Origin: Thraustochytrium sp. TN22
Lineage: Eukaryota; Sar; Bigyra; Thraustochytrida; Thraustochytriidae
Direction: 5' to 3'
DNA length: 64,000 bases
Assembly (NCBI GenBank): GCA_013306675.1
Contig: JABLUY010000200.1
Span: forward strand, 1 to 64,000
Shown here: positions 1 to 64,000 of the stretch, piece after piece
Position numbering within the stretch: the stretch's first letter is position 1
Layout: each line of letters opens with the position of its first letter
Notes under the pieces: generated by a model
Seen by the model: the letters and a program-made list of their open reading frames with translations, nothing else
The model's database searches: none
What the model was told of the DNA's origin: nothing
Translations under genes and position numbers: made by a program

Positions 1-1
1 C

Positions 2-262
2 CAGGCCCGCTACGAGGATGCGCTGCGCTACTACAACGAGGCGCTGGAGCTGTACCGGGAGGCCCTCGGGCCGCGGCACCGAGATGTTGCGGACACGCTG
101 TACAACATCGCACTTCTGCACAAGGCACAGGGTCGGTTCGGTCAAGCGTTGCCCCTGTTTGAGGAGGCGCGGAGCATTTCCGAGGAGGTGTTGGGCTCTG
201 AGCACTCAGATACGCTGGACGCTGCGGCTGAGGTCCAACGCTGCCGCGACCAGTTGCGTTGA
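2..262 (+). CDS. TPR-repeat protein, C-terminal fragment (5' partial)
   Basis: The frame is open from the first complete codon of the window to a TGA at 260-262, giving the last 86 residues of a protein whose start lies upstream. It shows tetratricopeptide repeats of the kinesin-light-chain/nephrocystin-3 type. One repeat has the pattern YEDALRYYNEALELYREALG, followed by HRDVADTLYNIALLHKAQGR and then LPLFEEARSISEEVLG with HSDT. The 42-residue spacing with conserved 'HPDVA.TL.NLA' logic is typical of TPR_12 arrays, which act as protein-interaction scaffolds. The partner and the rest of the protein cannot be seen. The family assignment is firm and the specific function is unknown. Confidence 0.75.
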   Translation, partial: QARYEDALRYYNEALELYREALGPRHRDVADTLYNIALLHKAQGRFGQALPLFEEARSISEEVLGSEHSDTLDAAAEVQRCRDQLR

Positions 263-411
263 TGGGGTCGATGATGAGATGCATGAATGATGTTTGTTTT
301 CTTGCAAAGTGTCGCTGGCATGCATGGTTGCTGTTCCTCGTACGGGCCTTGACGGGCCGCGGGAGCAAACGAGGCAGAGCAAAGCATCGAATCAGGGGTT
401 TGAGATGTTCT

Positions 412-439
412 TTATTCATTTATTCATTCATTCATTCAT
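412..439. repeat. ATTC tetranucleotide microsatellite
   Basis: A short run of ATTC/ATTT units lies immediately downstream of the stop codon of the minus-strand CCDC57-like gene (stop at 442-444), so it is probably in that gene's 3' UTR. It is one of the few AT-rich tracts in the area. Confidence 0.8.
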
Positions 440-441
440 CG

Positions 442-3339
442 TCAGTCCTCGTCGTGCTCGTCACGAACGTTGTAATTGCGCACGCGCCGCTGGCCGACCT
501 GGACCTGGCCCGGTCGTGAGGCGGGGCGCGGGGACGGGGCAGCAGTTGTCCGCTGCTGCTGCGGCCGGGGCGCTCGGGGCGAGGATGCAGCCGTCGTGGG
601 ACGCGCGGCGCGCTCCAGGCGGCGCCGGGCCTCGGCGAGGCGTTCTCGCGCCTGCGACGGCCGTGCCGCAGGTGGCTGCTGGCCCACGACGCTGAGTGAA
701 GCGCTGAGGTCCTCGTCGCCGTCGCCGTCCTGCGAGGCATCATCGTCGGCGAGCTTGGCAGAGGCGACTGCGGCGGCTGCTGCGGCGCGGGCTTCGCGCA
801 GCTCGAGCTTGAGCTTGCGGTTTTGAGCGACGAGCTGGTCCAGCGCGAGCTCCACGCTGCGGATCTTGCTCTGGAATGTGGCAGCGACCTGCTTCTCGAG
901 GGCATCGAGCTGGTCGGCCGTGGGGCCGGCGCCGGAGGAGCGTTTGAGGTCTGCACGGAGCTTGTTGCAGAGGTCGCCGAGGCGGTCGCGCTCGTGGTTG
1001 GCCGCCTCGAGCTCTGCGCGCAGGGCGGCAAGCTCGGTGCGCAGGGCGACGAGGTCGGCAAGGCGTCGCGGGCTGCCGGGCTCCTCAGCGTCCGCCACGA
1101 CGCGCGCACCCTGCGCGCGCAGCAGCTCGAGCTGACCGGCCTGTGTCGCCAGTAGACCGCGTAGGATGGGGACCTCGGCGGCAGGACCCGTAGCAGAGGC
1201 GCCCGGCGGGTCATTCTCCGTGGCGGCCTGCAGGTGCCGAATGTAGGCATGCAGCTGGTTCGCCTGTTCGCGCAAAAGTCGGTTCTCGCTGCGGAGGTAG
1301 CCGTCCTGCGGCTCGCTTTGCTGCTGGCTAGTCTGCGCTGCCGTCGCGTTGGGCGGCAGTGGTGGCGACGCCGGCGACGCCAGCGGGCGCTGCGGACTCG
1401 CGGCCTGCAGACGGTCGGTGAGCGTTTCCATCTCGCCGCGCATGGCGCGCAGCGCGTTCTGAAGGGCCTCCTTCTCCATGTGCAGCGTCGCGTTGGCCTC
1501 CTGCAGGTGCACGGCGTCCCCGACAGTGGCGCCTGCAGGCCCGGCGGCATTCGAGGCCGAGGTCATGGTGCTTATGGGCGACGGCGGGCCCATGTCGCCG
1601 TCGAAGAGCGAGGCGTGGGAGTCGGCCATGGAGTTCCGGGGCGGAGCGCGGCTGCGCAGCGTGCGCATCTCGGCCTGCACGGTGGTGACCTGCGCGCGGA
1701 GCTCCGTGTTGGCGGTCTGCAAGTCGGCAACGGAGGCGTCGAGCGTGTCGGCGCGTGCCCGAAGGCGGTCGCGCTCGTCGCGGAGCGAGGCGACCATGGT
1801 GGTGTGCTGTGCCCGGGATGATGCCTCGCGGTCGTCGGCCTGTTGGCGCAAGGTGACCTCGGCCTCGGCGAGCGCGCGGTCGGCCTCGGCGGCGCGCGCG
1901 CGCGCGGCGTCCGCGTCGGCCTCGGCGGCCATGAGGCGCTCGTGCGCGCCGAGGAGGTCGTGTTTGGCGGTGGCGAGCTGATCGCGCAGGGCCCGAAGCT
2001 CGTTGTCGCGGTCAGCGAGGTCGGCCCGGAGCTTGGAGGCGTCGGAGGCGGTGCGCGAGGAGCCCGACTCGAGGTCGCGCTTGAGCGCATCGACCTCGCG
2101 CTGTTTGAGGTTGAGCTGCTCCTCGAAGTCCCATTTAGCCTTGACGTAGTCGGAGCGCGAGGCCTCGAGCTGGTCCTCGGCAGCGCGCAGCTTGTCGGCG
2201 AGCGCGCGCAGGCGGTCCTCGAGGCCGGAGGTCTGGGACCGCAGCGCCTCACTGCGGGCCTGCGCCTCACGCTGCAGCTGCGCCTCGTAGTGCTCCTTTT
2301 GCTGCACAAAGGCCTTTTCGACGGCGTGCAGCGAAGCCAGCAGGTCGGTCATCTTGGCCTCGGCGTCGTCCAGGATCTTTTGCTTGAGGTCCTTGAGCTC
2401 GCGCGTTTCGTCCTCGAGCTCTTTGATGCGGGCGGCCTGCAGGCGTTCGGCGTCCTCAGCCTCCCACGCCGTCTGCTTGGCGCGCTTCTCGTGCGCCTCG
2501 AGGCGCGCCTGCAAGTCCTGGGCCGCGGCGCGCTCGCGCTCTGCGGCGGCCGTGCGGTCTTTGAGGCGCGCTTCGAGGCCCTCCACAGTGGAGCGCAAGT
2601 CCTCGATGCGTTCCTCGTAGTCTGCGTAGCGTTGGCGCGCAATCTCGTCGAAGGAGGCGGCCATCTCGCGGCGCTGCGCCTCCAGGTCCTCGTCCTTGTC
2701 GCGCAGGCGGTGCTCGAGCTGCGCGCGCGCCTCCTCGAGTGCCTGCCGCTCCTTGCGGTGGCGCGCCTCGAGCGCCACGCGCGCGCCGTCCATGTTTGCG
2801 CGCAGGTCGGCGAGCCTGCGTTCGTGCGCGCTCTCCGCCTCGCGTGCGCTCGCGGCAGCGGCCTCCAGCTGCGCCTCCAGGCTGTCTGCGTGTGCGCGCA
2901 GCTCGCTCACTTCGGCCTCCTTGTCGCGCAGCACGACCTTGACCTGCGCGAAGGCCGCCTCGTACCTGCTCAGGTCCGCGTCGCGGTCGTCGATCAGCTG
3001 CAGGTTGTACTGGAAGTCCTCCCCCATCTTCTTTAGCCGCGCGCGCAGGCTCTGCGCCTCCTTGTCCTTGGCCCGCACCGCCTGCTCCAGCGCGCGCAGC
3101 CTGTACTCGTTCATGTCCTGCAGCTCGCGTTCTTTCTGATGGATCAGCTCGCGCAGGTCCGCGCCGCCGGCGCCGGCGCGCGTGCCCAGCCCGCCCAGGC
3201 GGCCATCCTCCACCTCCCCGCCCCGCTCCTCGTCCTCCTCGTCCTCCTCCTCGTCCCTGCCGAAGAGCGCGCCGCCGCGCGACGACGACGCGAAGGAGAG
3301 CTCCGCCAGCAGCGACTCCGCGCTCGCGCCCGCCTCCAT
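442..3339 (-). CDS. CCDC57: CCDC57-like coiled-coil centriolar protein
   Basis: A 965-residue, almost wholly coiled-coil protein. The start is the ATG at 3337-3339 (MEAGASAESLL, good Kozak context GCC-ATG-G). The frame stays open further upstream, but that stretch has no ATG. After a short acidic N-terminus, the block around residues 110-160 (KERELQDMNEYRLRALEQA, then GEDFQYNLQLIDDRDADL and RYEAAFAQ) matches my memory of the N-terminus of animal CCDC57, which has an EDFVYNLQVLEERD-like block. A later NALRAMRGEMETL segment also fits CCDC57. In animals CCDC57 is a centrosome and microtubule protein needed for centriole duplication and ciliogenesis, so the gene implies a flagellated stage here. 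The C-terminus is a Pro/Arg/Ser-rich tail. Family assignment rests on recalled similarity; generic coiled coils are the alternative. Confidence 0.8.
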   Translation of the reverse strand: MEAGASAESLLAELSFASSSRGGALFGRDEEEDEEDEERGGEVEDGRLGGLGTRAGAGGADLRELIHQKERELQDMNEYRLRALEQAVRAKDKEAQSLRARLKKMGEDFQYNLQLIDDRDADLSRYEAAFAQVKVVLRDKEAEVSELRAHADSLEAQLEAAAASAREAESAHERRLADLRANMDGARVALEARHRKERQALEEARAQLEHRLRDKDEDLEAQRREMAASFDEIARQRYADYEERIEDLRSTVEGLEARLKDRTAAAERERAAAQDLQARLEAHEKRAKQTAWEAEDAERLQAARIKELEDETRELKDLKQKILDDAEAKMTDLLASLHAVEKAFVQQKEHYEAQLQREAQARSEALRSQTSGLEDRLRALADKLRAAEDQLEASRSDYVKAKWDFEEQLNLKQREVDALKRDLESGSSRTASDASKLRADLADRDNELRALRDQLATAKHDLLGAHERLMAAEADADAARARAAEADRALAEAEVTLRQQADDREASSRAQHTTMVASLRDERDRLRARADTLDASVADLQTANTELRAQVTTVQAEMRTLRSRAPPRNSMADSHASLFDGDMGPPSPISTMTSASNAAGPAGATVGDAVHLQEANATLHMEKEALQNALRAMRGEMETLTDRLQAASPQRPLASPASPPLPPNATAAQTSQQQSEPQDGYLRSENRLLREQANQLHAYIRHLQAATENDPPGASATGPAAEVPILRGLLATQAGQLELLRAQGARVVADAEEPGSPRRLADLVALRTELAALRAELEAANHERDRLGDLCNKLRADLKRSSGAGPTADQLDALEKQVAATFQSKIRSVELALDQLVAQNRKLKLELREARAAAAAAVASAKLADDDASQDGDGDEDLSASLSVVGQQPPAARPSQARERLAEARRRLERAARPTTAASSPRAPRPQQQRTTAAPSPRPASRPGQVQVGQRRVRNYNVRDEHDED

Positions 3340-3884
3340 GGCGCGCGGCCGGCGCTGCCGCCGAGCCTCGCCGCCGCGCGCGCGCGGCCGGACTGCCCGC
3401 GCGCGCGGCGCTGCGGTGGTCGCGGCGGCGGCGGGGCCTGCGCGCGCCGCGGGAAAAACCGCCACCTGCTTGCTACTACGCGACGGCGGCGCAGGACGAG
3501 CTCAAGGAGAGCTGCAAACTCGCGACGCGTGGCGCACGCAGGTCCTGGAGTGGGAGGCTGCGAAGCTCGGCTCGTGCTCGCGCTGCCGTTGGGATCGATG
3601 AAGAGTGGAGGAGGCCTCGGACGGGAAATCTGGCGCGCAGCTCAGGCTGGCATGACAACTTGCGAGCAGAAGCACAAGCCGGAGAGGCTGATGGAGAGGA
3701 CGTGGGCATGCGCACTGGCACGCGAGCAGCGGCAGCCACGGCTCAGCCGGCTGTGAACTACAGTCGTACGTAAGGCTCATCTGACTGGAAGAATCTAACC
3801 AAGAAGGCGAAGTTTAGCACCCAGGCGCGACGACGTAGACAGCCCATGCCTGCGCGAGCGCGTGGTTCGGTTGTGTCGTCGTCG
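3340..3884. other. Intergenic: CCDC57-like promoter and PSMG2 3' flank
   Basis: 545 bp between two minus-strand genes. The part next to 3340 is the presumptive CCDC57-like promoter and 5' UTR, extremely GC-rich. The part next to 3885 is the 3' flank of the PSMG2 gene and is less GC-rich. Short open frames here look like GC-driven shadows, and I see no gene. Confidence 0.5.
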
Positions 3885-4712
3885 TCACTGGAAGAGCGCG
3901 ACCTCAGGACGGCCGCCGTCCAGGTACTGCCAGCAGGACGGAGGGCGCCAGGCCTTGGGGGTCTCAGGCAAGGGCGCGGCGAGCGCCTGAAAGGCGGCGG
4001 CCATCATGCAGGCCTCGGGGACATTGAAGCCCTCCTTGCAAAAGAGGACGACAGCACGCAGCGGGAAGGAGGCGTCCTCGCAGACATGAAAGAGCGGCGA
4101 GAGCAGACCGGCGCGGTACACGGGCAGGGGGCCGCCGGGGCGCATGAGGGCGGCGGCGGAGGCGCCCTCGCCGGCAGCCAGCAGCGGCGGCATGCCGGTG
4201 GCGCGCATGGCGTTGAGGTCGGCCTCGTCGAGCGCCGAGGTGGCGAGGTAGCGGAACTCATGCAGCATAACCTCCTTCTCGAAGCTGGCGCTGGAGTCGG
4301 AGCCGGCGAGCAGCAGGATGGAGCGAAAGCCGCAGTCTTTGGCCCAGGCGACGATGTCGGCTGCCAGGTCGGCCGCGGCGCCCTCGACGACGGGCGCGCG
4401 GATCTGCAGCACGCTGAGCTTGCGCTCCGGCAGACGGTAGACCTCAACGCTGGCGCAGAGCTCGCCCGCCTCGGCGCCCGGCGGCGGATCCAGCGGGTCT
4501 GTGCCGGCCATGGGCAGCACGTGCGCACTCCGAAGCGCCGCCAGACGCCGCACGGCGCCGGCCGCGTCGTCAGCGCCGGCCGTGGCGCGCGCCGTGTTCA
4601 TGGCGAGGTCCAGCGCCATCTGGCCCACATTCCCGAGCGAGACGGCCGGCACGGCCAGCACGTCGCCGCGCACCTCCTCGCCGAGGCCGCCGCAGCCGCC
4701 GCGCAGCTCCAT
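3885..4712 (-). CDS. PSMG2: Proteasome assembly chaperone 2
   Basis: A 275-residue protein that matches the PAC2/PSMG2 (yeast Add66) family along its length. AVSLGNVGQMALDL near residues 22-35 corresponds to the human AVSVGNVGQLAMDL block. VEVYRLPERKLSVLQIRAPV matches the 'VYSLPSRKLVALQLRS' strand. HEFRYLATS matches PFRYLLTPS, KEGFNVPEACMMAAAF matches the EGDNIPDAL helix, and the tail WRPPSCWQYLDGG matches the W-PSSW-FG end. PAC1-PAC2 heterodimers help assemble the alpha ring of the 20S proteasome and prevent alpha-ring dimers. The length is close to the human protein (264 residues). The ATG at 4710-4712 is the only sensible start. The gene is divergent from PABPN1, with about 0.5 kb between the starts, so the two may share a promoter region. 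Confidence 0.9.
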   Translation of the reverse strand: MELRGGCGGLGEEVRGDVLAVPAVSLGNVGQMALDLAMNTARATAGADDAAGAVRRLAALRSAHVLPMAGTDPLDPPPGAEAGELCASVEVYRLPERKLSVLQIRAPVVEGAAADLAADIVAWAKDCGFRSILLLAGSDSSASFEKEVMLHEFRYLATSALDEADLNAMRATGMPPLLAAGEGASAAALMRPGGPLPVYRAGLLSPLFHVCEDASFPLRAVVLFCKEGFNVPEACMMAAAFQALAAPLPETPKAWRPPSCWQYLDGGRPEVALFQ

Positions 4713-5206
4713 GTCGCGCGCGCCGCCCGCACGCCCGCACGCTCGCCGGCGGGAAGCGCAAGGTCGGTGCCGCGTTTTCGAAATGGTTCATCTTCATCAT
4801 CTTCTCCGAGTCGCTGCCATGATCCATCGTCGCCTCGTTCAAACGGCGACGCCGCTCGCCCGCGCGCCGGCAGCCCCGCGGGCGCGCCGCGGCTCGGCCT
4901 GACCCGGGCCGGCCCCGGCTGCCGGCCAGGCCCGGCCCGGCCGCGCCGCTGCTGCGCGGGCGCGGGCGCGGGCGCGGGCGGGCGGGCACCAACCATCCCT
5001 CGAATCATCGGCCTCGCCTCGTCTCCGAGTCGTCTCGCCTCGCCTCGCGCGCGCCGCAAACGGCCAACGCGCTCGGGGTCGCTCGCGCGCGGAGGCAGGT
5101 CTCGCGGGCGGGCGGTCGGTGCGCGTCGCGCGAGCCCCCCTCCGCCCCGCGCGCGCGCGCGCCCGCGCTTGCCGGCACCGGCGGCGGCGGCGGCCGCGGC
5201 GGCGCC
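4713..5206. promoter_or_regulatory. Shared divergent promoter region, PSMG2 / PABPN1
   Basis: 494 bp between the divergent starts of PSMG2 (-) and PABPN1 (+). It is strongly GC-rich, with one less GC-rich patch at about 4776-4852 rich in TCATC. No TATA box is evident. Designation as a promoter is by position only. Confidence 0.5.
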
Positions 5207-5863
5207 ATGGCGGACGACGAGGCGGACCGGGAGCTGGCGGAGATGCAGGCCAAGCTCAGGGCCATGGAGGCGGAGGTGGCGCGCCTGTCGGAGGAGCAGG
5301 GCGCCGGCGAGGACGGCGCCGGCGACGGCGACGGCAACGGCGAGGACGACCTGGACGCGGGCGAGGCCGCGGCCGGCGCGGGCGCCGGCGCCGGCGCCGG
5401 CGCGGGCGCAGGCGGCGGCGAGGGCGAGGCGGCCGGCGCGGGCGACGAGGGCGAGGCGGGCCAGGACGGCGAGGAGAGCGTGCGCGAGATCTTTGTGGGC
5501 AACCTGCACGACGACGTGGGCCCCGAGGACCTGCAGCAGTTCTTCAAGGACTGCGGCACGGTGAACCGCATCACGATTCTGTGCGATAAGCACACGGGCA
5601 AGTCCAAGGGCTTTGCATACATGGAGTTCGAGGAGCCAGAGGCGATCGACCTGGCGCTGGAGCTGAATGAGACTGAGCTCATGGGCAAGGCCATCAAGGT
5701 CTCGCGCAAACGACAGAATGTCCCGCGGCACATGTTGAGCCGCGGCCGGGGCCGCGGGCGCGGGGGCTTTCGCGGGCGCGGGCGCGGTGGCTTTCGCGGC
5801 GGCTACCGCGGCGGTGGCGGCGGCTATCGTGGCCGTGGTCGGGGCCGCTACACCCCGTACTAA
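5207..5863 (+). CDS. PABPN1: Nuclear poly(A)-binding protein 2 (PABPN1/PABP2)
   Basis: 218 residues with the classic PABPN1 order: a short coiled helix (residues 7-28, [19 protein letters not shown]), an acidic and Gly/Ala-rich linker, one RRM (about residues 92-170) and an Arg-Gly-rich tail ending in TPY. RNP2 is EIFVGNL and RNP1 is [29 protein letters not shown] is nearly the animal sequence. The protein binds nascent poly(A) tails in the nucleus, stimulates poly(A) polymerase and controls tail length. The C-terminal RGG/RGR repeats are expected arginine-methylation sites and the nuclear-import region. The length is slightly below metazoan PABPN1 (about 300). The Gly-Ala repeats in the linker are encoded by GGCGCG-type codons and are probably slippage-prone. 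Confidence 0.95.
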
Positions 5864-5865
5864 TT

Positions 5866-5928
5866 TGCGTGTGCTGCGTGTGCTGCGTGTGCTGCGTGTG
5901 CTGCGTGTGCTGCGTGTGCTGCGTGTGC
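5866..5928. repeat. 9-bp tandem repeat, 7 perfect copies (TGCGTGTGC)
   Basis: Seven uninterrupted copies of the 9-mer TGCGTGTGC start three bases after the PABPN1 stop codon, so they form the very beginning of its 3' UTR. The perfection suggests recent expansion. Confidence 0.95.
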
Positions 5929-6475
5929 GACGGGCCTTGGTTCTCTGCTGCTTTTGCTATTGTCCCTCTCATCATCATAAACTACTTACCACTGCTTTGC
6001 TCCCGTTCCTGATTAAGATTAGTACGCGCAAGTATGCTTTGCTTTGCTTTGCTTGCTTGCAAGCGCGCGTTGTCAGCATCAGATCAACTTCTGTAGCTAC
6101 AGACACAGACACAGGCACGGACACAGACACACGCTTGCTTTGCTAAGTTTTGCTAAGCTAAGCTAAGCTAAGCTAAGCCATGCATGGCATTGCTCTGCTT
6201 TGCTTTGATTTGCTTCGATTCACTTGGCTTGGCTTCACTCGCTTCCTCCTGACCTCTTGCACATGCTTGCTCTCATTCTTCTTTTCGATCTCGATTACAT
6301 CTCTTGCTCGGGGCCTGGCAGCGTTGGCGCGAATATGCCGCGGCGGATCCGGCGGCTTGCGCTGAGGCCGGAGCGCTTTCGCCGTGAGTACCATGTCGTA
6401 CCAAGCGTCGCGACGTCGAGCAGCTCGTAGGTGTTCATCGTCTTGCCTCTCCGCACGGGTCTCTACGATAGAGTT
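5929..6475. other. Convergent 3' flanks of PABPN1 and the RRM gene, with simple repeats
   Basis: The spacer between two convergent stop codons. It is clearly less GC-rich than the flanking coding DNA and holds TTTGC/TTGC runs near 6036-6060 and five GCTAA units at 6152-6176. No coding potential is supported. It presumably holds the two 3' UTRs and polyadenylation sites, though I did not find a clean AATAAA. Confidence 0.5.
6152..6176. repeat. Pentanucleotide repeat (GCTAA)5
   Basis: Five perfect GCTAA units lie in the convergent spacer. It is one of several 5-bp-period microsatellites in this window. Confidence 0.9.
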
Positions 6476-8881
6476 CTACTCGGCGGTGCCGGGGATTTGC
6501 AGCGACGGGACGGTGGCCCGGCGTGGCTGCTGCGCGAGGCGCGCGGCCTGCGGGTTGCGAGGCGCGTCGCCCGTGCTGAGCGCCGAGGCGGGCCGGTCCG
6601 CGCCGATGTCCCAGCCGGCGGCCTTGGCCGGGGCCGCGGGCGGCTGCGCCAGCTGCTGCTGCTGCTGTTGCTGGCAGTCCACGTCGGCCTCGGTGACAGC
6701 GTCGTCGTAGCCATCCTGCTCGCCATCGCGTTCCTCTTCGGGCTGTGCAGCGGAGTCCTCGGTGGCCTCGGTCTCGGCAGCCTCGACCTCGTCGGCCGCG
6801 CCATCCTCGTCCACGAGTTCGCCCTCTTCCTGGTCTTGGCCTTGGCTTTGGTCTTGCTGCTGCTGCTGCTGCTGCTGCTGCTGGGACGCATATGCCGCCA
6901 TGTGCTGCTGCTGCTGCTGCACATAGTCGACGCCGAAAACGGCGGCGGCCTCTGGCGAGGGCATCATCATCGGCACGGGCGTGGCGCCCGGCTGCACGAG
7001 GTTGGCGTTGCCGTACATGATGTTGGGCGGGTAGACGAAGGCGCCGGCAGTGGGCGAGCCGAGCGGCGAGGAAGGCGGCGAGGAAGGATAGTACGGTCCG
7101 TAAAATGACGGCGGAAACGCGTAGTCGGCCGGGTTGGAGTTAAAGTAGACGGGCATTTGCTGCCAGCCGGACGGTGAGCTCTGCGTGCCTGCGTACAGCA
7201 CGGGCTGAGGCACGCCGACGTGGATGCCAGGGTTGTGGCCAGGTACCGAGGACATGCCGGAGCGCTGGTTGTTGGAGAACTTGCCCCAATCGAGACGCAC
7301 GGACTGCGCACCGAGCGTGGTGCCATGGAGCGTCTCGATGGCGAGACGCGCCTCGTCGCGCGTGGAGAACTTGACGAAACCGCAGCCCTTGTTGGGCGGG
7401 ATCTTGATGCTCTCAATCGTGCCGCAGCCCTCGAAGTGGCGCTGGATTGTGGCGGCATCCACCCTGGAGTCGAGGTTGCCGATGAAGACTGTGGTGCGCG
7501 GCGGCGGTCGAGTGCCGTTCGCGGCGCCGGCGGCGGCCGCGGCAGCCGCGGCCTCCTCGTCCGTCTCCTCCTCGGCGTCCTCGCTCTCCGTGTGGCCAAC
7601 GAGAGCAGGCTTGGCGGCGCGCCCGCGCGCGCGCTGCGTGTCGGGCGCTGAGGCGGCCGCCGAGTTGTGCGTGACGTTGGTGCTGGCGAGCTCCTCGGAC
7701 GCGTTGGAGGCGTCCGAGAGCGAGCCACTGCGGCCCGAGGGGCTTGTGTAGTGCGGGGGCTCCCAAGACCCGGCACTGCGGCCGCGACGAGGCCAGGAGG
7801 GCGGCACGGCGGAGTTGGTGGAGAGGCCGACTCGATTCCGGTTGTGGCCGTAGTGGTTGTGGTTGTGGTTGTGGTTGTGGTGGGGCCCCGTCGCGTGGCC
7901 GTCGTCCGCCCCGTGCGCCTGGCCGTCCGGCCGGCGCGTGGCCAGACTCACGCGCACGCGGCGGTCACCGATGGTGGCGTTGTTCATCTCCTTCATGGCG
8001 CGTACGCTCTCGTCCTGGTCCGTGAAGCGCACAAAGCCGTAGCCGCGGGGCTGGCCGGTCGTCTGGTCCATGATGACGTTGGCGTCCACGCACGAGGCGT
8101 AGGCAGAGAAGGCCTCCTTGAGCATCGCCTCGCTGATGTTGATGCCGAGGTCGCCCACGTACAGCGAGAACTGCCTCTCGCCGCTCTCGCCGCTGCTGCC
8201 GCTGCTGCCGTGCCGCAGCGGAGCGTGTACGTGGCTGTGGCGCGCCTGTTGCGCCTGCGTGTGCTGCGTGTGCTGCTGGCCGTTGCTATCCCGCGTGTCG
8301 CCGTCCTGCTGACTCTGCGCCGCCGCCGTGCTGCCGCCACCGCCGCTCCCACCGCCGTTGCGCTGCTGCCCATTGCGCACGCCCCAGTTCAGCCGGAACG
8401 TCAGGTCGGTGCCCGGGATGGGCTGCCCGTTGAAGGTCTCCAGGACCATCTTGGCAGCGGCGTGCGTGCGGAAGTCGATAAAGGCGTAGCCGGCCGGCAG
8501 CATGGTGCCGCTTTGCCGCATCAGCCGTACGCGCACCACCTCGCCGGTTCCCATGAAGAAGTTAAACAGCGTCGTCTCGTTCCACAGGGGCTGGATCGAT
8601 CCCATCCACAGCGTGCGGGGCGCCTGATTCGCGTGTTGCCTGCCGCCGCCGCTGCTGCCGTGCCGCACGGGCCTCGCCGTCATCGTCTGCGCCTGCGCCT
8701 GCGCCTGCGTCTGCGGCTCCTGCTTTTGCTCCTGCGGCTCCTGCTTGTGCTCCTGCGGCTCCTGCTCCCGCGGCTCCTGCTCCTGCGCCTGCCCGTTCAT
8801 CTCCGCCCGCGCCTCTCCCTCCCCGCCCCCCGCCTGCGCCTCGGCCAGCTGCGGCTCCGCCTTGGCGGCCTCCACCTCCAT
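6476..8881 (-). CDS. Three-RRM RNA-binding protein, RBP45/47-NAM8 type
   Basis: 801 residues with three RRMs: about residues 88-165 (starting RTLWMGSIQPLWNE, RNP1 AGYAFIDF), 236-312 (FSLYVGDLG, RNP1 RGYGFVRF) and 463-535 (TTVFIGNLDSRVD, RNP1 GCGFVKF, ending in VRLDWG). The LWMG opening of RRM1 and the 'IPPNKGCGFV' of RRM3 are hallmarks of the plant RBP45/47, yeast Nam8/Ngr1 and TIA1-like group, and RRM1 also resembles SECp43/TRNAU1AP. Such proteins bind U-rich or poly(A) RNA and act in splicing or mRNA stability. Linkers are low-complexity: Gln-Glu-Pro repeats near the N-terminus, an Asn-His run between RRM2 and RRM3, and two poly-Gln runs near the C-terminus. ATG at 8879-8881. The family is solid and the exact orthologue uncertain. 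Confidence 0.9.
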   Translation of the reverse strand: MEVEAAKAEPQLAEAQAGGGEGEARAEMNGQAQEQEPREQEPQEHKQEPQEQKQEPQTQAQAQAQTMTARPVRHGSSGGGRQHANQAPRTLWMGSIQPLWNETTLFNFFMGTGEVVRVRLMRQSGTMLPAGYAFIDFRTHAAAKMVLETFNGQPIPGTDLTFRLNWGVRNGQQRNGGGSGGGGSTAAAQSQQDGDTRDSNGQQHTQHTQAQQARHSHVHAPLRHGSSGSSGESGERQFSLYVGDLGINISEAMLKEAFSAYASCVDANVIMDQTTGQPRGYGFVRFTDQDESVRAMKEMNNATIGDRRVRVSLATRRPDGQAHGADDGHATGPHHNHNHNHNHYGHNRNRVGLSTNSAVPPSWPRRGRSAGSWEPPHYTSPSGRSGSLSDASNASEELASTNVTHNSAAASAPDTQRARGRAAKPALVGHTESEDAEEETDEEAAAAAAAAGAANGTRPPPRTTVFIGNLDSRVDAATIQRHFEGCGTIESIKIPPNKGCGFVKFSTRDEARLAIETLHGTTLGAQSVRLDWGKFSNNQRSGMSSVPGHNPGIHVGVPQPVLYAGTQSSPSGWQQMPVYFNSNPADYAFPPSFYGPYYPSSPPSSPLGSPTAGAFVYPPNIMYGNANLVQPGATPVPMMMPSPEAAAVFGVDYVQQQQQHMAAYASQQQQQQQQQQDQSQGQDQEEGELVDEDGAADEVEAAETEATEDSAAQPEEERDGEQDGYDDAVTEADVDCQQQQQQQLAQPPAAPAKAAGWDIGADRPASALSTGDAPRNPQAARLAQQPRRATVPSLQIPGTAE

Positions 8882-9859
8882 ACCGCCCTCCTCCCCGCTG
8901 GCGTGCAGGCAGGAGCGCGCCGTCGCGTCCCGGGTCCGCGGCCCTCGCCGCGCGTCGCCGTCGCCGGCCGCGCGTCCCTCGCTCCGCGCGGCGCGTCCGC
9001 CCGCCGGCTCGCCTCGCTCGCCTCGCGCGCCGCGCCTCGCGCCGCCTCGCGCCGCGCCGCGCCGCGCACGCCGCGCGCCGCTCGCGCTCGGGGGAGGGTT
9101 GCCTTTTTGCTGCCGGCGCGCCCGCTGCTTTGATCGCGATGCCGCGCCGCAGTTTGAATTTCAAATGGTCGATGGGTGACGACGACGACTACATGGATAC
9201 GCGCTAGGTTAGCAGACAGAACTTCAACTTGTGGCGCCTGGCTGATGCGATGCAGCACGGCGTGGCGCAGCACAACAAAACTTGGACGACCTTGTCGGGC
9301 GTATGCGCGGCGTGGCTGCCCGTCGTATGTGTGAATCGGAGTCGCTGATGCGAGGGTGGGCGAGCTGGCGACCGCCCGCGCGCCCGACCGTCCGGGCGAT
9401 CGATCGATCGATCGACCGCGCATGCGCATGCGCGTGCGCACGCACAGGGTCGGGCCCATGTGGCGCGCCTACGCGGCACCCACGCGGTGCCTGCGCCGCT
9501 ACGTGCACAGTCCATGATGATGACGGCCAGCAAAGGGTCGTGGTACCACCACTTGACGTGCTTGCGCTGCCGACGAGCACCTGGAAGAACTGCGCGGGTG
9601 CGCGTGGAAAACGCCACTGCACCCACATGCCAGCGCGCGGACACCTCTCAGGCTGCTGCTTGCGCAGTGATGCAACACGAGCAGCTCGACTCGGAGAGGC
9701 GAGGCTGCCAGCACTGCGTCGGATGTGCATTAGCTGTACGGAGGTACCACTCAACAGCAGCCTGCGGGGCCAAGGTTTTCGGAGAAAATCCAAAACACGT
9801 GCACAACCGAGGCAGCGCGTTTGCCCCACTTTTTTTTGGTTTTGAAGAAAGAAGAGCTC
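8882..9859. other. Promoter and spacer upstream of the RRM gene
   Basis: Begins as the GC-rich promoter of the minus-strand RRM gene. At 9153-9165 it holds a 13-bp perfect palindrome, TTTGAATTTCAAA, which stands out against the GC-rich surroundings. From about 9180 onward base composition becomes more balanced. No gene is supported. Confidence 0.4.
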
Positions 9860-10572
9860 TGCGCTCGCGATGGAATACGATTCTGCTACATTGCTGGCGC
9901 AGCCGATTCTGCTGCCGAAGCTGTCTGATGCAAGGCAGAAGCTTTTGCCTTGGGCCCATTGACCTCGACGGACAGCGCAACTTCCCCATCATTTTTTGAC
10001 TACTTCGCGCTGAACGACCATGTTGGATGAGACATCAACACTGCGCTGGACCTCTTCAAGGGCGTTTGTGTGTGTTTACAAGGTGGGGCAACTCTCACCT
10101 TCGCAAGCAGGGCGCCGTGCTTCATGCTGATCGAGGCGCAAGGACTTTTCTTTATCCCTTGCCTTCATCCAGCAATCACAAACGGGACAGGGTGACGGTG
10201 CCACGCGGGGCAGCGAGCCCGTCGTTGCGATCGCCGACACTCTGGTCGACGACAAATCCCTCAGCCTCATCTCCCTGCATTGTCCGGCTTCAACCTCAGC
10301 GACCTCGCGCCGTTGGCCCAGGCCGTAGCATGGCCGCCAGCATTTGCGTGCTACCGCTTGACGAGCTCGCCGCAAGGCCCGCAAGTGAGGCCTGCTGGCC
10401 GCGTCCAAAGCCGGAGAACCCAACGCACCACAAAGTCGTCATCTGGCGGTAATTCTCGCGTCCAGCGCGCTTTCTTCCTGGCTGGCTCTGCATGCGCCTT
10501 CACACTGACGTGCCCCAGGAAGTAAACGAGCACTTGACCGACGACCTCTATGACAACTTTCAACAGAAGCTG
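9860..10572 (+). pseudogene. Possible decayed host coding region (unidentified)
   Basis: Base composition here is more balanced than the flanks, and fragments in different plus-strand frames read like real protein, though none is long. Examples are a piece with DINTALDLFKGV (about 10034-10069), one with EPVVAIADTLVDDKSLSLIS (about 10218-10277) and one with GFNLSDLAPLAQAVA (about 10283-10330). The last two together resemble one leucine-rich repeat of the ribonuclease-inhibitor type. I could not recognise a family or an intact start or stop, so this is a tentative relic of a host gene. Chance open frames remain possible. Confidence 0.25.
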
Positions 10573-10909
10573 CTCAAGCACCAAGAAATGGACGCATGCT
10601 CAAGCACCAAGAAATGGCCGCATGCTCAAGCACCAAGAAATGGCCGCATGCTCAAGTTTAAGAAATGGCCGCATGCTCAAGGTTTAAGAAATGGCCGCAT
10701 GCTCAAGCACCAAGAAATGACCGCATGCTCAAGCACCAAGAAATGGCCGCATGCTCAAGGACCAAAAAATGGCCGCATGCTCAAGCACCAAGAAATGGCC
10801 GCATGCTCAAGCACCAAGAAATGGCCGCATGCTCAAGCACCAAGAAATGGCCGCATGCTCAAGCACCAAAAAATGACCGCATGCTCAAGCACCAAGGAAT
10901 GACCGCATG
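10573..10909 (+). repeat. 26-bp minisatellite, 13 copies
   Basis: Thirteen head-to-tail copies of a unit reading CTCAAGCACCAAGAAATGG then CCGCATG. Twelve are 26 bp and one is 25 bp. Variants include GTTTA or TTTA in place of CACCA (copies 4-5), GACC (copy 8) and ATGACC in the last copies. Because 26 is not a multiple of three, the translation cycles through frames, yet two plus-strand frames stay open across much of the array. That is most easily explained by the unit lacking stops in those frames rather than by coding. Confidence 0.95.
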
Positions 10910-12389
10910 ACCTGCAGCTCGGAGGAAGAGCCCATCCACGGATGTCAAACTGTCCAGCTCGAACAAACACGCGAGGAGGAAGGACGCTGCGAGGTCAAGT
11001 GTTGCAGCGGCAATGGGCGAGCCGAGCCAGGACCTGCAAGCAAAGGTCGCTACGGTCGCCATAATGACCGCGGCACCGGCAAATTTGGTATTACAACATC
11101 GACCAGCCTTCCCGCCAATGCCGCGCAGGAAAAGACAAGAGCCTAGCACGCAGTGCTACATACATCGCAAGCATCCACGTCCACGCAATGCGTGACGGTG
11201 TCGGCTGCTGACACCGCTGCACACTCTGACAAGCGCTGAGCATGCCTGAGCATAGCCGACTCCGAGTCCAGCAGAGCTCTCCACGCATGAGCACCGCTGC
11301 CTCAATCGCCTCACCCATGTGCGTGCCGCGATCGCTCCTCCGTCTGTTCCGCCGGTGCCGTGCCGCCCGTGGCGGCTCTCGACGGCCCCAGCCAGCACAG
11401 CCTGACCGAGTGGCCGCCGGTAGTACATCACCAAAGGGTGGTTCGTGCCACTTGGTGGCGAAGGAAGCCCTTCAGGACCGGCCCTCTTTCGCCTGGCTCA
11501 GGCTGTCGTCACCTCTCCCGCTTTGGAAGCGCTGCCTCGGCCACGAGTTCAACATCGTCCCGCGAGTGCGGCCCAGCGCTCCGCGTGCTGTGCGTCCGCC
11601 ATGTGCAGCAGCAGTGCGTCCGAGTCCGCCACGCCTCGCGGGCGGCACGGGCCGCGACGGTTCGTTTCGCTCCTGCGCGCGCCGCGCGCCGCGCGTGGCG
11701 GCCCATCTCCCGGGGCTCGACTCGGGCTCGGCCTCGGGCGGCAGCCAGCCTGAGCTCAGGCAGAGCAGGGCCCGGCAGGCCCTCCGAGTCCGGGTCGGAG
11801 TCCGAGTCCGAGTCCGAGGCGGAGTCCTCGGCCAGGAGTCGAGTCGAGACGAGACGAGGAGAGGGCCAGAGCAGCGGGGAGCGGCGGAGAGCAGCCGCCG
11901 GCAGTCCGGAATTCAAGAGCGCGGCGCCGGCGGACGCCCGAGGACGCAGGCGCGGCGCCGGCGCACGTCGCGGCGCGCCGGCCGCGGCCGCCCGGCCGCC
12001 CGCCGCCCGGCCCAGGCGAAGTTCCGGCGTCGAATCGGACCAGCGAGGCGGGGCGCGAACTTGTCGCCTACCAGCGCTCGCATTCACAACCCGATCGTTC
12101 GATCCATCCGCACCGTCCGCTGCGCGGCGCAGCGGCGCGCGGCGGCGCGCGGCGGCGCGCGGCGCGCGAGGCCGCGGCTCGCGCGCGAGAAGGCGCGGTC
12201 CTCGGACGGCGCGGGCTCGGCGCGCGGGTTACGTACGTGAAGAGAGGCCCGAAAGCGGCCCGAAAAGGCGGCCCCGAGGGCAGCTACGAGGACAAGGACG
12301 ACAAGGACGAGGACGGGGACCGGGACGAGGGGAGGACGGCGGCCGAGCGGACGCGCGCGGCGAAGCAAGGCGAGGCGGAGCAAGGCGGG
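10910..12389. other. Spacer and promoter of the KCTD9-like gene
   Basis: About 1.5 kb without a recognisable gene. The left part continues the more balanced composition of the minisatellite region, and the right part becomes very GC-rich. At about 11783-11826 there is a cluster of TCCGAG/GAGTCC hexamers, a motif that recurs upstream of other genes here. Immediately upstream of the chosen start, about 51 codons of Lys/Asp/Glu-rich open frame (from 12237) have no ATG and may be 5' UTR or part of an unseen upstream exon. Confidence 0.4.
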
Positions 12390-13928
12390 ATGGCGGCCGG
12401 GAGCGAGCCCGAGGAGAAGGACGAGAACGTGGAGCTGCTGACGGAGGAGGCGCTGCAGCGGGAGGAGACCGAGCTGGCGGGCGCGGCGGGGACAACGGGC
12501 GGCGCGCTGAGCGTGGCGACGGGCCGGGGCAGCGGCGGCATGCGGCGCGTGGCGTCGTCGCCCGGCGGCGTGGCTCTGCGCGAGGTGCCGGTGAACGTGC
12601 TGTCGGAAGTAGAGGCGCTCCGGCAAGAGCGCAGCCGGCTGGCCAAGGAGCGCGCGCGGCTCGAGGAGCTGCGCGTGGAGAGTGGCGATCTGGCGCTGCA
12701 GGGCGGCGCGGCTGGCGGTCGGGACAACAGTAGTAAAAGTAGCAGCGGCGGCGGCGGCGGCAGTAGCAGCAGCAGCGGATACAAGGGCGGGCCGCGACTC
12801 TTGCATGGGGATCTGGAGCGGCGCGTGGTGCGGCTCAACGTGGGCGGCAAGGAGTTCGTGACGTCGTCCAGCTCGCTGGCCGCGTGCAACGGGAGCTTGC
12901 TGTACAGCATTGTCAAGCATAGCGCGACGATGCGCGCGTGGACGCTGGATGGCAAGCGAGGCGAGGAGGGCGCCATCTTTATTGACCGCGATGGAGAGCA
13001 TTTCGGCTACATTGTGAACTGGCTGCGCGCCAAGGCGTGCTGCTCGGGGTACAAGCCGCCGCCCCTCGAGGTCCGCGACGAGGTGCTGATCGAGGCCGAG
13101 TACTTTGGACTGGACGATCTGGTGGCCTTTCTGCAGGACTGCAAGGCCGGCACGGAGGCGTACCTGGGTCCGCTGCGTGTGCTGGAGCTCAAGGCGATGG
13201 GCGCCACGGACTTTGACGGCGGCAACTTCTCCAACGGGGCCTTTGACGGCATGCAGTTTAGCAGCACGAAGGTGCAGCGGCGCGCGCGCTGCGCGCGCTT
13301 CGTACGCAGCAGCTTGCAGAATGCCACGCTGGAGGCCATGAACCTGCAGCACGCGGACTTTTCCGGCAGCCTCTTGCAGGGCGCCAACTTTCGCGGCGCG
13401 GACCTCACCGGTGCCATCTTCGATGGCGCCGTTCTGCGTGGCGCAGACTTCACGGGTGCCGTCCTGGACGGCACGGTGCTGGAGAGAGCCGAGAGCCTGA
13501 GCGACTGCGTCTTTGCCGGCGCGCACATGGCTGGCGTGCAGCTGCGTAACCGCGATGACCTGCAGCGCGTGTGCCTGGAGCGCGCGCACTTGGCCGGGGC
13601 TGATCTGCGTGGCAGCAACCTGCAGCGTGCCAACCTCAAGGGCGCGCAGCTTCAGGGCGCGCAGCTCCAGAAGTGCTGCCTGCGCTACTCGTCCATGCAA
13701 CCCTCCGATTGCTCGCGCATCGACCATGGTCCCAGCGAGCAGATGACCGACCTGCAGCATGCCAATCTCGAGGGATCCGACTGCCTGTGCGCCACCATGC
13801 AAAAGGCGGACTTGCGCTTCGCCAAGCTCGACGGTGCGATCTTTTCTGGCGCCAATTTGCGCGGTGCTCACTTTGACGCCGACGTTGTGCGTCCGCAACT
13901 CGCTCGTCGCCTCTCCATGGCAACCTGA
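12390..13928 (+). CDS. KCTD9-like BTB (T1) domain plus pentapeptide-repeat protein
   Basis: 512 residues from the first in-frame ATG (MAAGSEPEEKDENVE). A charged coiled segment (about residues 65-100) precedes a Ser/Gly linker and a KCTD-type BTB/T1 domain at about residues 144-250 (VVRLNVGGKEFVTSSSSLAA, later IFIDRDGEHFGYIVNWLR). The second half is a pentapeptide-repeat right-handed helix (A(D/N)LXX units such as GANFRGADLTGAIFDGAVL), interrupted at about residues 435-450 by a non-repeat loop. BTB plus pentapeptide repeats is the architecture of KCTD9, a Cullin-3 substrate-adaptor candidate. The animal protein also has an N-terminal KHA domain, which I do not see. Family confidence is high; the substrate is unknown. 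The frame stays open upstream without an ATG, so the N-terminus could be longer if spliced. Confidence 0.85.
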   Translation: MAAGSEPEEKDENVELLTEEALQREETELAGAAGTTGGALSVATGRGSGGMRRVASSPGGVALREVPVNVLSEVEALRQERSRLAKERARLEELRVESGDLALQGGAAGGRDNSSKSSSGGGGGSSSSSGYKGGPRLLHGDLERRVVRLNVGGKEFVTSSSSLAACNGSLLYSIVKHSATMRAWTLDGKRGEEGAIFIDRDGEHFGYIVNWLRAKACCSGYKPPPLEVRDEVLIEAEYFGLDDLVAFLQDCKAGTEAYLGPLRVLELKAMGATDFDGGNFSNGAFDGMQFSSTKVQRRARCARFVRSSLQNATLEAMNLQHADFSGSLLQGANFRGADLTGAIFDGAVLRGADFTGAVLDGTVLERAESLSDCVFAGAHMAGVQLRNRDDLQRVCLERAHLAGADLRGSNLQRANLKGAQLQGAQLQKCCLRYSSMQPSDCSRIDHGPSEQMTDLQHANLEGSDCLCATMQKADLRFAKLDGAIFSGANLRGAHFDADVVRPQLARRLSMAT

Positions 13929-14979
13929 TGTATGTGTGTATGAAGGTCATATTACTTATGGGGTACGGGTGGTACGTGAGAGCAAAAGCAAGGAGACAAG
14001 CAACGCCACTGCTTTCACCAAGCAACGACATGTGCGTTCGCCCACGTCTCCTCGCTTTTCGCTTGGACAAGGACCCGCCGCAGCTTTCCAGCGCCGGTCA
14101 GATGCGAAGCCACCGCTGTGGCGCCGCCGTGGCGCCCAAACTGGCAGTTGGTGCCATGGCAGTGACACGCTTGGCACGTGCCGCCTGGCCGACGCTGCGC
14201 TGCACAGCAAGGACCTCCAAGTCTTGCAACGTCGCCGCAGCGACGACGCCACGGGCACGAGTCGCACGACACTGCTAAGCAACTTGAAGGGCGCTCGCTA
14301 CCCACGCCACATCTGGAAGTTGACGCCCGCGCCTCCGACTCCGAGTCCTTGCCTCTAGCGCTAGCTGGAGCCTGGACGTGCTCGCTCGCGCAAGCTCGAT
14401 TCAGGCGCAGCGCCGCAGGCCGTGGCCGCTGTAGCTCTCTCTCCATTTCCTTGCCTGGCTGCAGCCCCCGCGAGCGCTCGCTCGCGCCCGCCCGCCCCCG
14501 CTCGCCTAGAAGTGGAAGTCCCGGTACAGTAGCCGCTGCAGTTGTTTGCCGCGCCTTCGTCGCGCCTTGGAGCATCTTGATGCGGCGCGGCGGCGCGTGC
14601 CGCGCAGTCCTGGACCTCGGCCCCACCGAAGCCGCGGCCGAGCGCGGCCGCATCGCGCCTGCGAAGGCCTGTCAACGCGCGGCGGCGCGCCCGCAGACCC
14701 GCTCGGCGTCGGCGCGCGGCAGCCCGCCCGTGGCTGGCGTGGCGCGGCGCTTCGCGGCCGGAGGGGGGGCGGCGGAGCCTGGAGTGAGGCGGCTCGCGCG
14801 GCGGGCTCACTCTCACAGGCGGCAGTGCACGGCGGGGCAAGCGGCAGCTCCCACTGCGCGAACGCCGCGCGACGGCGGCGGCGGCGGCAGGACGTACAGC
14901 GCAGACTCCGAGTCCGAGTCGAGCTTGGCAGAGCTGGGCAGAGCGGGGCAGAGCGGGTTCGCGCGGTCGGGCCGGCAGG
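13929..14979. other. Spacer and promoter of the RGS gene
   Basis: About 1.05 kb between two plus-strand genes, with no coding region I can support. It holds the 3' flank of the KCTD9-like gene, then an increasingly GC-rich promoter. Two GAGTCC-type hexamer clusters are present (about 14336-14350 and 14904-14921), the second only 60-80 bp before the RGS start codon. Confidence 0.4.
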
Positions 14980-15867
14980 ATGGAGTCGGCGGCCGTGGAG
15001 GACGCGGCGCCGCGCGGCGAGGCACCGCGCAGGTCGCTGTCGAAGCAGCCGACCGTGGACGAGGTGCTCTTCTCGCTGCGCGGCGCGCCGTTCAGGCGCG
15101 CGGACCTGCGCGAGTTCATGGCCGGCGAGTACAATGAGGAGAATGTGGACTTTTGGGCCATGGCGGAGGAGTACAGGCAGGTGTTCGGGCAGGGCCAGGC
15201 GCCGCGCGTGGTGCGCGTCTCGGAGACTGTGCCCATGGAAGCCGCGGCCGCGTCCAAGCAGATCGTGAGCACCTTCGTGGCCGCGGGCTCGCCGCAGGAG
15301 GTGAACCTGAGCAGCTCGATGCGCGACACGGCCCTGCGCAAGGCCAGCGAGGGCCACCCGGACGCCTTTCTGGCGCCGCAGGAGGAGGTGCGTAGGCTCA
15401 TCGTCGACGGCTCCTTCGCGCGCTTTATGAAGCGCAACACGAACCAGAACCTGACGACCGCACATGCCAACTGGCGCTACTGGTTCGGCGTCAAGCTCCT
15501 GGCGCTCGCCGTCATGGTTACGGGCGCTGTCCTGGCGCTCGAATTCACCGAGGTGGTGGACACGCCCCTCTTGCGCCTCATTACCTGGCTCATCTTCGTG
15601 GGCGGCTTCGGCTACCTGGTCTCAGGCTACCAGCGCGTCTGATCCGGGCTCGGTCTGAGGGGGCTGCGCATGCGCGAGCGCATGGGCAGGACATGGTTTG
15701 ACATTTTCCGCCGCACCGTCTCGGACGACGAGCTGGTCGACGACTTTGCGCTGCGGCGCCTGCGCTACCGCGCGCTCAAGCAGATCGTGCTGGCCATGCT
15801 CTTTGGCACACTCACCACCGTGGTCATTCTGCTGCTGCCGATTGGCGCCAACGACTGGTTCTTTTGA
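14980..15867 (+). CDS. RGS-domain multi-pass membrane protein, Rax1-like; candidate selenoprotein (UGA-Sec at 15640-15642)
   Basis: The first 220 codons (ATG in context AGG-ATG-G) encode an RGS domain (about residues 35-155, with LREFMAGEYNEENVDFWAMA and a C-terminal FARFMKRN) followed by two membrane segments (about 164-187 and 195-215). Codon 221 is TGA. The same frame then continues for 74 codons with clear protein character: a basic juxtamembrane stretch (GLRMRERMGRTWFDIFRRT), a short acidic helix and a third membrane segment (about 265-286), ending at TGA 15865-15867. RGS plus C-terminal membrane helices is the fungal Rax1-like layout. A SECIS-like hairpin lies 82 bp past the second stop (15950-16000), so I read the first TGA as selenocysteine, giving 295 residues. 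I recall, but cannot check, that Rax1-like proteins have a Cys at the equivalent Y-x-x-[IV]-C position. Without recoding the product would be a 220-residue two-helix protein. RGS domains accelerate G-alpha GTP hydrolysis; Rax1 acts in polarity and bud-site marking in yeast. Confidence 0.8.
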
Positions 15868-15949
15868 GCGACCTTTACTAGAAACACCTTTCGCGCGCAC
15901 GATCGACGGCGTTTCCCCTTTGTTCAATCGTGGTCATGGAGCAAGAATG

Positions 15950-16000
15950 ATGACGCGCGGCCCCACAAAGCAGACACAGCGTCTGCGGAGGCCGCGCCGA
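15950..16000 (+). promoter_or_regulatory. SECIS element (form II-like) in the 3' UTR of the RGS gene
   Basis: All core SECIS parts are visible in order. The 5' quartet strand is ATGAC (A at 15950, TGA at 15951-15953). Helix II is GCGCGGCC (15955-15962) pairing perfectly with GGCCGCGC (15990-15997). It extends by CC/GG (15963-15964 with 15987-15988) across one bulged A. A 5'-side bulge ACAAA (15965-15969) carries the AAR-type motif 13 nt after the quartet TGA. A small apical helix follows, GCAGAC (15970-15975) with GTCTGC (15981-15986) and loop ACAGC. The 3' quartet strand is CGA, with GA at 15999-16000. One C-C mismatch flanks the quartet. The flanks allow a weak helix I. The bulge plus mini-helix is the form II layout. 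It lies about 310 nt after the in-frame UGA. Confidence 0.8.
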
Positions 16001-16230
16001 CCTTTTGTGCAAGCCCTCGCGCCTCGCGCTGCGCCGCTTCTCGCCGACCCCCCTCCGGTGGGTTGTGGCGCGCGCGAACGGCTGTGCTTGCCTCTCTGCT
16101 CCACCCTCGTGCCGTCGTCGTTCGGTGCCGCCTTTTTCTATGCTACTACTTTTTCTCTGTGTCATGATGTCATCTGGTACCACCTACTTTTTCATGTGAT
16201 CATCCTTCCGCCGCCGCCTTCAAACGAACA

Positions 16231-16236
16231 AATAAA
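16231..16236 (+). terminator. Polyadenylation signal AATAAA for the RGS gene
   Basis: A perfect AATAAA in an A-rich patch about 360 bp after the second RGS stop codon. If used, it would place the SECIS hairpin inside the 3' UTR. The rest of 15868-16410 is the convergent 3' flank shared with the AGC kinase on the minus strand and shows no other feature. Confidence 0.55.
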
Positions 16237-16410
16237 AACAAGAGACCCGAATCAACCCAGGTCAACCAACTGCACCTGAGCGCTGACCGTGACGCCGCTT
16301 CGAGAAATAATCTACAAATCGTTTGAGGATTGGGCTTTGCTCACGTGGAGCTCTCATGTTCACAATGTGGTGCCAATCACCGAGGCCAGGCAGGGAGGCA
16401 AGGCTCAATT

Positions 16411-19400
16411 TTACTCCTCAGGCGGGAACGAAAAGCCTGCACAGAGCGAGGCCTGATGGTAGACCTGGACCTCGGGGTTCTTGAAGCAGAGACCCGGGAC
16501 AGGGTCGTCCGCGCGCGACCGCGCACGGCGATTGTGCCGGCGCGGGATCTTGTGCTGGCCAAAGCGCTTGGGCGCGCCAATGAGCGGCTGCGTGCGGCCC
16601 GATGAGGCGTGATGCGCGGCGTCGCCGTTCCGCGCATCACCGGCGCGCAGCGGCGCAAAGGAGTCCGTGAGCGCGCTGCCGGGGAAGCTCTCAAGCAGGA
16701 TGCTCACGTCCTCCTGCTGGTCCGGCTCGGCAACGGGCGGCTCGATCTCGGGTGACTCCTTGGTCTCGACCATCTCCTCCATGAGCAGGAAGGCCTCGTC
16801 CTCGTCAATGGGGTCGTTGATGATTGGGCCCTCGCCCGGCTCCTGCACGCGGCTGTTCTCGTCCTCGGACAGGCCGTCCTCGTCCTCGTCCATGTCCTCG
16901 CCCGTGCTGGCGCCAGCGGCGCTTCCGTCGGAGCCGCTGCCGCCGGCCGCGGAGGCGCCGGCGCCGTCGCTGCCGCCGGCCGCACGCGCCTGCTGCGTGG
17001 CGGCCGAGGGCCGCAGCGTTGAGGCGCGCGACTCAAGCGTGTAGCGGCGGAGCAGGTCGGTCGGTTCCATGGTGCCCTGCTGCACGCGCACCCAGTCGAC
17101 GCCGGCGAAGAACGGGTGCGAGGCCACCTCGAGCGTGGCGCCGTAGCCGAGACGGGCGCGCGGCTCGTGCGAGAGCAGGCGGCGCAGCATGTCGCGGCAG
17201 GCGTCAGAGACGGAGAGGATCTTGCCATGCGCCACGTCCGGCAGCGGCGTGAAGGCCGCGCGGATGATGCGGTCCTCCAGGGCCTTGGTGTCGCGCTCGT
17301 AAAAGGCCGGCGACCCGGAAAGCAGCTCGTGCACCACGCAGCCGAACTGCCACCAGTCCACCATGAGGTCGTGGCCGACGCCTCGCAGCATCTCAGGCGC
17401 CATGTAGAAGCTCGTGCCGCAGATGGTGTAGGAGCGGTCGTAGTCCGGGCGGCGCTCGCACAAACAGAGCACCTCGGAGGGGTCCAGCGCGGAGCTGGCG
17501 CCGCAGGCGCAGCGGCGCCGCCGGTTCCGGCCCGGCGTGTTGCTGGTGCCGACAGACGAGCTCGAGGAGAAATGCGACGCGAGCGAGATCTTGCCACCCA
17601 CGGACGCGGCCCGCACCATGCCGCCGTTTTGCACGCCGTGAGCGGGCGAAGGCGCCGGCGAGCCGATCACCGAGGACGAGGACAGCGCGGACGCGACCAC
17701 GATGCCGTTGCCAGACGGCGGCGACGAGGACAGCGGCGACGAGGACAGCGGCGACTGATGCTGCGGCTGGAGATCGATGCTTGAGGTGCTCGCGTGACTG
17801 CTGCTGCTGTTGCGGAGGACAGCCGGGCTGAGCGCGCTGGGTGGAGAGCTGGCGCCGGGCCCGCGGCCGCGGCGCAAAAACGCCAGCAGGCCGCGCGGCT
17901 GCGAGGCGCCAAAGGCCGGCACGTCCTCGAGCACGTTCCGCTTGCGCGTGCGGCGCAGGTGCAGCGTAGACAGCGTGAGGAAGCGCGCGAGGCCAAAATC
18001 CGTGAGCTTGACGTGGCCCGTAGCCGTGAGAAGAATGTTCTCCGGCTTGAGGTCGCGGTGCACGATGCCCTCCGTGTGAAGGCAGTGCAGCGCGGAGACG
18101 AGCTCGGCCGCCACGAATCGCACCGTGTCCTCGGGCAGGATCTTCTTGGCGCGCAGCAGCGCCCAAAGGTCGCCGGACGGGCAAAGCTCGCAGGCGAAGT
18201 AGAGCGCGCCCGAGTCGTGGAAGGCGAAGAGCAGACGAGTGATGGCCTTGCAGCGCGCCGTGGACGCACGCTCCAGCACGAGCTTCTCCATCATGAGCAT
18301 GTCCAGGTGCGAGCGGTCCAAGGGCACGGCCTTGAGAGCCATGGGCGTGCCGGTCTGGCGGTGCTTGACCATGAGCACTCGGCCAAAGTGGCCTGTGCCG
18401 ATTTGCGCCACGGGCTTGAGGTCCGAGAGCGCGATAGGCTGCTGCACCAGGCTAGCGGCCGCCAAGAGCGCGTCGCGCTCCTGCTCCGACACGCACACCA
18501 GCTCGTACATGAGGCCGGCGCGCGCCGCGGCGGCCACGGAGCCGCCGGCCGCGCCGGTGCCGGCGTTGCCAGCCCCGCCATTCCGGGCCGCGTCGTTGCC
18601 TGCCGCGGCCGTGTTCAAAGAGGCCTCGAAGGTGGCGGCCGTGCTGACACCGAGCAGCGAGGAGGCAGACTCGGTCTTGGGCGGGAGAATGACTGACGAG
18701 GCCGAAGCCACTGAGGAGTCGGAGGCCTCGCGCGGGCGCGTCTCCGAGGGCGCCGGGCGCAGCAAGTCATCGTCCTGGCGGGACACACCGGTGGCTGGCG
18801 CCTGCGTTTGGCCCTTTGTCTGCTGCTGTGCCGCTCCGCCGCCGCCGCGCCGCGTGCCGGAAGGCGGCGGCGAGACGGACCGCCGCTGCGTGCGCGCCTC
18901 GGCCAGGCTCGGCACGCGCGGGCGGCCAGCGATGGAGTGCGGGCGACGCCCGCGAACATGACGACGCGAGGGCCGCGGCCGCGGCCGCAAGAGGACCTCC
19001 TTGTCGCGCAGACCGGGCTGCAGCTCCCACTCAGACATCCAGAAGACAAGGTCCGGGATGCGGCGGCCGTGCACGGTGCGCACGGGCTCCTTGGTCGAGC
19101 CGACGTCGTACCAGAGCAGGAGGTCCGACTTGATGACGAGCTCGACCGGGCTGGTCTTGCTCGGCAGGAACCTGCGGCGCTGGCGCACGCGCGCCGTGCA
19201 GGCGTACATGGGCCGCAGGCGCTCCAGGTGGTCGAGCTTGACGAGGTTGCCGCCGAGCGACGCGGCGCCGCCGGCCAGCGCGCCCTGCGCGGCCGCCTGC
19301 GTGCTCGGCGGGGGCTGGCCTGTTGCATTGGGCGCCCCGGGCAGCATCAGGTTGGCTGGCAGCGACCCGTTGCGCCGCATCGCGCTGGCGCCGCTCAGAC

Positions 19401-19623
19401 TGCCGCTGCGCCGCTTGCCGCGGTCGCCGGCCGTCGCGCCGCCGCCGGCCGCCTTGGTTGTGCGCGGCGGCTCGCACCTCAGCAGGGACTCGGGCCGCAC
19501 CACCTTGACGCGGGCGACGGCTCCGCCGTTCCCGCCGCTGGCCGCGGCGGCGGCAGCGGCCGCTGCTGCGCCGCCGCCGCCGCCGTTCCCGCCCGCCGCC
19601 GCGGCGCCCTTGGCGGACGCCAT
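16411..19623 (-). CDS. AGC-family serine/threonine kinase with a giant activation-loop insert
   Basis: 1,070 residues from the ATG at 19621-19623 (MASAKGAAAAGG); the frame is open upstream but contains no ATG. The catalytic domain begins near residue 399 with the glycine loop IGTGHFGRV and the lysine motif MALKAV. The catalytic loop is HRDLKPENIL (about 522), followed by DFG (about 542), then CGTSFYMAPEM (about 735-745). The order and the end HPFFAGVDW are AGC-kinase features (S6K/RSK/AKT-like). Unusually, about 195 residues separate DFG from APE. They are Ser-rich and end with a small Cys cluster (RRRRCACGAS ... LCLCERR). Residues of about 135-390 may contain a split PH-like domain (KTSPVELVIKSDLLLWYD ... 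MYELVCVSEQERDALL), but this is weak. The C-tail is acidic and Ser-rich with no clear hydrophobic motif. Upstream signalling is unknown. Confidence 0.88.
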   Translation of the reverse strand: MASAKGAAAAGGNGGGGGAAAAAAAAAASGGNGGAVARVKVVRPESLLRCEPPRTTKAAGGGATAGDRGKRRSGSLSGASAMRRNGSLPANLMLPGAPNATGQPPPSTQAAAQGALAGGAASLGGNLVKLDHLERLRPMYACTARVRQRRRFLPSKTSPVELVIKSDLLLWYDVGSTKEPVRTVHGRRIPDLVFWMSEWELQPGLRDKEVLLRPRPRPSRRHVRGRRPHSIAGRPRVPSLAEARTQRRSVSPPPSGTRRGGGGAAQQQTKGQTQAPATGVSRQDDDLLRPAPSETRPREASDSSVASASSVILPPKTESASSLLGVSTAATFEASLNTAAAGNDAARNGGAGNAGTGAAGGSVAAAARAGLMYELVCVSEQERDALLAAASLVQQPIALSDLKPVAQIGTGHFGRVLMVKHRQTGTPMALKAVPLDRSHLDMLMMEKLVLERASTARCKAITRLLFAFHDSGALYFACELCPSGDLWALLRAKKILPEDTVRFVAAELVSALHCLHTEGIVHRDLKPENILLTATGHVKLTDFGLARFLTLSTLHLRRTRKRNVLEDVPAFGASQPRGLLAFLRRGRGPGASSPPSALSPAVLRNSSSSHASTSSIDLQPQHQSPLSSSPLSSSPPSGNGIVVASALSSSSVIGSPAPSPAHGVQNGGMVRAASVGGKISLASHFSSSSSVGTSNTPGRNRRRRCACGASSALDPSEVLCLCERRPDYDRSYTICGTSFYMAPEMLRGVGHDLMVDWWQFGCVVHELLSGSPAFYERDTKALEDRIIRAAFTPLPDVAHGKILSVSDACRDMLRRLLSHEPRARLGYGATLEVASHPFFAGVDWVRVQQGTMEPTDLLRRYTLESRASTLRPSAATQQARAAGGSDGAGASAAGGSGSDGSAAGASTGEDMDEDEDGLSEDENSRVQEPGEGPIINDPIDEDEAFLLMEEMVETKESPEIEPPVAEPDQQEDVSILLESFPGSALTDSFAPLRAGDARNGDAAHHASSGRTQPLIGAPKRFGQHKIPRRHNRRARSRADDPVPGLCFKNPEVQVYHQASLCAGFSFPPEE

Positions 19624-19713
19624 GCCGTCGGCGAGCCTGTGCCTGGGTCCGTGCCGGCGCGCGACGCTCTCGGCGTCGACGCGGAGGCCGTCTCGCCCCA
19701 CGCCGTGCCTGGC

Positions 19714-19736
19714 CTGCTCTGCTCTGCTCTGCTCTG
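19714..19736. repeat. Pentanucleotide repeat (CTGCT)4
   Basis: Four CTGCT units plus a partial, about 90 bp upstream of the AGC-kinase start codon. Confidence 0.85.
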
Positions 19737-19771
19737 CGCGTGCGTGCGCGGGGGCGGCGCCGCTCCTCGCA

Positions 19772-19806
19772 GCGCCGCGCCGCGCCGCGCCGCGCCGCGC
19801 CGCGCC
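19772..19806. repeat. Pentanucleotide repeat (GCGCC)7
   Basis: Seven perfect GCGCC units in the promoter-proximal region of the AGC kinase. Confidence 0.9.
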
Positions 19807-19872
19807 GTGCAGGGACGAGACGCGGGGCGCGCTGGCGCTTGCTCGCGGCGCGCTTTGCTTGTCGCTTGCTCT

Positions 19873-19908
19873 TTGCTTGCTTGCTTGCTTGCTTGCGTGC
19901 GTGCGTGC
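19873..19908. repeat. Tetranucleotide repeat (TTGC)6 (GTGC)3
   Basis: Six TTGC units grading into three GTGC units, upstream of the AGC kinase. Confidence 0.9.
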
Positions 19909-21266
19909 TTGTGCGCTTGCTCTCCTGCCTCTCACTCTCTCTCTCCCCCGGCCTCACTCACTGTCGTCAGTCTGCTTGCTGTTGCAACTTGCTGTTGAGT
20001 TGTTGTGTCGAGCTCGCGAAGTGGCGGGGAGGAAGGGCCGGGCGAGCTGAGGATGGACGGGGCAGGAGGAGGGAGGGCGAGGGCCCCCGCGGTGAGGCCG
20101 GGTGGCGCGGGCCGCGCGACGCCCGCCGCGTTGCGGAGCCGGGCTGCGCGTGGCGCAGCCGGTTACGGCGCGGCGGCTGGCTCAGGTTGGCTGGTTGGTC
20201 CCCGTCACGTCACGCCGCCGCCGCCGGATGCGAGAATGCGGAGGGCGATTGGGCGAGCGAGCGGGCGAGCGAGCGAGTGAGCGGCGGCGAGCTTCACTGC
20301 TCAGTCAGGGCGCGCCCGGGCTTCCGTCAATTTGTTCTTCTCCGGCTCAGCGCGGCGCCAGTGCCAGCGCCAGTGCTGGCTGACGGTAGCGTGCGGCACG
20401 TCACCGGTGCGGCACGGCGCACGGAGACTCGTGATCGACCCGACACTGCCGCCTTTTCCACGCGGCGCTGCGGACAGCAGGGCTGTTGTTGAGCTCCACC
20501 AGTGCGGCGCGGGCTCCTCCCGCGGCGGCGCGCGCCGGGTGGCGGCCGCGGTCGACTCGCCTCGCCTCGCCTGGCCAGCAAGCGGTTGCTTGCCAGGCAG
20601 CGCCGCGGCGCCGCCGCCAACGGGCCGGCCGGAGGACCACGGCTGGCAGCGCGCGCAGCCCGAGCCCGGCTGCGTCTGTTTCGCCCCCGCGAGCTTGGCG
20701 CGAGTCCCTGCGACTCGAGCGAGCGCGCCGCCGCGGGTGCGGAGCGCGGCGCCTGGCTGTCTGTTGTTGCCGGTTGGGCCCGTGCGAGCCGTGCGGCGAG
20801 GAGGTCCGACGCCGACTTGGAGCTGCCGAAGCTGCCTGGCAGCCCAGGCAGGCAGAATCAGGCTGGCTGCTGGAGCAGCTGGACCCCCCCGGCCGGCCTC
20901 GGGCCGTCACAAGCAGGCAGCCGCCGGCCACGGACGACAGCGAGCCCGGCCTGCAGTGTCAGCCTCGCACGGGACGGACGACGACAGCGCCGCGGCCACG
21001 AGAAGCCGCCTTTCGGACCTCTCTCGGCCTGGCAATTCGAGCGAGGCGAGGCAACCTCGGCCCCTTCTGCGCACGACCCTGGTCCAGCTGGCCCGGCGAG
21101 CGCAGCCTCGCGCCTCGCGAGCGGCGCGAGCCTCGCGTGCAGGAGCGCCTCCGCCGCCGCACGCCGCTCGAACCTTGAAGTTTTGCCTGCGACGATTGAA
21201 TTTTCAAAACGATTTGAATTTTCAAACTCCTGCGCGCCACGCCACGGGCCACGCCACGCCAAGCGA

Positions 21267-21291
21267 GCAACGCAACGCAACGCAACGCAAC
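21267..21291. repeat. Pentanucleotide repeat (GCAAC)5
   Basis: Five perfect GCAAC units followed by degenerate copies, just after the paired AT-rich palindromes in the 2.7-kb spacer. Confidence 0.9.
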
Positions 21292-22355
21292 GCAAGCCAA
21301 CGCAAGATCCCAAGAGCGCTCGGCCGGCCGCACGCTCGCACCTGCGAGCAGCCCCGCGCAGCGCAGCCGCCGCCGCGCAGCGCAGCTCCTCGTCGAAGCG
21401 TCTCCGCGGTCCGAGCAGCGGCGAGCAGCCAGCCTGCCAATGCTGGCAGAACAGAACTCCGTCGATCCTTCGGAATCGGAGAGGATCGACCAACGCCGGG
21501 CTTGACGGGCGGAGCGCCGCGGCCGGCCGCGCGTGCCAGGAGCTGCAGCGTCGCAGCGCCGGCGCAGCGTGTTTGATCGCGAGGAGGTCTCCTCCTTTCT
21601 TGTCTTTTCTTTTCATGCTGGCGACAGAACCAAGGCCTGGCCCCCAATGCGCGCGGGCAGGCAGCGCGTCTACGCGGGCGGCGTGGGCGGCAAGGCGGCG
21701 AGCGCCCCCGGGCGGCGCGCGCCTCATGCTCGCGCGCGCGGGCGGGAATCTCGTCCGGGGGGCGGCGCGAGAGTCGCGCGGCCACTCGCCGCCGCGCACA
21801 CGTGCCCCCCGCCATCGTTGCGGACAACCCTGTGGCGGCAGTGAAAGGGAACCAGGCGGACGAGATCGACTCGGACTCGGACTCGGACGCGATGGCGATC
21901 ATCGACTCCGGGGCGAAGGCCGCGGGCCCGCGAGACAGCGCGGGCCGGCCGGCGCCCGGCCGGGAGGGCCATGCGGCGCGATCCAGGGCCTTGCGGCGGC
22001 GTCCAGGCCGGCCCTGCTTCTTCCCCGCGCGCATCAAGGCGGCTCCGGAGCGAGCTGAATTGAGGGTTCGCCGTCGCGCCGCCTCGCGCGCTCGCGGAGG
22101 CGAGAGGTTTTTCCCTCCGGTGTCGCCGCGACCACGTGGCGCAAGCGTCGTCCGGCGCGCAAGGTGGGGCAGCGAGGCCGCGGCACTGCGGCAGCACAGG
22201 AGCAAGATCGTTTTTTGTCAGCATCATCAGCATCAGGACGGCACGCATGCGTGTGTGGTGATGGGTGTGAGTGCGTGTGTGTGTGTGAGTGAATCAGAGT
22301 GATGACGTGCAGTCCTCACAATGCTCGCCGACACCACGCTCTCGAGTCAACATCG

Positions 22356-25115
22356 TCAGGCATCGTTCTGCGGCGGCGCAGCAGGAGCAGGAGAACTTGG
22401 GGAAGACGCGGCGCCAGGCACGGAGCTGGCGTTGTCACTTGGCAGAGGACGGATGCGCGCCGTGCTGCTGCGCGCTGCACTGGGTCTGACGGCGCCCAGC
22501 GTGAAGGCAATCGTGGGGCGGCGGGACTCGGTGCTGCGGCCAACGGTCGTGTTGCGGCGCAGCTGGCGGCGGCGGATCTGCTGGAAGGTGGCCGAGCTCT
22601 CCAAGTCGTCCGAGAGCCGCGAGATGGACTGGCGGCCCCGGATGTTGCGGTCGTGCACTACGCGCGCGCCCTCGCGAGCCAGGCGCTGCTCCAGGGTGCT
22701 GCCCGCATCCAGGCCGGCCACCAACATGGCGCTGGGGCGCGGGGCATACCGGCCGCGGTGCAGCGCCTCAATGCGCGCGAGAGCCTCGGTCACCTCGGCG
22801 AGCTGTGCTCCCGTGGTGGCCTGGAGCGCGTCTAAGCGGCGGTGCAGAGTGGCACCACCCCCACCCCCTTGCGGCTCCGTGGTGGTGTCCGACGAAGGCT
22901 TCACCGTGCTCATCCCCGCCAAGCTGCGCAGACTGGGCGACGCGCCGAGCTTTTGCTGCGTACCGCGCACCACGGAGTGGCTGCTGAGGCCGCTCGAAAG
23001 CGCGCCGCTGGCGCCGGGACGACCGCCCTTGCCGCCTTGCTGCGAAGACTTCATGGAGCCCATGCCGTCGTAGTTGTCATGGCGCACGTCGCGCAAGAGC
23101 TGCTGCGCCGTCTTGGCGTCCGACACGTGCAGGTGAAGGTCCTCGTAGGTGGCCACGGCCACCTTGAGCATGTTTTCAATGGTCTTGGGCTCGGTCTCGG
23201 CAAAGGTCTCGAAGAAGTCTGTCTTGGACAACGCGTACAGCTCGCATCCCTCGGTCGCGCGCACACCGCAGGTGCGCCGGTTGGTGACGCCCAGTGCGCA
23301 CAGCTCGCCAAAGTGCGCGCCGCTCGAAAGCACCGCCTGTACCATGCCCTCCTCGTCCACCACCTCCAGCTTGCCGGATACCAGCATGTACATCTCCTCG
23401 CCGATCTCTCCGGCGTGGCAAATCCACTCGCCCTCCTCCACCTTGAGCGGAAAGAGGATGCGGATCAGCCGCGCGAAGCTCTTGGGCGAGAGGTGCTGGA
23501 AAAGCGGGTTCTGCATCACCGTCTGGTCCACGAGGAAGAAGGCCACCTCGGACCGCAGCGCCGGCGACAGGTCCTCCAGGATGCTCGACTCGTTCAGCGC
23601 CGTCTTCATCTCGTAAAAGTGCTTGTAATACTTGCGCACGCGCCGCGCCAGCTGCTTTGGGAACTTGCGGATGCGCATGTACGCCTGGATGCTGTCCATG
23701 CGCTCCGACACGAGCCGCTGGTTCGCGTCCTGGTTCGTCACGATCGACGACAGCGTCGCAATCACATACGCGTAAAATCCACTGCCAAAGACCATCGTCA
23801 CCAGGCAGTACAGCCGCTCCGCGTCCGACTGCGGCACAATGTCGCCGTAGCCCACCGTCGTCATGGTCGTGATGGCCCAATAGATGGTCGCGAGGTACTG
23901 CGACAGGAGCGACTCGTCCGTCATCCCGTACGTGTTGGCCCACGAGTCCGAGTAGAACGAGCCGGACGCGCGCGAGACAAAGGCCCACCCACATGCGTCA
24001 ATATGCGCGATCAAAGAGGTCGTCAAGAAGATGCGCAACAGCTTGAAGCGCACTACCGACAGGTTGATGTCGTCCTCGAAGCGCTCTACGAGCCACGGCA
24101 GCTTCATGATGCGTGCCAGCTTCGTCAGCTTCAAGATGCGCCCCACCTTGAGAATCTTGCCCGCTTTGAGGACCTTGGCGGACTGGAGGCTGTCCAGCGA
24201 CGACACGAAGAGATCGATCGGCACCGAACTCACCAAGTCCACAAAAAAGTACGTTCGCACGTAGTTCCTGGCGATCGCGCCGGGCCGCATCTCCGTTGCA
24301 CCCTCCTTGGTCACATACCCAGTCCGGAAGTTAAGCGCTATGTCCGCAACAAAGAAGGCGTCGATGAGCTGCTCGAAATACCACATCCCGCTGCCAACCA
24401 CCAGGTCGGCCTCAAAGCCGATGCGAAACGGCGTGATGAGCGCCACATACACGAGGAGCAGCAGCGACGCGAGGTCCCACGCCACGCGCCGCTTCGAGTC
24501 GGGCGCCAATAGCAGCCAGTTCCGCTTCTTCTTGCGCCGGAACGACATCTGCGAGATGTCCTTTTCAATGCGGGACAGATTGAAGCGCGTGTACGACTTG
24601 CCCAGTTTGGGCTTGCCTTCCGTCTCTGCGGCCTCCTTCGGGCTTGGCGCCGTGGCGACAGCTGTGTCTGTGCCACTGCCACTGGGCCTGCCTTCGGTCG
24701 GCTCACACGCTGCCGTCTCCTCTGGGCAGCCCTCCAGGACGCTTTCCTGGTGCAAGACAGAGAATCGCGAGATCACGTTCGTCGAACCGAGGACTGAGTC
24801 GTGCCGCGACACGCGCCGACGCGCATTCTCTCGGCTCGTTGCCGTGCTTTTTCGCGTCACGGCCGCCGCCTTGTCGCTCCCAAGGCGCTCATTGGGTGCG
24901 CCTTGTCCCTCTGCTGTGCCCTGGCTGGAAAGAGCAGCCTCTGCAGCATCTCCAGGACCTGCACCAGCAATAGAATTACCTTCAGCTCCACCAGCATCAG
25001 CAGCACCAGCGGCACCGACAGGTGCTGCGGCGCTTCTGTGCACCGATTCTCCGTCCTTCTCGCCACTGTCTGTCCATGCTACGCTGCGCCGTGGGGCGCC
25101 TGCTGTGCCCGACAT
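22356..25115 (-). CDS. Cyclic-nucleotide-binding-domain K+ channel (HCN/EAG/plant-type superfamily)
   Basis: 919 residues from the ATG at 25113-25115 (MSGTAGAPRRSVAW); slightly more upstream sequence is open but lacks an ATG. A long cytoplasmic N-terminus leads to six membrane segments beginning near residue 208 (VAWDLASLLLLVYVALITPF). S4 is basic, with the spaced Lys/Arg pattern in VLKAGKILKVGRILKLTKLA. The pore (about residue 415) reads TTMTTVGYGDIVP; GYG predicts K+ selectivity. A C-linker follows (RKFPKQLARRVRKYYKHFYE), then a cyclic-nucleotide-binding domain at about 548-670 (EEMYMLVSGKLEVVDEEG, then GAHFGELCAL, with a Thr-Cys-rich beta7 RRTCGVRATEG). The GELCAL phosphate-binding cassette is present, but the usual Arg after R(T/S)A is not obvious, so ligand binding is uncertain. 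It sits in the plasma membrane and sets membrane potential. Confidence 0.92.
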   Translation of the reverse strand: MSGTAGAPRRSVAWTDSGEKDGESVHRSAAAPVGAAGAADAGGAEGNSIAGAGPGDAAEAALSSQGTAEGQGAPNERLGSDKAAAVTRKSTATSRENARRRVSRHDSVLGSTNVISRFSVLHQESVLEGCPEETAACEPTEGRPSGSGTDTAVATAPSPKEAAETEGKPKLGKSYTRFNLSRIEKDISQMSFRRKKKRNWLLLAPDSKRRVAWDLASLLLLVYVALITPFRIGFEADLVVGSGMWYFEQLIDAFFVADIALNFRTGYVTKEGATEMRPGAIARNYVRTYFFVDLVSSVPIDLFVSSLDSLQSAKVLKAGKILKVGRILKLTKLARIMKLPWLVERFEDDINLSVVRFKLLRIFLTTSLIAHIDACGWAFVSRASGSFYSDSWANTYGMTDESLLSQYLATIYWAITTMTTVGYGDIVPQSDAERLYCLVTMVFGSGFYAYVIATLSSIVTNQDANQRLVSERMDSIQAYMRIRKFPKQLARRVRKYYKHFYEMKTALNESSILEDLSPALRSEVAFFLVDQTVMQNPLFQHLSPKSFARLIRILFPLKVEEGEWICHAGEIGEEMYMLVSGKLEVVDEEGMVQAVLSSGAHFGELCALGVTNRRTCGVRATEGCELYALSKTDFFETFAETEPKTIENMLKVAVATYEDLHLHVSDAKTAQQLLRDVRHDNYDGMGSMKSSQQGGKGGRPGASGALSSGLSSHSVVRGTQQKLGASPSLRSLAGMSTVKPSSDTTTEPQGGGGGATLHRRLDALQATTGAQLAEVTEALARIEALHRGRYAPRPSAMLVAGLDAGSTLEQRLAREGARVVHDRNIRGRQSISRLSDDLESSATFQQIRRRQLRRNTTVGRSTESRRPTIAFTLGAVRPSAARSSTARIRPLPSDNASSVPGAASSPSSPAPAAPPQNDA

Positions 25116-25885
25116 GCGCAGGCGCTCGCGCCTGGAGCGCGACGCGCCCGCCAAACGTGGCCAAGCGCCAGCTACGTTTCCAAGCTTTGCGCAGCAAAAC
25201 GTGCTCTGCCTTTGTTAGCTCCATGTGCGTCCGTATCGAAAAAAAGTGAGTCCTCCGAGTCGGCGTCCTCAGCGGCCCTCGCTCTAGCTAGTCCGTTGTG
25301 CACGCACTGCCCTATTGCATATTTCCCGGCACGATAAATGTCGTCCAGTATGGCCGGTGCGCCGTCCTGGTTCCAACGCCGTGTACCCTGCGTTTGAGGC
25401 GTTCTTGTCCGGAAGCGCCCTGACTGGAGGAAGTTCTTGCACAGGAAACGGCTGGCTCGTCATTCCACTGGCCACCGGGGGCACGAAGCGGGGTGGACGC
25501 AAGTACCTCCAGCTGCTGGCTGGAAAGGCGATGATGCCAGCGGGTGGCGCCTACATGGGCACGGCAGCCGTGGTAAGGCGGCCGTGGTCCCGACACGGCC
25601 CGGCCCGGAGAACGACGGCGAACGACGGCGTCTGCCACTGCCGGCGTCTCAGAAGGTGCGCACTGCACTTGCCATGGCCACTGCAGGCTGCACTTGCGCG
25701 AGAACGCGAGCCTCGCTTGAGAATGCGAACTTTAGCTGTGGGCGCGCGAACCGCGCGAACAAACGCCGCGAGGTCGTCAAGCGCGGTCCAGCTGGGCTGG
25801 ATGCCGGTCGGCCTTGGCACGCAGAGTAGACTGCTGCCCAGCGCAGCGCAGCGCAGTGACGTGACGTGACGTGACGAGCGACGCC
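25116..25885. other. Divergent promoter region: channel (-) and small spliced gene (+)
   Basis: 770 bp with no supported gene. It holds a GAGTCC-type cluster at about 25248-25262 near the channel start. At its right end it holds CAGCG (3 units, 25839-25853) and TGACG (4 units, 25857-25876) pentamer repeats, the latter ending only 10 bp before the next gene's ATG. TGACG units are also CRE-like half sites, though here they may simply be a microsatellite. Confidence 0.4.
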
Positions 25886-26572
25886 ATGTCGGACGGACGG
25901 GCTCCACGATGTAGGTTCGAAGGCCAGGCGCCGCGCCATGAAGCTGGCCCAGCTCTTGGCTAACTACGTCAGCATCGGGTCGCGCGTACAGGGGAGTTCC
26001 CGCGCAGGGACTGCGTAGACCTCGCGATCGACGCGTGCAAGGGCGAGCCGCCCGAATGGCACACACCGCAGCACCGCCGGCACACGGACGAGGAGCACGT
26101 GCGCAAGGGCATCGCGGACTTTGAGGTGCACGCCGGAGTCCGCGGCAGCGTGTATGCGTGCATGTCCAAGTCGCAGCTCCTCGAGCTGCTGCTGGTCAAG
26201 CTCCCCGTAAGCCTCGAGATCCTCCTTGGCGGCACCCCGCAAGCCGCCCTCGCAAAGCCGGGCGTTGTCCGAAAGCAGTCAAAGCAGGATCTCGTTGACA
26301 TTGCGCTCGTCGCTGAGCAGCGCCTTGAGGAGTACCAACAGCAGCTCGAGGAGGCCGCGCTGCGTGGCGACGATGAGGACGAAGCTGCCGTCCAGGAGGA
26401 AGGTGAGGAAGATGACGAAAGCACAGAAGACGACGCCCGCGATCTGCTGGAGTACAAGAGCGCGGATGCCTCGAGCCAAGGCTTGGCGACGTTAGACGTG
26501 GACGCGGGGCGGCGTATTCGCCTTGTTACGTGCGAGGCAGCGCACCAGGTTCTCCCTCGTTTCTTTCCCTAA
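25886..26572 (+). CDS. Hypothetical protein with one predicted intron (25911-25991)
   Basis: A 474-bp frame with strong protein character ends at 26572 but has no ATG near its natural beginning. Joining 25886-25910 to 25992-26572 gives an in-frame protein of about 201 residues (MSDGRAPRWEFPRRDCVDLA...). The inferred 81-bp intron starts GTAGGT, ends TACAG, and has a CTAAC branch-point-like motif about 30 bp before the acceptor. Without splicing, this ATG frame hits a TAA within the intron. The product is mixed helical with a short hydrophobic helix (LLELLLVKLPVSLEILLGG) and an acidic C-terminal third (EEEGEEDDESTEDDARD). I recognise no domain. The intron is an inference from frame, splice signals and branch motif; a frameshift is the alternative. 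It is the only gene here whose frame appears to require an intron. Confidence 0.55.
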
Positions 26573-26654
26573 GCAAAAAATCAGCCAGCTTTTACGCTCC
26601 TTCTTTTCCTTCTCAAGGCCAGAAAACAAGTCATCACCCGAGGTCGACGCCAAC

Positions 26655-26698
26655 GGCAAGCCTACGGCAAGCCTACGGCAAGCCTATGGCAAGCCTAC
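26655..26698. repeat. 11-bp tandem repeat, 4 copies (GGCAAGCCTAC)
   Basis: Four copies, one with a single substitution, in the short convergent spacer between the spliced gene and the ABC1 fusion gene. Confidence 0.9.
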
Positions 26699-26774
26699 GC
26701 CAAGACGCGTTGCCCACGAGGACTCGGATACTACCACATGGAAACAGAGATAGTTCAGGGTCACGGTCAGGACA

Positions 26775-29700
26775 TTAGAAATCGCCCTCCGGCGTGAGGT
26801 CGAGCGCGGCATAGACGGCATTGAGGCAAGCCTGGGGCAGGACCGGGTCCATAGCGAGCTGGTTAACCAAGACGCAAATCGTGAGCTCGAGGTCCGGAAA
26901 GGTGAGCACGACGTTGCCGCCGAATGCGACCTGGCCAAGGGCGTCGATCTGAGCGTCCTTGTGCGCGAAGCGAAAGCGGCGCAAGCCGAGGCGGCCGGCC
27001 GCAAAGGGGTCGTCGCTCGTCGCTAGCGCCTGTTCGCGCAGGCGCTCGGCGGCACGCGGGTGCAGCTGACCAGCGTCCGGGACGCTGAGCCCGTGCAGGA
27101 CGTCGGCGAGGGCGTCGGCCGTGCAGAGCGCATTAAAGGCCGGCAGGCAGGCAGCCGCGATGCGCGGCAAGTTGGCCATGCGCGGGTCAACCCAGAATTC
27201 CTTGCCCTTGAGCGTGGGCGCGACCTCGGAAACCATGGCAAGCGGATTGGCATCCGGCGCCTGCATGGCCTCGACCTGGCCCATGGATCCGACGTCGTCG
27301 ATTCCGTGCTGCTGCATGAGGCGCTCGATGGGCAGCGAGGTTTGCGCCAGCTTGCCGGCTTCAAGCAGAGCCTTGGCCTCGTCCACGCCGCCAGGCAGGC
27401 CGAGCCGCAGGTTTGCGTCCATGTCCGCGACACACTGGGCGAGCGCGCAGAGACGCTCGCCCTTGGCGCCGGCCTTTGCGGCCTTGGTGTCCTCCTCGAG
27501 CAGGGCAGCCACGGCCCAGCCCCAGGCGAAGGCAAGATGCGACATCTCGTGCGGCAGGCCGCTCCCGGGCGTGGTACTCCTTTGCGCTTCGTCGTCATTC
27601 TTGCCACCGTCCTCCTCCTCCTCCTCCTCCTCAGCCTTGGCCTGGGCGTCGCAGTCCGTCTGGAGGGCAGCCACGAAGCGCAGGCAGGCGGCCCAGTCCG
27701 CGGGCGAGCTCGTATCAAAGGCGGGCGGCACGGCGGTCGGGTCGAATGCAGCGAGGCGGGACAGGTCGCCCGAGAGCAGGGCCGCGACGCGGGCGTCGAG
27801 CGCGTCGCGATGTGCCAGTGCCGCGTGCGCAGCAATCTGCGTCAGCGTCTGCGCGAGCGCGAGCGCGGGAAAGAGCGTGCCGGCGTCGGCCGCGCGGCGG
27901 TCAATGTGCGAGAGCTGGCCACGAGCGAGCGAGACGCGCTCGCCGCGCGAGATGACGGCGACCTGGAGGCCCTGCATATGGTCGGCGGCGAGGGTGTCGA
28001 TGGCGTCCAGCAGGCGCGCCTCAAGCGAGCCGGCTGGCGGCGCCGCGCGCAGCGGTCGCTCCGGCGCTGGGTAGCGCTCGAGCAGAGCGCGGTGCGCCCA
28101 GGATGAGAGCGTCTTGATAAAGGGCTGGCGCACCTTGAGCGTGGAGCAGAGCGCGCGGACGAGCTCGAGCGAGCGCACGGTGAGGCCGAGCTCGGGCGGA
28201 AAGGCCTCGATGGGGATCTCGAACTTCTGTTGCGCCCACTTTTCGCGCTCGACCTCCATGCGATCGAGAACCTGGCGGCGCGACTCCTCGGGCGGCGCGG
28301 TGTCGCGCAAAAAGTGCTGCATGCCACCGAAGTCGTCGAGCAGGTTCTCGCGCTTGAGCTTGATGCCGAGGCGGTCGTTGCCGTCGAAGATGCCGCCCGC
28401 GTCGAGCTGCGCGCCGGCCAGCACGAGGCGCGCCAGGCCGTGGCGCAGATGTTCCGGGATGCGCAGCGCCAGGCCAAAGTCGAGGATGACCGGGACGGGC
28501 CGCGCGGGCGGCGCGTCAGCGGCGGCGGGCGGGGCCGTGGGCAGACGGATGATTTCGCCGGCCGCAACGTGGTCGCGCCGCGCCACGAGCACATTGCCCG
28601 GGTGCGGGTCCGCGTTGGCGAGGCCACCGATGAAAATTTGGTGCGCGAAGGCGTCGCAAACGTCCTGGGCCAGGCGCGCGCGCGCCGCGCCGCTGGCCAG
28701 GCCGAGGTCGGCCAGGGCCTCGGCGTCGGTGACCTTGCAGCCGCGCACGAAGCGCATGGTGAGGACGCGGCGTGTGCAGAGCGCCGGGATAGCCGAGGGC
28801 ACGGAGGCGTAGATGTCGTCGCAGGAGGCGAGGCTGGCGCCGACCTCCTGCATGTTGCTGCTCTCGTTGAGAAAGTCGAGCTCTTTGAGCACGTTGGCGC
28901 GCCAGTAGTCGAGCACCTCGCGCGCCAGGTCACTGAACTTGGCGTCGACCAGGCGGATCCACGAGGTGATGACGCCCATGTTGGCGACGTCCTGGCGCAG
29001 CAGGCGGTCCACGCCCGGGTGCTGCACCTTGACGACGACCTGGACGCCGCCATCTCGCAGCGTGGCCGTGTGCACTTGGCCGATGCTGGCGGCGGCGATG
29101 GGGATGGGGTCGAAGCGCGAGAAGACCTCCTCGATGGGGCGGCCCAGCTCGCGCTCCAGGTGCGGGCGCAGCTCGGCAAAGGGCGTGGGCGGGACCTCGT
29201 CCTGCAGGCGGGCCAGCACGCTTGTGATGCCCTCGGGCATGACGTCGGCGCGCGCGCCCATGTGCTGCGCCATCTTCACCCAAAGGCCGCCGAGATTGAG
29301 CGAGTTGGCGTAGATCTCCTCGGCCACGGAGCGCTGCTTGACGCGCCAGGTCGCATCCGCGTGCAGCGGCGGCATCTCGCGCGTCTTGAGCTCGGTGACC
29401 TTGACGTCCGCGATGAGGCGCGCGGCCAGCGAGAAGACGGTCATGCGGCGTCGCAGCAGCTCGAAGAACGAGGAGCGCCCCACGAAGCGCGCGACGAGGC
29501 CGGCAACCGCGACGGCGCCGGCGGCGCCCGCCAGGCCGAGTTCCGGCAGGCCACCCAGGTCGCCGCCGGGCATCGCGGGAACGGCGGCGCTGCGCATCGC
29601 GAGGCCGGCCGCCATGGCGAGCGGCACGAAGCGCCAGCCGATTTTGCGGCACAGGAAGGCGGTGTGCGACTCGACGCCGGAGTGGATGAGCAGCGCGTTC

Positions 29701-30812
29701 CAGTCTGCGATGTCGCGCGGCGACGAGCCGAGCAAGGGGGAGACCGAGGCCTGCCTAGCGGCCGCAGCCGCCACAGCGCTGGCGGCGGTCCCGTCCGGGC
29801 CGGCCTCGCCCGGTGTGAGCGGGTCGGCCCGGAAGGAGGTGTCGAGGTCGGCGGGCTGCGGCGCGCCGGTGCGGCGCGCGAGCTTGGAGGGCGTGCCTGG
29901 CACCGATGCGAGGTCGCCGGCCACCGAGGCGGAGGCGGCGGCGTGGCGACGAGCGCGCGAGCGCGCGGTGATGGCGGCCTTGAGGCAGCGCAGCCAGTCG
30001 GCGCGCGCCGCCTCAGAGGGCGCGCAGAGTACGACGAGGTCCTGGCCGAGACGGCGGTCCACGACCGCAAAGGCGGCGGCGGACGACTGGCTCGCGCCCT
30101 CCGCGGTGCGCGCCTCCACAGTGCACGAGGAGTGCAGCTCGATGACGGCGCGCGGCGGGTCGCCTTCGCGCGAGGCGTAGGCCAGCGTGGGCCGGTTGTA
30201 CGGGTCCCACTCGAGCGTGAAGAATCGGCGGTTCCACTTGCGCAGCCACTCGCTCTTCTTGTCGAGTGCGCCGCGCAGCGTGCCGCGCAGCGGCTCCTGC
30301 TCCCAGGAGATGGCCGCCATGGCCTGGCGGTTGCGCTGCTCCTCGGCCTCGCGCTGCAGCCGCTTGCCGACGTCCGCTAGCGCCATGAGCTTCATCTTGG
30401 CGCGCAGCGAGCCGTCCACCTGGACCTGGCCCAGGCGCAGCAGCGTCGCCATGTCGAGCCTCCTGGACAGCACGCCTCGGAACTGGTCCTCGGACGCGAA
30501 GACCAGGCTGACGTCCGCCTTGGCGCTCGCGGCAGCAGGCTCTGTGCTCTTGTCGCCGGGCATTGCCAGGATCTTGGGCGTCGGCCCCGACTTGAGGTCC
30601 ACCACGAGCTGCTGCTCTTGTTCCACGCGCACTGCCACCACGGCGCCGCACATGAGGTCCGCGCCCACGTCCTTGCGCTCGGCCACGAGCCGCCGCAGCA
30701 CGCGGGCGCTCAGCTGCAGCGCGGCATCGCTGCTCAGCGTCTCCGCCTCCGCCTGCGCGCGCAGCGCCGCCTCGTCCTTGTCCTCGCCGCGCAGCAGCGC
30801 CGCCGCGAGCAT
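26775..30812 (-). CDS. SCP2 - PH - ABC1/ADCK kinase-like - beta-lactamase-like fusion protein
   Basis: 1,345 residues from ATG 30810-30812. (1) An SCP2 sterol-carrier-like domain, residues about 25-145 (VVDLKSGPTPKI ... VQVDGSLRAKMKLMALA). (2) A PH domain, about 170-290 (KKSEWLRKWNRRFFTLEW ... DWLRCLKAAI). (3) A weakly hydrophobic stretch (about 400-440). (4) An ABC1/ADCK atypical kinase: KxGQ-position motif KMAQHMG (about 512), AAASIGQVH, VVVKVQHPG, KELDFLNES, NADPHPGN (about 735) and LDFGLAL (about 779). (5) A C-terminal beta-lactamase/serine-hydrolase-like domain, about 930-1340. ABC1 kinases support coenzyme Q biosynthesis or lipid homeostasis, and ABC1-beta-lactamase fusions are known in algae and protists. 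In the last domain the SxxK-position segment reads TLFPALALAQT, so the catalytic Ser and Lys appear replaced. The two extra lipid-binding modules suggest a membrane or lipid-regulated role. Confidence 0.88.
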   Translation of the reverse strand: MLAAALLRGEDKDEAALRAQAEAETLSSDAALQLSARVLRRLVAERKDVGADLMCGAVVAVRVEQEQQLVVDLKSGPTPKILAMPGDKSTEPAAASAKADVSLVFASEDQFRGVLSRRLDMATLLRLGQVQVDGSLRAKMKLMALADVGKRLQREAEEQRNRQAMAAISWEQEPLRGTLRGALDKKSEWLRKWNRRFFTLEWDPYNRPTLAYASREGDPPRAVIELHSSCTVEARTAEGASQSSAAAFAVVDRRLGQDLVVLCAPSEAARADWLRCLKAAITARSRARRHAAASASVAGDLASVPGTPSKLARRTGAPQPADLDTSFRADPLTPGEAGPDGTAASAVAAAAARQASVSPLLGSSPRDIADWNALLIHSGVESHTAFLCRKIGWRFVPLAMAAGLAMRSAAVPAMPGGDLGGLPELGLAGAAGAVAVAGLVARFVGRSSFFELLRRRMTVFSLAARLIADVKVTELKTREMPPLHADATWRVKQRSVAEEIYANSLNLGGLWVKMAQHMGARADVMPEGITSVLARLQDEVPPTPFAELRPHLERELGRPIEEVFSRFDPIPIAAASIGQVHTATLRDGGVQVVVKVQHPGVDRLLRQDVANMGVITSWIRLVDAKFSDLAREVLDYWRANVLKELDFLNESSNMQEVGASLASCDDIYASVPSAIPALCTRRVLTMRFVRGCKVTDAEALADLGLASGAARARLAQDVCDAFAHQIFIGGLANADPHPGNVLVARRDHVAAGEIIRLPTAPPAAADAPPARPVPVILDFGLALRIPEHLRHGLARLVLAGAQLDAGGIFDGNDRLGIKLKRENLLDDFGGMQHFLRDTAPPEESRRQVLDRMEVEREKWAQQKFEIPIEAFPPELGLTVRSLELVRALCSTLKVRQPFIKTLSSWAHRALLERYPAPERPLRAAPPAGSLEARLLDAIDTLAADHMQGLQVAVISRGERVSLARGQLSHIDRRAADAGTLFPALALAQTLTQIAAHAALAHRDALDARVAALLSGDLSRLAAFDPTAVPPAFDTSSPADWAACLRFVAALQTDCDAQAKAEEEEEEEDGGKNDDEAQRSTTPGSGLPHEMSHLAFAWGWAVAALLEEDTKAAKAGAKGERLCALAQCVADMDANLRLGLPGGVDEAKALLEAGKLAQTSLPIERLMQQHGIDDVGSMGQVEAMQAPDANPLAMVSEVAPTLKGKEFWVDPRMANLPRIAAACLPAFNALCTADALADVLHGLSVPDAGQLHPRAAERLREQALATSDDPFAAGRLGLRRFRFAHKDAQIDALGQVAFGGNVVLTFPDLELTICVLVNQLAMDPVLPQACLNAVYAALDLTPEGDF

Positions 30813-31256
30813 GGCGCCCGTGGACCTCGTGGACCTCGCGGGCGTCGCGGGCCTGCGAGCGGCGGGAGCGAGCGCGGCGCGGGGCCGGCCTCGGCGCGCC
30901 GCGGCCCTCGGGCGAGCGAATCAGGCTCTGGTTCTGCTTGAGGCGCAGCAGAGGGCTCTGCTGCAGTGCCGTGCCGTGCCGTGCCGTGCCGTGCCGGTGG
31001 CGGGCGTCGGCGTGCCGTACAGCGGGTGTTCGGTGTACGCTCATCTTCTTCAAGTTGTGGCTGCCATCAGTGCGTGCGGATGACACCATCCATGACCGGG
31101 GCGGCTGCGATAGTATCATCTGCTGGGCTGGCAAAGCGCAGACGCGGCTGGCGAGCTGGCTGGCTGGCGAGCGAGCAAGGGGGAGAGCATGGGTGCGAGC
31201 CGAAGCGAAGATTTGCAAGCCATGGTACCACTACATTTTTGACGTCGCGCGAAGAC
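30813..31256. other. Promoter of the ABC1 fusion gene, with pentamer repeat
   Basis: 444 bp upstream of the ABC1 fusion start and downstream of the F-box gene's stop, both on the minus strand. It holds the (GTGCC)6 repeat and no supported gene. Confidence 0.4.
30966..30995. repeat. Pentanucleotide repeat (GTGCC)6
   Basis: Six perfect GTGCC units about 150 bp upstream of the ABC1 fusion start codon. Confidence 0.9.
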
Positions 31257-32015
31257 CTACTGGCCGTACTCGCGCTCGAAGAGCTTGTCAAGGTCCTGGC
31301 CGTAGACTTCGGAATACATGACGACGTACTGATTCTCGAGGCGGAAGCCCCAGTCGGACTCGCGGCGGGAAGCGATGAGCTCCGGGTAGTCGTCGACTTG
31401 CACGCGCGTGGGCTCGTGGCTGCGCATGAACCAGCGCGAATCCGGGGTGATACCGCCGTGAACGGAGCTCCGCACGCTGCCGTCTGGCAGGAACTTTATT
31501 TGCGCGCGGAAGCGGTCGCGGTGCCGCATGAAGAAGGACCACTCGGCGTTGACAAGCTCCTCCTTGGTGATCGTCTGGCGACGCGCGTCCTGGAGCGCGT
31601 AGACGTAGCTCGACTTCCACTTGTTGTCAAAATCACGGCTGTAACCCATGACCTGCACGGGCGTGGAGCTGACAAAGGCGCGCTGGAACTCGGCCTTTTC
31701 GATGAAGCTGCGTGGGTCGACGCTGCGCAGGATGAGCAGCTCGCGCAGCTCCTTGACACTGAGGCGCGCCATGGCTCCCGACGTCAGGCGAAGCTTGTGG
31801 AAGGGCGTCTCGCGCGCGCCCTTGTACGAGAACGGCATGTTCGCCTTGCCGTGCCACTTGGCTGCGCAGGCCGCGCGCCACGCCGGCGTGCCCTCGTCCG
31901 GGTCCGTCAGCACCCGCCGCCATTCTTTGCATGTCGCCTCGCAGCTGCACAGCTCCGCCGCGCGCAGCAGCGGGAACACGCGCTCCGCCAGCACGCCCTC
32001 CGGCAGCCGCTCCAT
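31257..32015 (-). CDS. F-box protein with SAP-like helix motif
   Basis: 252 residues from the ATG at 32013-32015 (MERLPEGVLAERVFPLL). The frame is open far upstream, but that part looks like untranslated GC-rich DNA. The first 40 residues are an F-box (LPEGVLAERVFPLLRAAELC, then CKEWRRVL), which would bind Skp1 and place the protein in an SCF ubiquitin ligase. Residues of about 85-115 (LSVKELRELLILRSVDP, then FIEKAEFQ) resemble the SAP-like 'LSVKELKEIL...EKSEL' motif of RNF34 and ARMET/MANF relatives. The rest (about 130-252) is rich in aromatic residues (WSFFMRHRDRFRAQIKF, SRWFMRSHEP) and probably forms a beta-rich substrate-recognition domain of no family I can name. F-box confidence is good; SAP-like is moderate. 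Confidence 0.8.
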   Translation of the reverse strand: MERLPEGVLAERVFPLLRAAELCSCEATCKEWRRVLTDPDEGTPAWRAACAAKWHGKANMPFSYKGARETPFHKLRLTSGAMARLSVKELRELLILRSVDPRSFIEKAEFQRAFVSSTPVQVMGYSRDFDNKWKSSYVYALQDARRQTITKEELVNAEWSFFMRHRDRFRAQIKFLPDGSVRSSVHGGITPDSRWFMRSHEPTRVQVDDYPELIASRRESDWGFRLENQYVVMYSEVYGQDLDKLFEREYGQ

Positions 32016-33131
32016 CCGCCTGCTCGCCCCCGCGCGCTCGCGCCGCGGAGAGCTTAGTTGGTGTCTGACTCGATCTCGTCCTCTGAGCTCGACCTCGACG
32101 TCGACCTCGGAGCCGCCGTGACGGAGAGCTGCATCATGGATGCGGCTCGAGCTTGCTTGGAGCCCAAGGCGGAGCGCCAACAGGGCTCGAGAGGAGCACC
32201 GACGGCGCCGGCCTGCAGGCGACGTGTCCTTGGAGGCGCCGGCCTGCAGGCGACGTGTACTTGAAGGCTCGGAGATTGACACAACGGGCCTGCCACGACC
32301 AACGAGGAGACGAGACAACGACGAGACAACGACGAGACGAGGACGAGCAGAGCAAGACACCTGCCATGAGGACTCGGAGTCCAAGTCCGAGTCGGAGCAA
32401 AGACGTTGCGCACACTCGACCAGAAAACAGAGTCAGACCCAAGGGCCAAGCCATTCAACTTGCGCAGAAACCACTGGCTACCACTTGCAGAGCGCACCTG
32501 TCACCATGCGGACAGGCTAGGCTGTGCGCTCCGAGTCCTCGGAGTCCTCGGCTCGCCGCGTAGCGCCGCGAAGGCCTACTAGTACCAGTGTTGGAGCGCT
32601 CCGTGCCGTGGCCAATGCCGAGCGAGCTGCGGCCCGTCCCGGCGGCGATCAAAATTAGCAGGGCGCTCTCCTTCTGCAAGGCAAGCGGCGGCAAGCGCCC
32701 AGTCCAAGTTGATTGGTTTCTACGTGCTTCGCCAATGTCCAGGAAGTGCGCGCGCTGCACGCGCTGCGCGCGCGCGCGCCGAAGCGGCGCAACGCCCCGA
32801 TAGACCGGCCGCCTCGGCCGCTCGGAGCGCGCAGAAACCGCGCCAGCAGACCAACTCCGCCCGCCGAGCCGAGCCCCGACCAAGCCGCCGCGCGCAGCCG
32901 GCAGAAGAGAGGCAGGCGCTGGACGCGGCCGCTGGCCGCCTGCGCCTCGTCCCGGCGAGCGGCGAGGGCCTCGCGCCCTCCTCCATCCCTGGCCACCCCG
33001 GGGCGGGCGACACTGCGGTGCACTCCCCGGCGGGGTCCGAGCAGGTGTCCGCTGCGCCGGAGTCGGCCAAGGAGAACTCGGAAGGCGCCGCTGCAGTCGG
33101 CCGGCTGGCGAGCGAGAGCACGGAGTCGAGC
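32016..33131. promoter_or_regulatory. Divergent promoter region: F-box (-) / WD40 (+)
   Basis: 1.1 kb between divergent starts. It contains the 31-bp duplication annotated below, a run of GACAACGAGA-like repeats (about 32313-32345) and GAGTCC-type hexamer clusters (about 32365-32395 and 32527-32550). The open frame that runs from 32709 into the WD40 gene lacks an ATG before 33132 and is Arg/Ala/Pro-rich, so I treat it as non-coding. Confidence 0.4.
32204..32265. repeat. 31-bp direct duplication
   Basis: Two adjacent 31-bp copies, each starting GGCGCCGGCCTGCAGGCGAC, with about three differences in the last third, in the F-box/WD40 divergent promoter. Confidence 0.85.
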
Positions 33132-34994
33132 ATGGAGCGCGCGGGCGTCGTCTCGTACGTCGGCAGGCTGCTGGCGCACGGCGAGGTGGGCGTGGTGGCG
33201 CGTATAGTGGCGCTGAGCACGCCGTCGGACACCCTCGCGGCCCTGGAGAGCCTGGAGCAGGTGCTGGCGCGCGGGGAGGATGAGGCAAGCAGCGTCGCGA
33301 GCTCCTCCGCGAGCAGCGTGAGCAGCTCGAGCAGCGCGAGCCTCGCGAGCTCGCGAAGCAGCAGGAGCGGGAGCGTGAGCAGCCAGCCGCAGAGGGCGAA
33401 GCTGGCGCTGGCGGCAGCCGTGGAGGTGGTGGCACGGGAGGTGGACTGGGTGCGACTCGTGGCGGCGCGAGGCGAGCTCAAAGCGCTGGGTCAGCTCCTG
33501 GAGAGGACGGGCGGCGCGGCGGCCGGCGTGGCGCGCGCCATGATGCGCACAGGCGCCTCGGGCAGCCTAGGCCTGCCATTCGTGGAAGAGCACCTGTACG
33601 TGCGGCTGGTGGGCGAGCTGGGCGCCGACGACCGTCTGGTGCGCTCGCTGCAGGCGGCACGCTGGCGGCAGCCGGGGCTGCACGCGCTTTGGAGCTCGAT
33701 GCTGGACCCGACGCTGCGCTCGCCGCTTGGCGAGATGACGAGCGTGAGCGTGTGCGGTGGTGCCGTCGTGACCGGCACGGCCAAGGGCGTGGTGCAGGTG
33801 TACGCGATGAGCACGGGCGCGCTGCTGCTGGACGAGGCGGTGCGCGTGGCGCCTGAAGGGGAGGCCGTGACGGAGCTGCTGGCGTTGTCGCCGTGGCGCG
33901 TGGCGTGCGCGTGGAGCCGCGGGCTCACGCTTCTGCGCCTGGGCGCTCTGGAGCCCGGCGAGGAGCGCTGCGTGCCGCTCATGGAGCGGCCGGAGCTGGG
34001 TGGCGGCGCGGCGGCCGAGGAGAGCGAGGCGTCCACGGACGGGGATGCGGACGACGACGAGGAGGAGGTGGTGGAGGCCCCGCAGCAGGACGACGAGATT
34101 TTGGGCGCCTTCTTCATCCCACGCGGCGCGTACAGGCCGGGCGGGGCGCGCCGAGACAAGCCTCCGCCCAGCAAGCTGCGCTTGCTGTGCATGGCGCAGC
34201 CGGAGCGCCACGCGGGCCGTGGCCGCGGCCAGGGCTACCTGCTGGCGACTGGTTGGTCGGACGGCGTGATCCGGCTCTGGGACTCTGGCAGCGGCGCGTA
34301 CGCCGGCTCGTGCACGGGCCACGGCGAGCCTGTGGTGGCGCTCTGCGCCCTGCGGCACGGACCAGGCGGCGCCGACCTAGCGAGCGCCTCGCTCGACGGC
34401 ACGGTGCGCATGTGGCGCTGTCGCGTGGGCGCGGGCCGCTTGCGAGCGCGGGGCGTGCTGCGTGGCCACAAGTCCGGCGTGCAGGCGCTTGCGCGCTACA
34501 TGGACCCGGACACGGGTCGCGAGATGCTCGTGTCGGGGTCCAAGGACTGCTCGGTGCGCGTCTGGGACACGGCGCGTGCCTCGCAGGAGGCGATCTGCCG
34601 CGGCCATCACGGCCCCGTCGTGACCGTCTCCGCGACGCGCGACGGCCGCATCCTCACGAGCTCCTGGGACCGTACCTGGCGTCTCTTTGATCGAGCCGGC
34701 CGTGAGATCGTCCAGCACGAGCACGCCCAGGGCGTGCAGTTCGTGCGCTGTGTTGACGACCGCATGGTGGTCTCGGTGTCCACGGACAATGTCATTCACA
34801 TGAGTGATCTTGATACAGGTCGTACTCTGGCTTCCTGGCACAATCCGAATCGCATTTGCGACATTGTCGTGGCTCGCGTCAGCCTGGATCGCCCTGATCT
34901 CGTGGTCTTTGGGTGCCGCGCTGGCCGTCTAGGAGTCTACGCGGCGTCTGCTTTGGCTTTGGCGCAGGGATGTGATGCAGTGACGTCGCAGTGA
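33132..34994 (+). CDS. WD40-repeat protein
   Basis: 620 residues from the first in-frame ATG (MERAGVVSYVGRLLAHGEVG). The N-terminal 230 residues are helical with a long Ser/Arg-rich insert (about 55-80). A beta-propeller follows: an early blade at about residue 200 (SVSVCGGAVVTGTAKGVVQV), then an acidic loop (about 295-318), then clear WD blades at about 366-560 (LLATGWSDGVIRLWD; LASASLDGTVRMWR; LVSGSKDCSVRVWDT; ILTSSWDRTWRLFD; and a final VVFGCRAGRLGVY). At least six blades are recognisable. I know no orthologue with this N-terminus. The protein presumably acts as an interaction scaffold. It is adjacent to an F-box gene, but not itself F-box-containing. Confidence 0.85.
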   Translation: MERAGVVSYVGRLLAHGEVGVVARIVALSTPSDTLAALESLEQVLARGEDEASSVASSSASSVSSSSSASLASSRSSRSGSVSSQPQRAKLALAAAVEVVAREVDWVRLVAARGELKALGQLLERTGGAAAGVARAMMRTGASGSLGLPFVEEHLYVRLVGELGADDRLVRSLQAARWRQPGLHALWSSMLDPTLRSPLGEMTSVSVCGGAVVTGTAKGVVQVYAMSTGALLLDEAVRVAPEGEAVTELLALSPWRVACAWSRGLTLLRLGALEPGEERCVPLMERPELGGGAAAEESEASTDGDADDDEEEVVEAPQQDDEILGAFFIPRGAYRPGGARRDKPPPSKLRLLCMAQPERHAGRGRGQGYLLATGWSDGVIRLWDSGSGAYAGSCTGHGEPVVALCALRHGPGGADLASASLDGTVRMWRCRVGAGRLRARGVLRGHKSGVQALARYMDPDTGREMLVSGSKDCSVRVWDTARASQEAICRGHHGPVVTVSATRDGRILTSSWDRTWRLFDRAGREIVQHEHAQGVQFVRCVDDRMVVSVSTDNVIHMSDLDTGRTLASWHNPNRICDIVVARVSLDRPDLVVFGCRAGRLGVYAASALALAQGCDAVTSQ

Positions 34995-35428
34995 CGAGTG
35001 AAAATAAGTATGTAAGAAGAAGAGGGAGAGCTGTGTGATCACATGTGTGCAATTGAGTCGCCACGGCGCCCTCTGCCAGGAAGATGACCGTCAGCCCGTG
35101 CCGCCCGTGTCCGGTCGGTCGGGATTCTCGGGATGAAAGACGAAGGGCATCCCGGGCCTCCAGTGGGGTCATGCCTGTGCTATTGCCTGTGCCTGTGATT
35201 GTGAGGACTGGTACGTCTCTTTTTATTACAGGCGCAAGTTCAAGTTGATGGACATCATCAGCAACAGCAACCGCATCAGAAGGAAGCAGTTCTTTCAAGA
35301 CGCAGCAGAGTTCCGGAAATGTCTCAAATCATCATCATCACAACGTGGAAAACTTTCCTCTCACAGAACGCAATAGAAGGCTAGTCCATCGGCGTACGCA
35401 ACGTCTAAAGCACAGCAAGCGAAAGGGC
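34995..35428. other. Convergent 3' flanks, WD40 and Mpo1-like genes
   Basis: 434 bp between convergent stop codons with noticeably more balanced composition than the genes. No repeat, RNA gene or clean polyadenylation signal was recognised. Confidence 0.4.
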
Positions 35429-36145
35429 TTACTTGTCCTTGTCGTAGCCGGACTTAGGGGCGACGTAGCCCTCCGGCATGGAGAAGGTGTTGGGGAAGGA
35501 CGAGTGGAGGGCGCCCTGGACGAGCTTGGGCATGAAGATCTGGTAGCCAGACTTCCAGTAGGCCGGGATGTCGGTGAAGGGGTCGGTCACGAACTTGACG
35601 AACCAGTGCATGGAGATGCGGAAGCCGTAGCGGTTCCAGAGGAGCGCCACGCGGCCAAAGACGACCGAGAAGGTGACGACAATCCAGGCCTGGGCGAGCG
35701 AGATGTTCACGTCCGAGCCAAAGTGCACGAGCGCGAGGAGGGCGGCCGGGATGGCGCCGTAGGTGATGCAGATCTTGACCTTGTTCTCGGTGTCAAAGCC
35801 GAGCATGGCCTGCTCCTTGTCGTGGCAGGGCGGCTCGAACACGTAGTGGCCGGCCTGGCGGATGATGAGCGAGAAGAGGCCCCAGTACATGGCGGTCTCG
35901 AGCGCCTCGCTCCAGCCGAACTGGTTGGGCAGGAAGACCACCCAGTAGCAGACGATGAAGATGGAGCTGCTGATGAGGTGCAGCCACTGGTTGATGAGGT
36001 TGGAGTGCGACGCGTGGTGGTCGATCTCCTTCTGCTGGGCGACGGCCTCCCAGAAGCCCATGCTCTCGTCGGCGATCACCGGCTTGGTCAGGTTGGTGAC
36101 ATCCACCTCCTCCTTCTTGGGGGCAGCAGCGGCCTTGGGCGCCAT
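35429..36145 (-). CDS. Mpo1/DUF962-like membrane protein (2-hydroxy fatty acid dioxygenase family)
   Basis: 238 residues, ATG at 36143-36145. After a Lys/Ala-rich N-terminus, the segment DHHASHSNLINQWLHLISSS aligns well with the diagnostic Mpo1/YGL010w block (HSNPIN...H). A second family block, GHYVFEPPCHDK, matches the 'GHGVFEKRAP' region. Hydrophobic segments lie at about 50-70, 84-98, 122-142 and 150-168. Yeast Mpo1 is an ER Fe(II)-dependent dioxygenase that shortens 2-hydroxy fatty acids during phytosphingosine breakdown. The conserved His residues are present. The C-terminal 60 residues (MHWFVKFVTDPFTDIPAYWK ...) extend beyond the usual family core and are unfamiliar. The family call rests on these two motifs and the topology. 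Confidence 0.7.
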   Translation of the reverse strand: MAPKAAAAPKKEEVDVTNLTKPVIADESMGFWEAVAQQKEIDHHASHSNLINQWLHLISSSIFIVCYWVVFLPNQFGWSEALETAMYWGLFSLIIRQAGHYVFEPPCHDKEQAMLGFDTENKVKICITYGAIPAALLALVHFGSDVNISLAQAWIVVTFSVVFGRVALLWNRYGFRISMHWFVKFVTDPFTDIPAYWKSGYQIFMPKLVQGALHSSFPNTFSMPEGYVAPKSGYDKDK

Positions 36146-37891
36146 TGTGACGGGTGGGTTTGAGAGGTTTGAGGCTGCATCGTCAAGTCTCGTCAGTCAG
36201 TAAGGCGTTCGCTCGCTCGCGCATTAGGGCAAGGGCTGTGACCCCTGCCACCCGATACACACACCGGCCGGCGCCGCGCAAACCGGCCGCGCGTGCACCG
36301 CCGCGGAGCCCTCTTTCCTCCGCCTGCGAGCGGAGCGGAGCGTAGCAGCCGCGCTCCGCCCGCGCCTTGGCCGCTCCGCTGCTCCACGTGCGCCCGTCCG
36401 CCCGCACCGCGCCGGCCGCGCCGCCCCCGCCGCGTGCCAGCGTGGAGTGGACACAACGCCCGCTGAGATGACGACGCCGGCTGTGCTGCCAGCTGTACAA
36501 TCGGCATGCCCAGTTTGGCTGCGCCAACGAGTGGCTGGCCACGGCGGCGGTGGCGGCGGCGGCGGCAACGCGCGCGAGCGAGCGGGCGGGCGGGCGGCGA
36601 GGCGGGCGGCGCGGGCGGGCGGCGGGGCGGGCGGCGCGGGCGCCGGCGCGGCAGCGCTGCGGCTGCGGCCTCCACCTGGACGTACCTGACGACGGCGCCT
36701 CCACAAAGTAGTTTCTGGTCTGCCGGGCTGTCGCCTCTACGCGGCCCCTCTGGCCCCCCGCCCACTGGCCCGCACCGGCCCTCCTTCGTCGCGCAAGTGT
36801 CCCCTCCCCCGCGGCGCGGGGGGGGGCGGCCCGCAGCGCGCAGGCGCGGTCGGCCGCGACGGGCCGCGGCGCGCGCGCTGCGGGCCAGTGGGCGCGGGCG
36901 GCCGGATACGCCGGCTGCGGGCACGTGCCGCGCGCCGCGCGCCGGCAGCAGGCGCGCGAGCCGCGCGCCGCCGCCAGTGCGCGCCCCCCGCGCCCACTGG
37001 CCCGCAGCGCCGCCGCGCCGGCGCGCGCGCTGCCCCCGTCTGGCGCCGAGTTCCAAGTCAGCACCGTCCGAGCCGAGGCGGCGGGCCACCGGCCGGCCGG
37101 CCGGCCGGCGGCCAGCCGGCCAGCCAGCCAGCGCCGCGGCCGGCTCGGCTCGGCGGACGGCCGCGCGGCCTGCGGCGGCGGCGGCGCGGCGGCGGCGCGG
37201 CGACGAGCCGGCGGCCGCGCCAGCTCGTACCGCCCGGCGCTCTCTGCGCGGGTGCGGCGCCCGTTTCGCCAACGGCGCGTAACGCGGCGCGCGCCGTGCC
37301 GCGGTTTCGCCCGGTGGACGGGTAGGTTTGGGTAGTAGAGGGCCGGCGGCGGCCACTTGGGCAACGGGACCGCGCAAGTCCCGGGCCGCGGCGCGCAAGT
37401 GGGGCGGCGGCGGCGCAAGTGAGACTTACGGGAGATGGACAGACCACAGCAAGCCTTGACAAAAAGCCTGGGAGATTGCGCGACGCTCGGCGAGCGAGCG
37501 CGCCGCGGGTCAAGGCCGGCGCCGCGCCGTCCCGGACGCCCGGCGTGCGTGCAGTGCGAGCGAGCGAGCGTGCGGCGCCGGCTGATGAGCCAGCCGCCCG
37601 TGCGTGTGCAGGCGGGAGGCGGCAAGGTTGTGCAATGCGCGCGCGCCGCAAGTGTGAGATGTTGGCGTCACTGCGCGGAGGTGTAGGGGTACCGGGACGA
37701 AGGACCGCCGCGGAGTACCGCGGTGTGGGACACGCCGTTGCGGGTACCGCGGGGCGGGACCGAGGCGCAGAGCCTGGACTTGGAGCGAGCGAGCTAGGCT
37801 TAGGCTAGTCAACTTAGCTTAGCTACCGCGCGGGCAGGCCCTGCGGCGCGGGCGGCGCGGCGACGAGGCCGTCGCGCGGCCGCACTGCAGA

Positions 37892-37940
37892 CGATGCGAT
37901 GCGATGCGATGCGATCAGCGCGGCGCGATGCGATGCGATG
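37892..37940. repeat. Pentanucleotide repeat (CGATG), two runs
   Basis: Runs of four and three CGATG units separated by about 14 bp, in the GC-rich spacer. Confidence 0.85.
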
Positions 37941-39600
37941 CGCCGGCCCTCGAGGCAGGCAAGATTCGGGCGCGGAGAAGGAATCTTGAGGCGGAGGGGG
38001 GCAGGCTGGGCGGTGCCGTCCACGACTCCACGAGCAGTGGAGAGCCGAGCATGACGCCGGCGACGACGCCACCGACGACGGCGCGCCGGGCGGCAGGACT
38101 CGGCTCGGAGCGCTTTCGCGGCGCGCCGGGCGCAGGCCGGGATGCCAGGGCTAGCAGCCTGCCTGGCAGCCTGGCAGCGGCGGCACGGGCGGCCGCGCCG
38201 GCGGAGGCCGCCACGCCCCGGCCCAGCCTCTGAGCCTGAGGAGAGCTGAGCGAAGGTCATGGGAGACTTGGTGCGGGGCCCCGCGGCGCCACTGGCAGGC
38301 AAGATGCGCGAAGATGCGAGACGGGAGGAAGCCAAGGGCTGCTCGCGCCGACCATGGCGAGCCAGAGTGAAACGTTGGATCGCATCAAGGTGCGATGCCA
38401 GTGCAGCCAGGAGGTGAGGTCTGGCAGGGCGGGCGGTCGATCGCTTGCTTGCTTGCGGCTTGTCTCGATCGCTTGGCCTGAACGCCGCTTGATATCCGCC
38501 ACCAAGGCTCAAGCCAACCGACGGATGCATCCTGCGAGATGCGAGAACCTGTATCCAGTAGATTCGTGCGTGCGTTGGTTCGGGGCTCGTTTGGCGTGTA
38601 GTGCCGCTGCAAGCAGTGTGCCAAAGCTGGGTCAGTGGCCCAGTATGGCCCTCGACTTCTGAGTTGGAGTTGCCGCCTTCACTTGGGTCAAGTTTGACGG
38701 CGCCGCGTTGATGTGCGAGTCCGAGTCATTGCATTGTCCGAGTCCGAGTCTGAGGCCGAGAGTCCGAGGGCGAGGAATCACAGGCTTTGCTAAGTTTGCT
38801 CTCTCTCACTTGGACTTTTGTGCTCTTGACGAGCGCGTGCCAGGCTTGGCTGTTTGCTGGAGCAGGCTCTGCAACGGCGACGGCCCTTCTTCGCTTCCTG
38901 GCCGCCACCGCAGGGCGTCGCAGGCTGCCATGCACGTTCGCGCACTGCAACCCTCGTCATTCTGCTCACTCGCAAGCTCACGCAAGTTCACGAAGCCATT
39001 CGCGTTCGCGAAGCCCTCGTCGTTCGCCACGTCCTCCCACTGAAGACGAACGACAGCGCTTCCCCGCGCTTGCAGTGCCCCGCTTCCTCGCCTTGCAGCC
39101 TTCTTCCTGGTGGAGCACTGCAGCGGCGCAGCCCAGCCCGCCGCACCGGAGCCGCCTCGGAGCCGCCTTGCCGTCCTTGCCGCCACCGATGCCTTCTCTC
39201 TTCCCCGCTGGCTGCCCGCGGCGATGCCGTCGTCCGCGGCGCCTCGCGGCTCGTACCCGGGCGCGGGCTCCCGCCGCGTCGTCTCCATGCTGAGCACGGT
39301 GCGCTGCTGCACTGCACTGCAGCCAGGCAGCGATGACGAGCTGAGGTGCAGCCAGGCAGGTGCAGTGAGCCGCCACTGGCACCGCGCGCCGTCACCGCCG
39401 CAAGTCGCATTCCCTTGCCCGCAAGTGCACCTCGGCGTCCGCGGAAGTGGCGCAAAGTCGGGCAAAGCGCTTCCTCGCTCGGCCAGGCTGGCGGCGCCTG
39501 TAAAGGTGGAGGTCGTCATCATCGCCTGCCTGCACGGCATTGAACTGCACTGCACTGGAGCTGGCAGCGCAGAGGCAGCTCGCTTCGCTTGCCTTGCTCT

Positions 39601-39661
39601 GGTCTGGTCTGGTCTGGTCTGGTTTGGTTTGCCTTTGCATTGCATCGCATCGCATCGCATT
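39601..39661. repeat. Pentanucleotide repeats (GGTCT)4 (GGTTT)2 and (GCATC)n
   Basis: Two adjacent 5-bp-period tracts about 250 bp upstream of the aminotransferase start codon. Confidence 0.85.
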
Positions 39662-39895
39662 TTGTTGCATTGCGTTGTATTGCACGCGCCTCGTCGATTG
39701 CGGCAGAGGCAGCAGCAGACCAGAATCAAATCAAAGCAAAGCAAATCCAGAAAGCCGGGTTGGTCGCGCGCGCGGCCAGGGACGACGCGGCTCCGGGGCG
39801 CGGCGGCGGCGGCGTGGACGCTGGGCAGCTGGGCGGCGGTGTCCGAGGAGCAGAGCGCGGCGGCGGTGAACTACTCGCTGTGCGCGGCGGACAAG

Positions 39896-41905
39896 ATGGA
39901 TCTGGTGAACGCGCTGCCGGGCGGCGCGGCGACGTGGCTGTGCCAGGAGGGCGATGCGTGCCAGTTCCACCCGGTGACGGTGTTCGGGTTCGCGTGCTTC
40001 GTGCTGAGCCAGGCGGGCAAGATGTCGAACATGAGCCTGACGGCCGTGACGGTGTTCACGACGATCGCGCTGACGGTGGCGTACTTTCCGGCGGCCAACG
40101 TGGTGCCGGCGATTGCGGTGGAGGCGCTGGGCCTGGCGATGCTCGCCATCCACATCCCGATGATGAACCGCAAGCAGAGCTACATCTTCATCGCTCTGAC
40201 GGCCGCGTACGCGCTGGCCACGGCCACGGACCAGTGCACCAACTTCAAGGTGGTGGTGGCGGCACTCGGCGCCGGTATGCTGGTCTACCGGCTCTTTTTG
40301 GAGATCATGACGCTGCGCGCCTCGACGCCGACGCCGTTGGTCTTCCCCATCGTCTCGCACATCATGCCGCGGTGGTCCTTCAACGACCGCGAGTTCTTCC
40401 GCACGGACCACCCGAGCGAGGAGGTGGCGCAGAAGCGCGAGCGCGCCTTCGCGACCATGGCGGAGCACTGGAAGTCCAAGTTCCCCAAGAGCATCGAAAT
40501 GAGCAGCTACCTTTCCGATAAGCTGTCTGATCTGCGCTTCGCCGCGGGCAGCCGCGTCTTCATCCCGTACCAGGCCAAGCTCGACGGCTGGTGCGACCCG
40601 TGCACGGTCCTGGACCACGCGGATCGCACGGACCTCATCGACGTGGACGGCCATCGCCTCACGGACGTGGCCGGCTCGTACGGTGTCAACGTCTGTGGCT
40701 ACGACGCCTACAAGAAGTTCATCTCCGAGGGCTGGGAGATGGTCAAGGACACGGGCTGCGTGCTTGGCCCGCTGCACCCGCTCGTGCGCGAGAACATCGA
40801 CATGTTGCGCAAGATCTCCAACAAGCAGGAGATCTCCTTCCACATGAGCGGTACCGAGGCCGTCATGGCCGCCGTGCGCCTGGCGCGCTTCAACACGCGC
40901 AAGAAGTACGTGGTCGTCTTCGGCGGCGCCTACCACGGCTGGTACGACGGCGTGCAGCCCATGGCCGGCAACGAGCGCGTCCCGGGCGACATCCTCACCC
41001 TCAAGGACATGTCGCCCGCCTCCATGTCCGTCATTCGCCTGCGCGCGCACGAGATCGCCGCCGTCATGATCAACCCGCTCCAGGGCTTCCACCCCAACGC
41101 CCCCCCGCCCAGTGACCTCGTGCTCGCCAGCAACACGCGCGGCGCCAGCGAGTCCACCCAGGCCTACAAGAAGTGGCTCGAGAACATGCGCGAGGAGTGC
41201 ACGCGCCTCGGCGTCGTCCTCATCTTCGACGAGGTCTACACCGGCTTCCGCCTCGCCCCCGGCGGCGCCCAGGAGTACTTCGGCGTCAACGCCGACATGG
41301 TCACCTACGGCAAGACCCTCGGCGGCGGCATCGCCAACGGCGTCTGCTGCGGCCCATCCTCGCTCATGCGCCGCCACGACCCGGTCAAGCCGCTCCGTGT
41401 CGCCTACATCGTCGGCACCTTCGCCGCCCAGCCCATCCTCGTCGGCGCCATGAACTCCTTCCTCAAGTACGTCACCTCGGCCGAGGCCAAGGCCGAGTAC
41501 GACCGCCTCCGCCGCGACGTTGCCGAGTGGGTTCCGGATATCAACAAGCGCCTCGAGGCCGAGTTCCCCGAGTCCTCTGCCCCCATCCAGATCGCCGCCT
41601 ACGCCTCCGTCTGGACCATCCTCTACAAGCGCCCCGGCCGCTACCATTGGATGCTCCAGTACATTCTCAAGGACGAGGGCCTCAACCTCTCCTGGGTCGG
41701 CACCGGCCGCCTCTCCTTCTCGCTCGACTTCAAGCGCGACGACCTTGACAAGATCACGGAGAAGCTCGTCCGCGCCTGCCACCGCATGGAGGAGGACGGC
41801 TGGTGGACCACCGAGCAGACCAAGCAGCCCTCGCCCCTCGCTATTCAGATCTCCCTCGTTGGCGAGATTGTCCGTGCGCTCATCAAGCGCATGCTCACCC
41901 TTTAA
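39896..41905 (+). CDS. Membrane-anchored class-III aminotransferase (glutamate-1-semialdehyde aminomutase-like)
   Basis: 669 residues from the ATG at 39896 (MDLVNALPGGAATW; context AAG-ATG-G is excellent). The frame is open about 260 codons upstream, but that part is Pro/Arg/Cys-rich without family features. Residues of about 25-140 form four hydrophobic segments (VFGFACFVLSQAG; LTAVTVFTTIALTVAYF; AIAVEALGLAMLAIHI; VVVAALGAGMLVYRLFL). The rest is a fold-type-I PLP enzyme with class-III motifs: the PLP-phosphate block HMSGTEAVMAAVRLAR, the FDEVYTGFR aspartate motif, the Schiff-base Lys (about residue 473) in TYGKTLGGGIANG, and a conserved Thr in GTFAAQPIL. It is closest in style to GSA aminomutases and related aminotransferases, but the membrane domain argues against tetrapyrrole synthesis and the substrate is unknown. 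Codon use is strongly C-ending, suggesting high expression. Confidence 0.88.
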   Translation: MDLVNALPGGAATWLCQEGDACQFHPVTVFGFACFVLSQAGKMSNMSLTAVTVFTTIALTVAYFPAANVVPAIAVEALGLAMLAIHIPMMNRKQSYIFIALTAAYALATATDQCTNFKVVVAALGAGMLVYRLFLEIMTLRASTPTPLVFPIVSHIMPRWSFNDREFFRTDHPSEEVAQKRERAFATMAEHWKSKFPKSIEMSSYLSDKLSDLRFAAGSRVFIPYQAKLDGWCDPCTVLDHADRTDLIDVDGHRLTDVAGSYGVNVCGYDAYKKFISEGWEMVKDTGCVLGPLHPLVRENIDMLRKISNKQEISFHMSGTEAVMAAVRLARFNTRKKYVVVFGGAYHGWYDGVQPMAGNERVPGDILTLKDMSPASMSVIRLRAHEIAAVMINPLQGFHPNAPPPSDLVLASNTRGASESTQAYKKWLENMREECTRLGVVLIFDEVYTGFRLAPGGAQEYFGVNADMVTYGKTLGGGIANGVCCGPSSLMRRHDPVKPLRVAYIVGTFAAQPILVGAMNSFLKYVTSAEAKAEYDRLRRDVAEWVPDINKRLEAEFPESSAPIQIAAYASVWTILYKRPGRYHWMLQYILKDEGLNLSWVGTGRLSFSLDFKRDDLDKITEKLVRACHRMEEDGWWTTEQTKQPSPLAIQISLVGEIVRALIKRMLTL

Positions 41906-43301
41906 AAGAAGCCTGATGTGAGTGATGAAACAAGAAAAGCAGCAGAAACAATGGCAACGAAGTCTGAGTCAGTCACGGTCCGTCAGGAACTGTCCGGCAC
42001 TTGCAGTCGGCCGACTGCTGCAACTTGATCAATGCTACACATCACAGCCAAGCTCAGTTTGCGCGCAGGGGCGGCAGGCAACGGCGGTCGTCTCGTGGGT
42101 TTTCCTTCTCTCCGCTGGCACTCGCATCTGCGCCTCTCGTCCGAGCTCGGATCTCTTTGAGCCTTGACTTACAGTTAGGGCTGTTCGCGTTGCAGTGATT
42201 TGCGTAGCCCCCCAGCCTCGAAGCGCTCGACACCATCCTTGCGCGCGCGCTCTAGTAGCTAGCTAGACTGCGCAGAAGTAAATTTGGCACTGGCAACACT
42301 TGCAGCCACACGTACACCGCATCCGTAACTCGAAAAGAGCGGCGATTGTGCAGACGGTGCAACTGAGACGCAGCAAAACTCGAACCGACGAGAGGGGTGC
42401 CAGACTCGGACTCGGAGGCGAGAGAGCCTCTGTCACTCGAACTGCCCAGTCGCCCCTGAGGCTTGGTCTCGCGGCAGCTCCAAGCTTGCATGGCCGGGCC
42501 GGGAGGTACGCCACTCGGTGCGGTGATGGCAGCCGCTCTGGAGCCCGCTTGAACTTGAAAATCCCGGCTCACGCAGGCTTTTGCTGCGGGGCAGCGAGTG
42601 GCTTAGGGCCACCCAAGACTTGGATCGACTGTCGCGCTGCTAAGTGACCCGGTCGCTCTCTCATTCAACTGCTGCTGCAAGGCACTGGCAGGCACGCCGC
42701 CACTGGCAGGGCGGGCCTGCCAGTGAGGGGAAGTACCAAAGTACCCAAGGTAGTAAAGATCAGGTGGCCAAAGTGTGCAGGAGTCACGGTCCAGCAACGC
42801 AGGTCGCCTCAAAGGTCACCTGCGGAAATTGCACTGGCATGAAAGTTAGTGACCACACATCCTCCCTCGCTCAGCTCGCGGCGGCGCCGCGGTGCCGCGA
42901 CTCGGACACGTGCGCAGAAGTCAGATCCTGCGGCGCGACAAGTGGGCGCGCGTCCACTGCAACCTAGCGGCCCTGGCTGCATGGCCGGCCACGCGTGCCG
43001 CCGCTAACCCTAATAATCTCTTTTGCAAGGCTGCGGCTGCGCCGTTACAGTTCACCTTGCACTCTGGTGAATACACGAGAATCAAAAGACGGCCGACTGG
43101 CGCCGACTGGGAGGACTGCGGAGGAGGACGGTCGCGCCCATATGGGTTCCGCACACGACACTTGGCGCGCGCCCAGATTGGAGATGGCAAGCGCAGCCAG
43201 TGAGCAAAGCCGCAACGCGCAGCTGCACCGCGCAGCAAAGCTGCAACCTGGGTTGGGGTCGAGCTCCAGCTCGCTCAGACTGCCTCGGACTTCGAAGAAC
43301 C
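41906..43301. other. Spacer upstream of giant surface protein A
   Basis: 1.4 kb with no supported gene. It contains a GAGTCC-type cluster (about 42393-42411), a perfect 10-bp hairpin (42701-42725), CACTGGCAG motifs (42682 and in the hairpin) and a single TAACCCTAA (about 43004-43014). The last 300 bp are less GC-rich and form the presumed promoter and 5' UTR of copy A. Confidence 0.4.
42701..42725. repeat. Perfect hairpin, 10-bp arms
   Basis: CACTGGCAGG (42701-42710) and its exact reverse complement CCTGCCAGTG (42716-42725) are separated by GCGGG. A third CACTGGCAGG starts 18 bp upstream at 42683. It could be a strong DNA or RNA hairpin, or a dyad protein site. Confidence 0.85.
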
Positions 43302-46300
43302 ATGACGACCTTGTGCATCGCGGTGCTTGCTGTGCTCATCGTACTCGTTGAGCGGGCCGCGATCATCCACGGAGCGGAGCAGACTGTGCCGGACGTTCCG
43401 TACGGGCCCGAGAACCCTTACCCGCATCCAGGCTGCACCATCATCAATAGGAGCAAACACCCTGTTACCTTTCCAGTCGAGGGCTCGTCCAGGTATAGAT
43501 ACTCCTACGTGTCGCTCACTGTCGTCAGCAGTGCAAGTGAGTGCCGAGCTTCGTGTGCTACAGCTATGTTGACGTCAGGCTACTTCGGGACTGGTGAAGA
43601 AGAAGACATGCCCTGCGTTGCATGGAAGTATATGAGATTTACCTCCGATGGCGACGGGATGTGCAGGCACTTCTACCCGGCTCCGTCTGATTACAGCTAT
43701 TACTTCAATGCCTACGAGCACCCTTTACAGGATTCCATCGGCGTGACAGGACTCATGGACTGCCCTGGAGACTTTGACGCGCTGAACGTATGGGCCGTGG
43801 CAGCTGGCAGCCAGGGTTGCATGCTGGACGACTACAATTCAAACGGTTTCACCATCGCTTCCTACACCCTCGTTGCGAACGAGCACGACTGCCGACGCCT
43901 GTGCCAGGAGAACGATGAGTGCGAGCTTTTCACCTTTCACGATACGCTATATAACAGGTGCTACCTCAGGACCCATGAAGCCATCGAGACGCTGACGCAA
44001 CCGATGGGCGAGAGCATACATAGAGACCGCACGACTGGCGCCAAATATTGCGCTACGTGCAAGCCAGGGTTCTACATTGACACGTCGCGCTCGGAGTGGG
44101 ACAAGTGCGTGCCGTGCCCGGCTGGCTACGCCTGCGACGATAGCGAGATCCTGGCCCTGTGCAGTTCTGCGTGGGGATCTACAGGCGAGGTCTCCGCGAA
44201 CCGGGCAAGCTGTGTCTGTCGCAGCGGCTACACTCAAGCTGATTGCAGCGAGTTCGAGAACGGCTGCGGGGACTGGGCACTGGACGGGTTCGTCAACGAC
44301 GGCGCGCATGACGCCTGTGGCTGCCTGGACGGCACGAATGGTCGTACCTGCGCGACCTTCAGCCATGTTGATACTGAAGATGACATGGACGACTTCTGCG
44401 ACGCGTTGCTGGCCGAGGAACCAGCGGAGCGGTGCCCGTGTGGCCACGTACGTGACGAGGATGGCAGCTGCGTGGCGCCATCCGGCACGACAACGCCGGA
44501 GCTCTCTTGCCCGCTCGGGTCTGTGCCTGTGGGCGATGCCTGCCTCTTTGCTGCGGGCGTCCCGCACTCCAACGCGGATGCGCGCGCCGTGTGCAGCACG
44601 CTAGGAATGACGCTCGCCACCGGAACGCCGAGCGCTATCACCGACTTGACAAGCCTCTTCGAGACGGCCAAGGGGACCTCGGGCGCGGAGGCCCTGGTTG
44701 GGATGGACTTGCTTTGGCTCGGCGTGCGCTGGGCGGGCATCCTGCATCCACTCACAAGGGCACTTCCCGTGGATGGCAACCTGAGCGACATCCTCCTGGA
44801 GACCGCTGCGTGGGACGACGGAACGGTCTTCACCATCGACGACGCGCGTTTCGCGCCGGGCATCAGCGTCCTGGACGACGGCGGGAACCGCACCTGTCTG
44901 GCGCTCAACATTAGCGACGGCCTCCTGCACGCGCGCGACTGCGCCGAGGCGCTCGGCACGGTCTGCCAGACCCCTGCTGTCTACGGCCAGTGCGCGAGTG
45001 GCTTCGTCTTTGACCCTGCCGAGAGCCTTTGCAAACCATCCGACCTGCGCACGTCGCCAAACTGCTATTCGGGCTGGACGGAGATGCGTGGCGGCTGCGT
45101 CAAGCTCGACTCAACTGCAGCGAGCTTCACGGATGCCGAGGCGAGCTGCGCGGACGCCGGAGGCCATCTCGCCTCGGTGCTCGACGCCGACGAGATGGCC
45201 GTCGTCGAGTCTCTGGCGAGTGGCGAGACCGGCGGCGCGTGGGTCGGTCTTGCTCGCACGACCGGAGCGGACGACGCATGGAACGACGGCTTCGAGGTGG
45301 ACGCGACCCTGATCGACCTTACGACGGACGGCTGCCTCTACGTGTCGGGCTCTGGCTGGCTCATGGACTCAGATTGCGGAACGGTGCGGCCGTTTGTGTG
45401 CATGCAGGACCAGCCGCGCCAGTGTGCGGACGGCTCGTACCTGGTCAAGGCCGCGGACGGCACCTTTGCCTGCGAGAAGCTCGGCACGGGACTCTACACA
45501 GGCTACCTGCAAGAGTCCTATTGCGCCAAGAGTGCGTTGGAGTCCGCCAACGCGACCCGCCGGGCCGCTGGCGCCGCGCTGCTGGACTCGACCGCGCGCT
45601 GCATGGAGTCTGCTGCAAGCCAGAGCTCAACCGCGTTCTCTGCGCAGCTCGAGCGACTTGCTGAAGTCGGTCAGAGCGCCCTCCTTGCGGCCTACTTTGA
45701 TACTGAGCATGCACCGATCGACGACTACGAGCCGGCGGACAATGTCACCATGTACGACTTGTACAAGACGTCGGACCCGTTCTACTACGCCACCACATCA
45801 GTGCTGCTCGACGGACTGGCGCTCTTCGGCCCGGGCCTCGGCTCGTACCGCCAGGTGCCGCTGACCTCGGACGTGCAGGCCTTCCTCAAGGTCAACACGC
45901 CAGCCTTCGGCTCTTGCCGACGCCTGCCGTGCCCGTGCGGCCAGGTGCGCGCCGCGGACAATGAGTGCTACGAGATTGACGACTCCGACGCCGGCCACTA
46001 CGCGCGCGTGCAGCTGGAGCTTTATGCAGCTTACGCCCGGTGCGCGCTTGTGCCACGAAAGCAGCGCCGCGCTCACCTCACCTTCGCGCCCATGGACCAG
46101 TTCTTCTCCCGTGCCATCTTCTGCTTGCGCGGCATGGACACCAGCGAGGAGAGCCGCGTGGACGCCGACAGCCAGCTGGCTGCCGTCGAGGTCATTCTCA
46201 ACATGATCGAGCTGGACGCCTCGGCGTACGGTAACACCGACCGCCTCGACAAGCAGCGGAAGCTGGCGGGTGAGCTGCGTGACAGCCTGGCGCAAGCGCC

Positions 46301-49300
46301 GCTGGTCTCGCTCACCGTGCCGCAGTACGCGCTGGAGTTCACCAAAGCGCAGATTACGACGCTGGCCGACAAGTACGAGTCACGCGCGCACTTCTCGCTC
46401 GCGCAGGAGCTCAAGGACGACCTCGAAAATACAATCAAGTCCGAACTGACGCTGCTGGGCCAGCAGCTAGAGGCCGGCCTCGAGGCCGGCCTCGCCAGGG
46501 TCGAGGCTGGCCTCGAGGCCGGCTTTGAAATCATTTCGGCGCAGCTGACGGAGCTCTCGGATCAAATGGCCAAGGGCTTCTCGAGCGTGCACGAATCCTT
46601 CGCGGCGGACGCCGCGACGTCCATCGCCATGAAAGAGTCCGAGGTCGAAGCCCTGGCCGAGAACATGGACGATGTGTACGAGCGGGCCATGGGCTCCTAC
46701 GCCTCCATGGAGTCCTGGCGGGTGACGTATGAGCAAGCCCTCGACGAGATGAAAGAGATCATCTTCCGCATGGTCGACATTCAGAACGAGTACAATGACG
46801 TCAAGGAGACTCTCGAAGATCTCAGGGCGGAGCGAGCGAGGGTGGGCCGGATCATGGATATCCTCAAGGTTGTCGGAGGAGTCTGCCTCATGGCAGCCGC
46901 CGTGGTTCCCGGCGTTGGCCCGGCCATCGCGGCAGCGGGTGCTGGCATCATTCTTTCAGCGCTCCCTTCGCGCAGGCGGACTCTCGAGACTCAGGTACTG
47001 CACGAGCGTACACACGCACGCGCGATGGCCACAGACCCGGCTTCGTGCACCTTCCTTAGCCTTGCGAGCGCCGTACACGATTCCGCCATCCGTCAGACCG
47101 CGGCGGGTACGGTCCTTACCAGTGCAGCGCAAGGCGCTGCGTCCCGAACAGGCTCTCACCTATCCACGCTTCGCCTCCAGAACCCGTCTTCCGCTGCCGC
47201 GAATACGCGCCTGGCAACTTCAAAGTCTAAGGTCCGCGTGGCAGTCCCGGACCAAAGCGCGGTCTGCGCAACGCCCATCGTCAACGCGACGCGGAGCGAA
47301 GCGCGCAAGCTGCTCGACGATCAGATCGAGCACCTCCAGAGCCTGGGCGTCGTCACTGGTATTGACGCCGCCGGGGCTGCCTCGCGCATGACTAATTTCC
47401 TCGACGCGGTGGAGGACGTGTTGGGCGTTGGGAGCAGCAGCAGTGCGGTGACGAGCGCGGAGACCGTGGTCAAGCTCGAGCACGCGGATCCAGAGGTTTG
47501 CGACGGCACACTCACCGTGTACCAATGCTCGCACCGTGCTGGCAGCATCCCGAGTGTGGTTGTCTCGTGCTGCGCCCTGCAACAGCGTGAAGCTGGCTCG
47601 TTTCTAGAGTCCACCTGTGAGCTGCCCTCCTTGGTGGTGCTCGTCGGCCTTGACGTGGAATGCGAGGTGCGCACGGACAACTCAGACAGGACGCTCACGC
47701 GCAACCCGAACGAGCTTGGGGCCAAAAACAAGCACGTCTACGCGCAGTGCACCCAGTCGCAACAGTCGGTCGTGCGAGGCGAGGCCATGATGGACCGCTC
47801 GCGCTTGGCCGAGGCCTTCCGCTTGAGCGTCTGCGTGGACGGCCTGGAGATCACGGCCACCAAGGCGGACGCTGGCTTGGACACGCCGTCCGGCTTCTGG
47901 ATCGATGCGCTCACGGTCGCCTGCCCGACCGGCGACGCGCCAGGCGCTTGCAAGGACCCGGCAGGCGACCGTCGATGCGAGGACTGCCGGCGGCTCAAGG
48001 GCGACGCATACGAGTCCACGGTATCGACACGGCGTCAGCTTCTCGCACGAAGGGCGAGCTCGCCACGCGTGACCGAGGCGATTCCGCGGGACTGGGTGCT
48101 TCGCCGCGGCTTCAGGCCAACAGATCCCGGCATCTCGCGCGCCGATGGCTCTGACGTCGACGGCGATCGTCGTGCGCTCGGCCTGTTCTCCGCGGCAATC
48201 GCGATCGGCAAGAAGGGATGGAACAGCTTCTCCAAGACGCAAGACAAGGCCACGTGGTCCAATAAGATCCAAAACGGCGCAGTGAATACGGAAGACACCG
48301 TTCATGCTGCAGGGGTACTCGGAGAGATCATCCATCTCGCCACCGCCGAGATCCAGATCGAGCCCGTCCCGGACCTGCCCTACGTCCCGTCCTCAGACGT
48401 CGTGAAGAATTCCTTTGATATCCTCACGGAGCTGCTCAACAAGATCGCCGACACCATGATCACGCTCAACACGCGCCTTCTGTCCATGATTTTCGACGCG
48501 GAGTACTTTGCCGATGCCGATGAGGACGGCGTCTCGGACGAGGCGCTGCAGCACCCGGTGCTTTGGGACAGCATCTACGCCGAGTTCATGGACCTCCTCG
48601 AGTACGATCTCTCGCTCTGCCCTAAACTCGTGGACGACTCGGACTCGGATCTCGGGGCGCAGGAGCGTCGCCGCCTGCTCCAAGTCCTGGAGGACGAGGT
48701 CGTCGAGCGGCGTACCGCGCTGCGGCGCCGCCTCGGCATGCGACCTGTGGATGCAGTCGACCTGCGCCGCAGCCTCAAGACCAAGAGGAAGCTGGACGCA
48801 GAAATCGCTGAAAAGGAGGCTCGTCTCGAGGAGCTGCGCGAGGAGTACCGCGAGGAGCGCAAGAAGCTGACCACGGCGTGCGGCCACTTTCGCAGCGCGG
48901 TGCGCCAGGTCACCATCTTCGGCAAGGCCGTCCACGAGTCCTACATCGAGCTCATCGACCTCTTCCGCCGCGGCAAGGTGCTGGTCTCCAACATGGCCGA
49001 CCTTGAGGAGCGCCAGGCTGCCGCTGAGCAGACCGCGCAGGAGATGTTCCTCGACGGGACCAGCGTCTCGCCCTTGATGGCTCGCGCGACGCTGTCCACA
49101 CAGGTGGCGAGCTTCGCCGTGGACCGCGCAACGCTGGCGCAGGATGCCGTCGAGGCCTTCCACGAGACCATGTTCCAGGAGAGCATCATGTCGATGCAGA
49201 CCGTGGCGGAGGAGGCCCTGGTGGACTTTTGCGCCTCGGTCATCTACAGCGACCCGGACATGCTCAACAGCATCGGGGCCTTTTGCAACGCCGGCTACGA

Positions 49301-50411
49301 CGGCCGCGGTCTGGGCAGCTACTCGCTGCTCACGCTGTCGGAGCGTCTCCGCAGCGCGGCCAACTCCATCGAGAAGTCGCTCGTCGACCAGTACATCGAG
49401 TACGGCCTGTTCGAGGCGGATCTGGCTGTGCTGGACGTGAGCGAGCTCATTGACTTTGCGCGGCTCCGGAGCGAGGGCAGCGGCAGCTTCCGCTTGGAGG
49501 GGCCTCAGGGCGGCTTCGCGGTGCGCCCGGACAACTACACCATCAGTGCCGGCCTGGCGCGTGGCGGGCCCTACTACTGCACGGAGGACGACTCGCTCAA
49601 GCTCGACAACCTCGAGATGGAGACGGTTGGCATGCTCTTTTACGACGCGGACGGCAACCTACTCGGGCCGGTCGCCAATCAGGGCTCCATGACCGTGGAT
49701 ATCAAGCTGCATGGGCCCTTTGTCAAGTCTCGCAGCGGGGCGTCCTACGCCTTCTCGATGCGGTCTTACGACAACCTTCGCTACTCATACCACCTCCCCA
49801 CCGAGGACGGACTCTGCACGGGCGGCTCGCCGACGCTGCTTGGCACGCTCTGTGTTGCCGGCGCGCAGTCTCAGATCGACACGAGCAGGCAGGCGCGGCC
49901 CACGCCGTACGCCACCTGGGACTTTGCCATCTTGGGCAGCGGTTCCGCATTTCTCGAGCGTATTGACTCCGTGAAGATCATTGCAGACCTCCGGGGCATT
50001 CGCAACGACGACCTGGCGTGCCGCGTCGAGACAACGCAGTACCGCGAGGAGGTGGCCGAGACCGGGAGCGCAGCTTCTGACCCGGACGGGTCAAGCCCCG
50101 CCGGCCTCATCGTAGGCGTCGTCATCGGCGCTCTGGCCGCTGTTGGTCTTGCCGCAGTTTTCGTCGTGCGCCGGGTGCGCCGTCGCCGTGCCCAGCAGGC
50201 CGTGGGTTCCGTCGGCCCACAGGACGGGGCATCGCTCACGGTTGCGGCCGCCAACCCGTCCTATGAAGGCACGGCTTCGGCCGACGAGCGCCGGCCCAGC
50301 TCAGGCGCAATGGCGGGTCGGCTGAGCGCCATGCTCAGTTCTTTGGGCCTCACTCGCGAGCAGGCTGTTCGCTACATGTCCGACACTCCGGGCTCGGGCT
50401 CGGCCCAGTGA
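43302..50411 (+). CDS. Giant type I surface protein, copy A (PAN/Apple, C-type-lectin-like, helical hydrophobic core)
   Basis: 2,369 residues. The ATG at 43302 starts a classic signal peptide (MTTLCIAVLAVLIVLVE..., cleavage near residue 24). Then come two PAN/Apple-like Cys modules (about 45-130 and 172-235), a Cys-rich ephrin-receptor-like module (about 245-350, KPGFYID ... CVPCPAGYAC), and two C-type-lectin-like domains (about 402-560 and 586-703; the second has WVGL and GSGWLMDSDCG). A long helical region follows (about 720-1185), with an expansion of EAGLEAGL repeats (about 1056-1075). Next is a 35-residue Gly/Ala-rich hydrophobic segment (about 1188-1222, PGVGPAIAAAGAGIILSALP) followed by SRRR. 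Residues 1230-2250 alternate Cys-containing and coiled-coil blocks (for example KTKRKLDAEIAEKEARLEEL). A membrane segment (about 2266-2290) and a tail with NPSY complete it. N-glycosylation sequons are common. Function is unknown; an adhesion or recognition receptor is plausible. Paralogue of the genes at 50882 and 59648. Confidence 0.9.
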   Translation: MTTLCIAVLAVLIVLVERAAIIHGAEQTVPDVPYGPENPYPHPGCTIINRSKHPVTFPVEGSSRYRYSYVSLTVVSSASECRASCATAMLTSGYFGTGEEEDMPCVAWKYMRFTSDGDGMCRHFYPAPSDYSYYFNAYEHPLQDSIGVTGLMDCPGDFDALNVWAVAAGSQGCMLDDYNSNGFTIASYTLVANEHDCRRLCQENDECELFTFHDTLYNRCYLRTHEAIETLTQPMGESIHRDRTTGAKYCATCKPGFYIDTSRSEWDKCVPCPAGYACDDSEILALCSSAWGSTGEVSANRASCVCRSGYTQADCSEFENGCGDWALDGFVNDGAHDACGCLDGTNGRTCATFSHVDTEDDMDDFCDALLAEEPAERCPCGHVRDEDGSCVAPSGTTTPELSCPLGSVPVGDACLFAAGVPHSNADARAVCSTLGMTLATGTPSAITDLTSLFETAKGTSGAEALVGMDLLWLGVRWAGILHPLTRALPVDGNLSDILLETAAWDDGTVFTIDDARFAPGISVLDDGGNRTCLALNISDGLLHARDCAEALGTVCQTPAVYGQCASGFVFDPAESLCKPSDLRTSPNCYSGWTEMRGGCVKLDSTAASFTDAEASCADAGGHLASVLDADEMAVVESLASGETGGAWVGLARTTGADDAWNDGFEVDATLIDLTTDGCLYVSGSGWLMDSDCGTVRPFVCMQDQPRQCADGSYLVKAADGTFACEKLGTGLYTGYLQESYCAKSALESANATRRAAGAALLDSTARCMESAASQSSTAFSAQLERLAEVGQSALLAAYFDTEHAPIDDYEPADNVTMYDLYKTSDPFYYATTSVLLDGLALFGPGLGSYRQVPLTSDVQAFLKVNTPAFGSCRRLPCPCGQVRAADNECYEIDDSDAGHYARVQLELYAAYARCALVPRKQRRAHLTFAPMDQFFSRAIFCLRGMDTSEESRVDADSQLAAVEVILNMIELDASAYGNTDRLDKQRKLAGELRDSLAQAPLVSLTVPQYALEFTKAQITTLADKYESRAHFSLAQELKDDLENTIKSELTLLGQQLEAGLEAGLARVEAGLEAGFEIISAQLTELSDQMAKGFSSVHESFAADAATSIAMKESEVEALAENMDDVYERAMGSYASMESWRVTYEQALDEMKEIIFRMVDIQNEYNDVKETLEDLRAERARVGRIMDILKVVGGVCLMAAAVVPGVGPAIAAAGAGIILSALPSRRRTLETQVLHERTHARAMATDPASCTFLSLASAVHDSAIRQTAAGTVLTSAAQGAASRTGSHLSTLRLQNPSSAAANTRLATSKSKVRVAVPDQSAVCATPIVNATRSEARKLLDDQIEHLQSLGVVTGIDAAGAASRMTNFLDAVEDVLGVGSSSSAVTSAETVVKLEHADPEVCDGTLTVYQCSHRAGSIPSVVVSCCALQQREAGSFLESTCELPSLVVLVGLDVECEVRTDNSDRTLTRNPNELGAKNKHVYAQCTQSQQSVVRGEAMMDRSRLAEAFRLSVCVDGLEITATKADAGLDTPSGFWIDALTVACPTGDAPGACKDPAGDRRCEDCRRLKGDAYESTVSTRRQLLARRASSPRVTEAIPRDWVLRRGFRPTDPGISRADGSDVDGDRRALGLFSAAIAIGKKGWNSFSKTQDKATWSNKIQNGAVNTEDTVHAAGVLGEIIHLATAEIQIEPVPDLPYVPSSDVVKNSFDILTELLNKIADTMITLNTRLLSMIFDAEYFADADEDGVSDEALQHPVLWDSIYAEFMDLLEYDLSLCPKLVDDSDSDLGAQERRRLLQVLEDEVVERRTALRRRLGMRPVDAVDLRRSLKTKRKLDAEIAEKEARLEELREEYREERKKLTTACGHFRSAVRQVTIFGKAVHESYIELIDLFRRGKVLVSNMADLEERQAAAEQTAQEMFLDGTSVSPLMARATLSTQVASFAVDRATLAQDAVEAFHETMFQESIMSMQTVAEEALVDFCASVIYSDPDMLNSIGAFCNAGYDGRGLGSYSLLTLSERLRSAANSIEKSLVDQYIEYGLFEADLAVLDVSELIDFARLRSEGSGSFRLEGPQGGFAVRPDNYTISAGLARGGPYYCTEDDSLKLDNLEMETVGMLFYDADGNLLGPVANQGSMTVDIKLHGPFVKSRSGASYAFSMRSYDNLRYSYHLPTEDGLCTGGSPTLLGTLCVAGAQSQIDTSRQARPTPYATWDFAILGSGSAFLERIDSVKIIADLRGIRNDDLACRVETTQYREEVAETGSAASDPDGSSPAGLIVGVVIGALAAVGLAAVFVVRRVRRRRAQQAVGSVGPQDGASLTVAAANPSYEGTASADERRPSSGAMAGRLSAMLSSLGLTREQAVRYMSDTPGSGSAQ

Positions 50412-50614
50412 TTGGCCAATGGCCAGAGCCTCGATCTGCACTGGAGTCGCGCCTTGGTTGATGTCTGTCTGTCGTGAGATCGGGATCGGAGGTCCTCTGC
50501 AAGGCGCTGCGCGACTGTGACCGCAGGACGAGTGTCACTATTAGCACAAGGACAAAGAACGACGTTGCCACATGATTACGCCGAGCGAGCAATAACTAGC
50601 CTGCAAGAGAAGAA

Positions 50615-50738
50615 ATGAATCATGAACAAAGAAAAAAGCAAAGGACCTCCGATTCTGCTCGATCCCAAGACAGAGAAATCAACCAAGACGCGACTCCAGT
50701 GCAGACCGAGGCTCTGTAACGTGCGTGGCCATTGGCCA
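50615..50738 (-). repeat. 3'-flank direct repeat, unit 1
   Basis: A 124-bp unit beginning ATGAATCATGAACAAAG and ending CCATTGGCCA (plus-strand reading). It is repeated at 50758-50880 with scattered substitutions and small indels. The part containing CGCGACTCCAGTGCAGACCG also occurs inverted just after the stop codon of copy A. Confidence 0.9.
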
Positions 50739-50757
50739 GTTGATGAAAAGGGATCAA

Positions 50758-50880
50758 ATGAATCATGAACAAAGAAAAAAACAAAGGATCTCCCGATTCC
50801 GATCCCAAGACGGACAAACATCTTCCAAGGCGCGACTCCAGTGCAGACCGAGGCTCTACAACTTGCTTGACCATTGGCCA
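50758..50880 (-). repeat. 3'-flank direct repeat, unit 2
   Basis: The second copy of the 123-124-bp unit. It abuts the stop codon of copy B and so starts that gene's 3' UTR. Confidence 0.9.
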
Positions 50881-50881
50881 A

Positions 50882-53800
50882 TCAATGGGCCGAGCCCGAG
50901 CCGGGAGTGTCGGACATGTAGCGAACAGCCTGCTCGCGAGTGAGGCCCAGAGAACTGAGCATGGCGCTCAGCCGACCCGCCATTGCGCCTGAGCTCGGCC
51001 GGCGCTCGTCGGCCGAAGCCGTGCCTTCGTAGGACGGCTTAGCGTCCGTAACTGTGAGCGATGCCCCTGCCTGTTGGCCGACAGAACCGTCGGCCTGCTG
51101 AGCACGGCGACGGCGCACCCGACGCACGACGAAAAAGGCGGCGACGCCAACAGTAGCCAGAACGCCAATGGTCACGCCTGCGATGAGGCCAGCGGAACTC
51201 GAATCTTCCGGGGCACTACTGGTCACGGCCTCCACCTCCTCGCGGTACTGTGTGGTCTCGACGCGGCACTCGAGATCGTCGTTGCGAATACCTCGGAGAT
51301 CGGCGACAATCCTGACAGAATCGATGCGATCAAGAAAGGCGGAACCGCTACCCGAGATGGTAAAGTCCCAAGTGGCGTATGGCGTGGGCCGCGCCTGCTT
51401 GCTCGTGTCAACCTGTGACTGCGCGCCAGCAACACAGAGCGTGCCAAGCAGCGTCGGCGAGCCGCCCGTGCAGAGTCCGTCCTCGGTGGGAAGGTGGTAC
51501 GAGTAGCGAAGGTTGTCGTAGGACCGCATCGAGAAGGCGTAGGACGCCCCGCTGCGAGACTTGACAAAGGGCCCATGCAGCTTGATATCCACGGTCATGG
51601 AGCCCTGATTCGCGACCGGTCCGAGTAGGTTGCCGTCCGCGTCGTAAAAGAGCATGCCAACCGTCTCCATCTCGAGGTTGTCGAGCTTGAGCGAGTCGTC
51701 CTCCGTGCAGTAGTAGGGTCCGCCACGCGCCAGGCCAGCGCTGATGGTGTAGTTGTCCGGGCGAACGGCAAAGCCGCCCTGAGGCCCCTCGAGGCGAAAG
51801 CTGCCGCTGCCCTCGCTTCGGAGCCGCTCAAAGTCGATGAGCTCGCTCACGTCCAGTATGGCGAGGTCCGCCTCGATGAGGCCGTACTCGATGTACTGGT
51901 CGACGAGCGACTTCTCGATGGAGTTGGCCGCGCTGCGGAGGCGCTCCGACAGCGTGAGCAGCGAGTAGCTGCCCAGTCCACGGCCGTCGTAGCCGGCGTT
52001 GCAAAAGGCCTCGATGCTGTTGAGCATGTCCGGGTCGCTGTAGATGACCGAGGCGCAAAAGTCCACCAGGGCCTCCTCCGCCACGGTCTGCATTGACATG
52101 ATGCTCTCCTGGAACATGGTCTCGTGGAAGGCCTCGACGGCATCCTGCGCCAGCGTTGCGCGGTCCACGGCGAAGCTCGCCACCTGTGTGGACAGCGTCG
52201 CGCGAGCCATCACGGGCGAGACGCTGGTCCCGTCGAGGAACATCTCCTGCGCGGTCTGCTCAGCGGCAGCCTGGCGCTCCTCAAGGTCGGCCATGTTGGA
52301 GACCAGCACCTTGCCGCGGCGGAAGAGGTCGATGAGCTCGATGTAGGACTCGTGCACCGCCTTGCCGAAGATGGTGACCTGGCGCACCGCACTGCGAAAG
52401 TGGCCGCACGCCGTGGTCAGCTTCTTGCGCTCCTCGCGGTACGCCTCGCGCAGCTCCTCAAGGTGAGCCTCCTTTTCAGCGATTTCTGCGTCCAGCTTCC
52501 TCTTCGTTTTGAGGCTGCGGCGCAGGTCGACTGCATCCACAGGTCGCATGCCGAGGCGGCGCCGCAGCGCAGTACGCCGCTCGACGACATCGTCCTCCAG
52601 CACCTGGAGCCGGCGGCGACGCTCCTCTGCGCCGAGCTCCGAATCGGCGCCGTCGTCCACGAGCTTGGGGCAGATGGAGAGGTCGTACTCGAGGAGGTCC
52701 ATGAACTCGGCGTAGATGCTGTCCCAGAGCGCCGGGTGCTCCAACGCCTCGCCCGAGACGCCGTCCTCCTCGGCATCGGCATAGTACTCCGCGTCGAAAA
52801 CCATGGCGATGAGGCGGGTGTTGAGCGTCATCATGGTGTCGGCGATCTTGTTGAGCAGCTCCGTAAGGACGTCGAAGGAGTTCTTGATCACGTCCGTAGA
52901 CGGCACGTAGGGCAAGTCGGGGACGGGCTCGATCTGAATCTCGGTCGTGGCGAGACGGATGATCTCTCCAAGAACACCCGCCGCCTGCAAATTGTCCTCC
53001 ACCTCAGTCGCGCTCTTGCTCCACTTCTTTGCGGTCTGTGTCTTGCTGAAGCTCGCGGCTGCATTCTTTCCGACAACAAACGCCGAGGAGAAGATACCGA
53101 GTTCACGGCGTCTGTTGCTGGCGTCTGAGCTGTCTGCGCGCGAGATGCCGGGGTCATCGGGCTTGGAGCCGCGGCGAAGTGCCCAGTCCCGCGGGATAGC
53201 CTCGGTCACGCGCGGTGAGCTCGCTCTCCGCGTGAGCAGCTGCCGCCGTGTCGACACCGTGGACGTGGTGGCGTCGCCCTTGAGCCGGCGGCAGTTCTCG
53301 CAGCGACGGTCGCCGGCGACGTCCTTGCAGGCGCCTGGCGCGTCGCCGGTCGGGCACGCCACCGTGAGCGCGTCGATCCAGAAGCCGGAGGGCGTGTCCA
53401 GCCCAGCGTCTGCCTTGGTGGCCGTGACCTCGAGGCCGTCCACGCAGGCGCTCAGGCGGAAGGCCTCGGCCAGGCGCGAGCGGTCCATCATGGCCTCGCC
53501 TCGCACGATCGACTGCTGCGACTGGGTGCACTGCGCGTAGACGTGCTTGTTTTGCGTTCCGAGCTCGTTCGGACTGTGCGTGAGGGTCCTATCCGAGTTG
53601 TCCGTGCGCACCTCGCAGTCCACACCCAGGTCGTCGAGCTCTGCCGCGGAGGGCAGCTCGCAGGTGGACTCCAAAAAGGAGCCCGACCCGCTCTGCTGCA
53701 GGGCGCAGCACGAGACGACCACGTCAGGGAGGCCACCGGCGAGACGCGAGCATTGGTACACGGTGAGCGCGCCATCGCACACCTCCGCGTCCGCGTGCTT

Positions 53801-56800
53801 GAGCTTGACGACGGTCTCCGCGCCCGCCGTGCCGGCGCCAGTGCCATCGCCCAGCGCGTCGTCGATCGCGTCGAGGAAGTTGGTCACGCGCGAGGCAGCT
53901 CCGGCGACGTCGATGCCAGTGACGATGTTCAGGCTTTGGAGGTGCGCAATGTGGCCACTGAGTAGGGTGCGAGATTCGCTCCGCGTCGCATTCACGATGG
54001 GCGTCGTACAGACCGCCGATGCATCTGGGACCGCCACGCGAACCTGAGGCGACAACGACGCGAGTCGCGTGCCCGCTGCCGCGGCAGACGGGGTCTGGAG
54101 GCGCAGCATCGACATTTGCGAGCTCGTGCGCGACCTCTCACTGGGCGTCTCGCTGAACAGGACAGTTCCATCCTCGGTTTGGCGGATCGAGGAGTCCTGC
54201 ACGGCGCTCGCGAGGCTGAGGAAGGTGCACGGGGCCGGGTCCGTGGTCATCGCGCGCGCTCGCGTGCGCTCGTCCAGCGCCTGCGTCTCGAGGCTCCGTC
54301 TGCGCGTTGGAAGTGCCGAGAGGATGATCCCGGCGCCTGCCGCCGCGATGGCCGGGCCGACGCCGGGAATCACGGCGGCAGCCATGATGCAGATGCCTCC
54401 AATTGCCTTGAAGATGGCTGTGATGTGGCCCACTCTCGCGCGCTGCTCTTTGAGATCTTCGAGCTCCTCCTTGACGTCGTTGTACTCGTCTTGAATGTCG
54501 ATCATGGCGATGAGAATCACTTCCATCTCGTCAACGGCCTCCTCAAAGCGCCCCCGCCAAGTCTCCATGGAGGCGTAGGAGCCCATCGCCCGCTCATACA
54601 CGTCGTCCATGTTGTCGGCGAGTGCCTCGACCTCGGACTCCTTCATCGCGATGGATGTCGCGGCGTCCGCAGCAAAGGCCTCATGCACGCTCGAGAAGCC
54701 CTTGGCCATCTGCTCCGAGAGCTCTGTCAGTTGCGTCGAAAGGCTGGCCAGGCCGGCCTCCAGCTGCTGGCCCAGCAGCGCCAGCTCGGACTTGATCGTG
54801 TCATCCAGGTCGTCCTTGAGCTCCTGCGCGAGCGAGAAGTGCGCGCGCGACTCGTACTTGTCCGCCAGGGTCGTGATCTGCGCCTTGGTGAACTCCAGCG
54901 CATACTGCGGGACGGTGAGCGAGACCAGCGGCGCTTGCGCCAGGCTATCGCGCAGCTCACCCGCCAGCTTCCGCTGCTTGGCGAGGCGGTCGGTGTCGCC
55001 GTACGCCGAGGCGTCCAGCTCGATCATTTTGAGAATGATCTCCACGACGGCCAGCTGGCTGTCGGCGTCCACGCGGTTCTCCCCGCTGGTGTCCATGCCA
55101 CGCAGACAGAAGATGGCACGGGAGAAGAACTGGTCCATGGGCGCGAAGGTGAGGGACGCGCGGCGCTGGTCGCGCGGCACGAGCGCGCACCGGGCGTAAG
55201 CTGCATACAGCTCTAGCTGTACACGTGCGTAGTGGCCGGCGTCGGAGTCGTCGATTTCGTAGCACTCATTGTCCGCGGCGCGCACCTGGCCGCACGGGCA
55301 CGGCAGGCGTCGGCAAGAGCCGAAGGCTGGCGTGTTGACCTTGAGGAAGGCCTGCACGTCCGAGGTCAGCGGCACCTGGCGGTACGAGCCGAGGCCCGGC
55401 CCATGGCGCACCAGACCGTCGAGCAGCACCGAGGTGGTGGCGTAGTAGAACGGGTCCGATGACTTGTACAAGTCGTACATGGTCGCGTTGTCCGCCGGCT
55501 CGTAGTCGTCGATCGGCGCGTGCTCGGCATCAAAGTAGGCCGCAGAGAGGGCGCTCTGGCCAATCTTAGCGAGTCGCTCGAGCTGCGCAGAGAACGCGAT
55601 TGAGCTCTGGCTTGCAGCAGACTCCATGCAGCGCGCGGTCGAGTCCAACAGCGCAGCGCCAGCGGCCCGACGCGTCGCGTTGCCCGACTCCAATGCGCTC
55701 TTGGCGCAGTAGGTCTCCTGTAGGTAGCTTGTGTGGAGCCCTGTGCCAAGCTTCTCGCAGACGAAGGTGCCGTCCGCGGCCTTGACCAAGTACGAGCCGT
55801 CCGCACACTGGCGCGGCTGGTCCTGCATGCACACAGACGGCCGCATCGTTCCGCAATATGAGTCCATGAGCCAGCCAGAGCCCGACACGTAGAGGCAGCC
55901 ACCCGTCGCAAGGTCGATCAGGGTCGCGTCCACCTCGAAGCCGTCGCTCCAGACAGCATCTGCACCGGTCGTGTGGACAAGGCCGAGCCATGCAGCGCTG
56001 GCTTCGCCTTCCACCAGGGATTCGATGATGGCCATCTCGTCGTTGTCAAGCGCCGATGCAAGGCGGCCTCCGGCGTAGGCACAGCTGGCCTGCGCTTCCG
56101 TGAAGGTCATCGATGTAGATTCCAGCTTCACGCAGCCCCCGCGCAGCTCTGTCCAGCCCTCGTAGCAGGTTGGCGCCGCCTGCAGGTCGGACGGTACGCA
56201 GACGCTCCGCACAGGGTCGAAGGTATAGCCGCTCGTGCACTCGCCGTAGACGGCAGACGCCTGGCAGACCGTGCCGAGCGCCTCGGCGCAGTCGCGCGCG
56301 TACAAGAGGCCGTCGCTGATGTTGAGCGCCAAACACGTGCGGTTCCCGTTGTCGTCCAGGACGCTGGTGCCGGGCGCGAATTGCACGTCGTCCGTGTCGA
56401 AGACTGTCCCGTCATCCCACGCTGCAGACTCCAGCAGAACGCCGCTCAGGTTGCCATCCACGGGAAGCGTCTCGGTGAGTGGATGCAGGATGCCCGCCCA
56501 GCGCACGCCGAGCCAGAGCAGGTCCACCCCGGCCAGAGCCTCCGCACCCGCGGTCTCCTTGGCCGTCTCGAAAAGGGTCGTCAGGTCCGCGAGAAGTTCT
56601 GGCGTCGTGGTGGCGAGCGTCATCTCGAGCGTGCCGCACACGGCGCGCGCATCCGCGTTGGAGTGCGGGAATCCGGCGACGAAGAGGCAGGAGTCTCCGA
56701 CGGGCGCAGAGCCGAGTGGACAAGAGAGCCCCGGCGTGGCAGCGGCCGAGGGCGCAACGCAATCGCCATCGCCGTTCCGAACGTGGCCACACGGACACCG

Positions 56801-57913
56801 CTCAGCGGGGTGCTCGTCCAGCAGCGCGTTGCAAAAGTCGTTCATCTCATCCTCGTCGCCAACATAGGTGAACGTCGCACAGAGGTCATCGCCTGTGCCA
56901 TCCAGGCAGCCGCAGTCATTATGAGCGCCGTCGGTAATAAAGCCGTCCAGCGACCAGTCCGAGCAGCCGCTCCCGAACACGCTGCAGTCAGGACCGGTGT
57001 AAGGATTGCGGCAGACACAGCTTGCGCCATCCTCGGACGCCTCGCCAGTAGACCCCCATACTGAAGCGCACTGGACAAGGATCTCGCTATCGACGCAGGC
57101 GTGGCCAGCCGGGCACGGCACGCACTTGTCCCACTCCGAGCGCGACGTGTCAATGTAGAATCCTGGCTTGCACGTAGCGCAATATTTGGCGCCAGTCGTG
57201 CGGCCACTATGGATGCTTTGGCCCATCGGATACGTCAGCGTCTCGATGGCTTGATGAGTCTTGAGGTAGCACCTTTTAGCCGCATGGTTGAAGGTGAAAA
57301 GTTCGCAGTTGTTATTCCCCTGGCACTTGCGCCGGCAGTTGTGCTCGTTCGCAATGTTGTCGATCTTAGCGATGTCATAGTTGATTGCATTGTACCTGTA
57401 CATCATGCAACCCTGGCTGTCAACAGCTGAGGCCCACGTGTTTAGCGCCTCAAAGTTTCCAGGGCATTCCAGGAGGCCACAAACAGAGTTTGCGTCCAGC
57501 CTTGGCTGAGCGAATAGAAACGTAATTGTGCCATCGTCTTCAGCAACCCATGCGCTTACGTCATGTTTCGGCGCACTCCTAAGGCGACAGTTGTTCGGCG
57601 TCGATGGATCAATCGACGAACGCGTCCATTCCCAGTATTGACACGGGCGGCTGGACTCCTCAGAGAGAGAGCTAAGAGTGGTGGTTCCGCATAGAGCACG
57701 GCACGCACCCGCGTCAGCTGTGAATGTACTACTAGAATAGCTATCTGGAACGTCCCGGTAGTCGATTTTCACCTGGTTGATCAAAGTACACCCCGGGTAA
57801 GGGTACACATTCAGGTCCTCATTGCTTTCGGGGATCGAGATGTTTGGCATGATCTGCACCGCTCCACGAGCAATCACGACCAGCTCAACGAGCACAACGA
57901 GGGCGATGAGCAT
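50882..57913 (-). CDS. Giant type I surface protein, copy B
   Basis: 2,343 residues from the ATG at 57911-57913 (MLIALVVLVELVVIARGAVQ), itself a usable signal peptide. The codon aligned with copy A's start is not ATG; translation here must begin 10-12 codons further in. The domain order is as in copy A: two PAN/Apple-like modules (GCTLINQVK...; GCMMYRYNA...), a Cys-rich module, two C-type-lectin-like domains, a helical region with a Gly/Ala-rich hydrophobic segment (VIPGVGPAIAAAGAGIILSA) followed by TRRR, then Cys-containing and coiled-coil blocks. It ends in a C-terminal membrane segment (GLIAGVTIGVLATVGVAAFF) and a 60-residue tail. The cytoplasmic motif aligned with A's NPSY is KPSY. From about the KTKRKLDAE coiled coil to the membrane segment the protein is nearly identical to A, while the first ~240 residues are very different. 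It lacks A's EAGL expansion. No stop interrupts the frame. Confidence 0.9.
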   Translation of the reverse strand: MLIALVVLVELVVIARGAVQIMPNISIPESNEDLNVYPYPGCTLINQVKIDYRDVPDSYSSSTFTADAGACRALCGTTTLSSLSEESSRPCQYWEWTRSSIDPSTPNNCRLRSAPKHDVSAWVAEDDGTITFLFAQPRLDANSVCGLLECPGNFEALNTWASAVDSQGCMMYRYNAINYDIAKIDNIANEHNCRRKCQGNNNCELFTFNHAAKRCYLKTHQAIETLTYPMGQSIHSGRTTGAKYCATCKPGFYIDTSRSEWDKCVPCPAGHACVDSEILVQCASVWGSTGEASEDGASCVCRNPYTGPDCSVFGSGCSDWSLDGFITDGAHNDCGCLDGTGDDLCATFTYVGDEDEMNDFCNALLDEHPAERCPCGHVRNGDGDCVAPSAAATPGLSCPLGSAPVGDSCLFVAGFPHSNADARAVCGTLEMTLATTTPELLADLTTLFETAKETAGAEALAGVDLLWLGVRWAGILHPLTETLPVDGNLSGVLLESAAWDDGTVFDTDDVQFAPGTSVLDDNGNRTCLALNISDGLLYARDCAEALGTVCQASAVYGECTSGYTFDPVRSVCVPSDLQAAPTCYEGWTELRGGCVKLESTSMTFTEAQASCAYAGGRLASALDNDEMAIIESLVEGEASAAWLGLVHTTGADAVWSDGFEVDATLIDLATGGCLYVSGSGWLMDSYCGTMRPSVCMQDQPRQCADGSYLVKAADGTFVCEKLGTGLHTSYLQETYCAKSALESGNATRRAAGAALLDSTARCMESAASQSSIAFSAQLERLAKIGQSALSAAYFDAEHAPIDDYEPADNATMYDLYKSSDPFYYATTSVLLDGLVRHGPGLGSYRQVPLTSDVQAFLKVNTPAFGSCRRLPCPCGQVRAADNECYEIDDSDAGHYARVQLELYAAYARCALVPRDQRRASLTFAPMDQFFSRAIFCLRGMDTSGENRVDADSQLAVVEIILKMIELDASAYGDTDRLAKQRKLAGELRDSLAQAPLVSLTVPQYALEFTKAQITTLADKYESRAHFSLAQELKDDLDDTIKSELALLGQQLEAGLASLSTQLTELSEQMAKGFSSVHEAFAADAATSIAMKESEVEALADNMDDVYERAMGSYASMETWRGRFEEAVDEMEVILIAMIDIQDEYNDVKEELEDLKEQRARVGHITAIFKAIGGICIMAAAVIPGVGPAIAAAGAGIILSALPTRRRSLETQALDERTRARAMTTDPAPCTFLSLASAVQDSSIRQTEDGTVLFSETPSERSRTSSQMSMLRLQTPSAAAAGTRLASLSPQVRVAVPDASAVCTTPIVNATRSESRTLLSGHIAHLQSLNIVTGIDVAGAASRVTNFLDAIDDALGDGTGAGTAGAETVVKLKHADAEVCDGALTVYQCSRLAGGLPDVVVSCCALQQSGSGSFLESTCELPSAAELDDLGVDCEVRTDNSDRTLTHSPNELGTQNKHVYAQCTQSQQSIVRGEAMMDRSRLAEAFRLSACVDGLEVTATKADAGLDTPSGFWIDALTVACPTGDAPGACKDVAGDRRCENCRRLKGDATTSTVSTRRQLLTRRASSPRVTEAIPRDWALRRGSKPDDPGISRADSSDASNRRRELGIFSSAFVVGKNAAASFSKTQTAKKWSKSATEVEDNLQAAGVLGEIIRLATTEIQIEPVPDLPYVPSTDVIKNSFDVLTELLNKIADTMMTLNTRLIAMVFDAEYYADAEEDGVSGEALEHPALWDSIYAEFMDLLEYDLSICPKLVDDGADSELGAEERRRRLQVLEDDVVERRTALRRRLGMRPVDAVDLRRSLKTKRKLDAEIAEKEAHLEELREAYREERKKLTTACGHFRSAVRQVTIFGKAVHESYIELIDLFRRGKVLVSNMADLEERQAAAEQTAQEMFLDGTSVSPVMARATLSTQVASFAVDRATLAQDAVEAFHETMFQESIMSMQTVAEEALVDFCASVIYSDPDMLNSIEAFCNAGYDGRGLGSYSLLTLSERLRSAANSIEKSLVDQYIEYGLIEADLAILDVSELIDFERLRSEGSGSFRLEGPQGGFAVRPDNYTISAGLARGGPYYCTEDDSLKLDNLEMETVGMLFYDADGNLLGPVANQGSMTVDIKLHGPFVKSRSGASYAFSMRSYDNLRYSYHLPTEDGLCTGGSPTLLGTLCVAGAQSQVDTSKQARPTPYATWDFTISGSGSAFLDRIDSVRIVADLRGIRNDDLECRVETTQYREEVEAVTSSAPEDSSSAGLIAGVTIGVLATVGVAAFFVVRRVRRRRAQQADGSVGQQAGASLTVTDAKPSYEGTASADERRPSSGAMAGRLSAMLSSLGLTREQAVRYMSDTPGSGSAH

Positions 57914-59647
57914 CGCTAGGCTGAACGCTGCCGTTGTTCTCCGTACCCTTCGCGCGTCGTCGGTGTCTTTGGTAGGTGGCTGCACAACTCAGCGGCAGGG
58001 CGCTCAGATTGGCCTTGGCAGGGCCCTTTCAACGCGAGCTCGCCGGAGCTCGCGACGAGGACCTTGCGGCTTTGCTTGTCGCAATGTCGCCTTTCGGCCT
58101 GACGGCGTTTACATCGCGCGCCTGCGCGCGCCCCGGCTGAGCGAGGGATGCACTGCTGGCCCTACCTTCTCTGAGTTCTCTCGCTGTTACCAGTCGTCTG
58201 CGGCCTGCCCCGTTCTTGAGGCCAGTCGCTGCAGACGCTCGCGCACCGCGCGTGCCGGCCCGGTACGGGCGACCTACTACTCCCTGCTAGTCCCTCTAGA
58301 GCGAGTCGCGACTCAGTAGCGAGGCTGCCAGTGCTGCGAGGGATGCGCGTCTGACTTGACTCGCTTTTATGACTAGTTACGGTAGCGGCCGCCACGCCGC
58401 TGCGTTGGTTCTCCGGCCAACGCCGGGGCCGAGTCGGCCGACTGCACGCCGCGTGCACCGGCCCTCTGGCCAGGCGCTCAGCGCGCGCACGCACAGGTTT
58501 CCGCTAGCCAGCTAGCTAGCAAGCTCCTCCTCTCTGGAGTGGTAGGGCACCGTCCCGATTATTGTTTCATCTTGACCGAATACCTCCTCTGTGGTCGCCT
58601 CCTGCCGCTGCTCATCCACGCGTCCACGCACAGCGCCTTGAGCTTCTCGCCGCCTCGGCCGTCTCCACGGCAGCTTGCATCAGCCGCAGCGGCCGTCGGC
58701 CGCCTCGCCCTCGCGCTGGCCCCCCGCCCAAAAGCCGCAGCCTTGTATTTATCATCGGCGCTGCCTCAGCTCCGAGTCGTGCTGCTGGCGGCCTGCACGT
58801 CCTCCTTGAGGACTGACCTCCGATTCGACTCGCTCGGCGGTGGCGGGTCTCGCGCTCGCGGTCGCTTGGCAAGGCCTGGCGGCGCGCTTGGCGCGTCCGA
58901 GTCCTCGTCGCGGCTTCGAGTCAGGGCGTCCGGGCTTCGCAGCGCTCCCCGGGCCGTGGCCGCTGGCCGCGGCCTAGGCCTACTGACTGGCATCACGATG
59001 CTGGGCCCAGCTGGGCTGTTCTCCACCTTTCCCCGCTGGCTGGCGCTGGCTGCGCCTGCATCCGATTCCGAGCGCAATGCGCGTGTGCATCCGTGCGTCG
59101 CCGTGGATGGCCTGGCCTACGCGGGTTGCCCGACCGACTGGCCCAGGGCCCGGCGGGACGCTGATCTTGCCCGCTCGCCGGACGGGACACGGCAGCTCAA
59201 GCGCAGCTGGGCGTGCGGGCCTGCCCGGTTCTGGTGGCTCCGCGGCGCGGCTTGCAGTTGTGCCTCACTTGCTCCAGTGAGGCAGAAGCGCGGCCAGGGC
59301 TCTCCTCGCCGCTGCCCTGCTGGCCAGCCACTGCAGCCAGCCCACTGGCACGGGCAACTGACGGTGATGCGCGCTGCCGTCTCGAGCTCGGCCCCCCTTG
59401 CACTGGCCATGATGGCAGTGCGGCCCGGCTGACTCTAGTCTGAGCTGGGTACCCGGCCGCGTCGCCCGCGCCCGAGTCAAGTCAGACTCGGCGAAGTGCC
59501 TTGCCAGTGCCAGTGCACTGCCAGTGGCAGTGCCGGTCGGCAAAGCTGCAACCTCGTTTCGTGGACACGAGCGGCGACGAGCAGCGGCAAGCGGCGGCGG
59601 AGCTCGGTCTCGGACGGCGCCGTACGACGCGGAGTGCTGCGAGCATC
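57914..59647. promoter_or_regulatory. Divergent promoter region between copies B and C
   Basis: 1.7 kb between divergent starts. The frame at 58539-59432 is Arg/Ala/Pro-rich with no motif, and I do not call it. GAGTC-type motifs occur at about 58769-58825 and 58898-58910. A dense dyad of TGCCAGTG motifs lies at 59502-59534, about 115 bp before copy C's ATG. Confidence 0.45.
59502..59534. repeat. TGCCAGTG/CACTGGCA dyad cluster
   Basis: Overlapping direct and inverted copies of the octamer: TGCCAGTGCCAGTG, then CACTG, CCAGTGGCAGTG. It is self-complementary over much of its length. The same motif forms the hairpin upstream of copy A (42701-42725). Confidence 0.75.
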
Positions 59648-62600
59648 ATGAGGGCAGGCAGCTCGTCGACGGCAATCCTGCTGGTGGCGCTCCTCGAGCT
59701 AACCGTGGCCGCCCGCGGGGAGGTGCAGGCTGTGCCAGAGGTCTCCTTCGGATCTACAAACCCGTATCCGGATCCTGGATGCACGTTGATTGATAGGAAA
59801 AAGCAGGTTCAGGCCTCGACGTATCGTTCGTACCAAGGCTCCATCCCTGACGCAGGATCGTGCCGTGCTTTGTGCGAGACAGGATTCGCTCGAGACCCCA
59901 CTGGCATTACCGCTGAGGAGAAGCCTTGTGAAGCCTGGATGTGGCAGTCAGATGGGTCTTGCTGGTTTTACTCTCCTCCACCAAATGACTACGATACGTC
60001 GACCGGAACTTACGTCCAGCCTTCCCCATCCCCCGGTACCGTGACGGGTCTCATGAGTTGCACTGGAGATTCTGAGGCCCTGAACACGTGGATGAAGGCT
60101 GCTGGCAGCGATGGGTGCATGCTCGATAAATACTTTCCGCAAATGTATACAATCCAAGACATCTTCCCTGTCACGGACCCTCATGACTGCCGACGCCTGT
60201 GTCAGGAGGACACCCGATGCCAGCTTTTTACTTTACAGCTTTTCTCTTTAGGATACAAGAAGAACACGTGCAGGCTCAAAGAGGCCACATCTATCGAGAA
60301 GCCCGGGTACCGAGAGGACGCTGCCATGTATCAACCCGCTACGACTGGTACCAAGTACTGCGCCTCATGCAGGCCAGGCTACTTCATCGATACCTCGCGA
60401 TCGGAGTGGGACAAGTGCGTGTCGTGTCCCGCGGGATATGCCTGCACAAACAACGAGATCCTGGCCCTGTGCAGTTCCATGCCGGGCTCCACAGGAGAAG
60501 CTTCGGAGGACGGGAGTAGCTGTGTTTGCCGCGATCCTTACGTCGGTGCGGACTGCAGCATGTCCGCAAACGGTTGCTCGGACTGGTCCCTGGATGGCTT
60601 CATTTCCGACGGCGCTCATGATGAATGCGGCTGCCTGGATGGCACAGACAACAGAATCACCACCTGCGACATGTTCGACTTCGCCGACAACGAGGAAGAC
60701 TTGAACGATCATTGCGACGCGTTGCTCACCGAAGACCCGGCGGATCGGTGCGCTTGTAGCCTCACACGGAACGCCGACGGGAGTTGTACCCGGTCCTCCG
60801 GCACGACAACGCCGGAGCTCTCATGCCCGCTCGGGTCCGTGCCCGTAGGCGAAGCCTGCCTCTTCATCGCGGGCGCTCCGCATTCAAACGCGGATGCGCG
60901 CGCCGTGTGTGGCGCGCTCGAGATGACGCTCGCAACCGCCGCACCGGGCCTTCTCGTGAACCTGACGACCCTTTTCGAGACGGCCAAGGAGACCGCGGGT
61001 GCGGAGGCCCTGGCGGATTTGCTCTGGCTCGGCGTGCGCTGGGCGGGCATCCTGCATCCACTCATTGAGACGTTTCCCGTAGATGGCAACCTGAGCGGCG
61101 TCCTGCTGGAGTCTGCAGCGTGGGATGACGGGACAGTCTTCGACACGGACGACGCGCAATTCGCGCCCGGCACCAGCGTTCTGGACGACAACGGGAACCG
61201 CACGTGTTTGGCGCTCAACATCAGCGACGGCCTCTTGTACGCGCGCGACTGCGCCGAGGCGCTCGGCACGGTCTGCCAGACGCCTGCCGTCTACGGCGAG
61301 TGCACGAGCGGCTTCACCTTCGACCCTGTGTGGAGCGTCTGCGTGCCGTCCGACCTGCAGACGCCGCCAACCTGCTACGCGGGCTGGACAGAGCTGCGCG
61401 GGGGCTGTGTGAAGCTGGAGTCTACATCGATGACCTTCACGGACGCGCAGGCCAGCTGTGCCTACGCCGGAGGCCGCCTTGCATCGGCGCTCGACTCCGG
61501 CGAGATGGCCATCATCGAATCCCTGGTGGAAGGCGAAGCCAGCGGCGCATGGCTCGGCCTTGCCCACCCGACCGGCGCAGATGCTGTCTGGAGCGACGGC
61601 TTCGAGGTGGACGCGACCCTGATCGACCTTGCGACGGACGGCTGCCTCTACGTGTCGGGCTCTGGCTGGCTCATGGACTCAGATTGCGGAACGATGCGGC
61701 CGTTTGTGTGCATGCAGGAGCAGCCGCGCCAGTGTGCGGACGGCTCGTACCTGGTCAAGGGCGCGGACGGCACCTTCGTCTGCGAGAAGCTTGGCACAGG
61801 GCTCTACACAAGCTACCTGCAGGAAACGTACTGCGCCAAGAGCGCGTTGGAGTCCGGCAACGCGACGCGTCGGGCCGCTGGCGCTGCGCTGTTGGACTCA
61901 ACCGCGCGCTGCATGGATTCTGCTGCAAGCCAGAGCTCGCCATCCGCCTCGTCTGCGCAGCTCGAACGACTCGCAAAGATTGGCCAAAGCGCTCTCGCTG
62001 CGGCCTACTTTGATGCCGAGCACGCGCCGATCGACGACTACGAGCCGGCGGACAACGCAACCATGTACGACTTGTACAGGACGTCGGACCCGTTTTACTA
62101 CGCCACCACCTCGGTGCTGCTCGACGGTTTGGTGCGCTATGGGCCGGGCCTTGGCTCGTACCGCCAGGTGCCGCTGACCTCGGACGTGCAGGCCTTCCTC
62201 AAGGTCAATACGCCAGCCTTCGGCTCTTGCCGGCGCCTGCCGTGCCCGTGCGGCCAGAGGCGCGCCGCAGACAATGAGTGCTACGAGATCGACGACTCCG
62301 ACGCCGGCCACTACGCGCGCGTGCAGCTGGAGCTTTATGCAGCCTACGCCCGCTGCGCGCTTGTGCCACGAAAGCAGCGCCGCGCTCACCTCACCTTCGC
62401 GCCCATGGACCAGTTCTTCTCTCGTGCCACCTTCTGCCTGCGCGGCATGGACACCAGCGAGGACATCCGCGTGGACGCCGACACTCAGCTCGCTGCCGTG
62501 GAGGTCATTCTCAACATGATCGAGCTGGACGCCTCGGCGTACGGTAACACCGACCGCCTCGCCAAGCAGCGGAAGCTGGCGGGTGAGCTGCGGGACAGCC

Positions 62601-64000
62601 TGGCGCAAGCGCCGCTGGTCTCGCTCTCCGTGCCGCCGTACGCGCTGGAGTTCACCAAGGCGCTGATCACGACCCTGGCGGACATGTACGAGTCTCGTGC
62701 GCACTTCTCGCTCGCGCAGGAGCTCAAGGACGACCTGGATGACACGATCAAGTCCGAGCTAGAGCTGCTTGGCCAGCAGCTGGAGGCCGGCCTGGCCAGC
62801 CTTTCGACGCAACTAGCGGCGCTCTCGGACCAGATGGCCAAAGGTTTCTCGAGCGTGCACGAGGCTTTTGCAGCAGACGCCGCAACGTCCATCGCCATGA
62901 AGGAGTCCGAGGTCGAAGCGCTGGAAGACAATATAAACGATGTGTACGCGCGGGCCATGGGCTCGTACGCCTCCATGGAGACCTGGCAGGGGCGCTTTGA
63001 TGAGGCTCTCGACGAGATGAAGGTCATTATCTACCGCATGGTTGACATTCAGGACGAGTACAATGACATCAAGGAGGATCTCGAAGAGCTCAAGGAACAG
63101 CGCGCGAAGATTAGCAGGACCATGGACATACTCAAGGCCGTCGGAGGAGTCTTCATCATGGCTGCCGCCATCGTTCCCGGTGTTGGCCCGGCCATCGCGG
63201 CTGCAGGTGCCGGCATCGTCCTCTCGGCGCTCCCTTCGCGCAGGCGGCGCCTCGAGACTCAGACGCTGGATGAGCGCACGCAATCGCGCGCGATGGCCAC
63301 GGACCCGGCCCCGTGCACCTTCCTCAGCCTCGCGGGCGCCGTGCAGAACTCCACGATCCGCCAGACCGAGATGGGCACTGTTCTCTTCAGCGAGATGCCC
63401 GGTGGCAGGTCTCGCACGGGCTCGCAGATGTCGACGCTGCGCCTCCAGACCCCGTCTTCTGCAGCTGCGGGCACGCGACTCGCGTCTTCGTCACCGCAAA
63501 TTCGCGTTGCCGTCCCTGATGCCTTGGCGGTCTGCACAACGCCCATCGTCAACGCGACGCGGAGCGAATCCCGGAACCTGCTCGGCGATCACATCGCTCA
63601 CCTCGAGAGCCTGGGCATCGTCACGGGTATCGACGCTGCCGGAGCTGCCTCGCGCGTGACCAACTTTCTTGACGCGATCGACAACGTGATGGGCGACGCC
63701 ACAGGCGCTGGCACGGCGAGCGTGGAGACCATCGTCAAGCTGAAGCACGCGGACGCGGAGGTGTGCGACGGTGCGCTCACCGTCTATCAGTGCTCTCGCC
63801 GCGCTGGCGGCCTCCCGGACGTGGTGGTCTCGTGCTGCGCCCTGCAGCAGAGCGGCATGGGCTCCTTTTTGGAATCTACCTGTGAGCTGCCCTCCATGGC
63901 GGAGCTCGACGGCCTGGGCGTGGACTGCGAGGTGCGCACGGACAACTCGGACAGGACGCTCACGCGCAGTCCGAACGAGCTCGGAACCCAAAACAAGCAC
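59648..64000 (+). CDS. Giant type I surface protein, copy C (3' partial)
   Basis: The frame is open from the ATG at 59648 to the window edge: 1,451 codons, no stop. It begins with a signal peptide (MRAGSSSTAILLVALLELTV). PAN/Apple-like modules follow (about residues 38-120, GCTLIDRKK...; about 155-225, GCMLDKYFPQ...), then the Cys-rich module (CRPGYFID ... CVSCPAGYAC) and two C-type-lectin-like domains (about 390-545 and 575-690). Next comes the helical region and the hydrophobic segment (IVPGVGPAIAAAGAGIVLSA), followed by SRRRR, one Arg more than in A and B. Cys-rich blocks shared with A and B then lead to the edge. The PAN region is the most diverged of the three copies; from the lectin domains onward the match is close. 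The missing ~900 residues should include coiled coils and the membrane anchor. Confidence 0.9.
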   Translation, partial: MRAGSSSTAILLVALLELTVAARGEVQAVPEVSFGSTNPYPDPGCTLIDRKKQVQASTYRSYQGSIPDAGSCRALCETGFARDPTGITAEEKPCEAWMWQSDGSCWFYSPPPNDYDTSTGTYVQPSPSPGTVTGLMSCTGDSEALNTWMKAAGSDGCMLDKYFPQMYTIQDIFPVTDPHDCRRLCQEDTRCQLFTLQLFSLGYKKNTCRLKEATSIEKPGYREDAAMYQPATTGTKYCASCRPGYFIDTSRSEWDKCVSCPAGYACTNNEILALCSSMPGSTGEASEDGSSCVCRDPYVGADCSMSANGCSDWSLDGFISDGAHDECGCLDGTDNRITTCDMFDFADNEEDLNDHCDALLTEDPADRCACSLTRNADGSCTRSSGTTTPELSCPLGSVPVGEACLFIAGAPHSNADARAVCGALEMTLATAAPGLLVNLTTLFETAKETAGAEALADLLWLGVRWAGILHPLIETFPVDGNLSGVLLESAAWDDGTVFDTDDAQFAPGTSVLDDNGNRTCLALNISDGLLYARDCAEALGTVCQTPAVYGECTSGFTFDPVWSVCVPSDLQTPPTCYAGWTELRGGCVKLESTSMTFTDAQASCAYAGGRLASALDSGEMAIIESLVEGEASGAWLGLAHPTGADAVWSDGFEVDATLIDLATDGCLYVSGSGWLMDSDCGTMRPFVCMQEQPRQCADGSYLVKGADGTFVCEKLGTGLYTSYLQETYCAKSALESGNATRRAAGAALLDSTARCMDSAASQSSPSASSAQLERLAKIGQSALAAAYFDAEHAPIDDYEPADNATMYDLYRTSDPFYYATTSVLLDGLVRYGPGLGSYRQVPLTSDVQAFLKVNTPAFGSCRRLPCPCGQRRAADNECYEIDDSDAGHYARVQLELYAAYARCALVPRKQRRAHLTFAPMDQFFSRATFCLRGMDTSEDIRVDADTQLAAVEVILNMIELDASAYGNTDRLAKQRKLAGELRDSLAQAPLVSLSVPPYALEFTKALITTLADMYESRAHFSLAQELKDDLDDTIKSELELLGQQLEAGLASLSTQLAALSDQMAKGFSSVHEAFAADAATSIAMKESEVEALEDNINDVYARAMGSYASMETWQGRFDEALDEMKVIIYRMVDIQDEYNDIKEDLEELKEQRAKISRTMDILKAVGGVFIMAAAIVPGVGPAIAAAGAGIVLSALPSRRRRLETQTLDERTQSRAMATDPAPCTFLSLAGAVQNSTIRQTEMGTVLFSEMPGGRSRTGSQMSTLRLQTPSSAAAGTRLASSSPQIRVAVPDALAVCTTPIVNATRSESRNLLGDHIAHLESLGIVTGIDAAGAASRVTNFLDAIDNVMGDATGAGTASVETIVKLKHADAEVCDGALTVYQCSRRAGGLPDVVVSCCALQQSGMGSFLESTCELPSMAELDGLGVDCEVRTDNSDRTLTRSPNELGTQNKH

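Follow-up and report, generated by a model that had tools for sequence, protein, structure and literature searches.

In the window, by which we mean the whole 64,000-nucleotide stretch of DNA analysed here, one gene raises the question of whether an in-frame TGA is a stop codon or a codon for selenocysteine (Sec). The gene encodes an RGS-domain protein. Its frame starts with the ATG at 14980, reaches a TGA at codon 221, the only proposed Sec codon in the gene, and continues for 74 sense codons to a second TGA. A sequence-only reading of this DNA had pointed to the TGA at codon 221, to the open frame of 74 codons beyond it and to an AATAAA at 16231, and had proposed that the RGS membrane protein is a selenoprotein. 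These elements are all present in the sequence, and the proposal is supported by the agreement of a coding signal past the TGA, a plan of an RGS domain plus three transmembrane segments and a SECIS element in the 3′UTR. We conclude that the gene very probably encodes a true selenoprotein, with UGA 221 read as selenocysteine. The features of the locus are as follows.

14980-15867, + strand: coding sequence of the proposed selenoprotein, 295 residues with Sec at 221, ending with the TGA at 15865-15867
15103-15447, + strand: RGS domain, residues 42-156 (Pfam PF00615, E 5.8e-14; best PDB match RGS4, E 7.6e-9)
15478-15558, + strand: hydrophobic segment 1, residues 167-193 (hydropathy)
15565-15624, + strand: hydrophobic segment 2, residues 196-215 (hydropathy)
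15640-15642, + strand: in-frame TGA, proposed selenocysteine codon 221 (sequence and frame)
15664-15689, + strand: hairpin that begins 21 nt after the UGA, a possible, weakly indicated stimulator resembling a redefinition element (folding)
15772-15852, + strand: hydrophobic segment 3, residues 265-291, encoded 3′ of the TGA (hydropathy)
15941-16010, + strand: putative form II SECIS element (predicted fold, motif scans, shuffles)
16231-16236, + strand: AATAAA, likely polyadenylation signal (sequence)
16411-19935, opposite strand to the RGS gene and directly downstream of it: protein kinase gene

The GC content of the window is 60-76% per 2 kb, and its genes are long, single-frame and of eukaryotic type; in style they might belong to a thraustochytrid-like or another GC-rich protist. 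A Pfam scan of 10 open reading frames or parts of them, run as 11 pieces with one gene split into two, matched an RRM protein, an ABC1-PH protein, an ion channel with a cyclic-nucleotide domain, a protein kinase, a BTB-pentapeptide protein, a WD40 protein, a class-III aminotransferase and a giant protein; three pieces had no Pfam match. The giant gene at 43200-50411 (+), to which Pfam assigns a C-type lectin domain and, with a weak match, PAN, lies end to end with a second giant single-frame gene at 50882-57985 (-). The two are inverted paralogues with 78% identity over 2392 residues and ~85% at the DNA level. An array of ~26-base repeats (gcggccatttcttggtgcttgagcat) was spotted by eye at 10580-10890 (-), in a stretch without coding signal. 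No tRNA genes were found in the window by ARAGORN.

The RGS domain aligns with RGS4 over residues 41-160 and retains the EEN, NL and S..RF stretches, which we take to be the basis of GAP activity in RGS domains. Their retention relative to RGS4 makes GAP activity plausible. Two hydrophobic segments follow the domain and a third is encoded downstream of the TGA, giving, by hydropathy only, the Rax1-like layout of an RGS domain and three C-terminal membrane helices. The third segment had been predicted from the sequence, as had the location of the Sec just past the second membrane helix, and both agree with the hydropathy profile. The 74-residue tail after the TGA has no Pfam family match by itself, and scans of viral and prokaryotic contig collections yielded no confirmed homologue of the RGS protein. 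A single-sequence structure prediction had a mean pLDDT of 46.5 and was left out of the interpretation. There is no cysteine in the protein, which has a chance of 0.002 over 294 residues at the Cys frequency of the window (2.1%); Cys is also scarce in three of ten window genes (0.1%, 0.5% and 0.9%). The proposed Sec would therefore be the sole thiol or selenol residue.

Codon composition was used to assess the frame beyond the TGA. The codon log-odds were trained on 10 other long open reading frames of the window, hand-picked and with two trimmed at the start. The 74 codons past the TGA scored 36.3 versus 39.9 for the 74 codons preceding it; 74-codon windows inside the training genes had a mean of 28.8, with a 5-95% range of -1.0 to 51.8. 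Equal-length stretches after each training gene's stop scored from -37.2 to 0.15, and the one starting at 15868, past the second TGA, scored -17.6. In the remaining frames of the post-TGA stretch, the scores were -28.6 and -40.9 (forward) and -1.6, 9.9 and -48.5 (reverse). With real genes counted in, scores as high were reached in both strands and all frames by 4.6% of 18,224 windows and by 10.3% of the 7,961 that are stop-free. The GC contents of the three codon positions are 0.659/0.455/0.927 upstream of the TGA and 0.635/0.419/0.865 downstream of it; beyond the second TGA, 43 codons give 0.558/0.605/0.605. The coding composition runs on past TGA 221 and stops at the next stop codon.

Directly behind the TGA the score is low, both over 10 codons and over 20, at levels matched by 5.2% and 10.5% of training-gene windows, respectively. 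The weaker score at codons 222-241 would fit a short in-frame intron spanning the TGA, in which case the mature mRNA would be free of the UGA and encode an ordinary RGS protein with three transmembrane segments. With 10 donors in 15480-15639 and 6 acceptors in 15643-15799, there are 38 GT-AG pairs that span the TGA, are at least 40 nt long and have a length divisible by three. However, only 4 of the 38 pass a loose donor rule, all via the single donor GTGGGC, and each of the 10 training genes is one open frame, the longest with 2403 codons. An intron would also leave the SECIS unaccounted for, and we consider it very unlikely. A redefinition element near and 3′ of the UGA is described for some selenoprotein mRNAs in passages of two papers (PMC12936836; PMC3541580), and the hairpin at 15664-15689 may partly explain the low codon score after the TGA. 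The 34-nt window 15660-15693, picked once the hairpin had already been seen, folds at -18.7 kcal/mol, and equal stability was found in 2 of 1000 shuffles and in 1.4% of 6047 coding windows. The fold of the whole 58 nt past the TGA is ordinary, with 25.8% of 3004 as stable.

The putative SECIS is located in the 3′UTR, 307 nt past the UGA and 82 nt past the stop codon of the gene. The sequence-only reading had described a form II layout at 15950-16000, and all the parts that it named are found in the hairpin. Helix I (15941-15947/16004-16010) is short, with 3+3 bp. The quartet ATGA (15950-15953) is followed by a C.C mismatch and has its partner GA at 15999-16000. Helix II consists of 8 bp (15955-15962/15990-15997) and 2 bp beyond a bulged A, 10 bp in total. 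In the unpaired ACAAA (15965-15969), the AAA (15967-15969) starts 13 nt after the quartet, and a 6-bp mini-helix (15970-15975/15981-15986) carries a 5-nt loop. The published SECIS rules are NTGA, 10-13 nt, unpaired AA, 15-39 nt and GA, with energy limits (PMC2375036); the corresponding series here is ATGA, 13 nt, AA, 30 nt and GA, at -29.5 kcal/mol. Shuffles of this 62-nt stretch folded at -17.1 ± 2.9 and none of 200 was as stable. When the stretch was extended to 81 nt, 2 of 200 shuffles were as stable, and at 143 nt the stability was not unusual (25 of 200).

The filters of our strict motif grammar were written with the candidate already seen, and relaxed and minimal scans with fewer filters were therefore run as well. 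The strict scan of both strands (128 kb) gave three matches, among which the SECIS at 15941-16010 is by far the most stable. The match at 2111 on the + strand (TTGA, -10.2) is within chance expectation, which at -10 or better is ~5 strict matches per window (0.8 with ATGA), and was rejected. The match at 10168 on the - strand (ATGA, -11.3) belongs to a weaker SECIS-like hairpin at 10115-10168, whose helix I has 6 bp and whose apical loop contains AAA. The coding signal upstream of it on that strand is unclear, and it is probably a chance match rather than a second SECIS. In 1000 blockwise shuffled windows, strict matches at -29.5 or better had a mean of 0.001 with ATGA and 0.009 with any quartet; at -20 or better the means were 0.077 and 0.48. 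Among the 376-nt post-stop segments of the 10 other genes, one contains a SECIS-like ATGA match, which is weak (-5.2).

Shuffling the 3′UTR itself gave -20 or better in 1 of 20,000 cases under the strict scan with any quartet. Under the minimal ATGA scan, -20 was reached in none of 20,000, -10 in 82 and any match at all in 449. These local shuffles bear on the alternative that the TGA arose by an error in sequencing or assembly, or by a recent nonsense mutation, in a codon that is truly TGC, TGT or TGG. A single base change would be enough, and the 221 column may be Cys in the Rax1-like relatives, as the sequence-only reading suggested. The SECIS in the right place and on the right strand would then be a coincidence of a kind that the minimal scan did not once reproduce at -20 or better, and we regard an error or mutation as extremely unlikely.

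Another alternative is that UGA 221 acts as a plain stop, ordinary readthrough aside, and that the hairpin is a chance structure. The relaxed scan, which applied only the spacing rules from the literature and an energy limit of -12.6 for the whole structure, found 22 matches in the real window, with the SECIS at 15941-16010 the most stable; shuffled windows averaged 28.6 matches. An equally good match occurred somewhere in the 128 kb in 12 of 200 shuffled windows with ATGA and in 49 of 200 with any quartet; GC-rich DNA yields such hairpins fairly often over this length, and as a type the hairpin is not unique there. The hairpin is convincing because it lies so close behind the stop codon, and on the same strand, of a gene whose frame runs through a TGA. 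TGA is also a common stop in the window, where it terminates six of the ten training genes, against three for TAA and one for TAG. However, the codon composition after TGA 221 is that of coding sequence up to the next stop, which makes simple termination highly improbable. Use of UGA as a general sense codon is ruled out by those six genes and by the terminal TGA of the RGS gene itself.

As a single positive control for the scans, we used the core of the rat type 1 deiodinase SECIS. The strict grammar and the minimal one both accepted it, at -11.8, but the relaxed scan, with its limit of -12.6, rejected it; the relaxed scan is therefore not equal to SECISearch. Four viral loci retrieved with a GPx UGA pattern were discarded as SECIS controls, as one frame common to all four is not GPx. 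The general GPx pattern had at least 120 matches, and among the matches listed 118 have Cys at the site and 0 have a stop there. With a gapped UGA-GPx pattern nothing was matched, and there was no usable positive-control SECIS set among the GPx pattern matches. Rfam 15, which we assume to contain SECIS models, gave no SECIS at gathering score in the window or at E <= 10 in 15600-16320, the sensitivity of its models for such elements being uncertain.

Combining these data with the eukaryotic Sec pathway suggests how the selenoprotein could be made and used. In this established pathway, a SECIS hairpin recruits SECISBP2, eEFSec and Sec-tRNA, none of which was seen in the window. The 3′UTR SECIS would recruit the Sec apparatus, UGA 221 would be read as Sec and the ribosome would proceed to the next UGA. 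The predicted product has a cytosolic N-terminal RGS domain, two membrane helices, the Sec and a third membrane helix. We infer the Sec insertion, the membrane topology and every functional step from the sequence. With a cytosolic RGS domain and two helices, residue 221 would be back on the cytosolic face, and the Sec would lie within a basic stretch in the cytosol, about six residues past helix two. A lone Sec has no Cys within the protein with which to form a selenosulfide. Bonding to a partner molecule, dimerization or a part in acyl transfer is therefore likelier than an internal redox pair. The Sec is thus most likely a reactive regulatory site, which may form a mixed selenosulfide or a diselenide dimer, or aid acyl transfer in a SELENOK-like manner. 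A redox role would fit, by analogy and short of proof, the oxidative stress role of Rax1/RgsB in A. fumigatus, where the protein is described as needed for the oxidative stress tolerance of conidia (PMC7693823). The protein might also link G-protein or polarity signalling to redox control, as the sequence-only reading proposed.

When selenium is short, translation would terminate at UGA 221 and yield a 220-residue form with two helices. It is possible, although we hold it as a tentative and rather doubtful idea, that selenium supply toggles a G-protein regulator between the three-helix Sec form and this two-helix form, with altered placement. As part of the same tentative idea, the lone selenol beside the membrane in the three-helix form might sense the redox state or join acyl transfer. 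A G-protein signalling protein would then be under direct selenium control.

In our best reading, the decoding mechanism is standard and the kind of target protein is new among selenoproteins. Eukaryotic selenoproteins of known function are mostly redox enzymes. In the text of the open-access literature, judged partly by titles, we found no RGS-domain selenoprotein. The open-access literature found for Rax1 with selenocysteine concerns plants by title, no open-access paper on thraustochytrid selenoproteins was recognized by title, and the listings from an open-access search for novel protist selenoprotein families gave no lead. Although 42 selenoprotein families are reported in an algal survey, no word of the main text begins with ‘RGS’ (PMC7539508). 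If our conclusion is correct, selenocysteine has been placed in a regulator of heterotrimeric G proteins, and a single Sec in a protein with no Cys would provide a clean setting for testing the chemical role of Sec.

The protein can be compared with several known systems. RGS4 and canonical RGS proteins share with it the aligned RGS domain, and RGS4 presumably has neither membrane helices nor Sec. SELENOK and other small membrane selenoproteins have one Sec in a cytosolic stretch and no adjacent redox partner Cys, similar to the single Sec in a predicted cytosolic stretch with no neighbouring Cys here; unlike our protein, SELENOK is far smaller and is not known to carry an RGS domain. SELENOK is described as working with DHHC6 in palmitoylation (PMC5789314). 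MSP, described as a membrane selenoprotein of Ostreococcus, Chlamydomonas, Volvox and Dictyostelium, is likewise a membrane selenoprotein of microbial eukaryotes (PMC2375036). However, by its description MSP has two Sec residues and the RGS protein has one, which rules out membership in that family. For the fungal Rax1/RgsB family, the passages on Rax1 in two papers do not mention selenocysteine (PMC9506272; PMC7693823), a difference from our protein. The family is alike in layout, on which this comparison is based: in its published plan, three membrane helices come after an RGS domain at the N terminus (PMC9506272), the arrangement predicted here.
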